Notes under the pieces: model-generated
Seen by the model: only the letters and a program-made list of their open reading frames with translations
Told to the model about the DNA's origin: nothing
The model's database searches: none
Assembly (NCBI RefSeq): GCF_900142475.1
Contig: NZ_FRAY01000001.1
Span: 124,001-188,000 of the forward strand
Length of the DNA: 64,000 nt
Reading direction: 5' to 3'
Source of the DNA: Fibrobacter sp. UWH4
Lineage (GTDB): Bacteria; Fibrobacterota; Fibrobacteria; Fibrobacterales; Fibrobacteraceae
Program-made: the position numbers and the translations under genes
Shown: positions 1 through 64,000 of the stretch, piece by piece
How the letters are laid out: the number at the start of each line of letters is the position of its first letter
Numbering within the stretch: the first letter of the stretch is position 1

Positions 1-3000
1 CCGGTCATGGCCGATGCCACCTACATCGAACCGCTGAACGTCGCCCGCCTCACCCAGATTATCGAAAAGGAACGCCCGCAGGCTCTCCTCCCGAACTTGG
101 GCGGTCAGACCGGCCTGAACCTTGCCTCAGCACTCAGCAAGGCCGGCGTGCTGGACAAGTATGGCGTGAAGGTCATCGGTGTGAACCTCGACGCTATCGA
201 ACGCGGCGAAGACCGTGAAATCTTCAAGGAAACCATGCAGAAGCTCGGCATCGACACCCCGCGCTCCGGCATTTGCCACTCTGTGGAAGAAGCCGAAAAG
301 ATCGTTGCTGAAATCGGCTACCCGGTCGTGGTTCGCCCGGCTTACACCATGGGCGGTGCAGGTGGCGGTTTCTGCTACAACGTGGAAGAACTCCGCACCA
401 TTTGCTCCAACGGTCTTGAACTCTCCATGACGCACCAGTGCCTCATCGAAGAATCCATCCTCGGTTGGGAAGAGCTGGAAGTCGAAGTCGTGCGCGACTC
501 CAAGAACCAGATGATCGCCATCTGCTTCATCGAAAACATCGACCCGGTGGGCGTGCATACCGGCGACTCCTTCTGCGCGGCCCCGTTCCTCACCATCGAC
601 AAGAAGCTCGAAGAAGAACTGAAGGAAAAGGCCTTCAAGATTGTGGAATCCATCGGCGTGATTGGCGGTACCAACGTGCAGTTCGCTCACGACCCGAAGA
701 CCGGTCGCGTGGTGATTATCGAAATCAACCCGCGTACCAGCCGCTCTTCTGCACTTGCTTCCAAGGCTACCGGCTTCCCGATCGCCCTCATTTCTGCAAA
801 GCTCGCTGCAGGCCTCACCCTCGATCAGATTCCGTACTGGCGCGATGGAAGTCTCGAAAAGTACACCCCGAGCGGTGACTACGTGGTGCTCAAGTTCGCT
901 CGCTGGGCATTCGAAAAGTTCCGCGGCGTCGATGACTGCCTCGGCACCCAGATGAAGGCCGTGGGCGAAGTCATGGCTATCGGTAAGACCTACAAGGAAA
1001 CCCTCCAGAAGGCTATCCGCGGTCTCGAAAATGGTCGCTCCGGCCTCGGCTTTGCGAAGGACTTCAACAAGAAGAGCAAGGAAGAACTCCTCGAAATGCT
1101 CAAGACCCCGAGCTCCGAACGTCACTTCCAGATGTACGAAGCCATCCGCAAGGGTGCAACCGACGAAGAAATCTTCGCCGCCACCTACGAAAAGGCTTAC
1201 TTCGTGCAGCAGATGCGCGAACTCGTGGAACTCGAAGAAGAAATGCTCAAGACTCCGGGCCGCCTGCCTTCCGATGAACTCCTCATCAAGGCCAAGAAGG
1301 ACGGCTTCAGCGACAAGTACATCGCCAAGATTCTCGGCATCCGCGAGAAGGACGTGCGCAAGAAGCGTACCGAACTCGGCGTGGTCGAAGGCTGGTGCGC
1401 AGTGCCGGTGAGCGGTGTGGAAAACCAGTTCTACTACTACAGCACCTACAACTGCAAGGACGAATCTACCGCTTCCACCAACCCGAAGAAGATCATGATT
1501 CTCGGCGGTGGCCCGAACAGAATCGGCCAGGGCATCGAATTCGACTACTGCTGCTGCCACGCTGCCATGGCCCTCCGCGAAATGGGTTACGAAACCATCA
1601 TGGTGAACTGCAACCCCGAAACGGTTTCTACCGACTACGATACTTCCGACAAGCTGTACTTTGAACCGGTTTCTTTGGAAGACGTTCTGCAGATCTATCA
1701 TAAGGAAAAGCCGGCTGGCGTGATCGTGCAGTTCGGTGGTCAGACTCCGCTGAACATTGCCCGCGCTTTGAGCGACGAAGGCGTCAAGATTCTCGGAACG
1801 AGCATCGACTCCATCGATATTGCTGAAGACCGCGACCTGTTCCGCAAGATGATGGACCAGCTCGGCATCCCGATGCCGGAAAGCGGCATGGCCACGAACA
1901 TCGACGAAGCCCTCGCTTGCGTCAAGCAGATCGGCGGCTACCCGGTGATGATCCGCCCGAGCTTTGTGCTTGGCGGCCGCGGCATGGAAGTCATCTACGA
2001 TGAAAACATGCTCCGCGAATACGTGGCGAAGGCTGTTGGCGTGACCCCGGACCGTCCGCTCCTCATCGACCGCTTCCTCCACAACGCTCTCGAATGCGAA
2101 GCCGACGCCCTCTCTGACGGCGAACACGTTTACATCCCGTCCGTGATGGAACACGTGGAACTTGCCGGTGTCCACTCCGGTGACTCCGCTTGCATTATCC
2201 CGCCGGTGACCATCACCAAGGAAAACTTGGCCACCATCAAGGATTACACCAGGAAGATTGCTGAAGCCCTCCACGTTTGCGGCCTCATGAACATGCAGTA
2301 CGCTATCGAAGACGGCAAGGTGTTCGTCCTCGAAGCGAACCCGCGCGCAAGCCGCACGGTGCCGCTGGTCTCCAAGGTTTGCAACACGCAGATGGCCCGC
2401 CTCGCGACTCGCCTGATGCTCGGCGCCAAGCTCGAAGACCTCAAGCTCAAGGACAAGAAGTTCAACCACCACGGCGCCAAGGAAGCCGTGTTCCCCTTCG
2501 ACAAGTTTCCGAAGGTGGACCCGGTTCTCGGCCCCGAAATGCGCTCCACCGGCGAAGTGCTCGGCCTCTCCGACGACTACGCTCTCGCTTACTACAAGAG
2601 CCAGGAAGCCGCAGGTTCCTTCCTCCCGAACGAAGGTGCCGTGCTGATTAGCCTCTCCGACAAGGTTAACTTGTCTGAACAGGCCATCGAAATCGGCAAG
2701 GAATTCCAGAAGCTCGGCTTCAAGATTTACGCTACCGAAGGAACCGCCAAGTTCTACGAAGCAGCCGGTGTCAAGTGCGAAGTGGTGAACAAGATCGCCG
2801 AAGGCCGCCCGAATGTCCTCGACATCATCCTGAACAAGCAGGTGAACCTCATCATCAACACGCCGTGGGCAAAGCGCGACGCCATCAAGGACGAAAGCGC
2901 CATCCGCAAGGCCGCCATCAAGTACAAGGTTCCGTACATCACGACCCTCGCCGGTGCCTACAACACCGTGAAGGGCATCGCCGCCGCAAGGAACGGACAT

Positions 3001-3051
3001 GGTGCTGTGAAGTCTCTCCAGGAGTACCACGCGAGCATCGAAGAGGTCTAA
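1..3051 (+). CDS. carB: Carbamoyl-phosphate synthase large subunit (5' end outside window)
   Basis: Makes carbamoyl phosphate from bicarbonate, ammonia (passed from the small subunit CarA) and 2 ATP, for arginine and pyrimidine synthesis in the cytoplasm. The frame is open from base 1, so the gene starts upstream; about 1016 codons of the usual ~1070 are here. Two homologous ATP-grasp halves are visible (ATP-site segments such as RPAYTMGGAGGG near residue 115 and RPSFVLGGRGM near 650). They are separated by the helical oligomerisation region, and a C-terminal MGS-like allosteric domain follows (about 880 to the end, with the segment YATEGTAKFYEAAGV). A strong intrinsic terminator lies 110 nt downstream. 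argF, which consumes the product, lies 4.5 kb away but not in the same operon. Family assignment is certain. Confidence 0.98.
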   Translation, partial: PVMADATYIEPLNVARLTQIIEKERPQALLPNLGGQTGLNLASALSKAGVLDKYGVKVIGVNLDAIERGEDREIFKETMQKLGIDTPRSGICHSVEEAEKIVAEIGYPVVVRPAYTMGGAGGGFCYNVEELRTICSNGLELSMTHQCLIEESILGWEELEVEVVRDSKNQMIAICFIENIDPVGVHTGDSFCAAPFLTIDKKLEEELKEKAFKIVESIGVIGGTNVQFAHDPKTGRVVIIEINPRTSRSSALASKATGFPIALISAKLAAGLTLDQIPYWRDGSLEKYTPSGDYVVLKFARWAFEKFRGVDDCLGTQMKAVGEVMAIGKTYKETLQKAIRGLENGRSGLGFAKDFNKKSKEELLEMLKTPSSERHFQMYEAIRKGATDEEIFAATYEKAYFVQQMRELVELEEEMLKTPGRLPSDELLIKAKKDGFSDKYIAKILGIREKDVRKKRTELGVVEGWCAVPVSGVENQFYYYSTYNCKDESTASTNPKKIMILGGGPNRIGQGIEFDYCCCHAAMALREMGYETIMVNCNPETVSTDYDTSDKLYFEPVSLEDVLQIYHKEKPAGVIVQFGGQTPLNIARALSDEGVKILGTSIDSIDIAEDRDLFRKMMDQLGIPMPESGMATNIDEALACVKQIGGYPVMIRPSFVLGGRGMEVIYDENMLREYVAKAVGVTPDRPLLIDRFLHNALECEADALSDGEHVYIPSVMEHVELAGVHSGDSACIIPPVTITKENLATIKDYTRKIAEALHVCGLMNMQYAIEDGKVFVLEANPRASRTVPLVSKVCNTQMARLATRLMLGAKLEDLKLKDKKFNHHGAKEAVFPFDKFPKVDPVLGPEMRSTGEVLGLSDDYALAYYKSQEAAGSFLPNEGAVLISLSDKVNLSEQAIEIGKEFQKLGFKIYATEGTAKFYEAAGVKCEVVNKIAEGRPNVLDIILNKQVNLIINTPWAKRDAIKDESAIRKAAIKYKVPYITTLAGAYNTVKGIAAARNGHGAVKSLQEYHASIEEV

Positions 3052-3054
3052 GGT

Positions 3055-3155
3055 CCCTGAGCCTGCCGAAGGGCCGCTCTAGCGTGTCATCCTGAGCGAA
3101 GCCCTGTCATTCTGGAGCGAAGCGATAGAATCTAGGGCGAAGCCGAGGGATCAAA
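3055..3155. repeat. Intergenic repeat-like sequence
   Basis: Just after carB are imperfectly repeated phrases: GTCATCCTGAGCGAAGC near 3089 and GTCATTCTGGAGCGAAGC near 3107. A semi-palindromic phrase, CCCTGAGCCTGCCGAAGGG, is near 3056, and a relative, TGAGCCTGTCGAACC, recurs near 3259. Phrases of this type are common dispersed intergenic repeats in many bacterial genomes. No ORF or start signal is associated. The call rests on the local repetition only. Confidence 0.5.
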
Positions 3156-3162
3156 AAAATTC

Positions 3163-3192
3163 AAAGGACTGCAGCGATGCAGTCCTTTTTCT
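3163..3192 (+). terminator. Intrinsic terminator of carB
   Basis: Perfect 11-bp stem AAAGGACTGCA / TGCAGTCCTTT with a GCGA loop, running directly into a T-rich tract. It is placed to end carB transcription. Confidence 0.85.
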
Positions 3193-3497
3193 GTATGGGA
3201 GGGGGAGGAATCCCCCTCGCTTCTGTTTCGCCAGGCTAAAGGCTGTATAAAGGTTGGTGAGCCTGTCGAACCATCCGCTACCCCTTCTAACGGGTGCTCA
3301 AAACCCTGTAAGCGAGAGTCGCAGCCATGCTTGTATGGCTATGACCGAGCGTCATGGGTTTCTGCAAACGCCGCGCCCGTAACGCCCGGCTTACTCCGCC
3401 CACCCGCCCTGAAGTAATCTTGCTTATAGAGACTATAAAAAAGACATATTATTTTGGCTATATTGTATTCTGACAAAATCAAAACTAAATTTTGAAT
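3193..3497. other. Gene-free spacer with nested inverted repeats at 3301-3361
   Basis: About 300 nt without a supportable ORF. Its only structure is a nested set of inverted repeats. AAACCC (3301-3306) pairs with GGGTTT (3356-3361), a GTC/GAC pair lies inside, and the core hairpin is AGCCAT (3323-3328) with ATGGCT (3335-3340). The last ~75 nt before the AlbA_2 gene are AT-rich and presumably hold its promoter, but no clear -35/-10 pair was found. Confidence 0.4.
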
Positions 3498-4952
3498 ATG
3501 GAAGTTGCTGAATTAAAAAAATTAGTGGATGCTTTGGCGGCAAGCTCTAATGAAACGGAATGGTTTGAGTTCAAGGCGAATTTCCATTCTCGTAAAGAAA
3601 TAGGAGAACGTATTTCTGCGTTATCCAATAGTGCCTGTATTCTAAAGAAACCCTACGCTTATTTGGTCTTTGGTGTTGATGATAAAACTCACGCTATTGT
3701 TGGAACGGACTTTTGTGCGCGTTCTGCGAAAAAGGGAAATGAAGAGCTGGAAATGTGGCTGTTGAGCCGCTTGAAGCCTGCCGTAGATTTTCAGACTATT
3801 GAATTTGATTACGATGAAAATAGGCATATTTCGTTGTATAAGATTCCTGCTGCTTCTAACGAACCTGTAGCGTTTTTGAATGAGGCTTATATAAGAGTCG
3901 GCTCCTTGACGAAGAAACTAGTAGGCTTTCCGGAGAAGGCTTCCAAAATCTGGAGAAACAAGGCTAAGAATCCGCTTGATGCGGTTGTTGTGAAAGATGG
4001 GTTGTCTTGTGGTGATGTTGTATCGTTGCTTAGTGTGGAGTCTTATTTCGATTTGATGAAATTACCCCTTCCTCAATCGTCTTCTGGAATGGTTGATCGC
4101 TTTTGTCAAGAACGGCTTGTTGTTTCGAATGAAAGTGGATTTGGAATAACAGAGTTGGGGGCGATTTTATTTGCGAAGAATCTAAGTGATTTTGAAGGAC
4201 TAAATCGCAAGGCTATACGTGTTATTGTCTATAAGGGTAAAAATAAGGTTGAGACTGTTCGTGAACGCTGTGGTAAAAAAGGATATGCTGTCGAATTTTC
4301 CGAAATAATGGAGTGGATAAATGGTCAGCTCCCAGCAAATGAAGAAATTGGAAAAGCTTTGCGTCGTGATGTCAGGATGTACCCCGAAATAGCTATTCGT
4401 GAATTTGTTGTTAACTCGATAATCCATCAAGATTTTATGGAACCGGGGTTCCCTATGGTGGAAATATATTCTGACCGAATTGAGATTTCAAATCCTGGAG
4501 CGCCGATAATTGATACAAATCGTTTTATAGATGAGTATGTGTCAAGAAATGATTCTCTTGCAGATATTATGCGTCGTATGGGATTTTGTGAAGAAAAGGG
4601 TAGTGGTTGGGATAAGGCGGTTTTTTACAACGAGCTCTATCAACTTCCTCCATTTAATATTTTGTTGCAGGAAAATCGTACTGTGGTTTCTATGTATGCC
4701 TATAAGGCCTTGAACCATTTGGAAAAGGAAGAACGGGTTCGGGCTTGTTACCAGCATGCTTGCCTAAAATACGTGTCTAACGAAAAGATGACCAATCAGT
4801 CTTTGCGAAATCGTTTTGGCATTGAGGAACAGAATTCGGCTGTAGCTTCTCGAATAATCCGAGAAACTTTGAATGAAAAGCTGATTAGGGAAGATGATCC
4901 CGAAAAGCAATCCCGCAAATTCAAGAAATACGTCCCAATATGGGCTTCGTGA
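3498..4952 (+). CDS. AlbA_2 (Schlafen-type) / RecG-like ATPase domain putative regulator
   Basis: Cytoplasmic protein of 484 residues. The N-terminus (about 15-140) matches the AlbA_2/divergent AAA_4 domain, with the signature ETEWFEFKANF and the later YIRVGS. The C-terminal half carries the GHKL-like HATPase_c_4 region (REFVVNSIIHQDF, IEISNPG, EEKGSGWDKA). Proteins with this layout are usually called ATP-binding putative transcriptional regulators; their DNA or RNA target is generally unknown. ATG at 3498 was preferred to an in-frame TTG at 3492, although neither has a clear Shine-Dalgarno sequence. The gene is visibly more AT-rich than the carB and bioB neighbours (AAA/GAA/TTT codons), which may mean it was acquired. 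It stands alone, convergent with bioB. Confidence 0.8.
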   Translation: MEVAELKKLVDALAASSNETEWFEFKANFHSRKEIGERISALSNSACILKKPYAYLVFGVDDKTHAIVGTDFCARSAKKGNEELEMWLLSRLKPAVDFQTIEFDYDENRHISLYKIPAASNEPVAFLNEAYIRVGSLTKKLVGFPEKASKIWRNKAKNPLDAVVVKDGLSCGDVVSLLSVESYFDLMKLPLPQSSSGMVDRFCQERLVVSNESGFGITELGAILFAKNLSDFEGLNRKAIRVIVYKGKNKVETVRERCGKKGYAVEFSEIMEWINGQLPANEEIGKALRRDVRMYPEIAIREFVVNSIIHQDFMEPGFPMVEIYSDRIEISNPGAPIIDTNRFIDEYVSRNDSLADIMRRMGFCEEKGSGWDKAVFYNELYQLPPFNILLQENRTVVSMYAYKALNHLEKEERVRACYQHACLKYVSNEKMTNQSLRNRFGIEEQNSAVASRIIRETLNEKLIREDDPEKQSRKFKKYVPIWAS

Positions 4953-5148
4953 TTTTTATTTGATGGTTATTTGATAGAAACTGGTTTGGGGATGTTGGTT
5001 GCTCCAAGTTGGAATGCCCCTTTGGCTTTACAAAATGCTCTAAATTCGCCGTTTTCGTCACAAAAATACCCTTGGACTGGTACGCTGTTGTACGAGTGCG
5101 AAATGGTATTGTCATATTCATAGGGTAGTCTGGAAAAAAGACTGAATC

Positions 5149-5187
5149 AAAAAAATTTCCCGGATCGTTCGAATAAACGTCCGGGAA
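5149..5187 (-). terminator. Leftward intrinsic terminator (bioB side)
   Basis: On the minus strand, a 12-bp stem built of TTCCCGGA and CGTT arms closes with a short loop. It is followed by seven or eight U residues. It lies 200 nt past the bioB stop codon. Confidence 0.75.
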
Positions 5188-5204
5188 CAAGGAGCATAAA
5201 AAAA

Positions 5205-5295
5205 AGCCGCTCTGGTGGGTCTGTCTCGTCTAGAGACTTGCGGCTCGCGGTTGCTGACTGGAGCGGCTGCGATGCCGGCGCTTCTTATCCACCAG
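5205..5295. ncRNA. Candidate pseudoknotted RNA element
   Basis: Two inverted repeats interleave rather than nest. AGCCGCTC (5205-5212) is complementary to GAGCGGCT (5261-5268), and CTGGTGG (5212-5218) is complementary to CCACCAG (5289-5295). This gives an a-b-a'-b' order in either strand, as in an H-type pseudoknot or two mutually exclusive folds. A GTCTC/GAGAC hairpin sits in between. Read on the minus strand the element ends directly in eight U residues. It matches no RNA family I recognise, and the coding strand is undecided. Confidence 0.35.
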
Positions 5296-5314
5296 AAGGG
5301 CTCAATCATTAATA

Positions 5315-5349
5315 TACCACTTTATTTCTAAAGTGGTACAAATTTTTTT
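5315..5349 (+). terminator. Rightward intrinsic terminator
   Basis: Perfect 10-bp stem TACCACTTTA / TAAAGTGGTA with a 4-nt loop, followed by ACAA and seven T. It is oriented to stop plus-strand transcription coming from the AlbA_2 gene or from an RNA in the gap. Confidence 0.7.
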
Positions 5350-5386
5350 ATAAATCATATTCCAACTTGGAATAGGGCGCGCGATT

Positions 5387-6364
5387 TTAAGCGTTGCCGA
5401 TAAATCCGTGCGGCTTGAATCCGAGGCCCTTCACGAGTTCGAAGTCCTTGCAGCTGTTGACGCCGGCGGTGGTGAGCATGTCGTCGGTGATGGCTGCGTT
5501 TGCGCCGCTCTTGAAGGCGCGTTTGCCGTCGTCGCCCAAGACGCCGCGGCCGCCCGCGAGGCGGATGAATGCCTTCGGGTTGATGAATCTGTAAATTGCC
5601 ACGATGCGGCAGAATTCGTCGTTCGTGAGCTTCGGGAGGTTCTCGTAAGGCGTGCCCGGGATGGCGTTCAATACATTCACCGGTGTGGACTTGACGCCGA
5701 GTTTGCGGAGATCGAGGCACATGTCGATGCGGTCTTCCATGGTTTCGCCGAGGCCCATGATGCCGCCGCTGCAGATTTCAAGACCAGCGGCAAGGGCGTT
5801 TTGGAGTGCGCCGATTTTGTCGTCGTAGGTGTGCGTGGTGCACACGTCGGGGAAATGCCTGCGGTAAGTTTCCAGGTTGTTGTGGAAGCGGGTGAGGCCC
5901 GCCTCCTTGAGCTTGTCGAACTGCTCGCGGTTCAAGAGTCCTGCCGAAAGGCATACGGAAAGTTTGGTTTCTTTCTTGAGGCGTCGAATGGCTTCGCTAA
6001 TTTGTTCTACGTCGCGGTTCGAGAGCGTGCGACCCGAGGTGACTATGGAGTAGCGCGGAATACCTGCGGCTTCTTTCTTCTTCGCATCGGCCACGATTTC
6101 GTCGGCGCTGAGCAGCTTGTATTCGGGGGCGCCGGTGTGGTAGTAGCTGCTTTGGGCGCAGTACTTGCAGTTTTCGGAGCAACGCCCGCTGCGAGCGTTC
6201 ACGATAGAGCAAAAGTCAAAGTCGTTGCCGTGGAATTTTTCGCGAATCTCGTTCGCGGCTTTCGTGAGTTCGTCGAGGTCGGCGTCGAGCAGTTTCACTG
6301 CCTCTTCGCGGTTGATTTCGTAACCGCCTAAAACCTTTTCCTTAAGTTCCTGGATAAAAGACAT
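5387..6364 (-). CDS. bioB: Biotin synthase
   Basis: Radical-SAM enzyme that inserts sulfur into dethiobiotin, the last step of biotin synthesis. At 325 residues it has normal family length. The radical-SAM 4Fe-4S ligands are C62, C66 and C69 (CSENCKYC). The typical BioB segments for the second cluster and substrate follow (SIVNARSGRC, YCAQSSYYHTG, GGIMGLGET, NAIPGTP, AGGRG). The start is fixed by a strong SD (AAGGAG) 7-8 nt upstream of the ATG. It is monocistronic here; no other bio genes are adjacent and I see no BirA-type operator. It is divergent from the lipoprotein at 6454, with an AT-rich promoter spacer between. Confidence 0.97.
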   Translation of the reverse strand: MSFIQELKEKVLGGYEINREEAVKLLDADLDELTKAANEIREKFHGNDFDFCSIVNARSGRCSENCKYCAQSSYYHTGAPEYKLLSADEIVADAKKKEAAGIPRYSIVTSGRTLSNRDVEQISEAIRRLKKETKLSVCLSAGLLNREQFDKLKEAGLTRFHNNLETYRRHFPDVCTTHTYDDKIGALQNALAAGLEICSGGIMGLGETMEDRIDMCLDLRKLGVKSTPVNVLNAIPGTPYENLPKLTNDEFCRIVAIYRFINPKAFIRLAGGRGVLGDDGKRAFKSGANAAITDDMLTTAGVNSCKDFELVKGLGFKPHGFIGNA

Positions 6365-6453
6365 ATCTTACTCCTTGAACATTTTTCGCGTGCAAATATA
6401 GAAAAGATATATTATATTAAGAAGGTGAATTTTTAATCCGAAAAGGGGGTTAT

Positions 6454-7443
6454 ATGCTCAAAAAACTATTCCTGTCCACCGCTATAGTGGCCTTGGTTTT
6501 TACCGCTTGCGATTCTGACAGTTCTACATCGCCAAAAAACGATGAACAACCTAAGGACAATGTCTCGGAACAGTCCGGATCAATAAATGGTGATGGTGCT
6601 GATAATACTGTTGTGCAAACAAATCCTGTTTCTGCGAATACATCTACCGAAGTTCCTTGTTCAGTAGAAAAACTTTCCGCTAATTCCTTTGTCATAAAAA
6701 TGAAAGAGGATGGTGCGAAGACAACGATTACGACTACAATAGCTGGTGGACAAGCAGAAAATGATTACGTGACCGAATACGACGAATCTGTGCCGGAAGC
6801 AATGATCCAGTCGCTGTGTGAATCGAACAAGCAAGAGGCTTTAACGAAGAATGCGACTGTAACATGTGATGGCCGGACCATGAAGATTCATGAAATCGCT
6901 GGTGCCGAAATAGGCTTTGATGGAGCTTTGGAATCTGCTAAAGAAGTCTGTAAAACGATGAATGCGTACCTGTCGGAAAATAGTGATGTAAATCTTCCGG
7001 AGGAACCTGGTTCAAACGAAACGCCTGTGATTGATGACCCGAACCCGAATGCTTTTTCAACTTCTGGCAAAGCCACTTGCAAGATTACCCAAAAAACGGG
7101 AACCGCTTTTGAGATGGTTGCAGTTCAGCCGGATTCGGGGTCGATTACAACTTTGTATGAGTATAAAATGGATTCTCTTGTGACTCTCATCCAGTTTGAT
7201 TTCTTGCCGGCCATGCCTCTGGATTCTATTAATGCGTTCTGTGCAGAAGCTAAGGTCGATGCAGGTGAAATGGAGGAAGATGGTGCGGTTGTGAATGTGA
7301 CTTGTGGTGACAATACGATTACAGAACGTATAGCCGTGCCGAGCTCGTTTAACCCGCTCCCTTTCATTGCTCCGGAGATGACTGAATACTGCGAAGAAAT
7401 TCAGCGGACGGGAATAATCCCTGATGATGAAGACGATATCTAA
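6454..7443 (+). CDS. Lipoprotein with two tandem copies of an unknown domain
   Basis: A 329-residue lipoprotein of unknown function. The lipobox FTAC gives a mature N-terminal Cys near residue 19, followed by an Asp/Ser-rich spacer. The rest is two copies of a ~120-residue domain (about 70-175 and 205-310). Both start with C-x-(V/I), contain a stretch like TT.IAGG or ITTLYEY, continue with an acidic helix ending in C (SLCESN / AFCAEA), then VTCDG or VTCGD with I.E, and finish with a Cys-containing helix. The four cysteines per copy are at equivalent places, so two disulfides per domain are likely in the periplasm or at the surface. The SD is AAGGGGG. It ends at a bidirectional terminator shared with argF. 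I do not recognise the domain. Confidence 0.85.
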   Translation: MLKKLFLSTAIVALVFTACDSDSSTSPKNDEQPKDNVSEQSGSINGDGADNTVVQTNPVSANTSTEVPCSVEKLSANSFVIKMKEDGAKTTITTTIAGGQAENDYVTEYDESVPEAMIQSLCESNKQEALTKNATVTCDGRTMKIHEIAGAEIGFDGALESAKEVCKTMNAYLSENSDVNLPEEPGSNETPVIDDPNPNAFSTSGKATCKITQKTGTAFEMVAVQPDSGSITTLYEYKMDSLVTLIQFDFLPAMPLDSINAFCAEAKVDAGEMEEDGAVVNVTCGDNTITERIAVPSSFNPLPFIAPEMTEYCEEIQRTGIIPDDEDDI

Positions 7444-7467
7444 AAAATTTTAACAGACAACTAAAAA

Positions 7468-7497
7468 AGCTCGGCACCGCCGAGCTTAAATTTTTTT
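7468..7497. terminator. Bidirectional terminator between lipoprotein gene and argF
   Basis: Stem AGCTCGGC / GCCGAGCT with an ACC loop. There is a T tract on the right (7491-7497) and an A tract on the left (7463-7468), so it can stop both convergent transcripts. Confidence 0.85.
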
Positions 7498-7510
7498 CTG
7501 AGAAATCCGC

Positions 7511-8470
7511 TTATTTAGCGAACGGAGGCATCACTTGCCATAATACGGCTTTGTGAGCGTGCAGACGGTTTTCGGCTTCTTCAAAACTCATGTTCACGTC
7601 GAGGTTGTCCATCACGGAGTCCGTGATTTCTTCGCCGCGGTGTGCGGGGAGGCAGTGAGAAACCTTGCAGTGAGCCGGAGCGAGCTTCAGGAGTTCGTCG
7701 TTAATCTGGAACGGCAAGAAGTGGCTCTGCTTGGAGGCCTTTTCGCCTTCCTGACCCATAGAGACCCACACGTCGCTATAGAGAATGTCGGCGTCTTTGA
7801 CGGCTTCCTTCGGGTCGTGGAATACGCGGTACTGGCAGCCGTGCTTCTTGAGGCCGGCCTCCGCTTCTTCGACCACCTTGGCGGGCTGTTCGAAGCCCTT
7901 CGGGCAGGCGAGCGTGAAGTTCATGCCCACCTTGGAGGCGAGGGCGAGGAACGAGTTTGCCACATTGTTGCCGTCACCGATGAAGGCGACCGTCTTCGGC
8001 TTACCGTCGGCGTTCTTGAAGCCGCCGAGGTTTTCCTTGATCATCTGGGCGAAGGCGATTGCCTGGCACGGGTGGTAGTCGTCGGTGAGGGCGTTCACGA
8101 CCGGCACGCTACCGTATTCGGCGAGCTGTTCCACCAGGTCCTGCTTGAAGCAGCGGACCACGATGGCGTTCACCCAGCGGCTGAGGCAGCGGGCGACGTC
8201 CTTGACGCTTTCGCGCTTGCCAAGGCCAATGGAATCCGGGGCGAGCAGCACGGCATGGCCGCCGAGCTGGTTCATGCCCACCTGGAAGGTGGTAATTGTG
8301 CGCAACGACGGTTTCTCGAAGAACATGGCGATGTTCTGGCCGTGCAGACGGTCGGACACCTTGCCGGCGTGAACCTCGGCCTTGAGGCGGGAGGCGATAT
8401 CTACGGTTTCGAGGATTTTTTCTTCGCTCCAGTCCATGAGGCGGAGGAAGTGCTTGTTGCGATCAATCAT
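7511..8470 (-). CDS. argF: Ornithine carbamoyltransferase
   Basis: Transfers the carbamoyl group of carbamoyl phosphate to ornithine, giving citrulline in arginine synthesis. 319 residues, normal length. The carbamoyl-phosphate loop reads FEKPSLRT (S55-L56-R57-T58), so the usual STRT has Leu for the second residue, a variant seen in other bacterial members. HPCQ (133-136) and HCLPAHRGEEI near the C-terminus are canonical. The HCLPA segment, with its reactive Cys, argues for ornithine rather than aspartate as acceptor. It lies downstream of the AURKAIP1-type gene on the same strand but behind a terminator, so it probably has its own promoter. A succinyl- or acetyl-ornithine specificity cannot be fully excluded from sequence alone. 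Confidence 0.94.
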   Translation of the reverse strand: MIDRNKHFLRLMDWSEEKILETVDIASRLKAEVHAGKVSDRLHGQNIAMFFEKPSLRTITTFQVGMNQLGGHAVLLAPDSIGLGKRESVKDVARCLSRWVNAIVVRCFKQDLVEQLAEYGSVPVVNALTDDYHPCQAIAFAQMIKENLGGFKNADGKPKTVAFIGDGNNVANSFLALASKVGMNFTLACPKGFEQPAKVVEEAEAGLKKHGCQYRVFHDPKEAVKDADILYSDVWVSMGQEGEKASKQSHFLPFQINDELLKLAPAHCKVSHCLPAHRGEEITDSVMDNLDVNMSFEEAENRLHAHKAVLWQVMPPFAK

Positions 8471-8510
8471 CTTCTATCCTTTGGGCAAGCCCTATAAAAA
8501 CAAAAAAAGT

Positions 8511-8535
8511 AAAAAACGGAGCTTTTACACTCCGT
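8511..8535 (-). terminator. Terminator after the AURKAIP1-type gene
   Basis: On the minus strand, stem ACGGAG / CTCCGT with an 8-nt loop followed by a run of six T residues. It separates the small basic gene from argF. Confidence 0.7.
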
Positions 8536-8571
8536 CTTTAACAGGAAATCACAATAGAATGCTAACGGATA

Positions 8572-8667
8572 TTAGCGAAGTTTCTTTTTGTGACGGTCAC
8601 GACGACGGCGCTTCTTACGCTTGTGAGTCGCAATCTTCCTGCGCTTTCTTTTCTTTCCGCAAGGCAT
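8572..8667 (-). CDS. AURKAIP1/COX24-domain small basic protein (mS38-like, ribosome-associated)
   Basis: A 31-codon ORF whose product starts MPCGKKRKRRKIATHKRKKR and ends in a run of Arg, Lys and His. This is the compact bacterial form of the AURKAIP1/COX24 (DUF1713) family, whose mitochondrial relative is the small-subunit ribosomal protein mS38. Very similar ~30-residue proteins are standard in Bacteroidota. More than half of the residues are Lys or Arg, which fits rRNA binding. The SD (CGGAG) is 7-8 nt upstream of the ATG, and a terminator follows 37 nt after the stop. It is easily missed because of its size. Family recognition is firm; the role in the bacterial ribosome is by homology. 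Confidence 0.88.
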   Translation of the reverse strand: MPCGKKRKRRKIATHKRKKRRRRDRHKKKLR

Positions 8668-8784
8668 GTTGTTTCTCCGTTAAGGGTTAAACTAAAAATT
8701 GTATGCGCAAATAGAGAAAATTTTAGGGGCTTTGTCAAGGGCAAAATGCCCCCAAAACAGATAAAAATATTCAAAAAAGTAAGC

Positions 8785-8809
8785 AAAAACCCCCGACTTG
8801 CGCCGGGGG
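8785..8809 (-). terminator. Terminator of the CE15 gene
   Basis: On the minus strand, stem CCCCCG / CGGGGG with an 8-nt loop followed by TTTTT, 33 nt after the stop codon of the esterase gene. Confidence 0.8.
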
Positions 8810-8841
8810 TCTGGGTGTTTGTCCTTTTTTTATAGGATGGT

Positions 8842-10422
8842 TTAATTCAAAGTGGGCGTTGTCCAGTCAACCCAGTCGGCCGCGTTGTAGCTAACACCCT
8901 TCGCTTCAATCTTACCCGTGTTTTGAGTTTTGTCATCGAACAGGTATTTTTTCACGAAGGCGGTGAGCTCGTCCTTGTTCTCGGGAGGGAAGCTGCAGTG
9001 CATGTGGTTTGCCGCCTTACTGTAGGTGAAGTCCTTCTCGGCCCCGAGGGCCTTGAAGATCTCGACGGTGGACATGGCGTTTGCGTAGCTGGCGCCTTCG
9101 CCGAGCCATACCCAGCCGGTGTTGTCGAGGACCAGGAGCGCGCGCGGGGCGACCATGCCGGTCAGGTAATGGTGGTCTGTGGGCAGGTCGTTGATTCTGT
9201 TGCCGTAGTTACAGAGCGAGGAGCGGAACCAGGCGGCTTCCTGACAGGCGTGGCTGAGCGGCTGGGCTTCGCTGTCCTTGGCGGCGCTACGCCAGTTGGA
9301 AGCTCCGCCGGAGCCGGATTCCTGCGGAATGACGAGCGCGATTCGTGCGTCGAAGGCACCTGCCACGGCGGCACCCTTGCCAAGGCGAGAACATCCGGTA
9401 ACACCCAGGTGGTGAACATCGATGCCCGCTTCGGGTGTCTTTTCGAGGGCGTCGATGACACGGCTTACGCCCCAGGCCCATGCAATCATCGCACCTGCGC
9501 TATGGTTGCTTCCGTAAATGTCGTAGAACCGTCCCTTGCCGCGGGTCGCTTCCGGGGCGACGTCATCGGGATTGAACGAAATCGTCGCGATATTCAGGCC
9601 GGAATAGTCTAGGCTTCCGCCGCTGAACCCGATAATGGCGGGCTTCGGATTATCCTTGGTGCCTGCTCCGGAAATCTTGACGCTGAAGCTGATGGTTTTT
9701 CCCTTGTCTGTAACGGTGACCTTGAGCGAACCGCCGGAATAGCTTCCTTCGACTTTTTCCGGGTTGCGCGGTTTTTCGCCAAGTTCAACTTCTTCGAGAA
9801 GAGCCGAAATTTCTTCGCGGCGGCATTTCCACTGAGCCTTTGTGGTCACCTTGGAACCGTCGAAGGCGGTAAACGGATCGGGAAGCTTCGGGTTGCTTCC
9901 GATTTTCGGAATGCTTGTGACGGGACATTCGTCACGGAAGTGTTCCTTGAAGTCGTTGCCGGGTGTCGGCGGAACGACTTCTTTTTCGCTCGAACTGGAT
10001 ACCACGGGGATTATGCTGACGGAAGAACTGCTGCCCCAATGATGGTGGTGGCTGCTCGAAGATCCTACGATCGGAGCGGCGTCCGAGGATTCAGGCTGCG
10101 GTATACCGGTGTCGCTTGAAGAAGCCGGTTCGTTTGGAATCTGCGGCTCGTTGGGGTCTACGGGCAGGTTCGGATCCTGCGGGTTATTGGGATCGACGGG
10201 GGTGTTTGGATCAAGCGGGTTGTTCGGATCCAGGAGGCCCGGAATCGAGTCCCCGTTGGGGTTCTGCTGATTTGCCGCATTGGCCGAATCGGCGTTGTAT
10301 TGGCCATATTTTTCAATAAGGCACTGTTCAGTTACACATTCTGAGGCGGTGCTATTTTCATCGCCACAGGCCCAAAATCCAGCGGCTATTGCCACCGGCA
10401 AGAGAAACGTAAATTTTTTCAT
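8842..10422 (-). CDS. Surface lipoprotein glucuronoyl methylesterase (CE15)
   Basis: Likely cleaves the ester bond between lignin alcohols (or methyl groups) and 4-O-methyl-glucuronic acid on xylan. It is a 526-residue lipoprotein: the lipobox GFWAC puts Cys at 19. Residues 55-105 form a Pro/Asn linker of repeated DPNxP units, then a Ser-rich linker with a HHHH patch (120-150). The alpha/beta-hydrolase domain spans about 160-510. The CE15 catalytic triad is visible as S345 in GCSRLGKGA, E368 in IPQESG and H475 in MHCSFPPE. The long linker would hold the enzyme away from the outer membrane. It has no SD-like sequence and an AT-rich leader, and is divergent from nhaC. It is not linked to other xylan genes here. 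Confidence 0.9.
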   Translation of the reverse strand: MKKFTFLLPVAIAAGFWACGDENSTASECVTEQCLIEKYGQYNADSANAANQQNPNGDSIPGLLDPNNPLDPNTPVDPNNPQDPNLPVDPNEPQIPNEPASSSDTGIPQPESSDAAPIVGSSSSHHHHWGSSSSVSIIPVVSSSSEKEVVPPTPGNDFKEHFRDECPVTSIPKIGSNPKLPDPFTAFDGSKVTTKAQWKCRREEISALLEEVELGEKPRNPEKVEGSYSGGSLKVTVTDKGKTISFSVKISGAGTKDNPKPAIIGFSGGSLDYSGLNIATISFNPDDVAPEATRGKGRFYDIYGSNHSAGAMIAWAWGVSRVIDALEKTPEAGIDVHHLGVTGCSRLGKGAAVAGAFDARIALVIPQESGSGGASNWRSAAKDSEAQPLSHACQEAAWFRSSLCNYGNRINDLPTDHHYLTGMVAPRALLVLDNTGWVWLGEGASYANAMSTVEIFKALGAEKDFTYSKAANHMHCSFPPENKDELTAFVKKYLFDDKTQNTGKIEAKGVSYNAADWVDWTTPTLN

Positions 10423-10571
10423 AATAAATAATCCAACCCCATGCGAACATAGTGAATTCTACATTCCCATGTACAAATAAAATAAATTCAAAATATGCAA
10501 AGAGTGCACTATGTAAAGTGTTTTCCGTTGTTTGCCTTAACAACACCAGCCGTGAATGCGATATAAGTTGC

Positions 10572-10577
10572 TATAAT
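10572..10577 (+). promoter_or_regulatory. Possible -10 element of nhaC
   Basis: Consensus TATAAT, 27 nt upstream of the nhaC ATG, within the divergent CE15/nhaC spacer. No good -35 hexamer is seen at 17 nt, so support is limited. Confidence 0.35.
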
Positions 10578-10604
10578 TTTGGTATTCAAACGGGATGATT
10601 AACG

Positions 10605-12131
10605 ATGCAAACTGCTGTTGAAACGGTTTCTTATTTTCATGGGACTTTCTGGGCGTTGGTGCCCTCTGTTGTCGCGATTGTCCTTGCGCTTATTACCAAG
10701 GAAGCCTATTCGTCTCTGTTTGTCGGAGTCTTGATTGGCGGACTTTTTATTAGTCAGGGGAGTTTCCCGGAATTCCTGGATGCGGTTTTCAAGAACGGTA
10801 TGGTTAAGCAGGTGTCCGATCCGTGGAATGTGGGAATTCTTTTCTTCTTGGTGATGCTGGGTGCGATGGTTGCCCTGATGAACAAGTCGGGGGCTGCAGC
10901 TGCGTTTGGAAACTGGGCGAAATTGCATATTAAGTCCAGAGTTGGAGCGCAACTGGCGACGATTATCCTTGGCGTGCTGATTTTTGTGGACGACTACTTT
11001 AACTGTCTTACGGTGGGTAGCGTGATGCGTCCGGTTACAGATAAGTTTAAGCTCAGTCACGAAAAACTCGCCTACTTGATTGATGCAACGGCTGCTCCTA
11101 TTTGCATTATCGCTCCGGTGAGTTCCTGGGCGGCTGCTGTCACGGGATTTGTTGAAGGAGAAGATGGATTAGGCCTTTTCGTGAAGGCGATACCGTTTAA
11201 TTTTTATGCGCTGCTCACGATTGTGGCACTGTTTGCCTTGGTACTTTTGAAGGTGGATTTTGGCCCGATGAAAAAGTATGAATCTGCGGCCGAAATGATT
11301 GATGCGAAGATGGAAAAACTGAATATTGAACATACCCGCGGAACTGTACTAGATTTGGTATTCCCGATTGTGATGCTGATATTGTTCTGCGTAATCGGCT
11401 TGATTTATACGGGCGGATTCTTTGCTAGTGGCGAAGCGCATAAGGGCTTTGTCGATGCCTTTGGCAGTAGCGATGCCTCTGTTGGTCTTGTGCTGGGGAG
11501 CTTTGCGGCCTTTATCGTAACCGTGATTTGGTATTTGGGTCGTCGAGTCTTGAAACTTCGCAGGTGCTTAGAAAGCTTGCCCGAAGGTTTCAAGGCGATG
11601 GTTCCGGCTATCATAATCCTTGTTTTGGCTTGGAGCCTGAAGGGTGTTACCGATACGCTTGGCGCGAAAGACTTTGTGGCGGGACTCGTTTCGGGAAGTG
11701 CTGTGGGATTGATGAATTTTATGCCGGCGATTATTTTCTTGATTGGTATCGGCCTTGCTTTTGCGACAGGTACTTCGTGGGGAACGTTCGGCATTCTGAT
11801 TCCGATCGTGGTGGCGGCATTCTCCAGCATCGATCCGAATTTGACGATTATCTCCATTTCTGCCTGTATGGCGGGGGCTGTGTGCGGCGACCATATTTCG
11901 CCCATTTCGGATACCACGATTATGGCAAGTGCCGGTGCCGAGTGTAACCATGTGAATCACGTGAATACCCAGTTGCCGTATGCCTTGAGTGTTGCGGCCA
12001 TCAGTTTTGTAAGTTACATTGTCGCAGGCGTTACCCGTAGTGCCTTGCTTTCGCTCTTGGTAGGTGTCGTATTGGTTGTGGGTGGGTTGCTGCTTGTTAA
12101 AAAGCGGCAGTCGGTTGCCTGCAAAAAATAA
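10605..12131 (+). CDS. nhaC: NhaC-family Na+/H+ antiporter
   Basis: Inner-membrane antiporter of 508 residues with about 11-12 hydrophobic segments. It matches the NhaC (PF03553) family: GAMVALMNKSG, the conserved FVDDYFNCLTVGSVMRPV loop, DATAAPICIIAPVSSWA, GTSWGTFGILIPIV and the late GDHISPISDTTIMAS motif with charged residues inside the membrane. It probably exchanges external protons for internal sodium, or a related organic solute as in some members. The ATG has only a weak upstream SD. It converges on the EamA transporter gene with a 5-nt gap and no terminator between them. Family certain, substrate inferred. Confidence 0.9.
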   Translation: MQTAVETVSYFHGTFWALVPSVVAIVLALITKEAYSSLFVGVLIGGLFISQGSFPEFLDAVFKNGMVKQVSDPWNVGILFFLVMLGAMVALMNKSGAAAAFGNWAKLHIKSRVGAQLATIILGVLIFVDDYFNCLTVGSVMRPVTDKFKLSHEKLAYLIDATAAPICIIAPVSSWAAAVTGFVEGEDGLGLFVKAIPFNFYALLTIVALFALVLLKVDFGPMKKYESAAEMIDAKMEKLNIEHTRGTVLDLVFPIVMLILFCVIGLIYTGGFFASGEAHKGFVDAFGSSDASVGLVLGSFAAFIVTVIWYLGRRVLKLRRCLESLPEGFKAMVPAIIILVLAWSLKGVTDTLGAKDFVAGLVSGSAVGLMNFMPAIIFLIGIGLAFATGTSWGTFGILIPIVVAAFSSIDPNLTIISISACMAGAVCGDHISPISDTTIMASAGAECNHVNHVNTQLPYALSVAAISFVSYIVAGVTRSALLSLLVGVVLVVGGLLLVKKRQSVACKK

Positions 12132-12136
12132 GTCGG

Positions 12137-13042
12137 CTATCGCTTAATCTGCGCGGCGACGATAGCGAACATCATGATGGCACAGCCGCAGATTTCGCGG
12201 GCCGAAAGCTGTTCCCCTAAAATGGCCCAGCCCGCAAGTACGGCGAATACCGATTCGAGACTCATCGTGAGCGAGGCAATGGTGGGGTTCACCTTGTCCT
12301 GTGCGACAATCTGTAGCGTATAGGCGATGCCGCTCGAAAAGAAGGCGGCAAAGCATAACCCTGCGACGGCCCGCGGATTGATAAACGCGCTAGCGACCGT
12401 ACTGAAGTCCATTTCTGGAAACTTGAGGTCAAAAATGATCATCAACGGTGCAGTCAGTACGCCGATGGTCAAGAATTGTATCGCTGAAACGCGAATCGGA
12501 TCGACCTGGTTCGCGAACTTGTCGATGACCAAAATGTGGAATGAGAAGGCTAGCGCACAAAGTAACGAAACGCCATCCGAAAGTTCCAAAGAGAAACCGT
12601 CCTTGATGCAGAGCAGGTAAAGCCCGACGGTGGTAATCGCGACGCAAATCCATGTCTTAGGCGAAATGCGGTGCCCGAGAACGAGTCTCACGACCGGCAC
12701 GAGTATTATGTAGCAGGCTGTCAGGAATCCGGACTTGCCGGCGGAGGTGCCGAGGAACATTCCGAGCTGTTGCAGGTTCATGGCGGTGCAAAGGGCGAGC
12801 CCGTAAAAGAATCCTGCTTTCCAAAGAAGCTTGGTTTCGGCGGGGGAGCACGGCCTGCGTGGACTCTTGCCGAATACATCGAGAACCTTAAAAACCAAGG
12901 CAAGGAACCCTGCCGCGATAAAGCAACGGATGCACGAAAAGGCAAACGGCCCGAAGGCGTTCCCTTCAATCTGGGCGACAAAGCCCGATCCCCAGATGAA
13001 CGCCGTCAATACCAGTAAAAGACTGTAGCCGAAACTTGCCAT
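12137..13042 (-). CDS. EamA/DMT-superfamily transporter
   Basis: About 301 residues with ten predicted transmembrane helices in two EamA repeats (LVLTAFIWGSGFVAQ in the first, SGIAYTLQIVAQDKVNPTIAS and ESVFAVLAGWAILGEQL in the second). Members export or import small metabolites; the substrate cannot be told. The ATG at 13042 (MASFGYSLLL) is preferred over one 60 nt upstream. The latter would add a Phe/His/Lys-rich extension not typical of the family. Divergent from coaX across a short AT-rich spacer. Confidence 0.85.
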   Translation of the reverse strand: MASFGYSLLLVLTAFIWGSGFVAQIEGNAFGPFAFSCIRCFIAAGFLALVFKVLDVFGKSPRRPCSPAETKLLWKAGFFYGLALCTAMNLQQLGMFLGTSAGKSGFLTACYIILVPVVRLVLGHRISPKTWICVAITTVGLYLLCIKDGFSLELSDGVSLLCALAFSFHILVIDKFANQVDPIRVSAIQFLTIGVLTAPLMIIFDLKFPEMDFSTVASAFINPRAVAGLCFAAFFSSGIAYTLQIVAQDKVNPTIASLTMSLESVFAVLAGWAILGEQLSAREICGCAIMMFAIVAAQIKR

Positions 13043-13152
13043 GTAGGCTATATATAGAAAATGGAAATGGAAAGAACCCTTTTTTGAAAAAATATTGAAC
13101 ATTGCAAATCAAGGAATCTTGAAAAAAAACATCTTTTTCTATTATTGTTGAT

Positions 13153-14004
13153 GTGAAAAAGGACTTGAAAAAGACGGTTGATACGGTGAATACGATTTTT
13201 TTTGTGGTCGACGTGGGCAACTCCCACACGGTGATTGGCATTTTCAAGGATACCAAGGTGGTTGATTATTGGCGCCTGACCACCCGCAAAGAAACCACCT
13301 CTGACGAAGTGATGAACAAGGTGGGGGGCCTCTTGAGGTTTTCCAAGATCAAATCCGAGGAGATTACCCATGTGGGACTTTCTACCGTGGTGCCCGCTTT
13401 GGAACGCCCCTGGATCAAGGCTCTGGATTCCTTGCTGAAAAAACGCGTGCAGGTGGTGAATTCCAAGAACTGCATGGGCTTGCAGATTAATTACCAGAAC
13501 CCGTCGATGGCCGGTGCCGACCGCTTGTGCAATGTGATTGCCATGCGCGATGCGGGGTTCAAGAATGCGATTGTCGTGGATATGGGGACCGCTACCACTT
13601 TCGACGTCATGAAGGATGGCGCCTTTGCAGGTGGCGTGATTATTCCCGGCATTAACGCGAGCCTGGATGCCTTGACGGAAAAGGCCGCGCGCCTTTTGCC
13701 CGTGACGATTGAATGGCCCGAGGCTGTGGTGGCAGACAATACCGATGACGCTATCCGCGCAGGTCTTCTGTACGGATTCCTTGCCCAGTTGGAATTTCTG
13801 ATTGGCAAAATCAAGAAAGAAATGGCCTGCGACGATATGCCTGTGTATGCGACCGGTGGTTGGGGAAAAACGATTGCTCGCAGGACGTCCTTGATTGACA
13901 AGTATGATCCGTTCTTGACGCTGCGAGGGATTCGTCTGGTCGCCTTGAACGGAACTGCGGCGACTGCTTACGGCGAAGAGGCGCGGGACACCGAGGAAGA
14001 ATAA
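13153..14004 (+). CDS. coaX: Type III pantothenate kinase
   Basis: Phosphorylates pantothenate at the start of CoA synthesis, using the ASKHA fold and a monovalent cation. The ATP loop is DVGNSHTVIG, the pantothenate-site segment GADRLCNVIAMRDAG, and the second phosphate motif DMGTATTFD with GVIIPGI after it. About 265 residues are conserved. The listed start is GTG at 13153. Family members usually start about 6 residues before the first DxGN, so GTG at 13186 is an equally possible start. Followed after 28 nt by a GGDEF gene on the same strand, possibly co-transcribed. Confidence 0.92.
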   Translation: MKKDLKKTVDTVNTIFFVVDVGNSHTVIGIFKDTKVVDYWRLTTRKETTSDEVMNKVGGLLRFSKIKSEEITHVGLSTVVPALERPWIKALDSLLKKRVQVVNSKNCMGLQINYQNPSMAGADRLCNVIAMRDAGFKNAIVVDMGTATTFDVMKDGAFAGGVIIPGINASLDALTEKAARLLPVTIEWPEAVVADNTDDAIRAGLLYGFLAQLEFLIGKIKKEMACDDMPVYATGGWGKTIARRTSLIDKYDPFLTLRGIRLVALNGTAATAYGEEARDTEEE

Positions 14005-14032
14005 TATTTCTCAAGTAAGAAGGGGAAAATAA

Positions 14033-15055
14033 ATGCCGAAAAAATTTCTTGAAACGCTCTCGGAGCATAGGACCGTAATTTTCTTAATTATGTGTCTGTG
14101 CGTTCACGTTTTTAATGTGTTCCTGTTTTGGAAGTTTGGGCTTTTCCCGTTGGTGGTCCTGAATGCCGCCAGTTCTGCGATATACGTTATTTTCTTGACG
14201 TTTTTTAAGAACGAAAATCTCAGAATTTCCTTCGCCTACTTCGAAATCATTTTTTTCTCCGCTATGACGGAATTGATTTCTGGCGGCTATTTTGGTACCT
14301 TGACTTTTGTCATTGGCATGGTGGCGGTAATTTTCTTTATGCTGCCTTATTCCAACAGGAAAAAACACATATATCAGCTTATTGGAGCTATGCTTGCGGT
14401 TGCAATTAGCTTGATTTCCGTTTTTAATTATTCCCTTTACCCGGAACTGATGGATTTGGTACTGCTTCACAGCTCTTTTGTGAAAGTCATGAACTTGATC
14501 ATTACGTTGTTCACGCTGTTCTATTTAACCAACCTTTATTTGGTGGAGCTGAGAACTACTCGCGAAAAACTGGATTACAGCAGCAATCATGATATGCTGA
14601 CGGGCCTTTATAACCGTCGGTTCTTTGAAAGCATCATGAAGCGTAGCAAGGACGAGAAGGAAACGTCTTTCTCTGTCGCGATGCTGGATGTGGATGACTT
14701 CAAGAAAATTAATGACACTTATGGCCATGAAACCGGCGATAGAGTCTTGGCGGCGGTAAGCAAGTGCATTGAGGCTTGCCTTCCCCAGGATGCTGTGGCG
14801 GTTCGCTGGGGTGGCGAAGAATTTGTGCTTTATCTGCCTCAGGTGGAAAATTCCCGCGCATTGGAGGTCTTGGAAACGTTCCGGACGAAGCTTTCGGAAC
14901 AGGAAATTTATCACAAGGGAACTCGGGTTGCTATTACGGCGACTATTGGCCTTTGCACGGGCGAAAGTATTGCTGACTACGAGGAATACCTCCGTCAGGC
15001 AGACGAAAAACTGTATTGGGGCAAGAAACACGGTAAGAACCAGATTGTTAAATAG
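14033..15055 (+). CDS. Membrane-bound diguanylate cyclase (GGEEF)
   Basis: 340 residues. The first ~170 form about six transmembrane helices, a MASE-like sensor without recognised domain. The GGDEF domain fills 178-340, with the active-site motif GGEEF at 260-264, the DVDDFKKINDTYGH metal/substrate segment and DEKLYWGKKHGKN at the end, so catalytic c-di-GMP synthesis is expected. The inhibitory I-site (RxxD, 7-10 residues before GGEEF) reads LPQD; the Arg is missing, so product feedback is probably lost. SD AAGGGG upstream. It sits between coaX and the UDP-xylose synthase gene; the signal sensed is unknown. Confidence 0.9.
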   Translation: MPKKFLETLSEHRTVIFLIMCLCVHVFNVFLFWKFGLFPLVVLNAASSAIYVIFLTFFKNENLRISFAYFEIIFFSAMTELISGGYFGTLTFVIGMVAVIFFMLPYSNRKKHIYQLIGAMLAVAISLISVFNYSLYPELMDLVLLHSSFVKVMNLIITLFTLFYLTNLYLVELRTTREKLDYSSNHDMLTGLYNRRFFESIMKRSKDEKETSFSVAMLDVDDFKKINDTYGHETGDRVLAAVSKCIEACLPQDAVAVRWGGEEFVLYLPQVENSRALEVLETFRTKLSEQEIYHKGTRVAITATIGLCTGESIADYEEYLRQADEKLYWGKKHGKNQIVK

Positions 15056-15086
15056 CTATATTATGCTCGAATAATTGGAGCTTAAT

Positions 15087-16028
15087 ATGCGCTGTTTAGT
15101 TACTGGTGGGGCTGGATTTTTAGGGAGTCACTTGTGCGAACGTCTGTTGAACGACGGTCACGAAGTCATTTGCCTCGACAACTACTTTACGGGCCGTATG
15201 GTGAATGTTGCCCACCTGCGCGATAACCGGAATTTCGAGCTCATTCGCCATGACGTGACGGAGCCGATTCTTTTGGAAGTGGACCGCATCTTTAACTTGG
15301 CATGCCCCGCAAGCCCCATCCATTACCAATTCAATCCGGTAAAGACCATCAAGACGAGCGTGATGGGTGCCATCAATATGCTCGGTATGGCAAAGCGTGT
15401 GAAGGCTCGCATCTTGCAGGCTTCCACCAGCGAAGTCTATGGCGATCCGGCGGTGCACCCGCAGACTGAAGACTATTGGGGAAACGTAAACCCCATCGGC
15501 TTTCGCAGCTGCTATGATGAAGGCAAGCGTGTCGCCGAGACCTTGTTCATGGATTACCATCGCCAGAACAATGTGGATATCCGCATCGTGCGAATTTTTA
15601 ACACCTACGGACCGCGTATGCTCATGAACGACGGCCGCGTGGTAAGCAACTTCATTGTGCAGGCGCTCAAGGGCGAAGACATCACCATTTACGGTGACGG
15701 CAGCCAGACGCGCAGTTTCTGCTACGTGGACGACCTCATCGAAGGTTTTGTCCGCATGATGAACCAGGACAAGATTATTGGACCGGTGAATATCGGAAAC
15801 CCCGGCGAATTCACGATGCTTGAACTCGCGAAGGAAGTGCTTGACCTTACAGGTTCCAAGAGCAAGATTGTGTACAAGCCGCTGCCCGGTGACGACCCGA
15901 AGATGCGCCGCCCCAACATTGATCTTGCAAAGTCCGCCCTCGGTTGGGAACCGACGATTCCCTTGCGCCAGGGCCTCGAAAAGACGATTGTGTATTTCGA
16001 CAAACTGTTAAAAGATTCTAATCATTAA
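15087..16028 (+). CDS. UDP-glucuronate decarboxylase (UDP-xylose synthase)
   Basis: Extended short-chain dehydrogenase of 313 residues that converts UDP-glucuronate to UDP-xylose in the cytoplasm, for surface glycans. The NAD loop is [11 protein letters not shown] near the start, and the catalytic Tyr/Lys pair lies in SCYDEGKR after the Ser/Thr in [10 protein letters not shown]. The phrases [24 protein letters not shown] and [10 protein letters not shown] distinguish UXS from UDP-glucose epimerases. ATG at 15087 has an ideal SD (TTGGAG); an upstream in-frame TTG is part of that SD. Spaced 12 nt from trpS, so probably co-transcribed with it. Confidence 0.92.
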
Positions 16029-16040
16029 CCCTTCAATTCT

Positions 16041-17042
16041 ATGGCCACGAAAAAAATTTCTCTCACGGGCATCAAGCCCACCGGTACACCTCACCTGGGT
16101 AACTATCTCGGTGCAATCCGCCCCGCTCTTGAACTTTCGAAGACCTACGATACGGTCTACTTCATTGCGGACTACCACGCTCTCACTACCGTGCAGAACG
16201 GTGCCGAAATGCGTGCGAATATCTACAAGATTGCGGCGACCTGGCTTGCCCTTGGCCTGAACCCGGAAGAAGGCCTGTTCTACAAGCAGAGCGACATTCC
16301 TGAGATTTTTGAACTCAGCTGGGCGCTTAGCTGCTTTACGCCGAAGGGCTTCATGAACCGCGCTCACGCCTACAAGGACAAGGTCGCGAAGAACGAAGCC
16401 GCTGGCGAAGATCCGGATGCCAACGTGAACATGGGCCTCTATTGCTACCCGTGCCTCATGGACGCCGACATTTTGATGTTCAGCGCTGACATCGTGCCCG
16501 TGGGCAAGGACCAGAAGCAGCATGTGGAATTTGCTCGCGATATCGCCATCAAGTTCAACAAGCATTTTGGCGAAGACGTGTTCACGATTCCTGAACCGGT
16601 GTTCCAGGAAACGACGGGTATCATCCCGGGCCTCGACGGTCGCAAGATGAGCAAGTCCTACGACAACGTCATTGACATCTTCCTGGAAAGCAAGGCTCTC
16701 AAAAAGAAGATTGGCAAGATCGTGACGAACTCCCAGGGGATCGAAGAACCCAAGGATCCGGACACCTGCAACGTGTTCAAACTGTACAAGCTGTTTGCTA
16801 CGCCGGAACAGACCGAAGCGCTCGCTGCCCGCTACCGCGCCGGTGGCATGGGCTGGGGACATGCCAAGCAGGAACTCCAGAACGTTCTCGAAGAACACCT
16901 GGGTGCTGCCCGCGAAAAGTACTTCTACTTGCTGAACCACACCGAAGAAATTGACAAGATCCTTGCCTACGGTAAAGAAAAAGCTAGAGTAAAATCTAAG
17001 GCGATGATGGAAAAAGTCCGTGCCCTTTTGGGAACATACTAG
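16041..17042 (+). CDS. trpS: Tryptophan--tRNA ligase
   Basis: Class Ib aminoacyl-tRNA synthetase, 333 residues, charging tRNA-Trp. The HIGH motif appears as TGTPHLGNYLG near residue 15, and KMSKS is intact in DGRKMSKSYDN near 205. The MDADILMFSADIVPVGKDQKQH stretch of the Rossmann core is also typical. No clear SD. The stop codon overlaps that of the convergent OLD gene: the shared palindrome CTAG provides TAG on both strands. Confidence 0.96.
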   Translation: MATKKISLTGIKPTGTPHLGNYLGAIRPALELSKTYDTVYFIADYHALTTVQNGAEMRANIYKIAATWLALGLNPEEGLFYKQSDIPEIFELSWALSCFTPKGFMNRAHAYKDKVAKNEAAGEDPDANVNMGLYCYPCLMDADILMFSADIVPVGKDQKQHVEFARDIAIKFNKHFGEDVFTIPEPVFQETTGIIPGLDGRKMSKSYDNVIDIFLESKALKKKIGKIVTNSQGIEEPKDPDTCNVFKLYKLFATPEQTEALAARYRAGGMGWGHAKQELQNVLEEHLGAAREKYFYLLNHTEEIDKILAYGKEKARVKSKAMMEKVRALLGTY

Positions 17043-18832
17043 TTCCCGTGGCTGCCTTCAATAATCCAATTACACAGCTCCTCGATACTTGCGTAGTCGG
17101 GGAGTGTTTTTATAAAGTTCGGTGACTTGCTGCGTTCGATGAACTTGCTCCAGGCCTGTTCATTCTTGGCTTCGAGACCTAGATGTTCTTCGATGGCGCC
17201 TTTTGTCCATACCCAGATTCCTTGGCTGCGGAGCTTCGCGTGAATGCTGCGGATGGGTTGTTGCGCTTCTTCCATTTCGGCCATCATGGCGTAGGCGGTG
17301 GAGGCGCTGATGTTGCTGTGCTTGTTTACAGGGAGTCCGTTCACTAGGCGCAGGTGATTGTGGAAGGCGAGCTCGCGGAACAGGTCGCGGCAGTACCGGA
17401 TGTCGGGGTCGTTTGCTTCCAAAAATCCGTCGCGGGTGGCAGTGGTGAAGGCGTAATCTAGGTCAACAATCGCGCGCACGGGCATATCCATGGCATCGAG
17501 AACTTGCATACTCTTGCGGGTATTGCTCACGCCGCCCTGGCGAACTAGTGCACATTTAATGAGGGCGAAGGATTGCCCGGTAATGCGTTCGAAAAGTGCG
17601 GGGAGCACGCGCCATTCGGTCTTGCCTTCGGTGAGCAGCACGTAATCGGCGAACAGAAGTTCGTTACTGTTGCTAAGGCTGAATAGCATCTGTAACTGGC
17701 TCGGTGCGTCTTGCACCACCTGGTGCACGGCGTCTTCCATTCGCTTGCGCATAAAGGTTCCACGGGCCTTGTTCTTGCGGATGAGGAGCGAAGTGCTGAC
17801 ATCTTCGCTGGTGACCATCTGGGCGCTGTGGGTGGCAAATACCACCTGGTAGCCTTCGTTTGAAAGATTCTTGAGTGCTACGCGCACAAGTTCCACTGCC
17901 TGCGGGTGCAGGTAAAGTTCCGGGGAATCGATGAGTAGCAGCGTGCGGCTCAGGTAATGGTTGTGGTGGTGCTTTTTCACGTCGGCGAGGTAACGCACCA
18001 ATGCCATTTGGATGGCGCGCTTGCTCCCTTCGCCCATGCGGCTGATGTCGCGCTCAAAACCGTCGTCTTCGTCGATGACCTTGAGGCTAGCCTTCTTGAG
18101 GAAGGTTTCTAGGGTCGGCATGGGAATGTCGAGCTCCACTTTTACGCTCGGGAACAGCGGCGAAAGCTTTTCGTTGACCTCGCGATCGAATGCGCCGATT
18201 TCGGCGGCGCGGTTTTCGCTGTCGGGCGAGAGCAGGTCGCAGAACTTGTTCAGGAGCGTGTTGATTTCGCTTCCGAAACGGCGCTCGAGCGGCTTGAAAA
18301 TTTCATGCAGAAGCTTGGTGAAGGCCTGATTCCCTTCGAAGTCCCAAATGGCGATCGATTCGGGGAACATGCGGTGGTAGGCCTTCTTGAATTCTTCGCT
18401 GGGCCTGACCCATTCGCGCTTGTCGCCTTTGCGGTGGTTGCTCGGCACAAAGACCAGTACTTCGATTCCTTCCGGATTTTCGCCGGGAATGCGCTGCACC
18501 TTCTTGACGCGCAGTCGGCCTGGCCCTTGTGGTGTATTCTGCAAGTAGGGGCGCACCGCGGCGGCGCGCTCTTCGCCCAAGCGGCCGAGCACCTGCTCCG
18601 AAATACCGTCAAAGACGCCGATGACTTCTACGGGGCGGTTCGGGTCGTCAAAGTACGAAATGTCGAACGAAAAATTGGACAATAGCCAGCGAATGCCCAT
18701 CAAAATGTTTGTCTTGCCGGCGTTGTTGTAACCGATAAGGGCCGTGAAGCTACTGAGCGGAAACGTCTGCCTCTGGATAGAACGCAGATTTGAAATTGTA
18801 ATCTCGGATAGTCTCAGTGCTTGGGGCTGCAT
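17039..18832 (-). CDS. OLD-family ATPase/TOPRIM nuclease
   Basis: About 597 residues. The N-terminal ABC/SMC-like ATPase has the Walker A loop GYNNAGKTN (residues 34-42), the signature-like region RMGEGSKRAI and Walker B LLLIDSPELYLHPQ with the following H-loop FATHSAQ. The C-terminal TOPRIM domain has LLTEGKTEWRVLPAL with its catalytic Glu and the acidic IVDLDYAF. OLD (overcoming lysogenisation defect) proteins are ATP-regulated nucleases, several of them antiphage. This copy has no UvrD-like partner (as in Gabija) or reverse transcriptase nearby, so it resembles a stand-alone class 1 OLD. Start at 18832 keeps the usual LSEITISNLRS beginning; a further upstream ATG adds 13 atypical residues. 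Confidence 0.88.
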   Translation of the reverse strand: MQPQALRLSEITISNLRSIQRQTFPLSSFTALIGYNNAGKTNILMGIRWLLSNFSFDISYFDDPNRPVEVIGVFDGISEQVLGRLGEERAAAVRPYLQNTPQGPGRLRVKKVQRIPGENPEGIEVLVFVPSNHRKGDKREWVRPSEEFKKAYHRMFPESIAIWDFEGNQAFTKLLHEIFKPLERRFGSEINTLLNKFCDLLSPDSENRAAEIGAFDREVNEKLSPLFPSVKVELDIPMPTLETFLKKASLKVIDEDDGFERDISRMGEGSKRAIQMALVRYLADVKKHHHNHYLSRTLLLIDSPELYLHPQAVELVRVALKNLSNEGYQVVFATHSAQMVTSEDVSTSLLIRKNKARGTFMRKRMEDAVHQVVQDAPSQLQMLFSLSNSNELLFADYVLLTEGKTEWRVLPALFERITGQSFALIKCALVRQGGVSNTRKSMQVLDAMDMPVRAIVDLDYAFTTATRDGFLEANDPDIRYCRDLFRELAFHNHLRLVNGLPVNKHSNISASTAYAMMAEMEEAQQPIRSIHAKLRSQGIWVWTKGAIEEHLGLEAKNEQAWSKFIERSKSPNFIKTLPDYASIEELCNWIIEGSHGN

Positions 18833-18976
18833 ACCCTGAATGTATATAAAAAGTGACGGGTGGGAACACAAAAAATGCCGTTTTTTTGCTTTTTTTGGGC
18901 GTTGTCCGGAAACAACGGGTAATTTTTTGCACTATTTTGGATTCGTTTTTGCAAATCTATATTTATATTAGTGGTG

Positions 18977-20644
18977 ATGAGTGTATGGAAATGCCGTGTT
19001 GCGCGGCCTGCTTGGCTTTGTGTATCCGCCGTTGGCTTGGCGGGTGTTATTTCGGCATTTTGTTTAACAGCGTGTTCTTCTCATGACACTACCGCCGGCA
19101 ATAGCGCTGAGACGGGTTCCCCGGAACTCGCGGGTATCTTGATGTTGGACGGCGGCAAGCCGGCTGTGCATGCGCGGGTGCAGTGCGTGCCGGGCGACTA
19201 CAACATCATTGCTGCAAGCGAGGCTGAACAGGTTCTACCCTCTGCGTTCGAAACCGAAACGGATGAAAACGGCAACTACGAGTTTGATTCCATCCCGTCG
19301 GGAAACTTCACTCTCGAGGCATTCCATCAGGAATCGGGCCAGATGCTTCTTGTGCAGAATCTGAGTGCCGAACAAGATGAACCGCTTACCGTAAACGACA
19401 CGTTGCAAGGTCCGGGTACGGTCAAACTTCTCGTATCGGGTGAATTCCGCGAAAACCAAAGCGGTGAGGCCATTGTCATCGGGACGACGATTCGCAGAAA
19501 GGTTTCTGTGCAGAGCGGGAAAATCGTGGTCGATAGCCTCCCTGCTGATACTTTTGAAATTGTTGTTTACATGGATGGCATGGATCCGTTTGAATTTAAG
19601 GATGTTTCCGTAAAGCCTGAAGAAACGACTGTTTGGGGCGATTCGGTGACGTACACATTGAAAGCTCCGCTCGCACTCCCCGAAGGAATCGATTCTCTCG
19701 GTGTCGTCGTGAGCGATTTTCCGCTGGCCATCCGCTTGACGGAAATTGCTTTTGATTCTGCGGATGTGATGAACGGCCGTTGGGAGGCCGTGCGCATTTC
19801 GCAGGATGGAAACCGCAGCAAGAAACTCCCTATTGCGCAAACCTACTTTGACGCTTCTGCCAAGGAAGCCGTGTTCTGGGTGAGTGTCGATTCGCTGAAT
19901 GTTTTTGATTCGTTGGAAATCCATTTTGACAACACCATGGACCCTGCGTACGCAAAGGATGTGTTCCCCACGAACCGCAGCTATTCTCTGGTGTGGCATT
20001 ACGATAGCGGCCTTGAACCTGTAGGCGATGGAGCGGAAAAGGGCTACTTCGAAGGTCTGCCGACAGGGGCCGTGGCTGCCGACGGTGTTGTGGGCAAGGG
20101 TGCAAAGCTTGAAGAAGGCGATGTTGTTGTTGCCGAGAATTCGAGTGCAGCTGATTCCTCGCGCAAGGTGAACTTGAATTATGACGGAAGCGATTATTTC
20201 TGCTTCTCGGTGTGGGTAAAGCTCGATAATCTTGAATCGGAGCAGGCCATTTTCAAGAAGTCCAAGGAATATGCATTGCGCTATGTTCCAGAGATTGGCT
20301 TTGTCGTGGACCTCTGGGTCCCCGATTCAAGTTCCGATTCTATAAAATACGCCTGGGCGTCGGGAACGTCAGGTATTAAGGCGGGCGAGTGGGTGTATGT
20401 CGCCTTTAGCCGCCATACGATATCGCAGTCCAATTTCTACGTGAACGACCGTAAGATAGAAACGGAGCCGGAACAAATCGCCTGGACGGGCGTTCGTGAT
20501 GTCGCAGACTTTGAAGTCGGCGGCTTTACCGGTACGATTGACGAACTTATGCTCGGCAGCTGTTACCGCGATGACGACTGGACGCGCCTTACCTACCTGA
20601 ACCAGCGTCCCGAAAATTATTGGCCAGCCCTTTCGGCCCGCTAG
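18977..20644 (+). CDS. Surface lipoprotein with carboxypeptidase-regulatory-like, DUF2341 and LamG-like domains
   Basis: About 555 residues. The lipobox CLTAC gives a lipid-anchored Cys near 33. Residues 50-130 form a carboxypeptidase-regulatory-like fold (GILMLDGGKPAVHARV ... NGNYEFDSIPSGNFTLEA). Residues 240-340 match DUF2341 (PLAIRLT, RISQDGNRSKKLPI, EAVFWVSVDSL, IHFDNTMDP). Residues 390-540 form a LamG/concanavalin-like jelly roll (FCFSVWVKLDNLESEQAIFKK ... TGTIDELMLG). Such surface lipoproteins probably bind glycans. It is related in plan to the lipoprotein at 35649 but has no TIGR02147 gene beside it. It precedes the PL9-PL1 operon, which has its own promoter. ATG at 18977 is preferred to upstream in-frame GTGs. 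Confidence 0.75.
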   Translation: MSVWKCRVARPAWLCVSAVGLAGVISAFCLTACSSHDTTAGNSAETGSPELAGILMLDGGKPAVHARVQCVPGDYNIIAASEAEQVLPSAFETETDENGNYEFDSIPSGNFTLEAFHQESGQMLLVQNLSAEQDEPLTVNDTLQGPGTVKLLVSGEFRENQSGEAIVIGTTIRRKVSVQSGKIVVDSLPADTFEIVVYMDGMDPFEFKDVSVKPEETTVWGDSVTYTLKAPLALPEGIDSLGVVVSDFPLAIRLTEIAFDSADVMNGRWEAVRISQDGNRSKKLPIAQTYFDASAKEAVFWVSVDSLNVFDSLEIHFDNTMDPAYAKDVFPTNRSYSLVWHYDSGLEPVGDGAEKGYFEGLPTGAVAADGVVGKGAKLEEGDVVVAENSSAADSSRKVNLNYDGSDYFCFSVWVKLDNLESEQAIFKKSKEYALRYVPEIGFVVDLWVPDSSSDSIKYAWASGTSGIKAGEWVYVAFSRHTISQSNFYVNDRKIETEPEQIAWTGVRDVADFEVGGFTGTIDELMLGSCYRDDDWTRLTYLNQRPENYWPALSAR

Positions 20645-20713
20645 GCGTAATCCATAAATAATTATTTTTTTTGTAAAAATGAGAACATTTTTGCAAAAAA
20701 ATCGCTGTATCTA

Positions 20714-20742
20714 TTGACTTTACGAAAAGAATAACTTATATT
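20714..20742 (+). promoter_or_regulatory. Sigma70-type promoter of the PL9-PL1 operon
   Basis: TTGACT (20714-20719), a 17-nt spacer and TATATT (20737-20742): near-consensus hexamers at ideal spacing. The start site would be near 20749, just before the tandem TGAGAACA repeats. Confidence 0.75.
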
Positions 20743-20756
20743 CTGTTTTGATATTT

Positions 20757-20776
20757 TGAGAACATTTTTGAGAACA
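20757..20776 (+). promoter_or_regulatory. Tandem 12-nt direct repeat TGAGAACA, putative operator
   Basis: TGAGAACA occurs at 20757-20764 and again at 20769-20776, exactly 12 nt apart, between the promoter and the PL9 ATG. A third perfect copy is at 20680-20687, upstream of the -35, followed 12 nt later by the weaker TGCAAAAA. Position and period suggest a repressor or activator site; the binding protein is unknown. Confidence 0.6.
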
Positions 20777-20783
20777 GGAATGA

Positions 20784-22202
20784 ATGTTTGTCGGAATATC
20801 AAAGGATGTACTTGGGATGAATTATTTGAAGAATATCCGCTTGGTGGAAATTTTGACGGCAGCTTTTGCCGTTTTGGCGCTTGCCGGGAATACCCATGTA
20901 AAGCCTGGCGACGATTTTATTTCGGCCATGACTAAGGCCTCCGCCGGAGATACCGTCTTTTTTGAAGCGGGAACATACCAGGTGCCCTATACAGAGGGTC
21001 AGGCGAATACGATTACACTTTCAAAGTCAGGAATGGCGGACAAGCCCATTGTGTTCTATGCGGCGGGCCATGCGACTGCCGTGATAGACTTCCAGTTCCC
21101 GGAACTCACCTATGTCGACAAGGGCGTGGGGCTGAGCATGACCGGCAGTTATTACGAACTTCACGGTCTCGCCATTACCCGTGCGGGATACCAGGGAGCC
21201 TATGTGACAGGGTCGTACAACAAGTTCTACAACATGTCGTTTTTCGAAAACCGCAATTCCGGTTTGGAAATTAACAAGGGCGGGAATCATACGCTGGTGG
21301 TCAACGTAGATGCGTACCGTAATTATGACCCCAAGAAAAAGGGCGGCATGGCTGACGGCTTTGCGAGCAAGCAGACTCAGGGAGCAGGAAATGTGTTCAT
21401 CAACTGCCGTGCTTGGGAAAATTCCGACGACGGTTTCGACTTTTTTGATTCACCCGACAGTGTCATTGTCTATGATTCCTGGGCGTTCCGGAATGGGGTC
21501 AATGTTTTTGGCTATGCGGCCGAGCTCTTTGATGGAAACGGCAATGGCTTTAAGATGGGCGGCAATAAAGCCCAAGCGAATCACCGTTGCACGCGTTGTA
21601 TTGCGTTTGACAATCCGGTAAAGGGCTTTGACCAGAACAACAATACGGGTGGCATTACGGTGGAACAGAGCCTTGCTTACCGCAACGGAAGTAGTGGTGC
21701 CGCCAATTATGGAATGGGTGGGGCGCTGAATGCGGGGCAAAAGCATCACCTGCGGAACAATATCTCTTATAAGGGCAAAAATGCCGACTCTTTTGGTTCG
21801 TCTAGCGAACAGAAAACGAATTCCTGGAGCATTTCGGTGGCTGTGAGTGACGATGACTTTGAGTCGTTGGACACGAGCCTTGCGACGATTGCCCGAAATG
21901 CGGATGGACTGCTCCCGTACACAAAGTTGTTCCGCCTGAAAAAAGGGAGCGTCTTGATTGACAAGGGGACGGAAATTGGCTTTGATTATGTTGGCTCGGC
22001 ACCGGATCTTGGACCTTACGAATATGGCGAAATTGCAGCAGAATCCAGTTCTTCGGAAGTGTCTTCTAGCAGTGCTACAACGACTGTTATTCGCCGCAGG
22101 GTGGCCCCTGCTGACAGGCGTAAAGATGCTCCGAGGTTCAATGCATTGGGGCGTTCGGTAAAATCCGCGGAACCTTTCCGTTGGAGCGTCAGTTGGTTTT
22201 AA
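20784..22202 (+). CDS. Secreted pectate lyase, family PL9
   Basis: Beta-elimination of homogalacturonan by a right-handed beta-helix enzyme. 472 residues: a signal peptide (hydrophobic core VEILTAAFAVLALAG), beta-helix about 40-415, a Ser linker near 425 and a short basic tail ending in FRWSVSWF. PL9 signatures are MADGFASKQT, NVFINCRAWENSDDGFDFFDS (Ca-binding Asp cluster), GNGNGFKMGG and RNNISYKGKN. The ATG at 20784 has AGGA 6 nt upstream; ATG 20817 is an alternative giving a more compact signal peptide. First gene of an operon with the PL1 enzyme 15 nt downstream. A paralogue is at 44743. Confidence 0.88.
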   Translation: MFVGISKDVLGMNYLKNIRLVEILTAAFAVLALAGNTHVKPGDDFISAMTKASAGDTVFFEAGTYQVPYTEGQANTITLSKSGMADKPIVFYAAGHATAVIDFQFPELTYVDKGVGLSMTGSYYELHGLAITRAGYQGAYVTGSYNKFYNMSFFENRNSGLEINKGGNHTLVVNVDAYRNYDPKKKGGMADGFASKQTQGAGNVFINCRAWENSDDGFDFFDSPDSVIVYDSWAFRNGVNVFGYAAELFDGNGNGFKMGGNKAQANHRCTRCIAFDNPVKGFDQNNNTGGITVEQSLAYRNGSSGAANYGMGGALNAGQKHHLRNNISYKGKNADSFGSSSEQKTNSWSISVAVSDDDFESLDTSLATIARNADGLLPYTKLFRLKKGSVLIDKGTEIGFDYVGSAPDLGPYEYGEIAAESSSSEVSSSSATTTVIRRRVAPADRRKDAPRFNALGRSVKSAEPFRWSVSWF

Positions 22203-22217
22203 TAAAGAGGTGGAAAA

Positions 22218-23729
22218 ATGAAAGCAAAATATTTGGCAATTCTCTTGATGAATGTGGGGCTCTTTGCGGCTACCCCTAACTTCGATATGGTGGGGTATGC
22301 CACTTTGGAAGGGGGCACTACCGGCGGTAACGGGGGCAAGGTTGTGGAAGTCTCCAACTTTGCAGAATTTAAGCAGTACGCCGAAGATTTGGAAACTCCT
22401 TACGTCATTATCGTGAAGGGTGAAATCAATACCGGTATCAAGACGTTTATCGATGAAAATGGCCATGTGGCCTCTTCGGGTACGGCAACGACTTATGGCG
22501 AATTGGTCTTGGTCGGCAATAACAAGACGATCATCGGTAAAGGCGAATCGGCGTTCCTTAATCGAGTGGGCCTGATGATTCAGAATAAACATAACATCAT
22601 CATTCGTAACATCAAGTTCACCATGAGCGATGTTCCCATTAGCAAGACCGACGAAAACAAGGTGATCGCTTTCCGTAATGGGGCAGAAGTTGTCCTCAAT
22701 GACCCGGATTGCATCGCGATTTCTGCGGACTCTGCTGCCACTAACTGGGCTGACAAGAATAAGCAGGGAAGCCATAACATTTGGATCGATCACTGCGAAT
22801 TCTATAATGCCTACACCAGCAACAAGGACCGCTACGATGGTCTGTTGGATGCCAAGAACAACATTTACAATGCGACTTTTAGCTGGAATTATTTCCACAA
22901 CCATCATAAGGGAAGCCTCATTGGCAATAGCAACGGAGATAGTCTTCGTCATGAAATAACTATCCACCATAACTTTTATAAGGACCTGGATGCGCGTACT
23001 CCCATGATGCGCCATACTAAAATTCACCTTTATAACAACTATGTTCTTGGTCAGGGAACAGGCAACGGCCCGAATGTTCGCTATGGTTCTGACGACTACT
23101 TTGAAAATAATCACTATGCGGGCCTCAGCAAGGCGATTTTCGCTGGCGATGATGGCGTGGCTACCATTGTTGGAAACTATTACGAAGGCTGCGCCAACTT
23201 CCAGAGTAGTGGCTGTAACAGCAAAAAAATGAAGATTTCCGTAAATCCCGGTACTTCGCTTACTTCCAAGGATACCGCATGGGTCACTTACGATACGGAA
23301 ATCCCTAAGGGAACTTTCAATCCCAAGAGCGTCTACAGCTATAGTGCAGATCCCGTAGGCGATGTGAAGGGCTTGGTGACAAATTATTCTGGCATTGGTA
23401 AAATTGATATCAGCGAATATGAAAAAGGAACGAAAATCGACCCGGTGATTGTTAGCTCAAGTTCTGTCGCCGAAGTAAGTTCTAGTAGCGTTACGAGTTC
23501 TTCAAGTAGCTCCGAAAACACAACGCGGTTGATTGCAACCGATGTCGAGTTCACCATTTCGCCTATGACCAAGGTGCAAATTTTCTCCTTGACAGGAAAA
23601 CTGATCAAGCAGGGCTTTTACAGCGAATGGGAACAATTGAAGTCTAGCCTCCCGCAAGGCCACTACATTGTACGAGGGCTTCACCAAACATTAATATTCC
23701 AGTCCCGAAGAAAATGCTCTCGTCTTTAA
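22218..23729 (+). CDS. Secreted pectate lyase, family PL1
   Basis: 503 residues: signal peptide (1-19), PL1 beta-helix about 25-330, a region to 410, Ser-rich linker (VSSSSVTSSSSSS, about 415-430) and a T9SS-like C-terminal domain cut short. PL1 landmarks are IWIDHCEFYNA, DGLLDAKN, FHNHHKGSLIG and DARTPMMRH with the catalytic Arg. The SD AGAGG precedes the ATG. The C-terminus looks disturbed: the sorting-type sequence reaches HYIVRG and then ends in a basic SRRKCSRL. In another frame the DNA continues as ENALVFKVVE to a stop at 23766, and removing one C from the CCC at 23704-23706 would join the two. Alternatively the basic tail is genuine. A terminator follows at 23779. Confidence 0.88.
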   Translation: MKAKYLAILLMNVGLFAATPNFDMVGYATLEGGTTGGNGGKVVEVSNFAEFKQYAEDLETPYVIIVKGEINTGIKTFIDENGHVASSGTATTYGELVLVGNNKTIIGKGESAFLNRVGLMIQNKHNIIIRNIKFTMSDVPISKTDENKVIAFRNGAEVVLNDPDCIAISADSAATNWADKNKQGSHNIWIDHCEFYNAYTSNKDRYDGLLDAKNNIYNATFSWNYFHNHHKGSLIGNSNGDSLRHEITIHHNFYKDLDARTPMMRHTKIHLYNNYVLGQGTGNGPNVRYGSDDYFENNHYAGLSKAIFAGDDGVATIVGNYYEGCANFQSSGCNSKKMKISVNPGTSLTSKDTAWVTYDTEIPKGTFNPKSVYSYSADPVGDVKGLVTNYSGIGKIDISEYEKGTKIDPVIVSSSSVAEVSSSSVTSSSSSSENTTRLIATDVEFTISPMTKVQIFSLTGKLIKQGFYSEWEQLKSSLPQGHYIVRGLHQTLIFQSRRKCSRL

Positions 23730-23778
23730 GGTAGTGGAGCAATCGTTGTCCTTAGACAACGCGTAAATAAAAATTTCA

Positions 23779-23808
23779 ATACTCCTTGGCCAGCTAGGGA
23801 GTATTTTT
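23779..23808 (+). terminator. Terminator of the PL9-PL1 operon
   Basis: ATACTCC / GGAGTAT stem with an 11-nt loop followed by TTTTATTTT. Confidence 0.75.
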
Positions 23809-23835
23809 ATTTTCGCATAAAAGTTGGAGTGTGTT

Positions 23836-26226
23836 ATGCAAAAAAGTTGTTTGGGATTGATTCCGGGCGCCGTTTTGTCGGCTGCCCTAGGTGTTCACTC
23901 ATACGCGGCGTCGGGTGATGCCTACACGTGGCCCGGCTACCGCAGCGACCTGGATTACGACACGAAGTCGAATCTGGGCGATATCCAGCCACCGACCAAG
24001 TTCAATAACAATTGTTCGGGCGTTACCGGAAAGAAGGCCGGTAAATGGTGGGCGTTTTATTGGGGCAAGGATCGCGACAACCGCATTACCGACGTGACAA
24101 TTGATTCGATCCTCAAGAAGTACGATACCGATTTCGAGTACCTGTACAATGAGATGGGATGGGCGCCGGATGCCCAGGCGCAAGAAGGCCAGTACAGCGC
24201 CGTTTATTACTATGGCTCGGGTACGTGTGCCGGTGGTGCGAAGGACGATACCACGGGTGGTTGGCAGACTTGGGTGGCGGGCTACACGGCGGTGGCGGCT
24301 TCGTTCTATCCGCTCTACAGTTTTAACACGAGTTGCCCTTACCACGATCGTGTAGCGCAGATGGATGCGATGATTCACGAGGGTATCCACTCGATGACGA
24401 ACGGTTACCCCGGCGCAAAGGATGCGCACTGGTTCCAGGAAGCGGGTAACACCTGGATTCAGCAGGATATGTTCAGTCACCGCGATGGTGTTTACAGCGG
24501 TATGGGATTTTTGAATGCGGCGACGGTCATTGCGCCGTTCATGCCGATCGAATGCTATTCGGGCTGGCTCATCGACGGTACTTTCGGTGGCCCCGGCGGC
24601 GGTGCCGATGACGGAGGCGTGACTGGTAAGAATCAGCGTTACCTGCTGGGCGGCTCGCAGTACAGCAACATCTTCCCGACGTTTATCGGCACATGGATTG
24701 GAACGGGTGCGGTGCGCTGGATTTACGGAAATGCTTATGGCAAGACCAAGTACCTGCTCGAAACCTACGGCCTCGACAAGGGCCTTGGCGATGCGGGCGT
24801 GCGCAGGCTCATTACCGAATTCCGCGCAAGGCTTGCGATGCTTGACATGAAAAAATGGTCCGGCGAAATCAAGAATTTGCTGAATCAGCATTTCGGAAGC
24901 GACACCTACTGGGAACAGGACATGTGGGACAACAACAGGAAGAGCTACACCTGGACCATGACGCCTTACCAGACGGTAACGGAAAGCAACGGTTACCTTG
25001 TACCGAATCAGGAAACAACTCCGGGTTGGTCTGGCTCGAACGTGGTTCCGCTGAAGGTGCAAAACGGAGCAAAGGAAGTAACCGTGAGCTTCAACCCGAA
25101 CGGTGCCAACTCCAATAACAAGAACATGAATTTCTTGCTGTGCTACCGCGCAACCGACGGTACGCCTGTGTACAGCGAGCCCATTACGGGCGAGGGCTCT
25201 GCAACGCTTCGCCTGGACAAGACGCCTTCTTCGACAAACGGTGCGCAGATGGTTTTCGCGGTGATCGTGAATACCGATTACCAGTACACTGGCAACACGG
25301 GAATTCGCAAGTTGCATTACGATTATAAGTTGAAACTGGAAACGGGCGTAAGTGGCGCTGGGGCTGCAAACATCAAGTACTACAACGACTTTAAGCTGGA
25401 TTACGAGTGGCCCGAAATCGGCGAGGTTCCGGTTGCGTCCAGTAGCTCTGTAGCTTCGAGCAGCTCTGTCGCTCCCGCAAGCTCCAGCAGTGTGGTGGCC
25501 AGCAACTCCGAAAAGATTGTCTTGGACGGTGCCACGACATATTCTATCTCAGTGACGCTTCCGATTGACGACAACTATGCGACGGTTGCGGCAAAATTTG
25601 ATGTAAATGAAATCGCACAAAAGCTTGGACTTACTGCGGCGACTCTTTCCCGGGCGACCTTCTTTGCCCAGGAAAGCGACGGCAACGTGGTGACCAACAG
25701 CACCGCCACCGCTCCGGGACACTGGTTCGGTAAAGACGGCAAGGTGGTGGAATGGGGCGAGTCCGCCTACGTGTTCAGCGAAGCCGACTTGTCGAAGGGG
25801 ACGCTTGCTGTCGGACATTATCCGAACCGCGTGAAGGACGGCGAAAAGTACAGCTTTACGCAGGGCCTTTCGCACAACGGAAAATCGGTGCTGTTCAAGG
25901 TAAACGTGACTATCACCAACGAAAAGGGGAGTGGCGAGGCGACAACGGCGTTGATGTGTGGACTCGAAGGACTTTCGACTCATGTTGACCTTGCGCTTCG
26001 TCGCGGACAGATCGAGGTTCGCTACACGCTTCCGCAGCGCGACAATGTAAAAATCAGCCTGTTTACGGGATTTGGAGCCCTGGTTGCCCAGGAGGTGGTG
26101 GGGCTGCAGAATGCAGGTGCGCATACGTTTGCATTTGACATGAGGGGCTTGCCTATGGCGACCTATATCGTGAAGGTGACGACCGGCAGCTACCGCGAAG
26201 CAAAATCGATAAACATTTTCCGATAA
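23836..26226 (+). CDS. Secreted HExxH (putative zinc metallopeptidase) protein with DUF4859 domain
   Basis: 796 residues: signal peptide to about 24, an N-terminal domain (30-540) with HEGIH at 181-185 and WFQEAGNTW with Glu at 202, a Ser-rich linker (about 540-560), a DUF4859 domain (about 565-700) and a T9SS-like C-terminal domain. HExxH plus a Glu 17 residues after the second His fits a gluzincin-type zinc site, so a peptidase acting on cell-wall or surface protein is possible; no specific peptidase family is recognised. The region 400-535 looks like a beta-sandwich binding domain. ATG 23836 has SD TTGGAG; the in-frame TTG 12 nt upstream is part of the SD. It lies behind the PL1 terminator and ends in its own terminator. 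Confidence 0.75.
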   Translation: MQKSCLGLIPGAVLSAALGVHSYAASGDAYTWPGYRSDLDYDTKSNLGDIQPPTKFNNNCSGVTGKKAGKWWAFYWGKDRDNRITDVTIDSILKKYDTDFEYLYNEMGWAPDAQAQEGQYSAVYYYGSGTCAGGAKDDTTGGWQTWVAGYTAVAASFYPLYSFNTSCPYHDRVAQMDAMIHEGIHSMTNGYPGAKDAHWFQEAGNTWIQQDMFSHRDGVYSGMGFLNAATVIAPFMPIECYSGWLIDGTFGGPGGGADDGGVTGKNQRYLLGGSQYSNIFPTFIGTWIGTGAVRWIYGNAYGKTKYLLETYGLDKGLGDAGVRRLITEFRARLAMLDMKKWSGEIKNLLNQHFGSDTYWEQDMWDNNRKSYTWTMTPYQTVTESNGYLVPNQETTPGWSGSNVVPLKVQNGAKEVTVSFNPNGANSNNKNMNFLLCYRATDGTPVYSEPITGEGSATLRLDKTPSSTNGAQMVFAVIVNTDYQYTGNTGIRKLHYDYKLKLETGVSGAGAANIKYYNDFKLDYEWPEIGEVPVASSSSVASSSSVAPASSSSVVASNSEKIVLDGATTYSISVTLPIDDNYATVAAKFDVNEIAQKLGLTAATLSRATFFAQESDGNVVTNSTATAPGHWFGKDGKVVEWGESAYVFSEADLSKGTLAVGHYPNRVKDGEKYSFTQGLSHNGKSVLFKVNVTITNEKGSGEATTALMCGLEGLSTHVDLALRRGQIEVRYTLPQRDNVKISLFTGFGALVAQEVVGLQNAGAHTFAFDMRGLPMATYIVKVTTGSYREAKSINIFR

Positions 26227-26246
26227 ATCGATGATACCAAACAAAG

Positions 26247-26274
26247 GCACCCCGGCGAATGCCGGGGTGCTTTT
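26247..26274 (+). terminator. Terminator of the HExxH gene
   Basis: GCACCCCGGC / GCCGGGGTGC, a perfect 10-bp stem with a GAAT loop, followed by TTTTGC. Confidence 0.8.
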
Positions 26275-26357
26275 GCATTGACGAGGTCAATGCAAAGCTC
26301 TGTGCCTCGGTCAAGGGCAAATTATTTGCCCGTGACTTTCGGCTTGGGAGCTTTTGT
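26275..26357. other. Compound hairpin region between convergent genes
   Basis: After the terminator are three more inverted repeats. GCATTGAC/GTCAATGC is perfect with a 3-nt loop (26275-26293). A rod follows: AAAGCTC (26294-26300) pairs with GAGCTTT (26348-26354). Inside it GTCA-a-GGGCAAA pairs with TTTGCCC-g-TGAC, with core 26315-26331. No ORF is present. It could be a second terminator for either strand or a small structured RNA. Confidence 0.4.
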
Positions 26358-26381
26358 TGGAGGTGTGTTGTTTTGAGAGAG

Positions 26382-28025
26382 TTAACGCCTTACGGCCTTG
26401 AAAATCCCGAGGGGCCTGTTGCCTTGCGAGACCTTGACGAGGTAGGCGCCTTGCCGCAGGGTGATGTGGAGTTCGTTCCCCTGCGTGGCGCGGAATTCAG
26501 CGATGCGGTGGCCCTGCAAGTCGAAGATGCTGATGTCGTGCGCGCCGCCGTCGATGCCCTCAAGATGGAGTGTGCTACCGTCGATTCGTCCGCTGATGGC
26601 GTTGTGCGGAGTCATGGATTCGACGATGGTGATGCCTTCAGTTTCTTCTGCTCCTGAAGATGCACTTTCTGCCGAGCAGGAAGACTGCGGCATGGCGATT
26701 TCTGCACTTGATGAGGACTCCGGCTCTACCTGAATCAAGCCTCCATCGGTGATGGGCGTCTTTGCCCGTGTGAGGACGTCGAGCGGGTCGGGCTTGCTGG
26801 AATCGAATGCCTCGTGGTCGTCGCGCAGGTGCTTGGCGAGTTCGGGCACCTTCGCCTTGATTTCTTCGATATTCGCGCGGGCGAGTTCGTAGGCGCCGTA
26901 TTCGCAGAAGTGCGTCTTGTCGCTCGCGGTGTACATGTACATTTTTTCCTTGTTGCCACCGAGGGCCTTGCCGAGCGTGATGCTGTGCTGGTTCAGGTCG
27001 AGCACGGTAACTCCGAGTTTTTTCCCGAGGGCGCGCATGCGTTCGGGAAGCCCGCCTACGGCTGTTTTCGGGTCGGTCTCGTTCTGCCTTGCGGTGGATG
27101 TCACGAACAGCGGAATGGCGCCCTTCGCCTTGATTTCGTTTGCGTACTTGGTGAGGGTAGTTTCGTAGTTGTTCACGTCGTTTTGATTCTTCTGGTCGTT
27201 ATGCGCGAACTGCACGGTCACGAAGTCGCCCTTCTTGACTTCGGAGAGAATCTTGGCGAGGCGCTTCATGCTGTAGAATCCGCTGGCGGTAAGGCCCGAT
27301 TCGGCGTAGTTCGCGATGGCAAGGCTGGATTTGAAAAATCCCGGGGCCATCTGGCCCCAGCCCGCCCACGGTGCCATAATCTGGTCGACCACGGTGGAGT
27401 TTCCGCAGAGCCAAAGCGTGGTCACGTTGTCGTTACGCTTGATTTCGATTCCTGCGACGGCGGGCGCCTTGCCGCTGATGACGAAGGTGAGCTTCTTGTC
27501 CCAGGTGCGGTAATCCTTTTCGCGGTCCTTGATGCTCATGGTCACCGAGCCGTCCATGCTTCTTGTTTCCATGCGCCTGAGCGAAACGGTCTGCCTGCTG
27601 AACACGCCGCCGGCGAGGGTGATGCGGTCGAGCATGAGCTTGCGGTTTTCGGCCCATACGGTGGTTTCGCTTTCGTTTTCGCCGTCACCGAGAATGAACG
27701 TCACCTCGTAATTGCCTTGCGGGAGCGCTACCGAGAAAACCATGTCGCCCTTCGCCGTCAAGAAATCCGTGGTGAGGTCGTCGTCCCACAGACGGTCTAC
27801 CGAAGAAACCGTCCCGCTTTCGAAACCGAAACCCTGCGAGTCGCTGTACTTGGTGTTGGCCTTGACCTGCGTGTAGCCCGCGGCAACCGGGCCCTCGCCA
27901 AAGTCGAACTTGTAGTTTTCGGCGGCGTCTGCCCATGCGAACGCCCCGAGGACTGCGACCGCCGTGAGAATCGTTGCTGCCTTGATCGCAGTGTCTATTC
28001 CTGCTAATTGTTTTTGCTGTTCCAT
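26382..28025 (-). CDS. Rhamnogalacturonan acetylesterase-like SGNH hydrolase (CE12)
   Basis: Likely removes acetyl groups from the galacturonic acid of rhamnogalacturonan I. 547 residues: signal anchor/peptide to about 34, a galactose-binding-like domain (38-195, starting YKFDFG), the SGNH domain (200-415), a Ser/Pro linker and a T9SS-like C-terminal domain (LRQGAYLVKV). SGNH block I reads GNST with Ser210, so Asn replaces the usual Asp of GDS. Block III is QFAHND and block V is DKTH (D369, H372), so the triad is intact. It has its own promoter region with the TAGTA tandem repeat 34-50 nt upstream of the ATG, and is the last of three CE12 genes on this strand. Confidence 0.88.
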   Translation of the reverse strand: MEQQKQLAGIDTAIKAATILTAVAVLGAFAWADAAENYKFDFGEGPVAAGYTQVKANTKYSDSQGFGFESGTVSSVDRLWDDDLTTDFLTAKGDMVFSVALPQGNYEVTFILGDGENESETTVWAENRKLMLDRITLAGGVFSRQTVSLRRMETRSMDGSVTMSIKDREKDYRTWDKKLTFVISGKAPAVAGIEIKRNDNVTTLWLCGNSTVVDQIMAPWAGWGQMAPGFFKSSLAIANYAESGLTASGFYSMKRLAKILSEVKKGDFVTVQFAHNDQKNQNDVNNYETTLTKYANEIKAKGAIPLFVTSTARQNETDPKTAVGGLPERMRALGKKLGVTVLDLNQHSITLGKALGGNKEKMYMYTASDKTHFCEYGAYELARANIEEIKAKVPELAKHLRDDHEAFDSSKPDPLDVLTRAKTPITDGGLIQVEPESSSSAEIAMPQSSCSAESASSGAEETEGITIVESMTPHNAISGRIDGSTLHLEGIDGGAHDISIFDLQGHRIAEFRATQGNELHITLRQGAYLVKVSQGNRPLGIFKAVRR

Positions 28026-28058
28026 AAAACCATCCCTTTTACACTCGTTTGCGCTTGT

Positions 28059-28075
28059 ACTACAAAATGTACTAT
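28059..28075 (-). promoter_or_regulatory. TAGTA 12-nt direct repeat upstream of the CE12 gene
   Basis: On the minus strand ATAGTACA and GTAGTACA follow each other with TAGTA starts exactly 12 nt apart (plus-strand TACTA at 28059-28063 and 28071-28075). It has the same orientation relative to the gene as the sites at 37141 and 42776-42835. Confidence 0.65.
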
Positions 28076-28120
28076 AAAATTTTTAGAAAAGCAAGAAAAA
28101 ATTTATTTTTTTTTGTAAAT

Positions 28121-30007
28121 TCATTCCCCCGATACCGCAAAATGCGCCAAAATGGCGATTTTCCCGTCGAGTTCTACGCGCAGGTAGTAGCGACCGGCCG
28201 AAAGTCGGGCGCCTCCCTGCAGGAGTGCTGTGCTGCCGGCCGAAACCATGCGGGTCTCGTCAACAACCGTCTTGCCGAGCGCATTCATGATTTGTATGTG
28301 TGCCAAGCCGCCGGCGGAACGGAGGGTGAGGTTCCGGGGGTCGAAAGCCGTTTGGTTCTTTTGCATGGATACGGCGATGGTGGTGCCCGTTTCGGAATCC
28401 TGCGTGCCGCTAGAGTCCTTGAGTACTTCGGCGACGGGACAGCCGACCCGGTGTACGGCCTCGTTGGTAAAGGAAACCATGTCTACATTGGGGCCTCCGT
28501 TATTTGTCGTGGAATAGAGGACCATGTCGAAATCCACGGCGTCGAGCCAAACGTCGTCCACGTAGGCGGTGTCCCAGATATCCCAGCCGCCGGTAGGCGG
28601 GAGCTTTATATCGTAGGTGACTGCATCGATCTTGATTTTCATGTCGCGGTTTTCGGTTCCGTCAAAAGCGTAGCGCACCATAACCCGTGCGTTGGTGGCT
28701 GATCTGTCGGATGTAAGTTTGTATGTAGCCGTGCTGGAAATGTCGTTGGTCAAGTTGAAGAATCCCTTGCCCACGTAGCCCTCGTGATTCGTGTCGGTGG
28801 TGCCGTCACCCTTGTCCGGGTTCGCCATATCGATGGGAGACGGCCAAGCCTTGATTCCCTTGAGGTTGGAGCATTCTACGATGGCGGAACTGGATTGCGG
28901 GATTTCGGAACTGGAAGAAGCGGGCATTACAGAGCTGGAACTTTCGTTTTCGGTAGTTGAGCTTGCGACACAGGCGGCGCCGCCCTTGAACATGGCGGTG
29001 TAGGTCGTATTGTGGTTGGGCGTCTTGAAACCGTAGTAGAGCTTGTTGGACGAAATTTTCTTGCAGTTCTCGTCTGCCCAGTATTCAAAGGTCTCGCCGC
29101 TTGCGGGTGCCACCCGAAGGGTCATGGGGGAACCTCCCGGGAAACTCTGGTCCTGCGTGATGGCGCCCTTTGTCGCGATGTTCGCCTTTACGGTCACCTT
29201 GTAGCGGGGGCGTAACGCCGAAACGAGCTTTGTGAGTTCTGCCTTTGATTCGGGCGAAAGGAAGGTGTCGTTTACGCCCCTTTCCAGTTCTTCTGCAATC
29301 ATGGTGCCGTGGCCCATGGAGCCCATTTCTTGGAAGTGCGTATTCCCGTCGTTACTGCCGTTGGGGTAGTTGGGGTAAAGTCCTGCATCCAGTTGCATAT
29401 AAAGGAATTTCTTGACATACGAATCCATCTTTCCTTTGTATGTATTGTTATAGGTATTGTAGGATTTCATGTTCAAGTCTACGAAGGGAATCTTGTAATC
29501 CTTCGCAAGTTTTAGCATCATGCCGCGGGAATCGTAGTTGTTGCTTCCGGTAGAAAATACGTTGCGCGAACCGCTCATGGTGACGGTTGAAACCAACACC
29601 GGGGTTGCCCCGCGCTTTTGCGCCGTCGTGATGTACTGCTTCATGTAATACGGGAAGGAATCCTGGGGAACGTAGCGTTCCGGCTTGTTTGCGGTGCGGT
29701 CGTTATGCCCGAACTGCACGAATACGAAATCCCCTTTCTGGATGTTGGGCTCGAGGCTTTTTAGACGCCCGTCAACGATGAAACTCTTGGAACTGCGCCC
29801 GCCAATAGCCACGTTGTTTACCTTCACGCGGGAAGCGTCAAAGAAGTTGTTCAGTACCTGACCCCAGCCTTTTTGCGGGTATGCGGAGTCCTTGTAGTTG
29901 CAGACCGTAGAATCGCCGATGACATGGATGGTGAAGGATGTGCTGTCGCTCACGGCAAGGCTTGTAAACAGGCCGGCCACGATGGCGTATTTGAAAAAGT
30001 TCTTCAT
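28121..30007 (-). CDS. Rhamnogalacturonan acetylesterase CE12 with CBM35
   Basis: 628 residues, secreted: signal peptide to about 20, CE12/SGNH domain (24-260) with GDST (Ser33), GHND near 100 and HFQEMG as block V. A bacterial repeat domain of InlB/Flg_new type follows (VTVKANIATKGAITQ ... YTAMFKGG, 275-345), then a Ser linker, a CBM35/6-type module (about 375-520, with HEGYVGKGFFNL and GGPNVDMVSF) and a T9SS-like C-terminal domain (SAGRYYLRVEL). Removal of RG-I acetyl groups would open the backbone to the PL11 lyase two genes upstream. It starts 9 nt after the preceding CE12 stop codon with SD AAGGAG, so the two are co-transcribed. Confidence 0.9.
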   Translation of the reverse strand: MKNFFKYAIVAGLFTSLAVSDSTSFTIHVIGDSTVCNYKDSAYPQKGWGQVLNNFFDASRVKVNNVAIGGRSSKSFIVDGRLKSLEPNIQKGDFVFVQFGHNDRTANKPERYVPQDSFPYYMKQYITTAQKRGATPVLVSTVTMSGSRNVFSTGSNNYDSRGMMLKLAKDYKIPFVDLNMKSYNTYNNTYKGKMDSYVKKFLYMQLDAGLYPNYPNGSNDGNTHFQEMGSMGHGTMIAEELERGVNDTFLSPESKAELTKLVSALRPRYKVTVKANIATKGAITQDQSFPGGSPMTLRVAPASGETFEYWADENCKKISSNKLYYGFKTPNHNTTYTAMFKGGAACVASSTTENESSSSVMPASSSSEIPQSSSAIVECSNLKGIKAWPSPIDMANPDKGDGTTDTNHEGYVGKGFFNLTNDISSTATYKLTSDRSATNARVMVRYAFDGTENRDMKIKIDAVTYDIKLPPTGGWDIWDTAYVDDVWLDAVDFDMVLYSTTNNGGPNVDMVSFTNEAVHRVGCPVAEVLKDSSGTQDSETGTTIAVSMQKNQTAFDPRNLTLRSAGGLAHIQIMNALGKTVVDETRMVSAGSTALLQGGARLSAGRYYLRVELDGKIAILAHFAVSGE

Positions 30008-30016
30008 GCTGGCTCC

Positions 30017-31786
30017 TTATTTTACGTTGGCCCAGGTGGTGCTAAATTTGTGTTTCCCGTTGCGGACGATGATGCGGTAGATGCCGCTTGCCTGGACGAT
30101 GCCGGACAGGTCTATGTTGTCGCTGCCGGAGAGCTTGCGGGCGACCAGACGGCCCGACATGTCGAAAACATCTATCCTCGTGTTTTCGTTTTTCGAGACA
30201 GAAAGAATGTCGCCTTTCAGGGACGTTGTCTCGACTTCGGGAACGATTCGTTCCACGCCGTCGACGCTGAACCCGAATGCGTCTATGTTCGGCCCTCCGT
30301 TTTCGGTCATGGAAATGAACTTGAGGATTCCTTCGCCATTGATGAGATCCAGGTCCACGTAGGCGGTATCCCAGGTGTCCCAATCTGCCGTGGGCTTGAA
30401 CTTCACGATATAATCGTGGTCGAGGTACACGTTCAGCGAGCGCTCTTCGGTGCCGGCAAAGGAATAGCGGATTCCCATAGTCACGTAGCCTGCAGAGGGA
30501 AACTTCATCTTGTATTCGGCGGTAGAATTCAGCGCGTTTTCGAAATTGAAGAAACCGTTGCCTGTATAGCCTTCGTGGTTTGCCTCGGTGGCGCCGTTTC
30601 CCGTATCGGGATTGGCGGCGTCGATAAAGTTCTTGATGTCTAGGCTTATATGCTTTTCTTCTTGGACGGTGTCTTTCGCGGTAGTGTCTACGGAGTATGT
30701 TACGTCGGAAAGTTTTTTCGGAGTCCCTGTCGGGAATGCCGTGAGCGCCTTGCCGTCACCGGTGTATTTTTCTGCGGTGCCGCCTTCGTAAACAGCGGTG
30801 TATTGCGTGCTGGCGGAACCCATGACGAAGGTGTATATCTTGTCTGATTTTACCGAGGCGTTTGCGTTCCCGCTCACCTTTTTGCCGTTGCCGTCATACC
30901 AGCCAAGAAATTTCTTGCCGGATTTTGGTGTAGTCTTGAGCGTCACCGTCATGCCCTTGGGATAATAGGAGCTGATAGTCGTTGCCTGGTCGGAACCTGC
31001 GGGGCTGACTTTCACGTCTACCTTGTACATGGGCGCCAAGTAGTCGGCGAGTTTTTTTACCTGAGCGTCCGGGTGTACGCGCAACTGTTCGGTAATGATG
31101 CGCCCGAAAGCGATGGCTCCATTCTGCTGGAAATGAAGGTTGTCATTGTTCCCGTTCGCGTAGTTGCTGTATTCGCCCTTGTCGAGCACCACGTTCAGGT
31201 AATGGTGAGCGTAGAACTGGCCTACGGAAAGCAGGTAGTTGCGGCTCAGGGTGTCCATGTCGATGATGGGCGTGTTGAGCGTTTTCGAAAGTTCGCGTGC
31301 GATAATCGGGTAGTTGTGGTAGGATTCGTAAATGGAATCCTGCTTTGTTCCGCGGAAATCGCTGCGGCGTACCGGATTCACGATGATGGGGTAGGCTCCC
31401 TTGGCCTTCGCCTCGTTGATCATCTTGGTCATGTAGGTGCGGTAACCGGCTTCGGAGCTGTAGTTGCGGTCATTGATTCCGAACTTGATGAATACGTAGT
31501 CGCCTTTCTGGAGGGCGTTCTTGACTGGGGTCCATTTCCCGCCGTTGTAATAAGTTTCTGCGGCGGTACCGCCTGCACCGTAGTTTTTGACGGTCGCGAG
31601 CCCGGAATCGAAGAAGTATCCGAAATTCTGGCCGATGCCCTGTTTGGGGTAATAGCCTGCGTTCCAGTCCTGCATGGTGGAATCGCCGCACATGTAGATG
31701 GTTACTTTCGCCCATACGGCTGCCGGGGCAATGACCATGGAAATTGCCACGAGGCTTTGCCAAATCTTTGAATAAAATCTGTTCAT
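30017..31786 (-). CDS. Rhamnogalacturonan acetylesterase CE12 with CBM35
   Basis: 589 residues with the same module order as the next gene: signal peptide (to ~26), SGNH/CE12 domain (28-250) with CGDST (Ser36), FGIND as block III and HFQQNG as block V. An InlB-like repeat domain (VDVKVSPAGSDQ ... YTAVYEGG) and a CBM35-type module (SLDIKNFIDAANPDTGNG ... NGGPNIDAFGF) follow, then a T9SS-like C-terminus (IDVFDMSGRLVARKL). Block III has Ile for the usual His of GHND. The two adjacent CE12-CBM35 genes look like a tandem duplication that has diverged strongly, perhaps for different acetyl positions. A hairpin and a palindrome separate it from PL11 upstream. Confidence 0.9.
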   Translation of the reverse strand: MNRFYSKIWQSLVAISMVIAPAAVWAKVTIYMCGDSTMQDWNAGYYPKQGIGQNFGYFFDSGLATVKNYGAGGTAAETYYNGGKWTPVKNALQKGDYVFIKFGINDRNYSSEAGYRTYMTKMINEAKAKGAYPIIVNPVRRSDFRGTKQDSIYESYHNYPIIARELSKTLNTPIIDMDTLSRNYLLSVGQFYAHHYLNVVLDKGEYSNYANGNNDNLHFQQNGAIAFGRIITEQLRVHPDAQVKKLADYLAPMYKVDVKVSPAGSDQATTISSYYPKGMTVTLKTTPKSGKKFLGWYDGNGKKVSGNANASVKSDKIYTFVMGSASTQYTAVYEGGTAEKYTGDGKALTAFPTGTPKKLSDVTYSVDTTAKDTVQEEKHISLDIKNFIDAANPDTGNGATEANHEGYTGNGFFNFENALNSTAEYKMKFPSAGYVTMGIRYSFAGTEERSLNVYLDHDYIVKFKPTADWDTWDTAYVDLDLINGEGILKFISMTENGGPNIDAFGFSVDGVERIVPEVETTSLKGDILSVSKNENTRIDVFDMSGRLVARKLSGSDNIDLSGIVQASGIYRIIVRNGKHKFSTTWANVK

Positions 31787-31814
31787 TTTAAACCAATCCC
31801 TTTTGTGAAATCCG

Positions 31815-31824
31815 TTAACGTTAA
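31815..31824. promoter_or_regulatory. Palindrome TTAACGTTAA, possible operator
   Basis: Perfect 10-bp palindrome 29 nt upstream of the CE12 ATG and just past the PL11 hairpin. AACGTT-centred palindromes resemble LacI/GalR-type operators. One copy only, so support is weak. Confidence 0.3.
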
Positions 31825-31863
31825 AAGCCGCCTAACGCCCTTCCGAGAAAGGGCGCTAGACGG
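31825..31863 (-). terminator. Strong hairpin after PL11 (terminator or mRNA-stabilising)
   Basis: On the minus strand, a 15-bp stem with two G-U pairs (arms 31849-31863 and 31828-31842, loop of 6), followed only by CTTTTAA. The short U tract suggests partial termination, which would reduce CE12 expression relative to PL11. Confidence 0.55.
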
Positions 31864-31879
31864 GGAGTTTATGGGGGTT

Positions 31880-34462
31880 CTATTTCTTAAAGATTCCCTT
31901 GGAGATGTACTTGCCGTCGATTTTTACGCGCACGAGGTAACTCCCCTTCGGGAGCGGTTCCTGCGAGAGGTCCACGGCGCTCTCACCCGCGGCGACAAAC
32001 TTCGCGATGGTCCCCACGATGCGGCCACCCATGTTGTAAATCTCGATTTCGGCATATCCGCCACGGGCAAGCTTCTGTACGCCTGTCGCAAGGGCGGTCG
32101 TCCCTTCCGCAGGGGCGAGCGTCACACCCGGTACCCCGAAGTAGAAACCGTCTACGTTCGGGCCGCCGTTCTCCGTGGTGGAGGAGAGCTTGAGCGTATT
32201 CTCTCCCTTCACGATGCTTACAGGTACCTGGACTTCTTGCCATGTGGTCCAGCTGCCGGTAGAAGGCAGGCTTACGCTGATCGCTTCGCCACCATTTACG
32301 GAGAGGTTCATGTCGCGGGCATCGTTCCCGCCGTTTGCAAACACGATAGAAACGGTTGTCTTCGCGTCTTCCTTCGCGGTCACTTTCCAGGTGGCAAAGC
32401 TCGCCGCATCGTTGTCGAAGTTGTAGTAGCCCTTCTCTTTCCAGCCTTCGTTCGTGTCTTCGAAGGTTCCTTTACCTTCTGCCGGGGCGGATGCATCCAC
32501 GAACGATTCCTTCGTCATGTCGTGCTTGATTTCGGGAACGACGGGGTCGACAATCACTGGGTCAATAACGACGGGGGTAGTACCGTCACCTGCGAGATAA
32601 ATGGAAGGCTGCTTCAGGTTCTTTACCGCGTCGGGCAGGTAGTAACCCAGGTGCGGCGGCTGGTTGTAGGCCACGTTCTGCCAGGCAATGCTCACGCGGT
32701 AATGCGGGTCGTGCATCAGGGTGTACACGCGGTAATCCGTCGTGACCGGAGTGCCGAAAATCGTAATCATGGAGGCGTCGCTGCCCGAACGCAGGATAAG
32801 TTCTTCGCGCCAGTCGCCGAACAAATCGGCCACGAGGCTCGGGTTCTTCTTTGTTCCGTTGTTCGTAGTAGACTTGTTCACGTTGCCGTAGGTGAAGTAG
32901 CGGTTCGCCTTCTTGTCCTTGGTGCTCCACTTGTCTATAGAACCGTCGAGCAGTTCGTCTTGCAGGTCGCCGTCGAAATAGATGCGGAAGTTCACCGAGG
33001 GCTTGCTGCCCGAAATCTTCTGGCCCTTCACGTTCTTCACGCCGTCGCCCGCGCTGCTCCACATCTCGAATCCGCGGTGATCCGCATCGATGTCTGCGGC
33101 AAGGCCTCGGCCGTTGTCTACGCCCGGGTTAGGCTGCTTGGTGCCCCAGATAATCTTGCCGTCGGGGCCGCGGAAGTCGTCGGTATAGGCGGCAGACTTT
33201 TCTTCGTGAACATCCCACGATTCAAGGCCCGGACGGTCGGGGTCCATGTCCGAAAGGTGGAGCGCGTCGCCGTGTCCGAGCCCTGTGCGGTAAAGGAGCG
33301 TGCCGTCGGACTTGAGCGCCGCGGAACCGAACACGATTTCGTCCTTGCCGTCGCCGTTGATGTCGCCCACGGAAACGTTGTGGTTGCCTTCGCCAAAGAT
33401 GCCCTTGCCCCTCGTTTCGGACTTGTGGTACCAGCGCTGCTTGAGCTGCTTGCCGTCGAAGTCGTAGGCGACCGCGTAGGCGTAGGTGTAGTAGCCGCGC
33501 ATCATCACGAGGCTCGGGTGTACACCGTCGAGGTAAGCGATGGCCGCGAGCATGCGTTCGCTGCGGTTGCCGTAGGTGTCGCCCCAGTTCTTGGTGACAT
33601 TACGGCCCGGCACGTAGTCGATGGTCGTGATGGCTGCACCCGTCTTGCCGTTGAACACGGTCAGGAACTCGTTCCCGCTCATGATGGTGCCGGTCTTTGT
33701 GCGGTAATCCTTGCTCTTGTCGCCGATGGCCTTGCCTGTACCGTCAATGGTGCCGTCGCTAGTTTTCATGGCGACTTCGGCGATGCCGTCACCGTCCAGG
33801 TCGTAGACCATGAACTGCGTGTAATGGGCGCCCGCGCGGATATTCTTGCCCAGGTCGATGCGCCACAGCTTTTTGCCGTTCATCTTGTAGCCGTCGATAT
33901 ACACGTTGCCCGTGTAGCCGCTCTGCGAGTTGTCCTTTTGGTTGCTCGGGTCCCACTTTACGACGAGTTCGAGTTCCCCGTCGCCGTCCAGGTCGCCCAC
34001 GCTCATGTCGTTCGAGGTGTAGCTGCAGCTGGAACCGTCGGGCATCTTGAGGTCGCCCGGGCGGTCAAGCTTGAGAGTTGCATACGGGATGTTCTTACCG
34101 TCGGAATTGGCCGACTTGTCGAACACGAACGAGAGCCCGGCCTGCGCGCCTTCCTTGCCGTCCACGACTGCGGCGACCGTATACTTGGAGGTCGCCTTGC
34201 CCGAAGCCTCGAGGTAGTTTGTCGCACCGTTCCCTGCAATGGTCGCAATTTTTGTCCCGTCGCGGTAGAGGTTGAATTCGGTATTCGGGGCGTCGCTCCC
34301 GAGCAGGCGCCAGCTGACCAGCATGCCTTTTCCGACGTTAGAAGCCACGAGACCGCGGCTCAGGTTTTCCATCTGACGCGGGGCCGCGAAAGACGGGATG
34401 GCGAGTCCAAAGGACAACGCTACACACGCCGCAAGCGGCGTTTTCTTTCCACAATACACCAT
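31880..34462 (-). CDS. Rhamnogalacturonan lyase PL11 with CBM35
   Basis: Cleaves the rhamnose-galacturonate backbone of RG-I by beta-elimination. 860 residues: signal peptide (to ~27), an Fn3-like start of the PL11 domain (MENLSRGLVASNVGKGMLVSWRLL), then the eight-bladed propeller rich in Ca-binding DxDGDG loops (GDLDGDGELELVVKWD, YDLDGDGIAEVAMK, GDINGDGKDEIVFG) to about 630. A CBM35-type module (about 645-790) and a T9SS-like C-terminal domain (IEIYNMGGRIVGTI, GSYLVRVKIDGK) follow. SD GGGGAGG. First gene of the leftward RG-I operon, divergent from TIGR02147; the shared control region is 314 nt. Confidence 0.94.
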   Translation of the reverse strand: MVYCGKKTPLAACVALSFGLAIPSFAAPRQMENLSRGLVASNVGKGMLVSWRLLGSDAPNTEFNLYRDGTKIATIAGNGATNYLEASGKATSKYTVAAVVDGKEGAQAGLSFVFDKSANSDGKNIPYATLKLDRPGDLKMPDGSSCSYTSNDMSVGDLDGDGELELVVKWDPSNQKDNSQSGYTGNVYIDGYKMNGKKLWRIDLGKNIRAGAHYTQFMVYDLDGDGIAEVAMKTSDGTIDGTGKAIGDKSKDYRTKTGTIMSGNEFLTVFNGKTGAAITTIDYVPGRNVTKNWGDTYGNRSERMLAAIAYLDGVHPSLVMMRGYYTYAYAVAYDFDGKQLKQRWYHKSETRGKGIFGEGNHNVSVGDINGDGKDEIVFGSAALKSDGTLLYRTGLGHGDALHLSDMDPDRPGLESWDVHEEKSAAYTDDFRGPDGKIIWGTKQPNPGVDNGRGLAADIDADHRGFEMWSSAGDGVKNVKGQKISGSKPSVNFRIYFDGDLQDELLDGSIDKWSTKDKKANRYFTYGNVNKSTTNNGTKKNPSLVADLFGDWREELILRSGSDASMITIFGTPVTTDYRVYTLMHDPHYRVSIAWQNVAYNQPPHLGYYLPDAVKNLKQPSIYLAGDGTTPVVIDPVIVDPVVPEIKHDMTKESFVDASAPAEGKGTFEDTNEGWKEKGYYNFDNDAASFATWKVTAKEDAKTTVSIVFANGGNDARDMNLSVNGGEAISVSLPSTGSWTTWQEVQVPVSIVKGENTLKLSSTTENGGPNVDGFYFGVPGVTLAPAEGTTALATGVQKLARGGYAEIEIYNMGGRIVGTIAKFVAAGESAVDLSQEPLPKGSYLVRVKIDGKYISKGIFKK

Positions 34463-34776
34463 ATTTTCCTCCCCAAAAGGGTCGAAGTTTTACCAAACAG
34501 GTACTTATCGTACCGATTTTTAATATAATCTAAATTTTTATTAAAAGTCTACATTTTTTCAATAATTTACCTTAATTTACAAAGATTGTTAGTTATTTGT
34601 TGTTATAAAAAGTCCACATTTGTAGAGAAATCGCCGAAAAATGTTCCGTTTTCGCCGTTTTGAGGCCTTTTCTAAAAGTCAACGGTTTTCATCGAATATC
34701 GAGCGAGGGGTGCGGATGTACAAAAAAGTTGATAATTACTATACTATGTACTATATTTTTATGTATATTTGATATC
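34463..34776. promoter_or_regulatory. Divergent control region between the PL11 operon and TIGR02147
   Basis: Gene-free, AT-rich, 314 nt. It holds AAAAGTCTACATTT (34543-34556), AAAAGTCCACATTT (34608-34621) and a looser relative, AAAAGTCAACGGTTT (34674-34688). Close to the TIGR02147 start is a TAGTA cluster (34737-34753). The same AAAAGTCCACATTT word occurs inverted at 37037 upstream of the arabinan operon. Confidence 0.5.
34737..34753 (-). promoter_or_regulatory. TAGTA repeat cluster with 12-nt period
   Basis: Read on the minus strand, TAGTA occurs at 34753, 34746 and 34741 (descending). The outer pair is exactly 12 nt apart, as at the four other sites. It ends 24 nt before the TIGR02147 ATG, a good place for autoregulation. 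Confidence 0.6.
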
Positions 34777-35634
34777 ATGAATACCTTCGTAAACATTTTC
34801 GAGTTTACCAAGTTCCGCAAGTTCCTGGCGGAATACCAGGAGCGCCGTCAGGCGGCGGAGCCTTCGTTTTCGCGTACCGAGTTCTGCAACTTGCTGGGGC
34901 TCCCGAATACCCGCAGCTATTTCAACGACGTGGTGCAGGGCAAGCGCGTGACCGACAACATGCGCGAGCGCTTTATAAACGTCATCGGGCTCAAGGGGAA
35001 CGAGGCGAGGTATTTCGAGGCGATGGTCGATTTTGACCAGGGGAAGACTGCCCAGGTGCGCGAGGCGGCGTTCGATGCCATGATGCGCCTGAACAAGAAC
35101 CCGCAGGCGATTGTGGACCCGGACAGTTACGAGTTCTTTGGCAACTGGTACAACAGCACGGTTTACGCGATTCTCGAGGTGATGGATGTGGGCGACGACG
35201 TGTCGGAACTTGCGGCGAAGATTTTCCCGCCCGTGTCCGAGAAGCGCCTGAAGGCAAGCCTTGAACTCATGCAGAAGATGTCGCTCGTGCGCAAGGACGA
35301 ACGCGGATTCTGGAAGCCGACGAAGGATAGCCTTGCCACAGTGCAGCAGAGCAAGAGCCAGATGGTGCTCCAGTTCCAGAAGCAGTGCCTGGAACTCTCG
35401 AAGCAGGCGCTGGAATCCGAAGGGAGCGAGTCCCGCGACATGACCACGTTCACGTTCGCGGTGTCGAAATCCGCGCAGGCGAAGGTCGAGAAGGCTGCTG
35501 AAAAATTCAAGGCGCAGGTGCGCCAGATCGTGATGGCCGATAGCGAGACGCCGACCGTCGTGGAGCATGTGAACCTGCACGTGTTCAGCAACATCCGCGA
35601 AAACAATAAACCGTCCGGTGCGGGCGAGGCATAG
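34777..35634 (+). CDS. TIGR02147/DUF4423 family putative transcription factor
   Basis: 285 residues, cytoplasmic, no signal peptide. The N-terminal ~80 residues (FTKFRKFLAEYQ, FSRTEFCNLLGL, YFNDVVQGKR, EARYF) look like an Xre-like helix-turn-helix. Residues 110-190 resemble a winged helix (LKASLELMQKMSLVRKDERGFWKPT). The last ~90 residues are the DUF4423 part. TIGR02147 was defined as a family expanded in Fibrobacter with unknown function. It is divergent from the RG-I operon and followed 14 nt later by a surface lipoprotein gene. ATG at 34777 was chosen because the conserved start FxxYxDxRKFL-like follows at once; the 39 upstream codons are AT-rich and unlike the family. DNA binding is inference. 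Confidence 0.85.
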   Translation: MNTFVNIFEFTKFRKFLAEYQERRQAAEPSFSRTEFCNLLGLPNTRSYFNDVVQGKRVTDNMRERFINVIGLKGNEARYFEAMVDFDQGKTAQVREAAFDAMMRLNKNPQAIVDPDSYEFFGNWYNSTVYAILEVMDVGDDVSELAAKIFPPVSEKRLKASLELMQKMSLVRKDERGFWKPTKDSLATVQQSKSQMVLQFQKQCLELSKQALESEGSESRDMTTFTFAVSKSAQAKVEKAAEKFKAQVRQIVMADSETPTVVEHVNLHVFSNIRENNKPSGAGEA

Positions 35635-35648
35635 GGAGGAAGGTGTTG

Positions 35649-36998
35649 ATGGGATGCTTTAAGAATATCTTTGGTTCGGGGCGACTCGCGTTCGCTTTTG
35701 CCGCGGTGTGCGTGCTCGCCTTCTTTGCGGGCTGTAGCACTACGTCTTCTACGGATTCCGCGGGGATTTTGATTGAGACGAATACGGGCAACAAGGGGCT
35801 TGCGCGGATTCTTGTTTCTACCGAAAATCTGGATGTTGTCGCGGGCGATACTGTCGTGGTGTTCAAGGCCAGCGCCGATACCGTAGGCGATACTTTGTAT
35901 GTAGATACGGTGGACTACAGGCATGTGGCGACCTCGATTGAGTGCGCGTCGGGCGTGATGTCGCTCGATAGCCTGCCCGTGGGCGATTACGAATCCGTTT
36001 CGGTGCACCCTCTGGAAGGTGACGTGCGTTCCGTGGCTGTTTCCTGGAACGTCGAGGAAAATTCCACGAATATCGACCGTGCGCTGGAAGCTGAATTCAA
36101 GGGCGCTGTCGCGCTCGTGCTTCCTGAGGGCTTTGTAGATTTGGCCAGTTCGGACGAGGTGTTCGAAAGCATGCCCTTCGCGGTCCGTCTCCCGGATGTG
36201 AAGAACCCCTGCCTGCTGGATGCTGACGGCAACATGGTGCGTCTCAGTCGTGCCGAACTTGCAGATGCCCCTACGGCAAAGGTTTCCGACTCGGCCGTTT
36301 ATTGGGGCGTGCTGCCGCAGGTCTCCTTCGACGGGAATGGCGCGATTTCCCTTGACATCGTAGAATCGTGCCAGTCCAGCGACCGCATTGACTTGGCTCT
36401 GGCCCGCTATGTGGAGCATTTTGATTCGATAGTTCCTTCCGAAGCGGCGCTCGCCACCGGCAACGAGCTTGCGTCTGTGCTCGGCAATTCCCGCTGGGTG
36501 GATTCTACCGACAACTGGTTCTACATTCCTGATTTCAAGCCCTTCTCCGAAGACGGCTACTACATGGGGCTTTCCATCTGGTTTAATGTTGATTCCATGC
36601 AGGTGGGCGAGTACGCTCAAATTATTTCGGCCAAGAAGGACAGCGTGGGCTTCACCCTGCAAAAGCGCGGAACATCGGGTGCGGTGAACCTCAGGCTCGA
36701 TACGCGCACGGGTGTCTACAACACGGTCGTGGGGCGTGCGAACGGGGTGCTCGATGGAACCTGGCACAACTACTCGTTCAAGATTCACGGCGATAGCGTG
36801 ACCACGTTCATCGACGGAACGCTGCTGGAATCCAGGCAGTTCGATGCGGGCGAGGGCTTTGCGACTGCGTTCAACCCCTCGATTGGCTACGGCGGGCTTC
36901 GCGGCGGTATTGACGAGGTGTTCTTCTTCGACGGTACGCAGTCCAACAACTGGATGCGGCTCTTCTACGCCCTGCAATATGCGGTTATAAAGGAATAA
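35649..36998 (+). CDS. Surface lipoprotein with LamG-like domain, partner of TIGR02147
   Basis: 449 residues. Lipobox FFAGC puts the lipidated Cys near 28. Residues 35-140 form a carboxypeptidase-regulatory/Ig-like region (GDTVVVF ... MSLDSLPVGDY). Residues 165-235 are a degenerate DUF2341-like segment (PFAVRLPDV, DADGNMVRLS, AVYWGVLPQV). Residues 290-445 are a LamG/concanavalin jelly roll (YYMGLSIWFNVDSMQVGEYAQIIS ... LDGTWHNYSFKI ... GGIDEVFFF). Strong SD (GGAGGAAGG) and a 14-nt gap to the TIGR02147 gene show co-expression. A glycan-binding or sensing role is inferred from the fold and from the neighbouring RG-I and arabinan operons. Confidence 0.75.
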   Translation: MGCFKNIFGSGRLAFAFAAVCVLAFFAGCSTTSSTDSAGILIETNTGNKGLARILVSTENLDVVAGDTVVVFKASADTVGDTLYVDTVDYRHVATSIECASGVMSLDSLPVGDYESVSVHPLEGDVRSVAVSWNVEENSTNIDRALEAEFKGAVALVLPEGFVDLASSDEVFESMPFAVRLPDVKNPCLLDADGNMVRLSRAELADAPTAKVSDSAVYWGVLPQVSFDGNGAISLDIVESCQSSDRIDLALARYVEHFDSIVPSEAALATGNELASVLGNSRWVDSTDNWFYIPDFKPFSEDGYYMGLSIWFNVDSMQVGEYAQIISAKKDSVGFTLQKRGTSGAVNLRLDTRTGVYNTVVGRANGVLDGTWHNYSFKIHGDSVTTFIDGTLLESRQFDAGEGFATAFNPSIGYGGLRGGIDEVFFFDGTQSNNWMRLFYALQYAVIKE

Positions 36999-37036
36999 AC
37001 GGGCGTTTAAGGCGCCTTTCTGGATGTATTTTTGCG

Positions 37037-37050
37037 AAATGTGGACTTTT
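37037..37050 (-). promoter_or_regulatory. Conserved 14-mer AAAAGTCCACATTT
   Basis: Identical, in reverse orientation, to 34608-34621 in the PL11/TIGR02147 control region. It lies 57 nt upstream of the likely -35 of the arabinan operon. Confidence 0.5.
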
Positions 37051-37106
37051 TTTAAGTAAAGTGTTGTAAAAATTACATCATTTAGTTTGAAATTGTGTAA
37101 AAACTA

Positions 37107-37135
37107 TTGACTTTTAATAAAAACTGACGTGTATT
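37107..37135 (+). promoter_or_regulatory. Likely promoter of the arabinan (GH43) operon
   Basis: TTGACT (37107-37112), 17-nt spacer, TGTATT (37130-37135). The -35 hexamer and spacing are identical to the PL9 promoter at 20714. The start site would fall on or beside the first TAGTA. Confidence 0.55.
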
Positions 37136-37140
37136 TAAAG

Positions 37141-37157
37141 TAGTAAACCTTATAGTA
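37141..37157 (+). promoter_or_regulatory. TAGTA 12-nt direct repeat at the GH43 operon start
   Basis: TAGTA at 37141-37145 and 37153-37157, exactly 12 nt apart, directly downstream of the predicted -10 and 16-32 nt before the ATG: a classical operator position. Confidence 0.65.
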
Positions 37158-37172
37158 AAAAGGGAGATAAAT

Positions 37173-39290
37173 ATGTTTGGTGTGATGGGATTAAATTCTC
37201 GCGGAGTGGTGTCCGCGGCGATTTTCACGCTCGCTTTTGCGGGCCAAGGTGCGTTCGCTCAGTCGTGGTATGCAACTGACGTGCGCCAAGGGGGCCATGA
37301 CCCCTCCATGTACAGGGACGAGAATGGCTACATCCTTATGTCCACGAATAACAACCTGGCAATGTGGACCTCGACGGACATGGTCAAGTGGAGTTCGAAG
37401 GGCCAGATTTTCAGGGATAGCCCGCAGTGGCTCAAGAATGCCGTGGGCGGAAGGACTGACGGCATCTGGGCTCCGGACCTGTTCCATTTCAATAACCAGT
37501 ACGGCGTGTTCTACTGCGGCTCCGTTTTTGGCCAGCGCACGTCTGCAATCGGTGTCGCGACGAACGCGAACCTGAACTTCTCGGATCCGGCGAAGGGTTG
37601 GACGGACCAGGGCGAAGTGACGCGCGCCACGAACAGCAACAACTACAACGCGATTGATGCCGACGTGGTGGTGACTCCCGATGGCCAGTACTGGATGACG
37701 TACGGTTCGTGGAATGCAGGCGGTATCCGTTTGATCAAGCTGGACCCCAAGACGGGCAAGCAGGCGAGCGACGACAAGACGAACTACATGATTGCGACGC
37801 GCGGCGGTACGGGTATCGAAGGCCCGAGCCTCATCGAGCACGGCGGGCAGTATTTCTTGTTCACGGCCTGGGACGTATGTTGTAAACAAGGTAACGAAAT
37901 CGAACAGACCACCTACAAGACGGCTATGGGTCGCGCCGACAAGGTGAACGGAACCTACAAGGACCGCAGCGGCAAGGAACTCAACAAGGGTGGCGGAACC
38001 ATCCTGATGCAGCGTTACAGCCGTTACGTGGGCCCGGGCGGCGGCGAAGCCTTCAAGGACCTGAACCGCATCCGCTTTGTGCATCATTACTACGACCTGA
38101 CCGGCGACAAGTACAACCACATCCACATTCGCGACCTGGTGTTTACCGACGACAACTGGCCCGAAATGGGGCAGCCCTTCCTCGGACGCTACCTGAGTGC
38201 CGAGGCGGAACACGGCATTATGACACGCGGTGCGACGGATGACTTGACCTTCAATTACACGAAGGAAGCCTCGAACGGCGAATACGTGGGCTACATCAAT
38301 ACGAAGGGCTCCAAGATTCGCTTGCCGATGAACATTATGCAGGCGGGCGACTACATTCTGCGTTACCGCTACGCGAACGGCGGTGATAATGATGCTACAC
38401 ATAAAGTAACGGTGAATGGAAAGGCGCAGACGGTGAAGCTCCCGAAGACGGGCGCCTGGGGCAGTTTCCCCGAAAAGTCCGTGGCGATGGTGCCTGCAAA
38501 GCTCAAGCGCGGCGGCAACTTTATTGAGGTGGAACCCGACCAGAATTTTGCGGAACTTGACCGCATCGACTTCTTGCGCGTGATTCGCGATACCATTCCG
38601 GGCAACGGCTTCGATAACGGCATCAAGGTGCGTCTCACGAAGGACGACAAGCTTGCCGTCAAGAACGGTGGCTACGCCATCTTCGAAAACGTGGTGACGG
38701 ATTCTATCAAGAGCACCGAAGTCAAGGTCGAACTGCAACAGTGCAACGGCGGAACGCTCAGTATCCGCGAGGGTTCTGCCACGGGTACGGAACTTTCCAA
38801 GTGCACTGTTCCTTCGAGCTGCGCAAACGGCGCCTGGACCGAAGTGAACTGCTCTGCCACCAAGAAACTTTCGGGCGTCAAGGACTTCTACCTCACGGGT
38901 AGCGGCATGAGCGGCGAAGTGCTGGTGGGCAACATCCGTTTCGGAAAGGCAGCTTCTATTGAACCGCCGGTATCTAGTTCTAGCGTGAATCCGCCTGCCT
39001 CGAGCTCCAGCGTGGCTCCGGTGGAATCTAGTTCCAGCATCGCTGAAGTTTCCAGTTCTAGCGAAATTTCGACGGCTCTCGCTCAGGCAAAGTCTTTGAA
39101 AACCGGCTATAAATTGACTGCAAATGCTTTGGGCTATACCTTCCATTTTGATCGTCCCGGTAATTACGAAATCATCGTGATGAACCCGATGGGTCAGCTG
39201 ATGGCTCGAAAGACGGTGCGCATGGAATCTGAAGTGTCGCTGCAGGGCCTGCCTAAAGGAAAGTACGTTTTCAAGGTGATGAATCGCTAA
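37173..39290 (+). CDS. Endo-1,5-alpha-L-arabinanase-like GH43 with two CBM6/35-type modules
   Basis: Hydrolyses arabinan side chains of RG-I. 705 residues: signal peptide to Ala29, GH43 five-bladed propeller (32-345), a CBM35/6-like module (about 360-475), a CBM6-like second module (about 480-600), a repetitive Ser linker (PPVSSSSVNPPASSSSV ...) and a T9SS-like C-terminal domain ending GKYVFKVMNR. The catalytic triad is apparent: base D43 in GGHDPS, pKa modulator D162 in NAIDADVV and acid E216 in GIEGPS; HDPSM and GIWAPD favour arabinanase-type subfamilies. First gene of a three-GH43 operon. Confidence 0.9.
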   Translation: MFGVMGLNSRGVVSAAIFTLAFAGQGAFAQSWYATDVRQGGHDPSMYRDENGYILMSTNNNLAMWTSTDMVKWSSKGQIFRDSPQWLKNAVGGRTDGIWAPDLFHFNNQYGVFYCGSVFGQRTSAIGVATNANLNFSDPAKGWTDQGEVTRATNSNNYNAIDADVVVTPDGQYWMTYGSWNAGGIRLIKLDPKTGKQASDDKTNYMIATRGGTGIEGPSLIEHGGQYFLFTAWDVCCKQGNEIEQTTYKTAMGRADKVNGTYKDRSGKELNKGGGTILMQRYSRYVGPGGGEAFKDLNRIRFVHHYYDLTGDKYNHIHIRDLVFTDDNWPEMGQPFLGRYLSAEAEHGIMTRGATDDLTFNYTKEASNGEYVGYINTKGSKIRLPMNIMQAGDYILRYRYANGGDNDATHKVTVNGKAQTVKLPKTGAWGSFPEKSVAMVPAKLKRGGNFIEVEPDQNFAELDRIDFLRVIRDTIPGNGFDNGIKVRLTKDDKLAVKNGGYAIFENVVTDSIKSTEVKVELQQCNGGTLSIREGSATGTELSKCTVPSSCANGAWTEVNCSATKKLSGVKDFYLTGSGMSGEVLVGNIRFGKAASIEPPVSSSSVNPPASSSSVAPVESSSSIAEVSSSSEISTALAQAKSLKTGYKLTANALGYTFHFDRPGNYEIIVMNPMGQLMARKTVRMESEVSLQGLPKGKYVFKVMNR

Positions 39291-39311
39291 CAGAAAAAGG
39301 GATGTTTGGGT

Positions 39312-40895
39312 ATGTTTAAACGCACTTTATCTATGCTGATGGGGGTAGCGGCTGTTGCGATAGCTGCAAACCCGCTCACTACAAAATTCTACTCTGCCGA
39401 TGCCGCGGCGCTCGTGCACAACGATAGCCTGTTCATTTTTGCGGGCCACGACGAGCAGGGCGCTCAGGGGAACAACAACAAGTTCTTCTTGATGAACGAT
39501 TGGCACGTTCTGGTGACCGACGACATGGAAAACTACCATGACTACGGTGCGGTACTTTCGTGGCGGACCTTCAAGTGGGCAAGCGGCAACGCCTTTGCGG
39601 GCCACTGCGAATACCGTAACGGCAAGTTCTATTGGTACGTGGCGGTGCATCATGCGACCATCAAACAAGACGAAGGTTTTGCGATTGGCGTCGCGGTGGC
39701 CGATCACCCCTCGGGCCCGTGGAAAGATGCCATTGGCAAGGCGCTCGTGACCGACAACACCACGAACGATGTCGCGCTGAATATCGACCCCGCGATTTTC
39801 TACGACGGGAACGATATCTGGATGTATTGGGGCTCGTGGAATGCGGGCCGTCGCGTAAAGCTCAAGGAAAACATGATTGAGCTCGCGAGTACGCCCGAAG
39901 ATATCAAGATCAAGGACTTTTTCGAAGCGCCCTGGATGCACAAGTATCGCGGCAACTATTACTTCAGTTACGCCTCGGGTTACCCTTCTACGACGAACTA
40001 CTCGATGGCTACGAGCTTGAATGGCCCGTGGACGCAGAAGGGCGTGCTGAACGACAAGCTCGACAATTCCGAGACGAACCACCAGGCGATTTTCAAGTAT
40101 CTCGGGCACTGGTATTTCATGTATCACGGCGCGAATGCTCCGGGCGGCTGGACCTACCGCCGCTCCGTGAATATCGACTACCTGTACTATGACGAGAATG
40201 CGAATATCCAGAAAATCAAGCGTACCACCGCGGGTGTAGACAAAGTAAATAACGCACTCGTGGAAAACGGCACGTACCGCCTGACTGTTTCGCACAGTGC
40301 CTTGTCGCTGGTCGAAGAGAACGGAATCGTGGTGCAGCGTCCCGAAAGCGAAAAGGATGCGAACCAGTTCTGGACCGTGGAACGCAGCGCGAAAAATGCC
40401 CGCCATTACATGCTCAGGAATTACGGTACCGGCCGCTACTATTGCCCGCCCAAGACGCTGCTCGATACCGTCAAGACGTCGGCGACTGCCTGCGAAATCC
40501 GCATCGAGAATGCCTCTGCCGCGAAGGGCTACTACCTGTATGGCGATTACGACAGCGACTTTGTGGGCGACGTGCTGAATGTCTCGAAGGACGCGGGCAT
40601 GCCAGTGATTACCTGGGTGCGCACCGGTGCCGACAACCAGAAGGTGAAACTCGCGAAGGCGACCCCGCCGGCGGTTGAACCGGAATCGTCTTCTAGCATC
40701 GCAGAATCCTCTAGCTCCGAAGTTGCTGAAAATTCTTCGAGTTCCGAAGTCGCGCCCGAAAGTTCTAGCAGTGGAACTACCGCGATTGCTCCGCGTGCAA
40801 CTCGCCAGGGAATGCAGGTGCCTGCTCGCAAGGGTTACCGTGACCTCAAGGGCCGCAGTTTTGACAAGCAGATTCCGTACCGGGTGATGTTCTAG
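39312..40895 (+). CDS. Secreted GH43 glycosidase with ricin-type (CBM13-like) module
   Basis: 527 residues. Signal peptide to about 19; GH43 domain (20-315) with base Asp in YSADAAAL (D30), NIDPAIF and acid Glu in FFEAPWMHK. A beta-trefoil-like module (about 325-455: GTYRLTVSHSALSLVEENG, NQFWTVER) follows, then a Ser-rich linker and a short basic tail YRDLKGRSFDKQIPYRVMF. That tail is almost identical to the end of the PL1 enzyme at 51471. GAGHDE and MNDWH phrases are common in exo-acting arabinofuranosidase/xylosidase subfamilies, so removal of arabinose from arabinan is likely, with other pentose or galactose specificity possible. ATG at 39312 is preferred over TTG 39306. The operon partners on both sides are GH43. 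Confidence 0.87.
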   Translation: MFKRTLSMLMGVAAVAIAANPLTTKFYSADAAALVHNDSLFIFAGHDEQGAQGNNNKFFLMNDWHVLVTDDMENYHDYGAVLSWRTFKWASGNAFAGHCEYRNGKFYWYVAVHHATIKQDEGFAIGVAVADHPSGPWKDAIGKALVTDNTTNDVALNIDPAIFYDGNDIWMYWGSWNAGRRVKLKENMIELASTPEDIKIKDFFEAPWMHKYRGNYYFSYASGYPSTTNYSMATSLNGPWTQKGVLNDKLDNSETNHQAIFKYLGHWYFMYHGANAPGGWTYRRSVNIDYLYYDENANIQKIKRTTAGVDKVNNALVENGTYRLTVSHSALSLVEENGIVVQRPESEKDANQFWTVERSAKNARHYMLRNYGTGRYYCPPKTLLDTVKTSATACEIRIENASAAKGYYLYGDYDSDFVGDVLNVSKDAGMPVITWVRTGADNQKVKLAKATPPAVEPESSSSIAESSSSEVAENSSSSEVAPESSSSGTTAIAPRATRQGMQVPARKGYRDLKGRSFDKQIPYRVMF

Positions 40896-40931
40896 CGGAA
40901 GAAATTTGTCCTAAAAAGTAGGAGTGTTTGG

Positions 40932-42611
40932 ATGTACGGATTGGGAAACGCCCTTCGGGGCGGCTTTGTGGGTGTCGGCTTGTCGCTAGCCGTTGGTGCA
41001 TTTGCGGCGAGCAATCCCGTTGTCACGAATATGTTCACGGCAGACCCCGCAGGGCTCGTTTACAACGATACCATGTATATCTTCACGGGGCATGACGAGG
41101 CGCCCGCCGGTCACGAAGGTTACATAATGAACGACTGGCACATATTCTCTTCGGGAGATATGGATACCTGGGTGGATCGCGGGGCCGTGCTTTCTATCAA
41201 GTCGTTCAAGTGGGCACGCGGCAGTGCCTGGGCGAGCCAGACTATCGAACGGAATGGCAAGTTTTACTGGTACGTGACCGTGCACGACGGCAGGGATTTT
41301 GCGGTTGGTGTCGCGGTTGCAGACCATCCGGCCGGCCCGTACAAGGATGCCATCGGCAAGGCGCTTATTACCAGCAACATGACTGCTGCGAATAGCGGCG
41401 TGAATTACGATATCGACCCGACCGTCTTTATCGATGACGACGGACAGGCCTATATTTATTGGGGCAACGGCGCCGTGATGGGCTACAGGCTCAAGGAAAA
41501 CATGGTCGAACTGCAAGGCAGCATGTTCAACGTGACGCCGCCCAGTTTTACCGAGGCTCCGTACGTTCATAAAAGGAATGGCTACTACTTTTTGACGTAT
41601 GCCTACGGCTGGGAAGAACGCATTGGCCAGGCGACCATGAAAAGCCCGACGGGGCCCGTATCCAATTCCAAGGTCATTGTCGGCTACAACAAGAATTCCA
41701 ATACGAGCCACCAGGCGTTCGTCGAATTCCATAACCAGTGGTATTACATATACCATACGGGCGCGATTGGCGGCAGTTTCCGTCGTGCGCTGTGCGTGGA
41801 CTATGCCTACTACGAAAACGATTCGACCATCGCGAACATTACCATGACCGACGCGGGCGTAAAGAAGGTTGACCACGCGCCGATCAGGGATGGCGTTTAC
41901 CGCATCAAGGCGCGGCACAGCGGCCTGAGTCTCGAAGATAGCCGTAGTGTCGTAATCCAGATGGATTCCGAAGAAAGTGAATCGCAGTTGTGGGCGCTCA
42001 AAAGAATCGACGGTTACACCTACACGCTCAGGAACATCGAGACGGGAAAGTACCTTTCGTTCGGAAAGGGAAACCTGCTGGATACCGCAAGGACCGTCGA
42101 TGCCGAAAACAGGATTGTCATCGAGAACTTTAATGTGGATGACGGTTACCGCCTGTACGCGGATACCGCAAGTGAATACCTGGGCGATGTCCTGAACATC
42201 TCTACGGAGGCGGGCATGCCGCTTGTCGTGTGGAAACAGACAGGGACGCAGAACCAGTCGTTCAAGTTTGAATATATGGGCGACGAATCTGCATATAGTT
42301 CTTCCAGCGAGGATGCGTCGAGCTCAGGGACCGCCGAACTGGTGTCGAGTTCCAGCTCCGAGGCTGTGTCGAGCAGTTCCGCAGAAATTACGTCGTTAGT
42401 CGCAGCGCCTGGGAATCTCGGTGCGCGGATTGTCGGCGTTTCTCGCGTGGACGGGCTGCGGTTCTCGCAGACCGCGGATTACGCCCTGATGAACCTGCAT
42501 GGTATGGTGGTTGCCCGCGGGCACGCTGCGCAAGTTGCGGTGAAGGATCTTGCCCCCGGCGCATACGTGGTAAGGCTTGGCGGCCGCATCCAGAAAATCG
42601 AACTGAGGTAA
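40932..42611 (+). CDS. Secreted GH43 glycosidase with ricin-type module and T9SS-like C-terminus
   Basis: 559 residues, a close structural paralogue of the preceding gene: signal peptide to about 24, GH43 (25-310) with FTADPAGL, YDIDPTVF and SFTEAPYVHK as catalytic-Asp/Asp/Glu segments. A beta-trefoil-like module (about 320-450: GVYRIKARHSGLSLEDS, LWALKRID) and a Ser linker follow. Here the C-terminus is the longer sorting-type domain (YALMNLHGMVVARGH ... GAYVVRLGGR) instead of the basic tail. Adjacent paralogues with swapped C-terminal signals suggest modular exchange. SD GGAG. A 28-codon ORF follows after 3 nt. Confidence 0.87.
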   Translation: MYGLGNALRGGFVGVGLSLAVGAFAASNPVVTNMFTADPAGLVYNDTMYIFTGHDEAPAGHEGYIMNDWHIFSSGDMDTWVDRGAVLSIKSFKWARGSAWASQTIERNGKFYWYVTVHDGRDFAVGVAVADHPAGPYKDAIGKALITSNMTAANSGVNYDIDPTVFIDDDGQAYIYWGNGAVMGYRLKENMVELQGSMFNVTPPSFTEAPYVHKRNGYYFLTYAYGWEERIGQATMKSPTGPVSNSKVIVGYNKNSNTSHQAFVEFHNQWYYIYHTGAIGGSFRRALCVDYAYYENDSTIANITMTDAGVKKVDHAPIRDGVYRIKARHSGLSLEDSRSVVIQMDSEESESQLWALKRIDGYTYTLRNIETGKYLSFGKGNLLDTARTVDAENRIVIENFNVDDGYRLYADTASEYLGDVLNISTEAGMPLVVWKQTGTQNQSFKFEYMGDESAYSSSSEDASSSGTAELVSSSSSEAVSSSSAEITSLVAAPGNLGARIVGVSRVDGLRFSQTADYALMNLHGMVVARGHAAQVAVKDLAPGAYVVRLGGRIQKIELR

Positions 42612-42614
42612 AGC

Positions 42615-42701
42615 ATGTTCGACCATGAAAATTTCGCCATCGTCAAGCAGATTGCGGTTCTTAGCCTGCTCGCCATCGCACTCGGACTTGTTTACGGGTG
42701 A
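42615..42701 (+). CDS. Putative 28-residue single-pass membrane microprotein
   Basis: ATG follows 3 nt after the GH43 stop, with GAGG 6 nt upstream inside the end of the GH43 gene. The product starts MFDHENFAIVKQ and then has a hydrophobic stretch AVLSLLAIALGLVYG to the end: a short polar N-terminus plus one membrane helix. Coupling to the GH43 gene supports translation. It could equally be a chance ORF; no family is recognised. Confidence 0.4.
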   Translation: MFDHENFAIVKQIAVLSLLAIALGLVYG

Positions 42702-42775
42702 GATTGAGCTTGTACTCCAAAGAATATTCTCGTTTTTCGCCCAAAATCGCCAATTTTAAAATTTTTCAAAAAATA

Positions 42776-42792
42776 TAGTACGCTTTGTAGTA
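42776..42792 (+). promoter_or_regulatory. TAGTA 12-nt direct repeat, distal copy (GH53 promoter)
   Basis: TAGTA at 42776-42780 and 42788-42792 (12 nt apart) in the 195-nt spacer before GH53. A second pair lies 43 nt further downstream. Confidence 0.6.
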
Positions 42793-42818
42793 AAAAGAGT
42801 TATATTTATAGAAAATTG

Positions 42819-42835
42819 TAGTACAATTTATAGTA
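42819..42835 (+). promoter_or_regulatory. TAGTA 12-nt direct repeat, proximal copy (GH53 promoter)
   Basis: TTGTAGTACAA then TATAGTACAA, with TAGTA at 42819-42823 and 42831-42835, again 12 nt apart, ending 61 nt before the GH53 ATG. Confidence 0.65.
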
Positions 42836-42896
42836 CAACAAAATTTGAAAAAGCCGTAAACAAGATAGCGATAAACTAAAATCAAAGGAGTGAAGG

Positions 42897-44726
42897 ATGT
42901 TTGGATTGGGAAAAATCATCAGGAAAACGGCGCTGGTCTTGGGTGCCGTGGCGGTTGCGGCGCTTGCGCGCCCGTATATCGTGGGTGTCGATGTCTCGTG
43001 GGTGCTCGAAGACGAGTCGCTGGGGGCGAAATACTACGATAACGGCAAGCAGCAGGATCTCTTTGATATCCTGCAGAATCACGGAATCAACTTTATCCGC
43101 GTGCGCACCTTCGTGAATTCGTGCATCGGCTACGCGAAGAACAGCTACTCGGGCGCGAATTCTAACGTGTGTTGGTGCGACCTGGAGCATACCATCGCGC
43201 TCGCCAAGCGCATCAAGGCGCACAACATGGGGTTCTTCCTCGATTTCCACATGAGCGACACGTGGGCTTCCATCGGTCACCAGGATGTTCCGGCCTCTTG
43301 GGCGGGCAAGAGCAATGCCGAGATGGGCAAGCTCGCCTATAACCACGTGAAGACGACCATGGATGCGCTCATGAAGGCGGGACTTCGCCCCGACATGGTG
43401 CAGGTGGGTAACGAAATTAACTCGAGGGTGGCGGGCGTTTCGCTGAGCAAGACGGCGGACTTCGCGAACATCATCAATTCGGGTGTGCGTGCGGTGCGCG
43501 AGACGGATCCTTCTATCAAGATTGTGATGCAGCATGGTCAGCCGCGCCCCGAGAAGGGCTTCGCGGATTGGTACAGCAAGATTCACGCGAATATTGACTA
43601 CGATGCCATTTGCGGTTCCACCTACGGCACCACGAACAACGGGCAGGATTGGCGCGATATGTTCGGGCTCGTGGTCAAGAACAAGAAGGCGGTGCTGAGC
43701 TGCGAATATACGGGCGAACGTACGGCCCTCGTGAACTCGGTGTTCTATGAATTTGGCGACCTGGGCTGGGGAACCTTCGTGTGGGAGCCGACCCGCTACA
43801 GCAACAAGCCGATGTTTGATCGCGACGGCCAGAAATACACGGCGAATGCGCGCCTTAGGGAACTGCGCGATATCGCGAAAAAATACAACGCGACGCTCCC
43901 GGACTGGGTGCAGGTCGGCAAGGCCGTAAAGAAGTACAACGTGAAGACGACGGTCGCTTACGGCGGATCGATTGCGCAGAGCATCGAGGGTAGTGAAATT
44001 GCCGAAGGGAGCAAGGTGACCTTTACGGCCGTTCCGCAGGAGGGCTGGGAATTTGTGGCGTGGACCGGCGACAATACGGGTAACGGCAAGGAATACACGG
44101 TGGCAAGTCTCGGCAAGGATGTGAACCTGGGCGCGACCTTCAAGTTCGTGGGCAAGGATTCGCTCAAGTACGAAGCGGAAAACGGCGTGTTCAACAAGAC
44201 GGTTCTCGAGTCGACGCACGAGGGCTTTTCGGGCAAGGGCTACGCGAATCTCGATAACGAGGTGGGTTCTTCGCTGACGCTTTCCGTGGTTGCTGCCGAC
44301 GAGGGTGATAAGGACGTGAAGATTGTCTTTGCGAACGGCTCTACGGCAAACCGCCCGGTAAGTGTTGCGGTGAATGGCAAGGTGCAGGTGGAATCGGTGG
44401 ACTTCGAATCGACGGGTGCCTGGGAATCGTGGGATTCTAGCGTGGTGACGCTCAGGTTGCCTGCGGGTGCAAGCGCCATTACCATCGCCTCACTCACGAA
44501 GGATGGCGGCCCGAATATCGACCGCATCGAGTTCGTGAATAAGAATGCGGTAATCCCCGTCAATCCTGGCGACTCGGCGGTGGGCGACAGCGGCACGACG
44601 GTACTCCAGCGGATCCCTGTGCGTAGCAATACGCTCCGTAACGGTGGCCGGAACTTCCTGGTGAACGGGCGTTCTGCGGGTGCATTGAAGAACCGCGCGT
44701 CAAGAATCAGGGTATATACAAAGTAA
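42897..44726 (+). CDS. Endo-beta-1,4-galactanase GH53 with CBM35
   Basis: Cuts beta-1,4-galactan side chains (type I arabinogalactan) of RG-I. 609 residues: signal peptide to about 24, GH53 TIM barrel (26-340), InlB-like repeat domain (about 345-415: EGSEIAEGSKVTFTAVPQEGWEF), CBM35-type module (about 420-545: YEAENGVFNK, HEGFSGKGYANLDN) and a basic tail (RNFLVNGRSAGALKN ... RVYTK). The acid/base is E173 in VQVGNEIN and the nucleophile E270 in LSCEYTGE. The repeat + CBM35 + tail block is highly similar to that of the GH43 enzyme two genes downstream. First gene of a run with only 16 and 12 nt to the following two genes. Confidence 0.94.
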   Translation: MFGLGKIIRKTALVLGAVAVAALARPYIVGVDVSWVLEDESLGAKYYDNGKQQDLFDILQNHGINFIRVRTFVNSCIGYAKNSYSGANSNVCWCDLEHTIALAKRIKAHNMGFFLDFHMSDTWASIGHQDVPASWAGKSNAEMGKLAYNHVKTTMDALMKAGLRPDMVQVGNEINSRVAGVSLSKTADFANIINSGVRAVRETDPSIKIVMQHGQPRPEKGFADWYSKIHANIDYDAICGSTYGTTNNGQDWRDMFGLVVKNKKAVLSCEYTGERTALVNSVFYEFGDLGWGTFVWEPTRYSNKPMFDRDGQKYTANARLRELRDIAKKYNATLPDWVQVGKAVKKYNVKTTVAYGGSIAQSIEGSEIAEGSKVTFTAVPQEGWEFVAWTGDNTGNGKEYTVASLGKDVNLGATFKFVGKDSLKYEAENGVFNKTVLESTHEGFSGKGYANLDNEVGSSLTLSVVAADEGDKDVKIVFANGSTANRPVSVAVNGKVQVESVDFESTGAWESWDSSVVTLRLPAGASAITIASLTKDGGPNIDRIEFVNKNAVIPVNPGDSAVGDSGTTVLQRIPVRSNTLRNGGRNFLVNGRSAGALKNRASRIRVYTK

Positions 44727-44742
44727 CAGGATGAGGCGAGGT

Positions 44743-46401
44743 ATGAAAATGAAGCGCGTGTTGTGTGCGGCCGTGATTGCCTTGGCTGCCGCGGAGACTT
44801 TCGGGGCGACCTACTACGTGGCCCCCGATGGCAAGAATACGAATAAGGGAACGAAGGATAGCCCGTTTGCGACCATCAACAAGGCGAATTCCGTGGTGAA
44901 CGCGGGCGATACCGTGTGGATTCGCGGCGGAACCTACCTGCATACGGATACGTCGTATGTGAAAAACGACAACATGTTCGCGGGCATTCACCTGACCAAG
45001 AGCGGTTCAAGCGACAACAAGCGCATTCATTACCTCGCGTATCCGGGCGAAAAGCCGGTCATTGACTTCAGCAAGATGCCGATTGCCAACGGTTCGAACA
45101 ACGTAAGGTACACTTCGGGTATCCTCATTCAGGCGCAGTACTTGCACCTGAAGGGGCTCGAAGTCAAGAACGTTCCCATGAAGGGCGAATCGAATGTGGG
45201 CGTGTACGTGTCCCGCAGTAAGCATATTTTCTTGGAACTGATCGATAGTCACCACAACGGCGGTTCGGGATTCTTCGTAAACGAGAGGGGCTCGGGAAGC
45301 GGCGGCGGACATTTGTTCTTGAACTGCGACAGTCACGACAACTACGACCCCAACGGACGCCAGGGAGACGGCCAGAATGCCGACGGTTTTGGCGTGCATT
45401 ACCAAACTGGTGGCGATACGACAAAGTTCATCGGTTGCCGTGCCTGGTGGAACAGCGACGACGGCTGGGATTTTATCAGTCAGGAATTCCCGGTAGTTAT
45501 CGAGAACAGCTGGGCGATGGGCCACGGCTACAGCAATTACGGTACTGGCAAGCCGAAGGACGGCAACGGCAACGGTTTCAAGGCGGGGAGCAGCAAGACG
45601 GGTGTGCGCCATACCATCCGCAACTGCGTCGCCTGGAAAAACAAGGCGTCGGGCTTTTACGCAAACCACAGCAGCGGCGGTAACGACTGGTTCAACAATA
45701 CGGCCTACATGAACGGCACGGCGTTCAACATGTGGGCGAGCACCTGGGATGCAAACGACAAGCGCACCGACGGTGTCGTGCTCAAGGGCAACAAGGCTCA
45801 CGTGATGAAGAATAATATCGCCTTCCCGAACAAGACGGCCTACATTGGCGGCGAATATGCGGCGGGCGAATACAACACCTGGAACCTGAACATTACCCCG
45901 AAGGAATCGGATTTCGTGAGTGTGTCGGACCCGAGCATGACCGTGACGGGCAAGGAACTCGGGCCTCTCGGCGGTGCATTCGGCCCGCGCCAGGCCGACG
46001 GTAGCCTTCCGGATATCGACTTCCTGAAGCTTGCGAAAAATAGCCAGATGATTGACAAGGGCGTGAATGTGGGGCTCAAGTACGAGGGCAAGGCTCCGGA
46101 TTTGGGTGCGTACGAATATGGCTATGTGTCGCCTGTTATAGTGCCGGTCGATACCACGCCGAAGGATACTGCTGTAACGCCGATTGTCGTTCCGGTCGAT
46201 ACGTCGGTTGCGCCGGTCGATACGACTGCGGATTCTACGGAAATTTCTGTGGGTGATTCGACGACGTTTGTGCGCCCGCTTCCGCAACGCAGGTCGAACA
46301 TGCAACAGCCGGGACGCCTGTTCTACGTGAACGGCCGCTCGGTGAATGCCCTGCGTGCAGGTGGTTGCGAGGCTTCGAGAATCAGGACTTATTCAAAATA
46401 A
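44743..46401 (+). CDS. Secreted PL9 pectate/polygalacturonate lyase
   Basis: 552 residues: signal peptide MKMKRVLCAAVIALAAAETF to Gly22, then beta-helix starting ATYYVAPDGKNTNKGT (DUF1565-like) to about 455, a Pro/Thr/Asp linker of VPVDT units, and a basic tail (RLFYVNGRSVNALRAGG ... RTYSK). PL9 landmarks are QNADGFGVHYQTGGDTTKF, GCRAWWNSDDGWDF with the Ca-binding Asp pair, and GNGNGFKAGS. Paralogue of 20784. An ATG 12 nt upstream (44731) is in frame; 44743 was chosen because GAGG/AGGCGAGG sits just ahead of it. Confidence 0.88.
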   Translation: MKMKRVLCAAVIALAAAETFGATYYVAPDGKNTNKGTKDSPFATINKANSVVNAGDTVWIRGGTYLHTDTSYVKNDNMFAGIHLTKSGSSDNKRIHYLAYPGEKPVIDFSKMPIANGSNNVRYTSGILIQAQYLHLKGLEVKNVPMKGESNVGVYVSRSKHIFLELIDSHHNGGSGFFVNERGSGSGGGHLFLNCDSHDNYDPNGRQGDGQNADGFGVHYQTGGDTTKFIGCRAWWNSDDGWDFISQEFPVVIENSWAMGHGYSNYGTGKPKDGNGNGFKAGSSKTGVRHTIRNCVAWKNKASGFYANHSSGGNDWFNNTAYMNGTAFNMWASTWDANDKRTDGVVLKGNKAHVMKNNIAFPNKTAYIGGEYAAGEYNTWNLNITPKESDFVSVSDPSMTVTGKELGPLGGAFGPRQADGSLPDIDFLKLAKNSQMIDKGVNVGLKYEGKAPDLGAYEYGYVSPVIVPVDTTPKDTAVTPIVVPVDTSVAPVDTTADSTEISVGDSTTFVRPLPQRRSNMQQPGRLFYVNGRSVNALRAGGCEASRIRTYSK

Positions 46402-46413
46402 CGGGGGTGTTTT

Positions 46414-48660
46414 ATGAAAAAGATGAGTTTATTCAAGACGGCGCTTGCCGGGGGATTGCTTGTCGCATCCCTTGCCGCTACGGCTACGGCGCAGACTATC
46501 GTAAATGACCGTTTCTGGAAAGATACGGACGGCAACTTTATCTATTCGCAGGGCGGTGGCGTGCTCCAGGTGGGCGATACGTTCTACTGGTACGGAGTCA
46601 AGTACAACGGCGCCGTTACATACGCGGCGAACCCCACCAAGAAAAACGACGATACCGGATTTGCGGGCGTCACCTGCTATTCCTCGAAGGATTTGGTCAA
46701 CTGGAAATTCGAGGGAATCGTGCTGAAGCCGAGCGAAGCGGGCGGTGGATGGTTCGGGCGCATTGGCGTCGTGTACAATGCGAAGAGCAAGAAGTATGTG
46801 CTCGCGGGCCAGGGGGCAAGCCCGAGCTGGGAATTCGGCGAGTATTTTGCTACCAGCGATTCCCCTACGGGGCCGTTCAAGTTCGCGCGCGTGCAGCCCG
46901 AAAGCGAGATGACGTTCTTCGTGAACAATAATACTGGCGACCAGACGCTTTTCCAGGATGATGACGGCAAGGCGTACGTGATTGCGTCTAACGTGAAGGG
47001 GCGTACTAACTTGTATGTAGCGCCGCTCCGAGAATCGGATTTCTTGGCGATTGACGGTTCCAGGACGGTGAATATCCACAAGAGCCGTGTGGGTGGCCGC
47101 GAAGGGAATGCCATGTTCAAGCAGAACGGCGTTTACTACTTCTGCTCTTCTGATTTGCACGGCTGGAATACCTCGCAGACGTATTGCATGTCGGCGACAA
47201 ACATCCTGGGCCCCTACAGCGAAGAGTTTGTACTTGAAGGAACGCAGCACGACTTTAGTCACGTGACGCAGACCGGGTTCTTTGTCATGGTGAAGGGCTC
47301 GAAGGGTTCGTTTGTGGTGAACGCGGGTGATCGCTGGAGCGATTTCGCAGGGAATGGCCTCGGTTATAACCAGTGGCTGCCTATTTCTTTCGAGACGGGC
47401 AAACCCGTGTTCCATTCCCTGAGCGAGTGGAACATCAACGTGAAGGAAGGCACGTGGAGCGTGGGCGCGGGCAATAACTATTGCCTGAATCCGACATTCG
47501 AGGCGGATCGCGTGGGCCAGACGACCTTGACGGGCTGGAAACTGGACAAGGCCGATGCCAACAACATTAATTCCACATCCAAGAAACGCACGGGCCGCTG
47601 GGGGCTCTACCTGACGGACAGCAAGACGCTCACGCAGACATTGACGGTGCCCAACGGGAAGTACACCCTGAGCGCCTACGTGCAGGGTAGTGGCGGGCAG
47701 AGTTCCGCGAAGATGTTCGCGAAGGATTTCGGCAGCAGCGAGCAGAACGTGTCTATTGCCGCGGCAGCAGGCAACTGGACGAAGAAGGTGGTGGAAAACA
47801 TCACCGTGACGAACGGGAAGATAACCATCGGGTTTAGCACGGCGGGCTCTTCTAGCCAGTGGATTGCCGTCGACGATATCGAACTTATCAAGTCGGGCAA
47901 GAGCTACAAGGTGTCGCTCGATGCCGGAATTGGCGGGACGATTGCCCAGAATATTGCCGGCACGGAAATTCCCGAGGGCTCGAACGTCACATTTACCGCG
48001 ACACCTCTGGACGGCTGGGAATTTGCGGGCTGGAGCGGAGATGCAAGCGGGCTCGATAAGGAATACGTTGTGGCAAGTCTCGGCAAGAATGTGAATCTTG
48101 GAGCTGCATTCAAGTTCGTGGGCAAGGATTCGCTCAGGTACGAAGCAGAAAATACCGTATTCAAGCAGACGCTTTTCGAGGACAAGCACGAAGGCTTTTC
48201 GGGCAAGGGCTACGCGAACCTGGACAATGCGGTGGGTTCCTCGATTACGTTTGCACTTTGCCTGCCTGAAGGCGATGAACGCAAGGTCAAGTTGACTTTC
48301 GCGAACGGCGGGAGTGCGAACCGCCCCGTAAGCATTTCGGTAAACGGCAAGGTTCTGGTAGAAAAGCTGGACTTGGAACCGACGGGCGGATGGACCTCAT
48401 GGAACGATGCGGAATTGACGCTCAAGATTCCTGCCGGCGTAAACGCCCTGGAAATTGCGTCGCTCACGGAAGACGGTGCCCCGAATATCGACAAGATTGA
48501 GTTCGTGCGGGCAGACTCCGGTACGACCGTACTGCGCAAGGTTGCCCCTGCAGAAGTATCCAAGGCCCGCACGGGCAAGCGGTTCTACGTGAACGGCCGT
48601 GCGGTAAACGTCCTGCGTGCTGGCAACCGCAAGGCAGTGCAACCCACATTCGCAAAGTAG
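46414..48660 (+). CDS. GH43 (galactan 1,3-beta-galactosidase-like) with CBM4_9-like and CBM35 modules
   Basis: 748 residues: signal peptide to about 27, GH43 domain (30-330), a carbohydrate-binding CBM4_9-like module (about 350-490: NYCLNPTFEADRVGQ ... WIAVDDIELI), an InlB-like repeat (about 495-565), a CBM35-type module (570-705) and a basic tail (RFYVNGRAVNVLRAG). The opening FIYSQGGGVLQVGDTFYWYG resembles the GH43_24-type galactan galactosidases (INAHGGG...YYWYGE), which lack the usual GH43 base Asp. Exo-galactanase activity on galactan side chains fits the GH53 gene upstream. 12 nt after PL9 in the same operon; a terminator follows. Confidence 0.85.
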   Translation: MKKMSLFKTALAGGLLVASLAATATAQTIVNDRFWKDTDGNFIYSQGGGVLQVGDTFYWYGVKYNGAVTYAANPTKKNDDTGFAGVTCYSSKDLVNWKFEGIVLKPSEAGGGWFGRIGVVYNAKSKKYVLAGQGASPSWEFGEYFATSDSPTGPFKFARVQPESEMTFFVNNNTGDQTLFQDDDGKAYVIASNVKGRTNLYVAPLRESDFLAIDGSRTVNIHKSRVGGREGNAMFKQNGVYYFCSSDLHGWNTSQTYCMSATNILGPYSEEFVLEGTQHDFSHVTQTGFFVMVKGSKGSFVVNAGDRWSDFAGNGLGYNQWLPISFETGKPVFHSLSEWNINVKEGTWSVGAGNNYCLNPTFEADRVGQTTLTGWKLDKADANNINSTSKKRTGRWGLYLTDSKTLTQTLTVPNGKYTLSAYVQGSGGQSSAKMFAKDFGSSEQNVSIAAAAGNWTKKVVENITVTNGKITIGFSTAGSSSQWIAVDDIELIKSGKSYKVSLDAGIGGTIAQNIAGTEIPEGSNVTFTATPLDGWEFAGWSGDASGLDKEYVVASLGKNVNLGAAFKFVGKDSLRYEAENTVFKQTLFEDKHEGFSGKGYANLDNAVGSSITFALCLPEGDERKVKLTFANGGSANRPVSISVNGKVLVEKLDLEPTGGWTSWNDAELTLKIPAGVNALEIASLTEDGAPNIDKIEFVRADSGTTVLRKVAPAEVSKARTGKRFYVNGRAVNVLRAGNRKAVQPTFAK

Positions 48661-48709
48661 CAGCACCGTAGGTGCCCGCCGTAGTCCGCGGACAACTGGA
48701 AATTTCTTT

Positions 48710-48744
48710 TACCCTACCCCCGGAGCAAATGCGAGGGTATTTTT
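48710..48744 (+). terminator. Terminator after the GH53-PL9-GH43 operon
   Basis: TACCCT (48710-48715) and AGGGTA (48734-48739) close a hairpin followed by TTTTTG, 50 nt past the GH43 stop. A small perfect GCACC/GGTGC hairpin precedes it at 48663. Confidence 0.65.
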
Positions 48745-48765
48745 GTGGGCAGAAAGGAGTTATGT

Positions 48766-51435
48766 ATGGGATGTTTGAACTCTATTCGCGTATTGGGCCT
48801 CTCGGCGGCGCTTGCCTTTGCCGCATCGCCCGTCATCAAGGTCGATTTTGACATGAGCGGCCGCAATTCGAGCGAGGTTACGGAACCGAATTACGTGCCC
48901 TGGGTGGTTTCGGGTGTCGCTTCGAAAGATACGACGCTTTCGGGCGTGAAGGTGAATGTCGCCGGAAGCGCGAACCTCAAGGCCAACTGGTACAAGGCCG
49001 GGGTGCAGTCCCCGAGCTATGCGCGCCTTGTGTGCGACGGCGTGATGGTCGAAGGCGGCGGGGCGATTACGCTCACCTTCTCGAATCTTGCGGCAGGGAC
49101 GCACAGCCTCCTTTTGTACCTGAACAATGTCGATGGGACGGCGGTAAGCAACAGCATCGATGTCTATGTGAACAACTCGAAGCAGGCGTCGGTCAAGCCC
49201 ACGAATCGTGCGCTCTCGACAGGCGAGGCGGCGATTGCCTACGTGACTTTTAATGTGGGCGGGACGGGCGCTTCGACCGCGATAAAACTGAATACGGGAA
49301 CGGTTACCCTGAACGGCTTTGAACTGAACGTGCCCAATGCGGCGGCGCAGGCAACTGGCCCTTCGCCTGCAGATTTGGATTATCACGCATCGCACGAAAA
49401 CGGAGCGCTGACGCTTTCGTGGACGGCGGCGAAGTCGGCCGTAAAGCATCGCGTCTATTTCGGGACGGATTCGGCGGCTGTGCTTGCGGCAACGCCCTCG
49501 AGCACTGCGGTTTACATGGGTGAACAATCCGGCAGTTCGTATAAGGTGAGCGGCACGACTCCGCTCCAGACTTACTACTGGCGCGTAGATGAGGTCGATG
49601 CGAACGGAACGGTTACGGCAGGGAATGTCTGGTCGTTCAAGCCGGGCCGCGTCGCGTTCGAAGGTGCCGAAGGTTACGGTCGCAATGCGGTCGGCGGGCG
49701 CGGCGGCAAGGTAGTGTACGTGACGAACCTGAACGATGACGGTGCAGGCTCCTTGCGCGAGGCGTGCACGGCAGAAATTGGCCCGCGTACCGTCGTGTTC
49801 AAGGTGTCGGGAATGATCCAACTGAAATCGCGTTTGGTCTGCAATCAGGATTATGTGACGATTGCGGGGCAGACGGCTCCCGGCAAGGGAATTACCATCA
49901 AGAGCGCTCCCATCGGGTTCACGGGCAAGGACATGGTCATCCGCTTCATGCGCGTGCGCTTGGGTTACGGTGCCACTTACGACGGCATGGGGCTCACCGG
50001 CGGCGACCACAGCATATTGGACCATGCGAGCATCAGCTGGACGATTGACGAAGCCTTCAGTAGCCGAGGCGGCAAGAACCTTACGCTGCAGCGCACGCTG
50101 ATTTCGGAAGCGCTGAACATTGCGGACCACCAGAATTACCCTGTCGGGACGGGACACGGGTATGCGGCGACTATCGGCGGCGATATCGGCAGCTTCCACC
50201 ACAACCTGCTTGCGCATAATGCGGGCCGCAACTGGAGCCTGGGCGGTGGCCTCGACGGGAACGGCTACTATGCGGGCCGCCTTGACATATTCAACAACGT
50301 TGTCTATAACTGGGTGAGCCGCGTGACCGATGGCGGTGCGCACGAGGTGAACTTCGTGGGCAATTACTACAAGGAGGGTGCTGCAACCACCTTGCACGGC
50401 TATACTTTGCGCGCACAGTTCGAAGGTACGGGCAAAGGCTCGCAGGCGTATTACTACCACAACAACGTTCTCGAGGCTGCGGGCGGCAAGTTCACCTGCG
50501 ACGGCACCAACGACAATTGCGGTCGCGAGTATTCGCTTTCCGGCGGGCAGGTGCTGGATTGGGAACCCTGGAACAGCAAGCCCTTCTTTGCCTCGTATGC
50601 GACTGTCCAGAGCGCGAAGGCCGCCTACAAGGATGTGCTGAGCGATGTGGGCCAACGCATGCCTGTACTTGACAATCACGACACCCGCGTGATAAACGAA
50701 ACCAAGAACGGAACCTACAGCATGAAGGGCTCCGTGGGCGGCATGGCGGGCATTCCCGACCGCGAAACCGACGTGAAGGATACGGCGAACATCAAGGGCT
50801 GGGAGCCTTACCCGAGCGAAATCCGGGCCGACGACTACGACAGCGATTTGGACGGGCTCCCTGACTGGTGGGAAAATATGTACGGGTACAATCCGAAGTC
50901 GAAGAGCGGTGACTTTAGCGAAGCGAACAGGGACCGCCTGGGCGATGGCTGGACGGAATTGGAACGCTACCTGGAATGGATGGCCCGCGCGCACTACACC
51001 TTCGCGAAGGGCGAAACCCAAGTGATAGACCTTTCGCAGTTTACCCGCGGTTACGACGGCGGAACCTACACCGTGTCGGCCCCGAGCGGCGTGACGGCGA
51101 CCGTGAGCGGTTCCAAGTTGGCGGTGAAACTCGCCGAAAACTTTGCAGGTGCGGACTACGTGCAGTTTACGCTCAAGGACAATGCGGGCGATACCTTTAG
51201 CCGCTACATCGGCGTGACGCAGGGCCTAGCCTTGAACGCCTCGCAGGGCGAACAGGATGAAAACGATACGACATCTGTTGTCGCGGGCGATACGACTGCG
51301 ACAGGAGATTCTACGACAACATCGTTAAGGCCGCGTGCGCAGAGAAAGCATCTAAATGGCCTTGGACGCATTTACGACACGCAGGGACGTCTCTTGAAGC
51401 AGCGAAAACATAGGGGCTTTTACCTGACGCGATAA
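48766..51435 (+). CDS. Large secreted pectate lyase-like enzyme (PL1 type) with Fn3 and Ca-binding repeat
   Basis: 889 residues: signal peptide to about 20, a galactose-binding-like domain (about 22-195), an Fn3 domain (200-298: LTLSWTAAKSAVKHRVYFGTD ... YYWRVDE), PL1-type beta-helix (300-650: AEGYGRNAVGGRGGKVVYVTNLNDDGAGSLREA by parts, TIAGQTAPGKGI, HNAGRNWSLGGG), a TSP3-like Ca loop (DYDSDLDGLPDWWE near 700), a cadherin-like beta domain (750-825) and a basic tail (RIYDTQGRLLKQ). The GRGGKVVYVTNLNDDG opening is typical of Bacteroidota/Fibrobacter pectate lyases. ATG at 48766 has SD AAAGGAG; an upstream in-frame GTG is rejected. Followed 35 nt later by a second PL1. Confidence 0.88.
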   Translation: MGCLNSIRVLGLSAALAFAASPVIKVDFDMSGRNSSEVTEPNYVPWVVSGVASKDTTLSGVKVNVAGSANLKANWYKAGVQSPSYARLVCDGVMVEGGGAITLTFSNLAAGTHSLLLYLNNVDGTAVSNSIDVYVNNSKQASVKPTNRALSTGEAAIAYVTFNVGGTGASTAIKLNTGTVTLNGFELNVPNAAAQATGPSPADLDYHASHENGALTLSWTAAKSAVKHRVYFGTDSAAVLAATPSSTAVYMGEQSGSSYKVSGTTPLQTYYWRVDEVDANGTVTAGNVWSFKPGRVAFEGAEGYGRNAVGGRGGKVVYVTNLNDDGAGSLREACTAEIGPRTVVFKVSGMIQLKSRLVCNQDYVTIAGQTAPGKGITIKSAPIGFTGKDMVIRFMRVRLGYGATYDGMGLTGGDHSILDHASISWTIDEAFSSRGGKNLTLQRTLISEALNIADHQNYPVGTGHGYAATIGGDIGSFHHNLLAHNAGRNWSLGGGLDGNGYYAGRLDIFNNVVYNWVSRVTDGGAHEVNFVGNYYKEGAATTLHGYTLRAQFEGTGKGSQAYYYHNNVLEAAGGKFTCDGTNDNCGREYSLSGGQVLDWEPWNSKPFFASYATVQSAKAAYKDVLSDVGQRMPVLDNHDTRVINETKNGTYSMKGSVGGMAGIPDRETDVKDTANIKGWEPYPSEIRADDYDSDLDGLPDWWENMYGYNPKSKSGDFSEANRDRLGDGWTELERYLEWMARAHYTFAKGETQVIDLSQFTRGYDGGTYTVSAPSGVTATVSGSKLAVKLAENFAGADYVQFTLKDNAGDTFSRYIGVTQGLALNASQGEQDENDTTSVVAGDTTATGDSTTTSLRPRAQRKHLNGLGRIYDTQGRLLKQRKHRGFYLTR

Positions 51436-51470
51436 ATTTTTAGTATAATAAGATGAAAGGATGGTCGATT

Positions 51471-53243
51471 ATGGGAATGTTTGGTACAAAAACGGCAGTT
51501 TCGGCGCTTTGCCTAACAGTGTTTGGTTTTATCGGGGCGGGTGCCGAGCCGCTGGCTTTCCCGGAGGCGCTGGGTTTTGGCGCGCAGGTTACGGGTGGTC
51601 GTGGCGGCAGCGTTTATCACGTGACGAACCTGAACGATGATGGTGCGGGTTCTTTTCGCGATGCGGTGAGCCAGGGCAACCGCATTGTGGTCTTTGACGT
51701 GGGTGGCATCATCAACATCAAGACGGCGGTTTCCATCAAGAGCAACATTACCATCGCGGGGCAGACGGCTCCGGGCGAGGGAATCGCCATTCACGGTGGC
51801 AAGCTCAGTACCGGCAAGCAGAGCAACATCATCATCCGCTACCTGCGAATCCGTCCGGGCGAAAATACTGCGTCCGAAAAGGACGATGCGCTCAACCTTT
51901 ACGATGCGAAGAACGTGATTGTGGACCACTGCTCGGTGGAACTTGCGCCATGGAATAACTTCGGCGGTTCTTCGGACAATGCGAGCTATCGTGTCGCGGG
52001 CATTACGGTGCAGAACTCGTTGATTGCAAACCCCATCGGACAGCAGTTCGGTGCGCATATCGAATCGGTGGACGGAACCTGGGCGTGGTACTACAACGCC
52101 TTCGTGAACACGCACAACCGAAACCCGCTGGACAAGATTAACGACGTGTTCGTGAACAACATCCTCTACAATTTTGAGGCGGGCTACACAACGCATACGA
52201 GCACGCACTTCAATCACGACATCGTGAACAATTACTTTGTCTATGGACCGAAGGGGAGTAACCCGTGGTTCCAGGTGGACAAGAACCAGAGCATCTACGC
52301 CAGCGGCAACATGATCGATACGGACCGCGATGGAAAACTGAACGGCGGGCCTTCGAGTATTTATTATTATCAGGGCGTGGGCGAGGAACTGGCGAAACCC
52401 TGGAGCGAACTTACGACATCGGGCCCGATGCTCAGTGCGGCAAGTGCGTGGCGCTACGTGACGTCGCAGAGCGGCGTGCTCCTGTATGACGATATTGATT
52501 CCCTGATATGGCGCCAGGTGGGGACACTTGGGAAAGAAGGAGCCTTGGTGAAAAGCGTTGGTGCCATGGGAATCAAAACCAATAACGGCTGGGGAGAGGT
52601 GATTGCGGGGAAGGCCGCGACCGATTCTGACAAGGACGGCATGCCGGATTACTTCGAAGAAGCGATGGGTTATGACAAGTCGAAAGATGACACGATGACC
52701 AAGGAACGCGATGGCTACGTGCGCATCGAGAAGTATATCAACTGGCTGGGCGCCATGCATGCGACGGCTGCGGGCGGCAAGTCCCTCGATTTTGACCTGC
52801 GCACGATTACGCGCGGGTTCAAGGATGTGTCGCCGACTTACAGCGTGTCTGCTGCGGAGAACGGAAGTGTGGAACTTGCGGGTGACGGCTATACGGTAAG
52901 GTTTGCGCCCAAGGCGAATTTCAGCGGGCTTGCCTCGTTCAAGTACACCGTGAAGGGCAACGACAATACCGAATATACGGGCCGCGTTGAGGTGCTGGTG
53001 GAAAAATCTGCCGGCGCAGATACTTCGACCGTGCAGCCGCAGGACACGACTGCACGCGATACCTCCGCGACCGACACGACGTCCATCGTCGCGGGCGATT
53101 CTACGGCAAAGGATTCGACAACCGTGATACGGGACCTTCGTCGTGCACGCCCTGCCGACATGCGCGGGGCTACGCATAAGGAATACCGCGACCTGAAGGG
53201 CCGCCGTTTCGACAGGCAGATCCCTTACAGGGTGATGTTCTAG
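51471..53243 (+). CDS. Secreted pectate lyase-like enzyme (PL1 type)
   Basis: 590 residues: signal peptide MGMFGTKTAVSALCLTVFGF to about 25, PL1-type beta-helix (27-360: TGGRGGSVYHVTNLNDDGAG, TIAGQTAPGEGI, VIVDHCSVELAPWNN, WAWYYNAFVNTHNRNPL), a TSP3-like Ca loop (DSDKDGMPDYFEE near 390), a cadherin-like domain (about 430-515), a Thr/Asp-rich linker and the basic tail YRDLKGRRFDRQIPYRVMF, nearly identical to the GH43 enzyme at 39312. ATG 51471 preferred (AAAGGA upstream), with ATG 51453 as alternative. Last gene of the pectin island, convergent with the histidine-phosphatase lipoprotein gene with a 3-nt gap and no terminator. Confidence 0.88.
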   Translation: MGMFGTKTAVSALCLTVFGFIGAGAEPLAFPEALGFGAQVTGGRGGSVYHVTNLNDDGAGSFRDAVSQGNRIVVFDVGGIINIKTAVSIKSNITIAGQTAPGEGIAIHGGKLSTGKQSNIIIRYLRIRPGENTASEKDDALNLYDAKNVIVDHCSVELAPWNNFGGSSDNASYRVAGITVQNSLIANPIGQQFGAHIESVDGTWAWYYNAFVNTHNRNPLDKINDVFVNNILYNFEAGYTTHTSTHFNHDIVNNYFVYGPKGSNPWFQVDKNQSIYASGNMIDTDRDGKLNGGPSSIYYYQGVGEELAKPWSELTTSGPMLSAASAWRYVTSQSGVLLYDDIDSLIWRQVGTLGKEGALVKSVGAMGIKTNNGWGEVIAGKAATDSDKDGMPDYFEEAMGYDKSKDDTMTKERDGYVRIEKYINWLGAMHATAAGGKSLDFDLRTITRGFKDVSPTYSVSAAENGSVELAGDGYTVRFAPKANFSGLASFKYTVKGNDNTEYTGRVEVLVEKSAGADTSTVQPQDTTARDTSATDTTSIVAGDSTAKDSTTVIRDLRRARPADMRGATHKEYRDLKGRRFDRQIPYRVMF

Positions 53244-53246
53244 GTT

Positions 53247-54281
53247 CTATTTGGTGTAAATCTTATGCTCGGCCATATAGATAGCTAGATAGTCGATGAC
53301 GCCGGATTCTGCGCCCTTTACGGGAATGTAGCGCAAGTTATTTTGTGCGTCTATAATAACGGCTAGCCCCGCGATATAATTTATCCAATGGTAATCCTCG
53401 TGATACTTGAGGGCGACCTTTTTCTGCGAACCGAAAACGGCGAGTGGCATCACGAAGATGTCGTGCGATACCATGATGGTAACGCGTTTCCACTTGGATA
53501 AATTTTTCAGGATGACCGCTTGCATGAATTCTTGTGCGCGGGGCTCCATTTCGTAAAATGTTTCTGGGTATCCGCCTTCGTATGCCCAGCGAGCCATCAG
53601 TTCGATTGAACTGCCCTTTAGGCCGAGCGCGGTCGCTTGCTTTGCGAGAGAGTCGGCCGAAATTTTCAAGAACCAATTGCCAGTAATGTCGTAATTCGTG
53701 ATGAGTTTCGGGAGAGTTGCTTCGCCGCGACCTTTCGAAATTTGGTTTGCGGTTTCGTTCGTGCGCACGAATCCCGAAGTGACGTACGAGAATTCTTCTT
53801 CGCTTTTGAGGGTGGCCCCTAGATCCTGTGCCATCTGGATTCCGTTTGTGGTGAGTTCGGTTTCCAATGCCACGTCGTCTTCACGTTCGGAATGGCGAAT
53901 GATAAAAACGGCCTTTTCGTCGGGCGCGAGACTCTTGTAGACATCGGCGACGGTAGCAAAGCCATCTTTGTCCAAAACGATTTCCGGAGAGGGTTCAATG
54001 ACTTCTGACGAAGAGGATTCCTCGATTGAAGAGGAATAGTCGACATATGGTTCTGCGGACGAAGACAGAGCTTGTAGAATATGTTCGCTAGAAGAGTACG
54101 GCGGAATGCTCGAAGACGACCATTCCGGAGAATCTTGCTCGGACGATGACTCGGGTATCCAGGAGTGATTGGAAGATTCGTCGGACGAAGCTGATTCAAT
54201 ATCGGGGCTAGAAGCTTTGTCGTTGCATGCCGTGAGTGCAGCAATACATGCGGCGGCAAAGATGAAAAGGTGCGTGCGCAT
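53247..54281 (-). CDS. Histidine-phosphatase-superfamily lipoprotein
   Basis: 344 residues. Lipobox ALTAC gives a lipidated Cys near 19, followed by an ~85-residue Ser/Glu linker (SSSDE, SSSSI, SSSIEESSSSE). The branched histidine-phosphatase core spans about 105-330: the RHG-type catalytic motif is IIRHSERE (His then Glu instead of Gly), with SGFVRTNETA, the acid-containing RWAYEGGYPETF and the second His in MVSHD. Substrate unknown, located outside the inner membrane. The ATG shares a base with the stop codon of the upstream gene (TAATG), which shows translational coupling to the SUMF1-type lipoprotein. The upstream ATG (54293) would overlap more and lacks the lipoprotein pattern start. Confidence 0.8.
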   Translation of the reverse strand: MRTHLFIFAAACIAALTACNDKASSPDIESASSDESSNHSWIPESSSEQDSPEWSSSSIPPYSSSEHILQALSSSAEPYVDYSSSIEESSSSEVIEPSPEIVLDKDGFATVADVYKSLAPDEKAVFIIRHSEREDDVALETELTTNGIQMAQDLGATLKSEEEFSYVTSGFVRTNETANQISKGRGEATLPKLITNYDITGNWFLKISADSLAKQATALGLKGSSIELMARWAYEGGYPETFYEMEPRAQEFMQAVILKNLSKWKRVTIMVSHDIFVMPLAVFGSQKKVALKYHEDYHWINYIAGLAVIIDAQNNLRYIPVKGAESGVIDYLAIYMAEHKIYTK

Positions 54282-56195
54282 TATGACCCCCACTGATAAT
54301 CTCCGGCTTCGTAAACCGGATTTTCGCCGTTGAAGCCGCGGGGACGTTTGATTTTGTCATCGTAAAGGGTCTTGTTGAATATGCGGAAATCGCCTCGTTC
54401 ATAACTTTGGAATGAAATGTGGCAGAAAATGGGGCCTGCTGGCATGTATTCGCTGTAGCTCATGGTGCGTTCGCCAGCGGTGTAAAGGTAGTTGAAGTAT
54501 TTCCCGTTCAGCACGATGTGAAGCCCGATGTTACCCACGGTGAACCAGCGGCCCTTTGCGAGAATGTTCTCGTGGTGCGTGTCGTCGTAATCCATCACTA
54601 CGAATTCGGCGTCCCCATTCTTGTCGAGGTGGAATCGGTACTTGTGGTTGCCTCCGCAACAGCGCCCGTCAAAGAACCAGGTGTATCCACTTGCGGCAGC
54701 AATACGCGGGTCGCGCACGCTTGTGTCGGGGTGGGCGAGCTGTTCGTCTGTCACGAGGCGCTCGGGTTCCACGGCGGCGATCAACTGTTCCAATGTTTTC
54801 GGGTTGCTTACGGTCGTAAGGCTTACCTTGTTCTTAGCTTCGCTTGCAGCACGGCGGTACAGTCGGTAGGGAATGCCGTCGTCACTGATCATGGTGAGTT
54901 CATCTTGGCTGAACACATAGTAGGCGTACGTTTTGGTTCCGGTTTTGGTGACCACGTTGAAACTGCGGTTGTTGAGCGTGTACCATTGTCCAGAAACGTT
55001 CGGGAATCCTGAAACGGCTGCAATTCCGTCTTCGCCGATGACAACGGTGTAGTCATCGCTGATCCAGGCTTCGTCGGCTGCGGTAATGAGGCGGCAGTCG
55101 CGGTTTTTATCTCCGACACAAACCGCGTCGCTCGGGTTCGCCGCTTCGCAGGCGCTGATCATTCCCGGCGGAAGTTCGGTAGAGGCCCCTAGCCTAAATC
55201 CCATATCGGCAGCACCGTCGCGGCTACGGATGGCCCGGCGGCTCACCCGAGCGAATTCGGCGGGTTCGCCGTAACTGCCGCCACGTCGTGTCTTGTTGCC
55301 GGAACCCGTGAGCTGTACCGGGTTGACTTTGTCGTCTGCGGTGTAGCCTACGAGCCAGTCGTACACCCATTCCCAAGAATTGCCGCTCATGTCGTAGAGT
55401 CCGAGTTTGTTAGGCTTTTTGGTGGCGACATCGTGTGCCTTGCCGCCGCTGTTTTCGGAATACCAGGCGACATCGTCAATGGGCGTTGCCTCCTGAGAAT
55501 TTGAAGCCGTCGGCAATCCCATCCTTACCTCCGCGAGCGGCAAATTCCCATTCGGCATCAGTGAGCAGGCGGTATTGCCTGCCTGTCAATTTCCCTAATT
55601 TGCAAGCGAAATTGTTCGCGTCAAACCAGCTTACACCTATTTTGGGAGCGTTTCCCGATTCCCACGCGTTTTTCTTGCCGCCCATGACGGCGTTCCATTG
55701 GCTGACCGTGACTTCGGTTTTGGCGGCAAAGTAGTCGCTGACGGTTACCTTGTGCGCGGGAGTCTCGTAAATTTTGTCTTGTTCGGCGCAGTTGTCGCAC
55801 CCGCGTGTGTACGAACCTCCCGGAACATGAACCATGTCAAATAAGACGCCGTTTACGGTATCGGTAAAATTTGCGGGTGCAATATATGAGAATTCAGTTC
55901 CGCTCGATGAGCAGGAATGGGTTGCGAGCTCATCTGAAGAGGATGAAATGGCTAAAACGTTGTCTGATGAGCTTGCGGTAAGGAATCCGCTCGATGAATA
56001 GGTGCTAGAGTCGTCAACAACTGCTCCGGAGCTGATTCCTTGAGGTGAATCAGCGTTTGACGAATCCGGAGGAATCGTTGCTGAGGAATCGCCCTCGGCG
56101 GGGGGAGTTAACCCACTTTCGGGCGATTCCGAGCAACCTACAAACATCCCAGCGATAAAGGTAACCGCTATAACACCCGAGGAAATCTTGTGCAT
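54281..56195 (-). pseudogene. SUMF1/formylglycine-generating-enzyme-like lipoprotein, frameshifted
   Basis: One gene in two frames. The N-terminal part (56195 to about 55476) has a strong SD (GGAGGT), lipobox MFVGC (Cys near 21), Ser linkers, then the SUMF1 start (MVHVPGGSYTRGC, KTEVTVSQWNAVMG, VSWFDANNFACKL, YRLLTDAEWEFAARGG). It stops soon after SGGN. The C-terminal frame resumes with PIDDVAWYSENSG, LGLYDMSGNSWEWVYDW, RRGGSYG and GFRLGAS, then ~250 residues of unknown beta-rich sequence. Deleting one C from the CCC (plus-strand GGG, 55481-55483) joins them as SGGNAIDDVAWY, a perfect family match. Without this it is broken; a sequencing error or phase-variable tract are alternatives. No sulfatase gene is nearby, so the SUMF1 fold may serve binding rather than formylglycine formation. 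Confidence 0.85.
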
Positions 56196-56278
56196 ACGCA
56201 CCTCCATCGAGTAAGCATCCGTAACCAATTTCAATATAAGCTTAAGCTATAAGAAAAAATATGTACAAAATATTTTAC

Positions 56279-56298
56279 TGTGGACAAATGTGTCCACA
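56279..56298. promoter_or_regulatory. Inverted repeat TGTGGACA-N4-TGTCCACA
   Basis: Perfect 8-bp inverted repeat with 12 nt between arm starts, 84 nt upstream of the SUMF1-type gene. A near-identical site lies at 59587 between GH26 and the second TIGR02147 gene. Confidence 0.65.
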
Positions 56299-56371
56299 CG
56301 AAATGTACGCTTGTCAAAAGAAGCTCCCCGTTCAGGGCCCCTCTTTGTTTGGTTTAAGAAGATTTGCGTTT

Positions 56372-57754
56372 TTACTTTACTTGTACGGTACTTGTCTGGA
56401 CCGCATTTTTGCCTCGGATGATTGCTATGTACTGGCCCGTCGGAAGGTTTTCAAATTGTACTTGTCCGTGATTCTGTGAGAGCACCTTTTGGGAAATGAC
56501 TTGCCCCGTTGCAGAAACGAGGGTGACGTGGGATTCGTTTAGGAAATTTCCCTCGACAACGATATTTTTACCTTGCGCGTAAATTCGATTTGTGTTAAAC
56601 TTCAGATTTTTCGCCGTATTTATCGCGTCGGAGCTATCGGGCTCTGTGGAACAGTCTTTACATGCGGTGTCACCTGCAGCGTACAAGGGAGCGAGCGCTT
56701 CGGCCCACAAGTGGTGCATGGCTTGCCCGCCCTTGGTTTCGCCATTCGGGTGAACACCGTCGCTGGCGAGCTGTTCCGGATGTTCTTTGAAGTAGGCGTA
56801 AAAATCGGGGCCTGCAGGCAGATTGTTGTCTTCGACAAGCTTATCTACGGCTGTCAAAAATGCCGGATTAATCTGCCAACCCGCCTTGGCGGAATCGGTT
56901 GCTATAATGCGGGCGAGAATCGGGGTGATTCCGTGAGCCTTTGCAGAATCGATAATCGTCTGCATGTTCTTCTTGTACGTATCGAGGTTCCAATCGCCAC
57001 CGCCCCAGGCGTCGTTCGTGCCCATTTCGATTGCCCAGAACTTGACGTTGCCGGCGTATGCCAGGTATTCGTTCAGGTGTTCCACGACTTCGCTGCTGTT
57101 GATGCAGCCGATGCCTCCGCGCAACATGGCGGGCGTGTATTCGGGGAATCGTGCGTGGATGAGCTGCGCCGTGGTGGAATCGGTGTCCTGTTGCTTGATT
57201 CCCATCTGGCTGATGCTTGTTCCCATAAAGAACCAGGTGTCGGTGCCGCCATTGCTCATGTCGAAGGCTTCAATTTCAAGAATCTGGCCCACATCGCCTT
57301 CGCTTGCGAACTTGAACCAGGATTTGCCTGCAAAGTCGATGGTTACACCGCGTGCCATCACGGGGTTATCCTGGATGGTGGCGGCCACTTCCCAGTCACC
57401 GTCGGTGCCGTCGGTGGAATTCGCCGAGGTCAAAATCTTGAAATTCGAGAGAGCGACGCCTGCGTGTCCACAATTGCTCGTGAAGTCGGTCGCCCAGGCG
57501 CAATCGCCGAACGATTCCCAGTTGATCAAGAGCTTTTTGGGGCCTTCGCCCACGTTCAACGCGATTTCCTTGGCGCTGCTACTCTTCCAGTTGGTCAAGT
57601 AACCGTCCGTCAGATAATCTGTCGTTGTGGCTCCTGTATGAGCCGGCAAACCGCCAGAAACCAACTTGTTCGGGGTAATCCCGTAAGAGGCGCACATTCC
57701 GCATAACAAAAAAGCGGCGGTTGTGTTCGCCATTTTTAAAGTAAAACAACCCAT
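56372..57754 (-). CDS. Secreted SGNH-type esterase with N-terminal discoidin-like domain
   Basis: 460 residues: signal peptide to about 23, an F5/8C (discoidin)-like domain (about 28-165: SGGLPAHTGATTTDYLTDG, DFAGKSWFKFASEG), an SGNH hydrolase domain (170-365) and a T9SS-like C-terminal domain (LPTGQYIAIIRGK). Block I reads FFMGTSISQMG (Ser nucleophile in GTSIS), block III IEMGTNDA, block V ASDGVHPN with Asp and His. Layout resembles bacterial acetyl-xylan or acetyl-mannan esterases; beside GH26 mannanase, deacetylation of mannan is a reasonable guess. ATG 57754 has SD TTGGAG; an in-frame GTG precedes it by two codons. Confidence 0.82.
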   Translation of the reverse strand: MGCFTLKMANTTAAFLLCGMCASYGITPNKLVSGGLPAHTGATTTDYLTDGYLTNWKSSSAKEIALNVGEGPKKLLINWESFGDCAWATDFTSNCGHAGVALSNFKILTSANSTDGTDGDWEVAATIQDNPVMARGVTIDFAGKSWFKFASEGDVGQILEIEAFDMSNGGTDTWFFMGTSISQMGIKQQDTDSTTAQLIHARFPEYTPAMLRGGIGCINSSEVVEHLNEYLAYAGNVKFWAIEMGTNDAWGGGDWNLDTYKKNMQTIIDSAKAHGITPILARIIATDSAKAGWQINPAFLTAVDKLVEDNNLPAGPDFYAYFKEHPEQLASDGVHPNGETKGGQAMHHLWAEALAPLYAAGDTACKDCSTEPDSSDAINTAKNLKFNTNRIYAQGKNIVVEGNFLNESHVTLVSATGQVISQKVLSQNHGQVQFENLPTGQYIAIIRGKNAVQTSTVQVK

Positions 57755-57768
57755 GAACACTCCAATTC

Positions 57769-57830
57769 AAAAAAGCGACGCTCCAAAAATAAACTCCAAC
57801 CCCGCTGTGTATTCATTTTTTTTGCGTCGC
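57769..57830 (-). terminator. Long hairpin between GH26 and the SGNH esterase gene
   Basis: On the minus strand GCGACGC (57824-57830) pairs with GCGTCGC (57775-57781). Inside, an AT stem (ATTTTT/AAAAAT) adds about 6 bp beyond a 3-nt internal loop. The outer stem is followed by TTTTTTG and then, 6 nt later, by the SD of the esterase gene. It may terminate GH26 transcripts or act as a leader structure. Confidence 0.45.
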
Positions 57831-57861
57831 CTGCAAAAATTCGTTGAAACCGACTCAATAG

Positions 57862-59511
57862 TTATTTTTTGATGTATACCGCATTCAAGTTGCGTCCCTG
57901 GATTCTTTGACGCACGATGTAGCGACCCTGCGGAAGTCCTTGCGTAGAAATTCCCACGTAATGGCCGTTCATGTCAAAAATGCCGGTTGTTGTTGCAGAA
58001 CCATAGAATGGCGACACCTTTGCAAGACGCGTCGTCGAAGTGTCCTGCTTGGGCTTGTATTGGTCCCAACCGGGCATGTCTTCGAGCGAAATAACACGTT
58101 CGTCGTCCATATTGCTCTTCCACACGGCATCCTTCGTTTGGCCGGGCCAGGTTCCGCTCCAGGTGCTGTACCACGGCATCCACCAGCTCCATACGGCTTC
58201 GTCGGTGTGCATGTTGTTCACATCGGGAATGGGCCCGTTTTCGCTGAGTGCAATGATCTTCGTGCCGTTCGAGGCGCTCTTGAACTTGTCGAAGGCGCTC
58301 GCGTTGCTGGAATGGTCATTTGCGCTGTTGTATATGTCGATGGAGAGCACATCGTAGTATTCGCTGCCCGGATCCCAGGAGGAGACGGTAGAACCTTCTG
58401 GGTTGAATACCCAAATCATGTTCTTCACTCCCTTGACCTTCACCATGCGGTCAAATACCAGGCGGTAGAGGGCCGCGAACTGCTCGCCCGAATTGATGCT
58501 CCACCAGAACCACTTGCCGCCCGCTTCGTGCAGGGGGCGGAAAATGCCCGCAACACCTTCTTTCTGCAATTCGAGGAAGTAGTCGGCAATATGGTCGATG
58601 TCGGCGACGATTCCCTTGTAGGCTGCACTTTCGGTGTCCCATTCGGTGGTGCCGGGCTTGAAACCCGTAGAGAAGTCGAAGTCCGTATATTCGTTGGTCC
58701 CTGCCGCACTCTGGATGTAGAAGGCGTCCTTCTTGTCGAGCGGGTCTTTCCAGTGCCAAGTGAATGCGGGGATGCCGCCAGCCTTCCAAAGGCCTTTTGC
58801 AATGGAAATCGCCTTGTCGGTGTATTCCATGTTCCAGCCTTGAGACGCGTTCGGGCCAGTTGCGAAAAGGAAGTCGAGACCGACGAGCGCCGGGTACTTG
58901 CCCGTGCGTGTATAGATGTACTTCACGTCGTCGTGGGTCTTGAAGTCGGCGCCCAGCGTGTATCCGGTCATGTCGCCAGTCATAATGCCGCTAATCGTCT
59001 TTTTGCCGAAGTTTTCTCGTAAGAAACTGTAGAGCTTCACGGCGCTTTCGGTCGCGTTCGGGGTAACCGGGGTCGCAGAAAGCTTGAAGGGAGCGGATTC
59101 GTAGGCAGAAATGTCGATGTAGTCGACGTCGATCCATCCCCAGAACTTCTCGATGGCGATGGTGTTTGTACCCGCCTTGAGCGTGACGGCCGTTGTGACA
59201 TCCGCCCATCCGGTTGTTGCCGCAAAGTCGATTGTGCCTGCGGTGGCACCATTCACCTTGAGGTAATTCGCCTTGTAATCTCCCGCCTTGTAATGGATAG
59301 TGAGTGTGTACTTGCCAGCGGTTTCGGCGGTGACACCTGTGAAGGAAATGCTGCCTTCCTGGAGGCTTGCGTACCCTGTGCCAGAGACGCCACTGCTGTT
59401 GACAATTTTTGCTTCGCTAGATACGGTTGCCGATTCGGCTTCGTACTTGGTGGCGAAAGCTGTGGTTGCGAGGGTTGCCGCGAGAAAAACGGCTGTATTT
59501 CTTTTAAACAT
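57862..59511 (-). CDS. Beta-mannanase GH26 with N-terminal CBM35
   Basis: Endo-hydrolysis of beta-1,4-mannan or glucomannan. 549 residues: signal peptide to Ala20, CBM35/6-type module (22-138: KYEAESATV, WIDVDYIDI), GH26 TIM barrel (150-480) and a T9SS-like C-terminal domain (GIFDMNGHYVG, GRYIVRQRIQG). The acid/base is E329 in RPLHEAGGKWFWW and the nucleophile E424 in ALSENGP. TWHWKDP and the KTISG opening are also typical of GH26. SD AAGGAG. Divergent from the second TIGR02147 gene, sharing a 176-nt control region with a TGTGGACA site. Confidence 0.94.
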   Translation of the reverse strand: MFKRNTAVFLAATLATTAFATKYEAESATVSSEAKIVNSSGVSGTGYASLQEGSISFTGVTAETAGKYTLTIHYKAGDYKANYLKVNGATAGTIDFAATTGWADVTTAVTLKAGTNTIAIEKFWGWIDVDYIDISAYESAPFKLSATPVTPNATESAVKLYSFLRENFGKKTISGIMTGDMTGYTLGADFKTHDDVKYIYTRTGKYPALVGLDFLFATGPNASQGWNMEYTDKAISIAKGLWKAGGIPAFTWHWKDPLDKKDAFYIQSAAGTNEYTDFDFSTGFKPGTTEWDTESAAYKGIVADIDHIADYFLELQKEGVAGIFRPLHEAGGKWFWWSINSGEQFAALYRLVFDRMVKVKGVKNMIWVFNPEGSTVSSWDPGSEYYDVLSIDIYNSANDHSSNASAFDKFKSASNGTKIIALSENGPIPDVNNMHTDEAVWSWWMPWYSTWSGTWPGQTKDAVWKSNMDDERVISLEDMPGWDQYKPKQDTSTTRLAKVSPFYGSATTTGIFDMNGHYVGISTQGLPQGRYIVRQRIQGRNLNAVYIKK

Positions 59512-59586
59512 TCAAACTCCTTGATACACCATTATACCCTAAATCTATGCTTATAAATAAATAGGGGGTCATTTTTTTAGGTTTGG

Positions 59587-59606
59587 TGTGGACAAAAATG
59601 TCAACA
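59587..59606. promoter_or_regulatory. Inverted repeat TGTGGACA-N4-TGTCAACA
   Basis: Same design as 56279-56298 with one mismatch in the right arm, located 76 nt before the GH26 ATG and 82 nt before the TIGR02147 ATG. The arms start 12 nt apart. Confidence 0.6.
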
Positions 59607-59687
59607 TGCCTGTAAAAAATCAATAAAAAGCGGTTGTAGAAATTGATTATTTTGATGATAGAAACTATATTCTTGGGGTAGCAAATC

Positions 59688-60533
59688 ATGTTCGCAAGAA
59701 ATAAGATAAACATATACGACTATACCGACTACCGCAAGTTCTTGCAGGACTTCTACGAACTGGAAAAGTCGTTGGACCCGACATTCAGCTACCGCGTGTT
59801 CGCCACTGCGGTCAGTATGGATGCTAGTCTCTTGGTAAAGATTTTGCAGGGCAAACGCCATGTTTCACCCAAGTGCGTTGAGGCTTTTGTGCAATTTTTC
59901 CGATTCAAGGAGGCAAAGGCGGAATACTTCCGTGAAACGGTCGCTTACGGCAAGGCTAAAACCGACGAAGAAGTGCGTAAGCATTTTGAGACGCTCCAGA
60001 AAATGCGCCCGGCGAGTTGTCGCGAGTTAGATGAGGCTCGGTACCGCTATTTTCAACAGTGGTACTACCCGATGATTCGTTCGGCTTTAGATGTGTTCGA
60101 TTATCGTGGACCGCAAGATGCGGCTGCGCTCGGTGAAGCATGTATCCCTAAGCTAACCGCTTCGCAGGTCGAGAAAGCCGTTGAGGCGCTGTTGCAGTTA
60201 GGGCTTGCCCGCCAACGCAAGGATGGTCGTGTGGAGCCCACCGAGGCGCACCTCCGTACGCAGGAACACTGGCTGAGCGCCACCATTAGCGATTATCAAG
60301 GGCGTATCGCGGAGCTGGCACGGGATTCGATTGCTTACATTCCGAAAGAAAAGCGCGATATCAGTACGCTTACCATGGCACTCGACTCGAAACAAATCCA
60401 GAAAATCCGCGAAATCCTTGCAGAAACGCGAAAAGCCATCGTAAATGTGGTCAATACGATGCCCGCACAGATATGCGACAGCGTTTATCAATTAAATTTT
60501 CAGTTATTCCCGATGATGAAAAAGGAAGAGTGA
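59688..60533 (+). CDS. TIGR02147/DUF4423 family putative transcription factor
   Basis: 281 residues, cytoplasmic. It begins with IYDYTDYRKFLQDFYELEK, typical of TIGR02147, then an Xre-like helical region (FSYRVFATAVSMDASLLVKILQGKR, 35-60; EAKAEYFRETVAYGKAKT), a winged-helix-like middle (FQQWYYPMIRSALDVFDYRG, VEALLQLGLARQRKDGRVEPT, 120-190) and a C-terminal DUF4423 segment (RDISTLTMALDSKQIQKI). Its layout copies the 34777 locus: a polysaccharide gene (GH26) diverges from it and a lipoprotein gene follows. Its stop overlaps the lipoprotein start (TGATG), so the two are translationally coupled. No obvious SD. Confidence 0.87.
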   Translation: MFARNKINIYDYTDYRKFLQDFYELEKSLDPTFSYRVFATAVSMDASLLVKILQGKRHVSPKCVEAFVQFFRFKEAKAEYFRETVAYGKAKTDEEVRKHFETLQKMRPASCRELDEARYRYFQQWYYPMIRSALDVFDYRGPQDAAALGEACIPKLTASQVEKAVEALLQLGLARQRKDGRVEPTEAHLRTQEHWLSATISDYQGRIAELARDSIAYIPKEKRDISTLTMALDSKQIQKIREILAETRKAIVNVVNTMPAQICDSVYQLNFQLFPMMKKEE

Positions 60534-61756
60534 TGAAAAGGGTTGTGGAGAGCTTTATTTTTGGCGTGGCATTGCTTGTCGGATGTACCGAAAAAGGGAA
60601 CGACGCTGCAGGTGCCACGAGCGAGACGACAAACGGAATCGCCATCGTTGCATTTGACGGGGCGCACATGCCTATACCGCAGGCGCGCGTTACCTTGTAT
60701 CAGCGTGCTGGTTTCACTCCTGCGGAAAGCCCGTCCGAAGATGTGAATATCCAGGACCAGTCGCAATTCCTCCCGTCCCATGTTTCAGCGCTGGAAACTG
60801 CAACAGCGGATGATTCTGGAATGGTGCAGTTCGAGACTGAAACTGACCAGTGTCAGAACGCAAGGTGCTATGTTGAGGGAATTGCGGGCGAGGACTCCTC
60901 GCTCATGGTGTGGACGAAACTCGATGCGGTAGATTCCACGGCAGACGAAATTGAACTCCTGCCGTCCGTATCGCTTACGGTGCGTACTGGGGCTGCGGCC
61001 TCTGATTCTATAGTTTCGCGCAGTGTCGTGATGCTTGATGCGACTCCCTATTGGGCAAAAAATGATGGAAGCGAGTTTATCTTCTCGCATGTTCCTGCGG
61101 GCCTATATACGATTCTTGCGGATGATCAGCCCGTTGCCGCTGTTTCGCTTGACGCGGGGACTTCCGTCGATACGCTCGTGCGATTCCAGGAAATGACCCG
61201 CGAATACGTCTTCGAAGATTTTGACGATGGCGACAGCCTGAACAACTTGGCGAAGATTTACAAGAACTTCGGCTGGTACTACATGCCGCACAAGGGTGCT
61301 GTTTTCGAAAGCCCCGATAGTGCAAGCGGCTTTGTGAGTGCGCTTGTAGATGACGGTGCCGGCGGGAAGTATCTCTCGTTAAAGTATGTCATTCAAGATA
61401 CGGGCTATGTCATGCTCGGAACGCATCTTGGGCTTGATTCCGGTTACTACGATTTGAGTGCGCTTTCTGCCGTTCGCTTGAAAGTCCGCGGTGACTGCGA
61501 TTTTGCTGTTGCGCTGGAACATTACCGTCAGCTTGAAAACAACAACTATAACAAGGCGTTGTGGATGGGGACGGCGAACGACGAATGGACGGAATTGGTT
61601 CTTCGGCCCGGTGATGAGCTTTTGGACGACAGAAATTACCAGGTCGCTTGGGGTGAAATCTCAAACGAAATCGGCATATTCAGCATCTTCATCTATAACG
61701 GTACCCGTCTAGAAATAGATGAAATCGTATTCGAAGGAATTCAAATTATCGATTAA
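60533..61756 (+). CDS. Surface lipoprotein with carboxypeptidase-regulatory-like and CIA30/CBM11-like domains, partner of TIGR02147
   Basis: 407 residues. Lipobox LLVGC puts the lipidated Cys near 18. Residues 33-130 are a carboxypeptidase-regulatory-like domain (PIPQARVTLYQ, TADDSGMVQFET, CYVEGIAG), and 140-215 are a second Ig-like stretch (FSHVPAGLYTILADD). Residues 225-405 form a CIA30/CBM11-like jelly roll (YVFEDFDDGDSLNNLAKI ... LEIDEIVFEGI). This differs from the LamG domain of the partner at 35649, while gene order and the N-terminal plan agree. The start at 60533 overlaps the regulator stop by one base. A terminator follows at 61768. Confidence 0.8.
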   Translation: MKRVVESFIFGVALLVGCTEKGNDAAGATSETTNGIAIVAFDGAHMPIPQARVTLYQRAGFTPAESPSEDVNIQDQSQFLPSHVSALETATADDSGMVQFETETDQCQNARCYVEGIAGEDSSLMVWTKLDAVDSTADEIELLPSVSLTVRTGAAASDSIVSRSVVMLDATPYWAKNDGSEFIFSHVPAGLYTILADDQPVAAVSLDAGTSVDTLVRFQEMTREYVFEDFDDGDSLNNLAKIYKNFGWYYMPHKGAVFESPDSASGFVSALVDDGAGGKYLSLKYVIQDTGYVMLGTHLGLDSGYYDLSALSAVRLKVRGDCDFAVALEHYRQLENNNYNKALWMGTANDEWTELVLRPGDELLDDRNYQVAWGEISNEIGIFSIFIYNGTRLEIDEIVFEGIQIID

Positions 61757-61767
61757 CCAAATAAAGA

Positions 61768-61795
61768 TGCCTCGGCGGATGCCGAGGCACTTTTG
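61768..61795 (+). terminator. Terminator of the TIGR02147-lipoprotein operon
   Basis: TGCCTCGGC / GCCGAGGCA, a 9-bp stem with a GGAT-containing loop followed by CTTTTGC. Nearly the same design as the terminator at 26247. Confidence 0.75.
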
Positions 61796-61825
61796 CTCCC
61801 TTTTGTTTCGGGGAAAGGCTTTTGC

Positions 61826-63718
61826 TTACTTGATTGAAATCGGGTGGACGGAATTGCCGATGCGGAGAATGTAGCGGCCTGCCTGCGGTGCGCTTAGCTT
61901 AATGCTGCTTGCGTTTGCGGTGCCGGAACGCAGCGTTTGTCCGAGGATGTTCGAAAGCGAGTAGTGCGTGCCGTTCTTGATGCCGGTGGCGACAATGTTC
62001 AATCCGTTGGTGTTTATGCGGTAATTCGCCTTTGCAATCTGCGTCTGGACGGCATTTGTGTTTGTGGGGATTTTTACAGGCGTGTAACCTTCGACGCTTT
62101 CGATGCACTTGATGTTTTCGATCCAAAGCGAGGTGTCGAAAAAGTCGTTTGTTACATTAAAGCGGAACGCGGTCGCCGCCGAAAGAACCGGGGTTAGCGG
62201 GAGTGCTGCCTGCCAGCCGTTGCTCATCATCCAGCCTAAATCCACGTAGACCGTTTCCCATTCCGGTGCATACGGCATTTCGACAAAGGGGTAGTCCCAG
62301 GCGCCTTCGCCAAAGACATCGATACTGGCGTTCCAATCGTAGTAGAGGATAAACTGGTGGTTTGCTCCTTTGTAGCGGTAGCTAACCATTTTGCACTTGG
62401 ACAAATCGGGTGCGCCGTCGAACGCGTATTCTGCGCGGATGTACGGAGCGTAATCGAAACCGGTACCGACGGTGTCAAGCTTCATGTTGTCCATTTTTAC
62501 GGTAGTTTCGGTAGAGTTGTCGGTAAAGGTGGAATTACCCTTGTCGCCCTGTTCGTCGCCGTAGTCGTCAATGTCGCTGGTGCTGCTCCACTTGCCCGGA
62601 ATATCGGTGCCGGCGCCGTATGTAATCAAGTTGGGCAACTTGTCGTTGATTTCGGTTTCCCAGTTCAGGTTTTTCTGGTAGGTGGTTTTTGCAGGCAAAA
62701 TGTTTTCTTTGATATAATTGTCGACATCGTTGTTTTCGAGGAAAGGCTTTTCGACATCCCATTTTGCACAAGAAATTTTCTTTTCCTTGGTCCATGCGAG
62801 GAATTTTTCAAGTTCGGTCTTGTGGGCTTCCTTGGTGAAGATTTCATCGATACCGCCCCATTCCGTTACGAATACGCTAAGGCCGGCTTCCATCGCCTTG
62901 TTGGAACTGGACAAGTGGCTAGAAGTCTGATGCAGGTTGGCGTAGAAATGGTAAGTGTAGGCGACGTTATCGTCTTGTACGGGGGCGGCTACGGCATCGC
63001 CTGCCATAGAAGACCACATCGGGGTTCCGACGATTACCAGGTTCTTTGAATGTTTGCGAATCGCGCTGATGACCGTGTCGGCGTATGCTTTCAGGTCTGC
63101 CCAGGATTCGCTCACGGGTTCGTTGTAGATTTCGAAAATGACATGCGGATACTTGCCGTAGCGTTCGGCCATGCGTCCGAAGAAGGCGGCGGCATCGTTT
63201 GCGGTAAAGCAGGTCTTGTTGTCGTTAAATTCGTACTTTGGCTTTGTTCCCTTATGGATGCAGTTGTAGTAACCGCCTTCGCTGTGCCAGTCGATCAAGA
63301 CGTAAACATCGTTTTGAATAGCGGCTTGAACCACGGTGTCCATTTGCGATTCGAAATATTCGGGGCGGGTCATGTAGCTTCCGTGTCCCCAAGGCGGCAC
63401 GACGCCCATGGCAGAGCGGACGAGTTCAACGTTCCAGGAGCCGACCAGAGTATCAATAAAGGAACTTCCGTAAAAGCTGCTGCCGTACGGCCAGTACTGA
63501 CTCCAAGTGAGGCTCATTCCGCGAACCTGGACTTCGGCGCCGTCCTTGACGCCTTGCACGCTGCCGTAAATGCGGCCTTCGCCAGCGGAGTTCTTGCCGC
63601 TTTGCAAAGCTCCGTATTGGCTAACGGGGCCGACGCGCGTGGGTTGAATGGTGGCGAACGCGCTGCTTGCAAAAGCGAGAGCGCACAAGGCTACTATGCC
63701 TATATTTGTCTTTTTCAT
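61826..63718 (-). CDS. Endoglucanase GH5 (subfamily 2-like) with CIA30/CBM11-like module
   Basis: Hydrolyses beta-1,4-glucan. 630 residues: signal peptide to Ala22, GH5 domain (30-350) with VRGMSLTWSQYW, the acid/base E200 in IYNEP and nucleophile E286 in VTEWGG. A CIA30/CBM11-like jelly roll follows (about 375-550: DDYGDEQGD, YDWNASIDVFGEG, SLWIENIKCI), then a T9SS-like C-terminal domain (SNILGQTLRSG, AGRYILRIGN). ATG 63718 has SD AGGAG; an upstream ATG at 63772 would add 18 residues before the signal peptide and overlap the preceding gene. Co-directional with a lipoprotein-like gene ending 26 nt upstream. Confidence 0.93.
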   Translation of the reverse strand: MKKTNIGIVALCALAFASSAFATIQPTRVGPVSQYGALQSGKNSAGEGRIYGSVQGVKDGAEVQVRGMSLTWSQYWPYGSSFYGSSFIDTLVGSWNVELVRSAMGVVPPWGHGSYMTRPEYFESQMDTVVQAAIQNDVYVLIDWHSEGGYYNCIHKGTKPKYEFNDNKTCFTANDAAAFFGRMAERYGKYPHVIFEIYNEPVSESWADLKAYADTVISAIRKHSKNLVIVGTPMWSSMAGDAVAAPVQDDNVAYTYHFYANLHQTSSHLSSSNKAMEAGLSVFVTEWGGIDEIFTKEAHKTELEKFLAWTKEKKISCAKWDVEKPFLENNDVDNYIKENILPAKTTYQKNLNWETEINDKLPNLITYGAGTDIPGKWSSTSDIDDYGDEQGDKGNSTFTDNSTETTVKMDNMKLDTVGTGFDYAPYIRAEYAFDGAPDLSKCKMVSYRYKGANHQFILYYDWNASIDVFGEGAWDYPFVEMPYAPEWETVYVDLGWMMSNGWQAALPLTPVLSAATAFRFNVTNDFFDTSLWIENIKCIESVEGYTPVKIPTNTNAVQTQIAKANYRINTNGLNIVATGIKNGTHYSLSNILGQTLRSGTANASSIKLSAPQAGRYILRIGNSVHPISIK

Positions 63719-63744
63719 AAAGCACACTCCTATATGTGAAAATT

Positions 63745-64000
63745 CTAGAATCGCATTCCGAGGCTTGGCCACATGCTCGGCGAAATGCCGTCAAAGCGAA
63801 TGTTGTCCAAGAAAATCTCTGCGTCCTCGGTCACCAAGATGTTGATGGTGTTGACGGCGATAAGTTCCGTGTCGAAATCGTCGGCGGTAAAAGTGAAGTG
63901 TTCCCATTCGTCGCCGAGCGTCACGAAGGCTGTCTGGTGAAAGTCTCGTTTGCCGTCGTTGCCGCGCTTGGTGATTTGCAGCGAAATCTTTCCGCTGCCC
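63745..64000 (-). CDS. C-terminal part of a CIA30/CBM11-like secreted protein (5' end outside window)
   Basis: Open frame from the window edge to a TAG at 63745-63747, 84 codons. The visible sequence includes KISLQITKRGNDG, EWEHFTFTADDFDTE, INILVTEDAEIFLDNIRFDG and ends in SMWPSLGMRF. This is the end of a jelly-roll carbohydrate-binding fold like those in the GH5 enzyme and the lipoprotein at 60533. It probably forms an operon with GH5 (26-nt gap). Full domain content is unknown. Confidence 0.7.
   Translation of the reverse strand, partial: GSGKISLQITKRGNDGKRDFHQTAFVTLGDEWEHFTFTADDFDTELIAVNTINILVTEDAEIFLDNIRFDGISPSMWPSLGMRF

Follow-up and report, generated by a model that had tools for sequence, protein, structure and literature searches.

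The window, a stretch of 64,000 nucleotides from Fibrobacter sp. UWH4, contains a TIGR02147/DUF4423 regulator gene followed on the same strand by a lipoprotein gene (Table 1). The two are separated by 14 nt with a GGAGG Shine-Dalgarno sequence, as originally predicted; a GTG codon lying 6 nt before could also serve as the start of the lipoprotein gene. Divergent from the pair, the minus-strand genes of 26382-34462 encode a PL11 rhamnogalacturonan (RG) lyase and three GDSL esterases, and the plus strand continues after the pair with three GH43 genes and a GH53 gene. The four genes of the predicted RG-I operon are present on the minus strand, although the distal gene (26382-28025) may sit outside the RG-lyase transcript, since it has a regulatory box of its own (box 2, see below).

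The predicted recurrence of this three-part layout with GH26 was confirmed: a second regulator-lipoprotein pair diverges from a GH26 gene (57862-59511). The intergenic region between them contains a candidate operator, an inverted GTGTGGACAAAAATGTCAAC, whose core is identical in the orthologous region of genome G096 while the flanks differ; it resembles inverted box 1 halves, and may belong either to the second copy or to the C1:445005 regulator described below. A third pair (L045:6746-8787, about 63745-65786 of the window) runs off the window end and has a GH5 gene 26 nt downstream. Its lipoprotein contains CarboxypepD_reg and CIA30-like domains. Elsewhere, two overlapping minus-strand frames (54281-56234) look by eye as if a frameshift had split a single gene for a sulfatase-modifying-factor-like lipoprotein.

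Table 1. Genes and candidate regulatory sites of the window discussed in the text.
Feature	Position	Strand	Remarks
GDSL esterase with galactose-binding-like domain	26382-28025	-	probable box 2 target
Box 2 pair before GDSL esterase gene 26382-28025	28057-28076	-	
PL11 rhamnogalacturonan lyase, divergent gene	31880-34462	-	RGL11_C 4e-206
Three box 1 (AAAAGTCNACATTT) sites before the divergent RG lyase	34543-34687	+	at 34543, 34608 and 34674; spacing 65 and 66 bp
Box 2 pair (ACTATAC-TATGT-ACTATA) in the regulator's own promoter	34737-34755	-	candidate autoregulatory operator; conserved in nearly all orthologous promoters
TIGR02147/DUF4423 regulator (P0001)	34777-35634	+	285 aa; NCBIfam 5e-74, Pfam DUF4423 2e-21
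Cognate lipoprotein	35649-36998	+	449 aa; lipobox FAG-C29, post-Cys motif SAGILIETNTGN, beta-sandwich middle, C-terminal LamG/ConA-like domain
Two box 1 sites before GH43 gene 37173-39290	37037-37115	-	spacing 65 bp
Three box 2 sites upstream of GH53 gene 42897-44726	42774-42836	+	at 42774, 42817 and 42829
GH53 endo-galactanase-like gene	42897-44726	+	probable box 2 target; Glyco_hydro_53 6.5e-52
Inverted GTGTGGACAAAAATGTCAAC in the second divergent intergenic region	59586-59612 (approximate by a few bases)		candidate operator; core shared with G096
Second TIGR02147 regulator	59688-60533	+	NCBIfam 1e-70
Second cognate lipoprotein	60533-61756	+	1-nt overlap; lipobox LVG-C18; weak CIA30-like C-terminus
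GH5 gene	61826-63718	-	26 nt downstream of third pair

The first and second regulators of the window match both TIGR02147 (NCBIfam; 249 and 238 bits, cut-off 50) and DUF4423 (Pfam; 77 and 105 bits, cut-off 30) over their full length and above the curated cut-offs, which places them in the family. The AlphaFold2 model of the first (mean pLDDT 88) predicts N-terminal HTH-like helices, a middle winged-helix region and long C-terminal helices. A search of this model against PDB folds returned winged-helix proteins among weak matches, with no match of E < 0.1 and no global match. Below the cut-offs, HTH_31 is found in the second copy (E = 1e-3) and HigA in a Bdellovibrio member of the family described below (E = 3e-6). 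The window regulator very probably binds DNA, at a predicted site in the divergent intergenic region (34463-34776) and at others in CAZyme promoters. The library entries for TIGR02147 ('Fsuc_second', an NCBIfam paralog model) and DUF4423 give no function, as the original prediction had stated. No paper on TIGR02147 was found in the open-access literature, and DUF4423 is named once in passing, in Bdellovibrio (PMC12546842).

Both of these regulators are accompanied by a lipoprotein with a signal peptide and lipobox cysteine (Table 1). By the E. coli rule, Ser or Thr at position +2 suggests the outer membrane. In the first lipoprotein, the Laminin_G_3 match lies just above its cut-off (28.4 versus 27.6 bits); the model (pLDDT 64) is of low confidence outside the LamG part, and its fold matches are to the generic ConA/LamG jelly roll only. 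A lipoprotein at another locus (L159:10365-12398), whose regulator is near-identical to that of the window, shares its N- and C-termini and has quite different middle domains (677 versus 449 aa), a difference that would be accounted for by domain swapping or insertion.

The genome contains 26 matches to TIGR02147. Based on genes called with a simple gene caller, a lipoprotein gene directly follows 24 of them, at distances of -14 to +22 nt and mostly with overlaps of 1, 4 or 8 nt. A 25th is followed by a lipobox-like sequence with no clear start, and a single orphan (L034:9798-10646) has no lipoprotein downstream. Since lipoproteins account for only 15 of 288 genes in control sequence totalling 400 kb (binomial p ~ 5e-29), chance can be excluded as the cause of this pairing. 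TIGR02147 occurs in 157 of 168 Fibrobacterota genomes, the largest number of candidate genes in one genome being about 88; the 14 control genomes have none. Among 60 further loci, half of them in ten distant genomes, the downstream gene is a lipoprotein by a strict lipobox at 53, and at four more it is lipoprotein-like with an unusual lipobox. The dedicated regulator-lipoprotein pairing is phylum-wide. It may also predate the phylum: at one locus on the Bdellovibrio plasmid AP029177.1 (L295:3989-5541), the reading frame of a TIGR02147 member (4e-35) shares 4 nt with that of a Sec-exported protein lacking a lipobox. Searches of viral and phage sequences with this member yielded nothing useful. 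A tandem run of such units (L031:8001-17476; G000:C5:108596-118071) encodes KGPFVKGS-type lipoproteins, at least one of them with Fib_succ_major domains, and its third regulator is a C-terminal fragment only (85 aa called).

CAZymes, in contrast, adjoin only 5 of the 26 pairs: the three at this island, one with GH43 and CBM6, and one with GH27-type, GH127 and GH43 genes. About 20 pairs have no CAZyme adjoining, and most of these other pairs neighbour housekeeping genes, as judged from translations. The CAZyme linkage of the pairs is local, not general. The expectation that TIGR02147 genes would have both a lipoprotein and a CAZyme neighbour was thus borne out for the lipoprotein and not for the CAZymes.

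The paired lipoproteins share a signature directly after the lipobox cysteine, of the type AGGxSETxN (with variants such as AGILIETNTGN), which is missing from unpaired lipoproteins. An HMM of the 48 residues after the cysteine, trained on distant genomes only, separates the two classes in this genome: every one of the 23 paired lipoproteins exceeds 3.2 bits, and none of the 15 unpaired reaches 2.5 bits. As this signature sets paired lipoproteins apart, we conclude that regulator and lipoprotein form a genuine two-gene unit. Members of one ortholog group have almost the same signature, which varies from group to group. The signature is followed by beta-sandwich domains and then by variable ends, which include LamG, CBM_4_9, CIA30-like, pectate-lyase-like and Fib_succ_major domains. 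The last of these (PF09603, Fibrobacter succinogenes major domain) occurs in the lipoproteins of at least five TIGR02147 genes in this genome (L031, L033, L035, L036 and L042) and is absent from those of the window.

Two types of repeated box were recognised in the window by eye before their distribution in other genomes was examined. The repeat recognised first in 34463-34776, box 1 (AAAAGTCNACATTT), has only two weaker matches in the window outside the arrays of Table 1. Spaced pairs of box 1 occur in 35 of 80 genomes of the genus, with about 70 matches compared to 1 for a reversed control. At the loci read, the arrays nearly always precede an RG lyase, GH43 or GDSL esterase gene, in the same orientation. 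Owing to this spread over the genus and this position, the arrays appear to define a genus-wide RG-I regulon. Box 1 was considered as the site of the window regulator and rejected: it is present in 22 of 67 genomes lacking that regulator, some of them complete, and an ortholog (at least 60% identity) occurs in only 13 of the 35 genomes with box 1 arrays. It tracks another TIGR02147 protein, the single-copy type encoded at C1:445005, which is present in 34 of the 35 array genomes and has box 1 in its own promoter in all 22 array genomes checked, compared to 2 of 7 genomes without arrays. Based on this co-occurrence and the box in its own promoter, box 1 is best assigned to the C1:445005-type protein. 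This regulator and its lipoprotein (L028:8001-10650; G000:C1:445005 onward) are conserved in the genus, and the lipoprotein contains a pectate-lyase-like beta-helix (fold match 1e-23); at the position of the canonical catalytic Arg, most orthologs have another residue. The pair is a candidate pectin sensor and RG-I regulator.

The original prediction had placed the divergent RG-lyase operon under the window regulator. This is not supported, as its promoters carry box 1 and, of 13 orthologous loci, only 2 have an RG lyase as the divergent partner; in about half, it is a GDSL esterase bearing box 2. From this distribution, it is probable that insertion of the RG-lyase genes separated the regulator from an older divergent partner. 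The more general proposal, that of a pair dedicated to a polysaccharide operon, holds in that the pair is real and phylum-wide; control of this operon is not supported, and adjacent CAZymes are rare.

Box 2 (TTNTAGTACA in 12-bp direct repeats) is probably the window regulator's own box. All 13 genomes with the regulator have tandem box 2, as do 2 of the 67 without it (p = 3e-13). Both exceptions are fragmented assemblies that carry the GH53 gene, and in one of them a contig begins with a gene like the cognate lipoprotein. The box is kept in nearly all orthologous regulator promoters, down to 61% protein identity; no box 2 site was found in the ortholog promoter of L135. Since box 2 and the regulator lie in one co-inherited gene cluster, the co-occurrence is partly linkage. 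The GH53 gene and the cluster co-occur, with no case in the genus of the gene without the cluster, and only one unlinked target was seen, before an RG-lyase-like gene on contig C20 of G096. The GDSL esterase lacks box 2 in G096, and in G087, which has no regulator, it has box 1 in place of box 2. By eye, box 2 overlaps or follows -10-like sequences before its targets, a position that would fit repression relieved by substrate.

A third type of box suggests that autoregulation through type-specific boxes is likely general. In a search of 80 genomes for TGTTCCCA pairs 58-80 bp apart, the box of another TIGR02147 type, 24 of 27 pairs preceded a TIGR02147 start by no more than 200 bp, and mostly by 98-112 bp. 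Other signals were weaker or absent: spaced direct repeats (58-78 bp) in single TIGR02147 promoters were not above control promoters, TGTNGAC gave a weak excess upstream of all TIGR02147 genes (15 observed versus 3.4 expected; 10 of 100 control promoters), and a profile search of genome contigs identified no conserved stretch. Judged by these boxes, TIGR02147 proteins probably act as transcription factors that regulate their own genes and, in some cases, pectin genes.

We therefore favor, with a probability of about two in three, a reading in which each TIGR02147 protein would be an autoregulated, local transcription factor co-expressed with a dedicated lipoprotein from overlapping or near-adjacent reading frames, the window copy acting through box 2 and the C1:445005 type being the best candidate for box 1. 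The window regulator would bind TTNTAGTACA direct repeats 12 bp apart and control its own regulator-lipoprotein operon together with two further genes, those of the GDSL esterase (26382-28025) and of GH53 (at 42897). The RG-lyase and GH43 promoters would belong to the second, genus-wide RG-I regulon, with G000:C1:445005 and its pectate-lyase-like lipoprotein as the best candidate for its control. Each protein presumably activates or represses transcription from its own box. At the cell envelope, the lipoprotein would most likely bind polysaccharide, serving either as a binding subunit or as a receptor.

These two roles imply different routes for the signal. If the lipoprotein is a co-expressed binding subunit only, the regulator itself would sense a cytoplasmic sugar or oligosaccharide. 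This is the ordinary logic of local CAZyme regulators and dispenses with a linker; the C-terminal helical domain could hold the ligand, and the C1:445005 type has non-adjacent CAZyme targets. We rate this reading at somewhat below even odds, as it leaves unexplained why nearly every paralog, even far from CAZymes, should have a lipoprotein with a family-specific post-Cys signature. Alternatively, the lipoprotein may be a receptor, which binds polysaccharide outside the cell and directly or indirectly alters its cognate regulator, which in turn switches the operon. The pairs would then be a phylum-wide class of paralogous glycan receptors, each with an outer-membrane lipoprotein sensor, a cytoplasmic HTH-DUF4423 regulator with its own box and a transmembrane step between them; LamG, CBM or pseudo-lyase heads would be exchangeable and the post-Cys peptide specific to the pair. 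The one-to-one pairing with overlapping frames, the carbohydrate-binding-like C-termini (LamG, CBM_4_9, pectate-lyase fold) and the pairing of the box 1 regulator with a pectate-lyase-like lipoprotein of altered catalytic Arg position are all consistent with such a receptor. The DUF4423 part also co-varies with the N-terminal half of the lipoprotein more than the HTH part does (Mantel r = 0.34 versus 0.15), a weak effect that partly reflects shared descent and may be biased by unequal segment lengths. However, an exported outer-membrane lipoprotein cannot touch a cytoplasmic protein, and the pair encodes neither a transmembrane nor a periplasmic linker; we rate the receptor reading, including its exchangeable heads and pair-specific peptide, as less likely than not.

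Contact in the cytoplasm would be feasible before export. An unexported lipoprotein precursor could bind the regulator, the export load setting expression; the overlapping frames fit such feedback, as does the 4-nt overlap of the Bdellovibrio plasmid member with the gene of an exported protein without a lipobox. This is one example outside the phylum, and we consider the mechanism unlikely. A further possibility is that the cleaved signal peptide of the lipoprotein is the regulator's ligand, as in RRNPP or enterococcal sex-pheromone systems, where an HTH regulator likewise stands beside a lipoprotein. Between orthologs whose regulators are 77-91% identical, the signal peptides are only 17-20% identical, compared to 66-71% for the 22 residues after the cysteine, and signal peptide and regulator show no correlation. 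A peptide ligand should be conserved and co-vary with its regulator; the pheromone explanation was rejected as highly improbable.

The proposed unit of an autoregulated factor and its dedicated lipoprotein differs from known systems in several respects. Like the SusR, hybrid two-component and ECF sigma/anti-sigma systems of Bacteroidetes, it places a local regulator at a polysaccharide locus together with a lipoprotein that may bind glycan. The pair, however, consists of a cytoplasmic-type HTH protein and a lipoprotein only, with no membrane-spanning sensor or anti-sigma factor within it. Probable autoregulation, local targets and repeated boxes are shared with one-component CAZyme regulators of the LacI, ROK and AraC types; TIGR02147 is an unrelated family that nearly always has a lipoprotein partner, and its boxes are direct repeats instead of palindromes. 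From RRNPP regulators and enterococcal lipoprotein pheromones it is set apart by the lack of conservation of its signal peptides. Compared to the 'Fsuc_second' and DUF4423 entries, the lipoprotein pairing and the promoter boxes are additional, and the TIGR02147-lipoprotein regulatory unit seems to be previously undescribed.

Fibrobacter is a major rumen fibre degrader, and we found no account in the open-access literature of CAZyme control in Fibrobacter by dedicated transcription factors, or of a CAZyme regulon. Two TIGR02147-linked regulons probably meet in the one pectin island described here. For the TIGR02147 family, the analysis provides a proposed function that can be tested, defined DNA boxes, specific candidate target genes and a lipoprotein that is almost always its partner. 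If the lipoprotein is a receptor, the pair would represent a new way of passing a glycan signal across two membranes.
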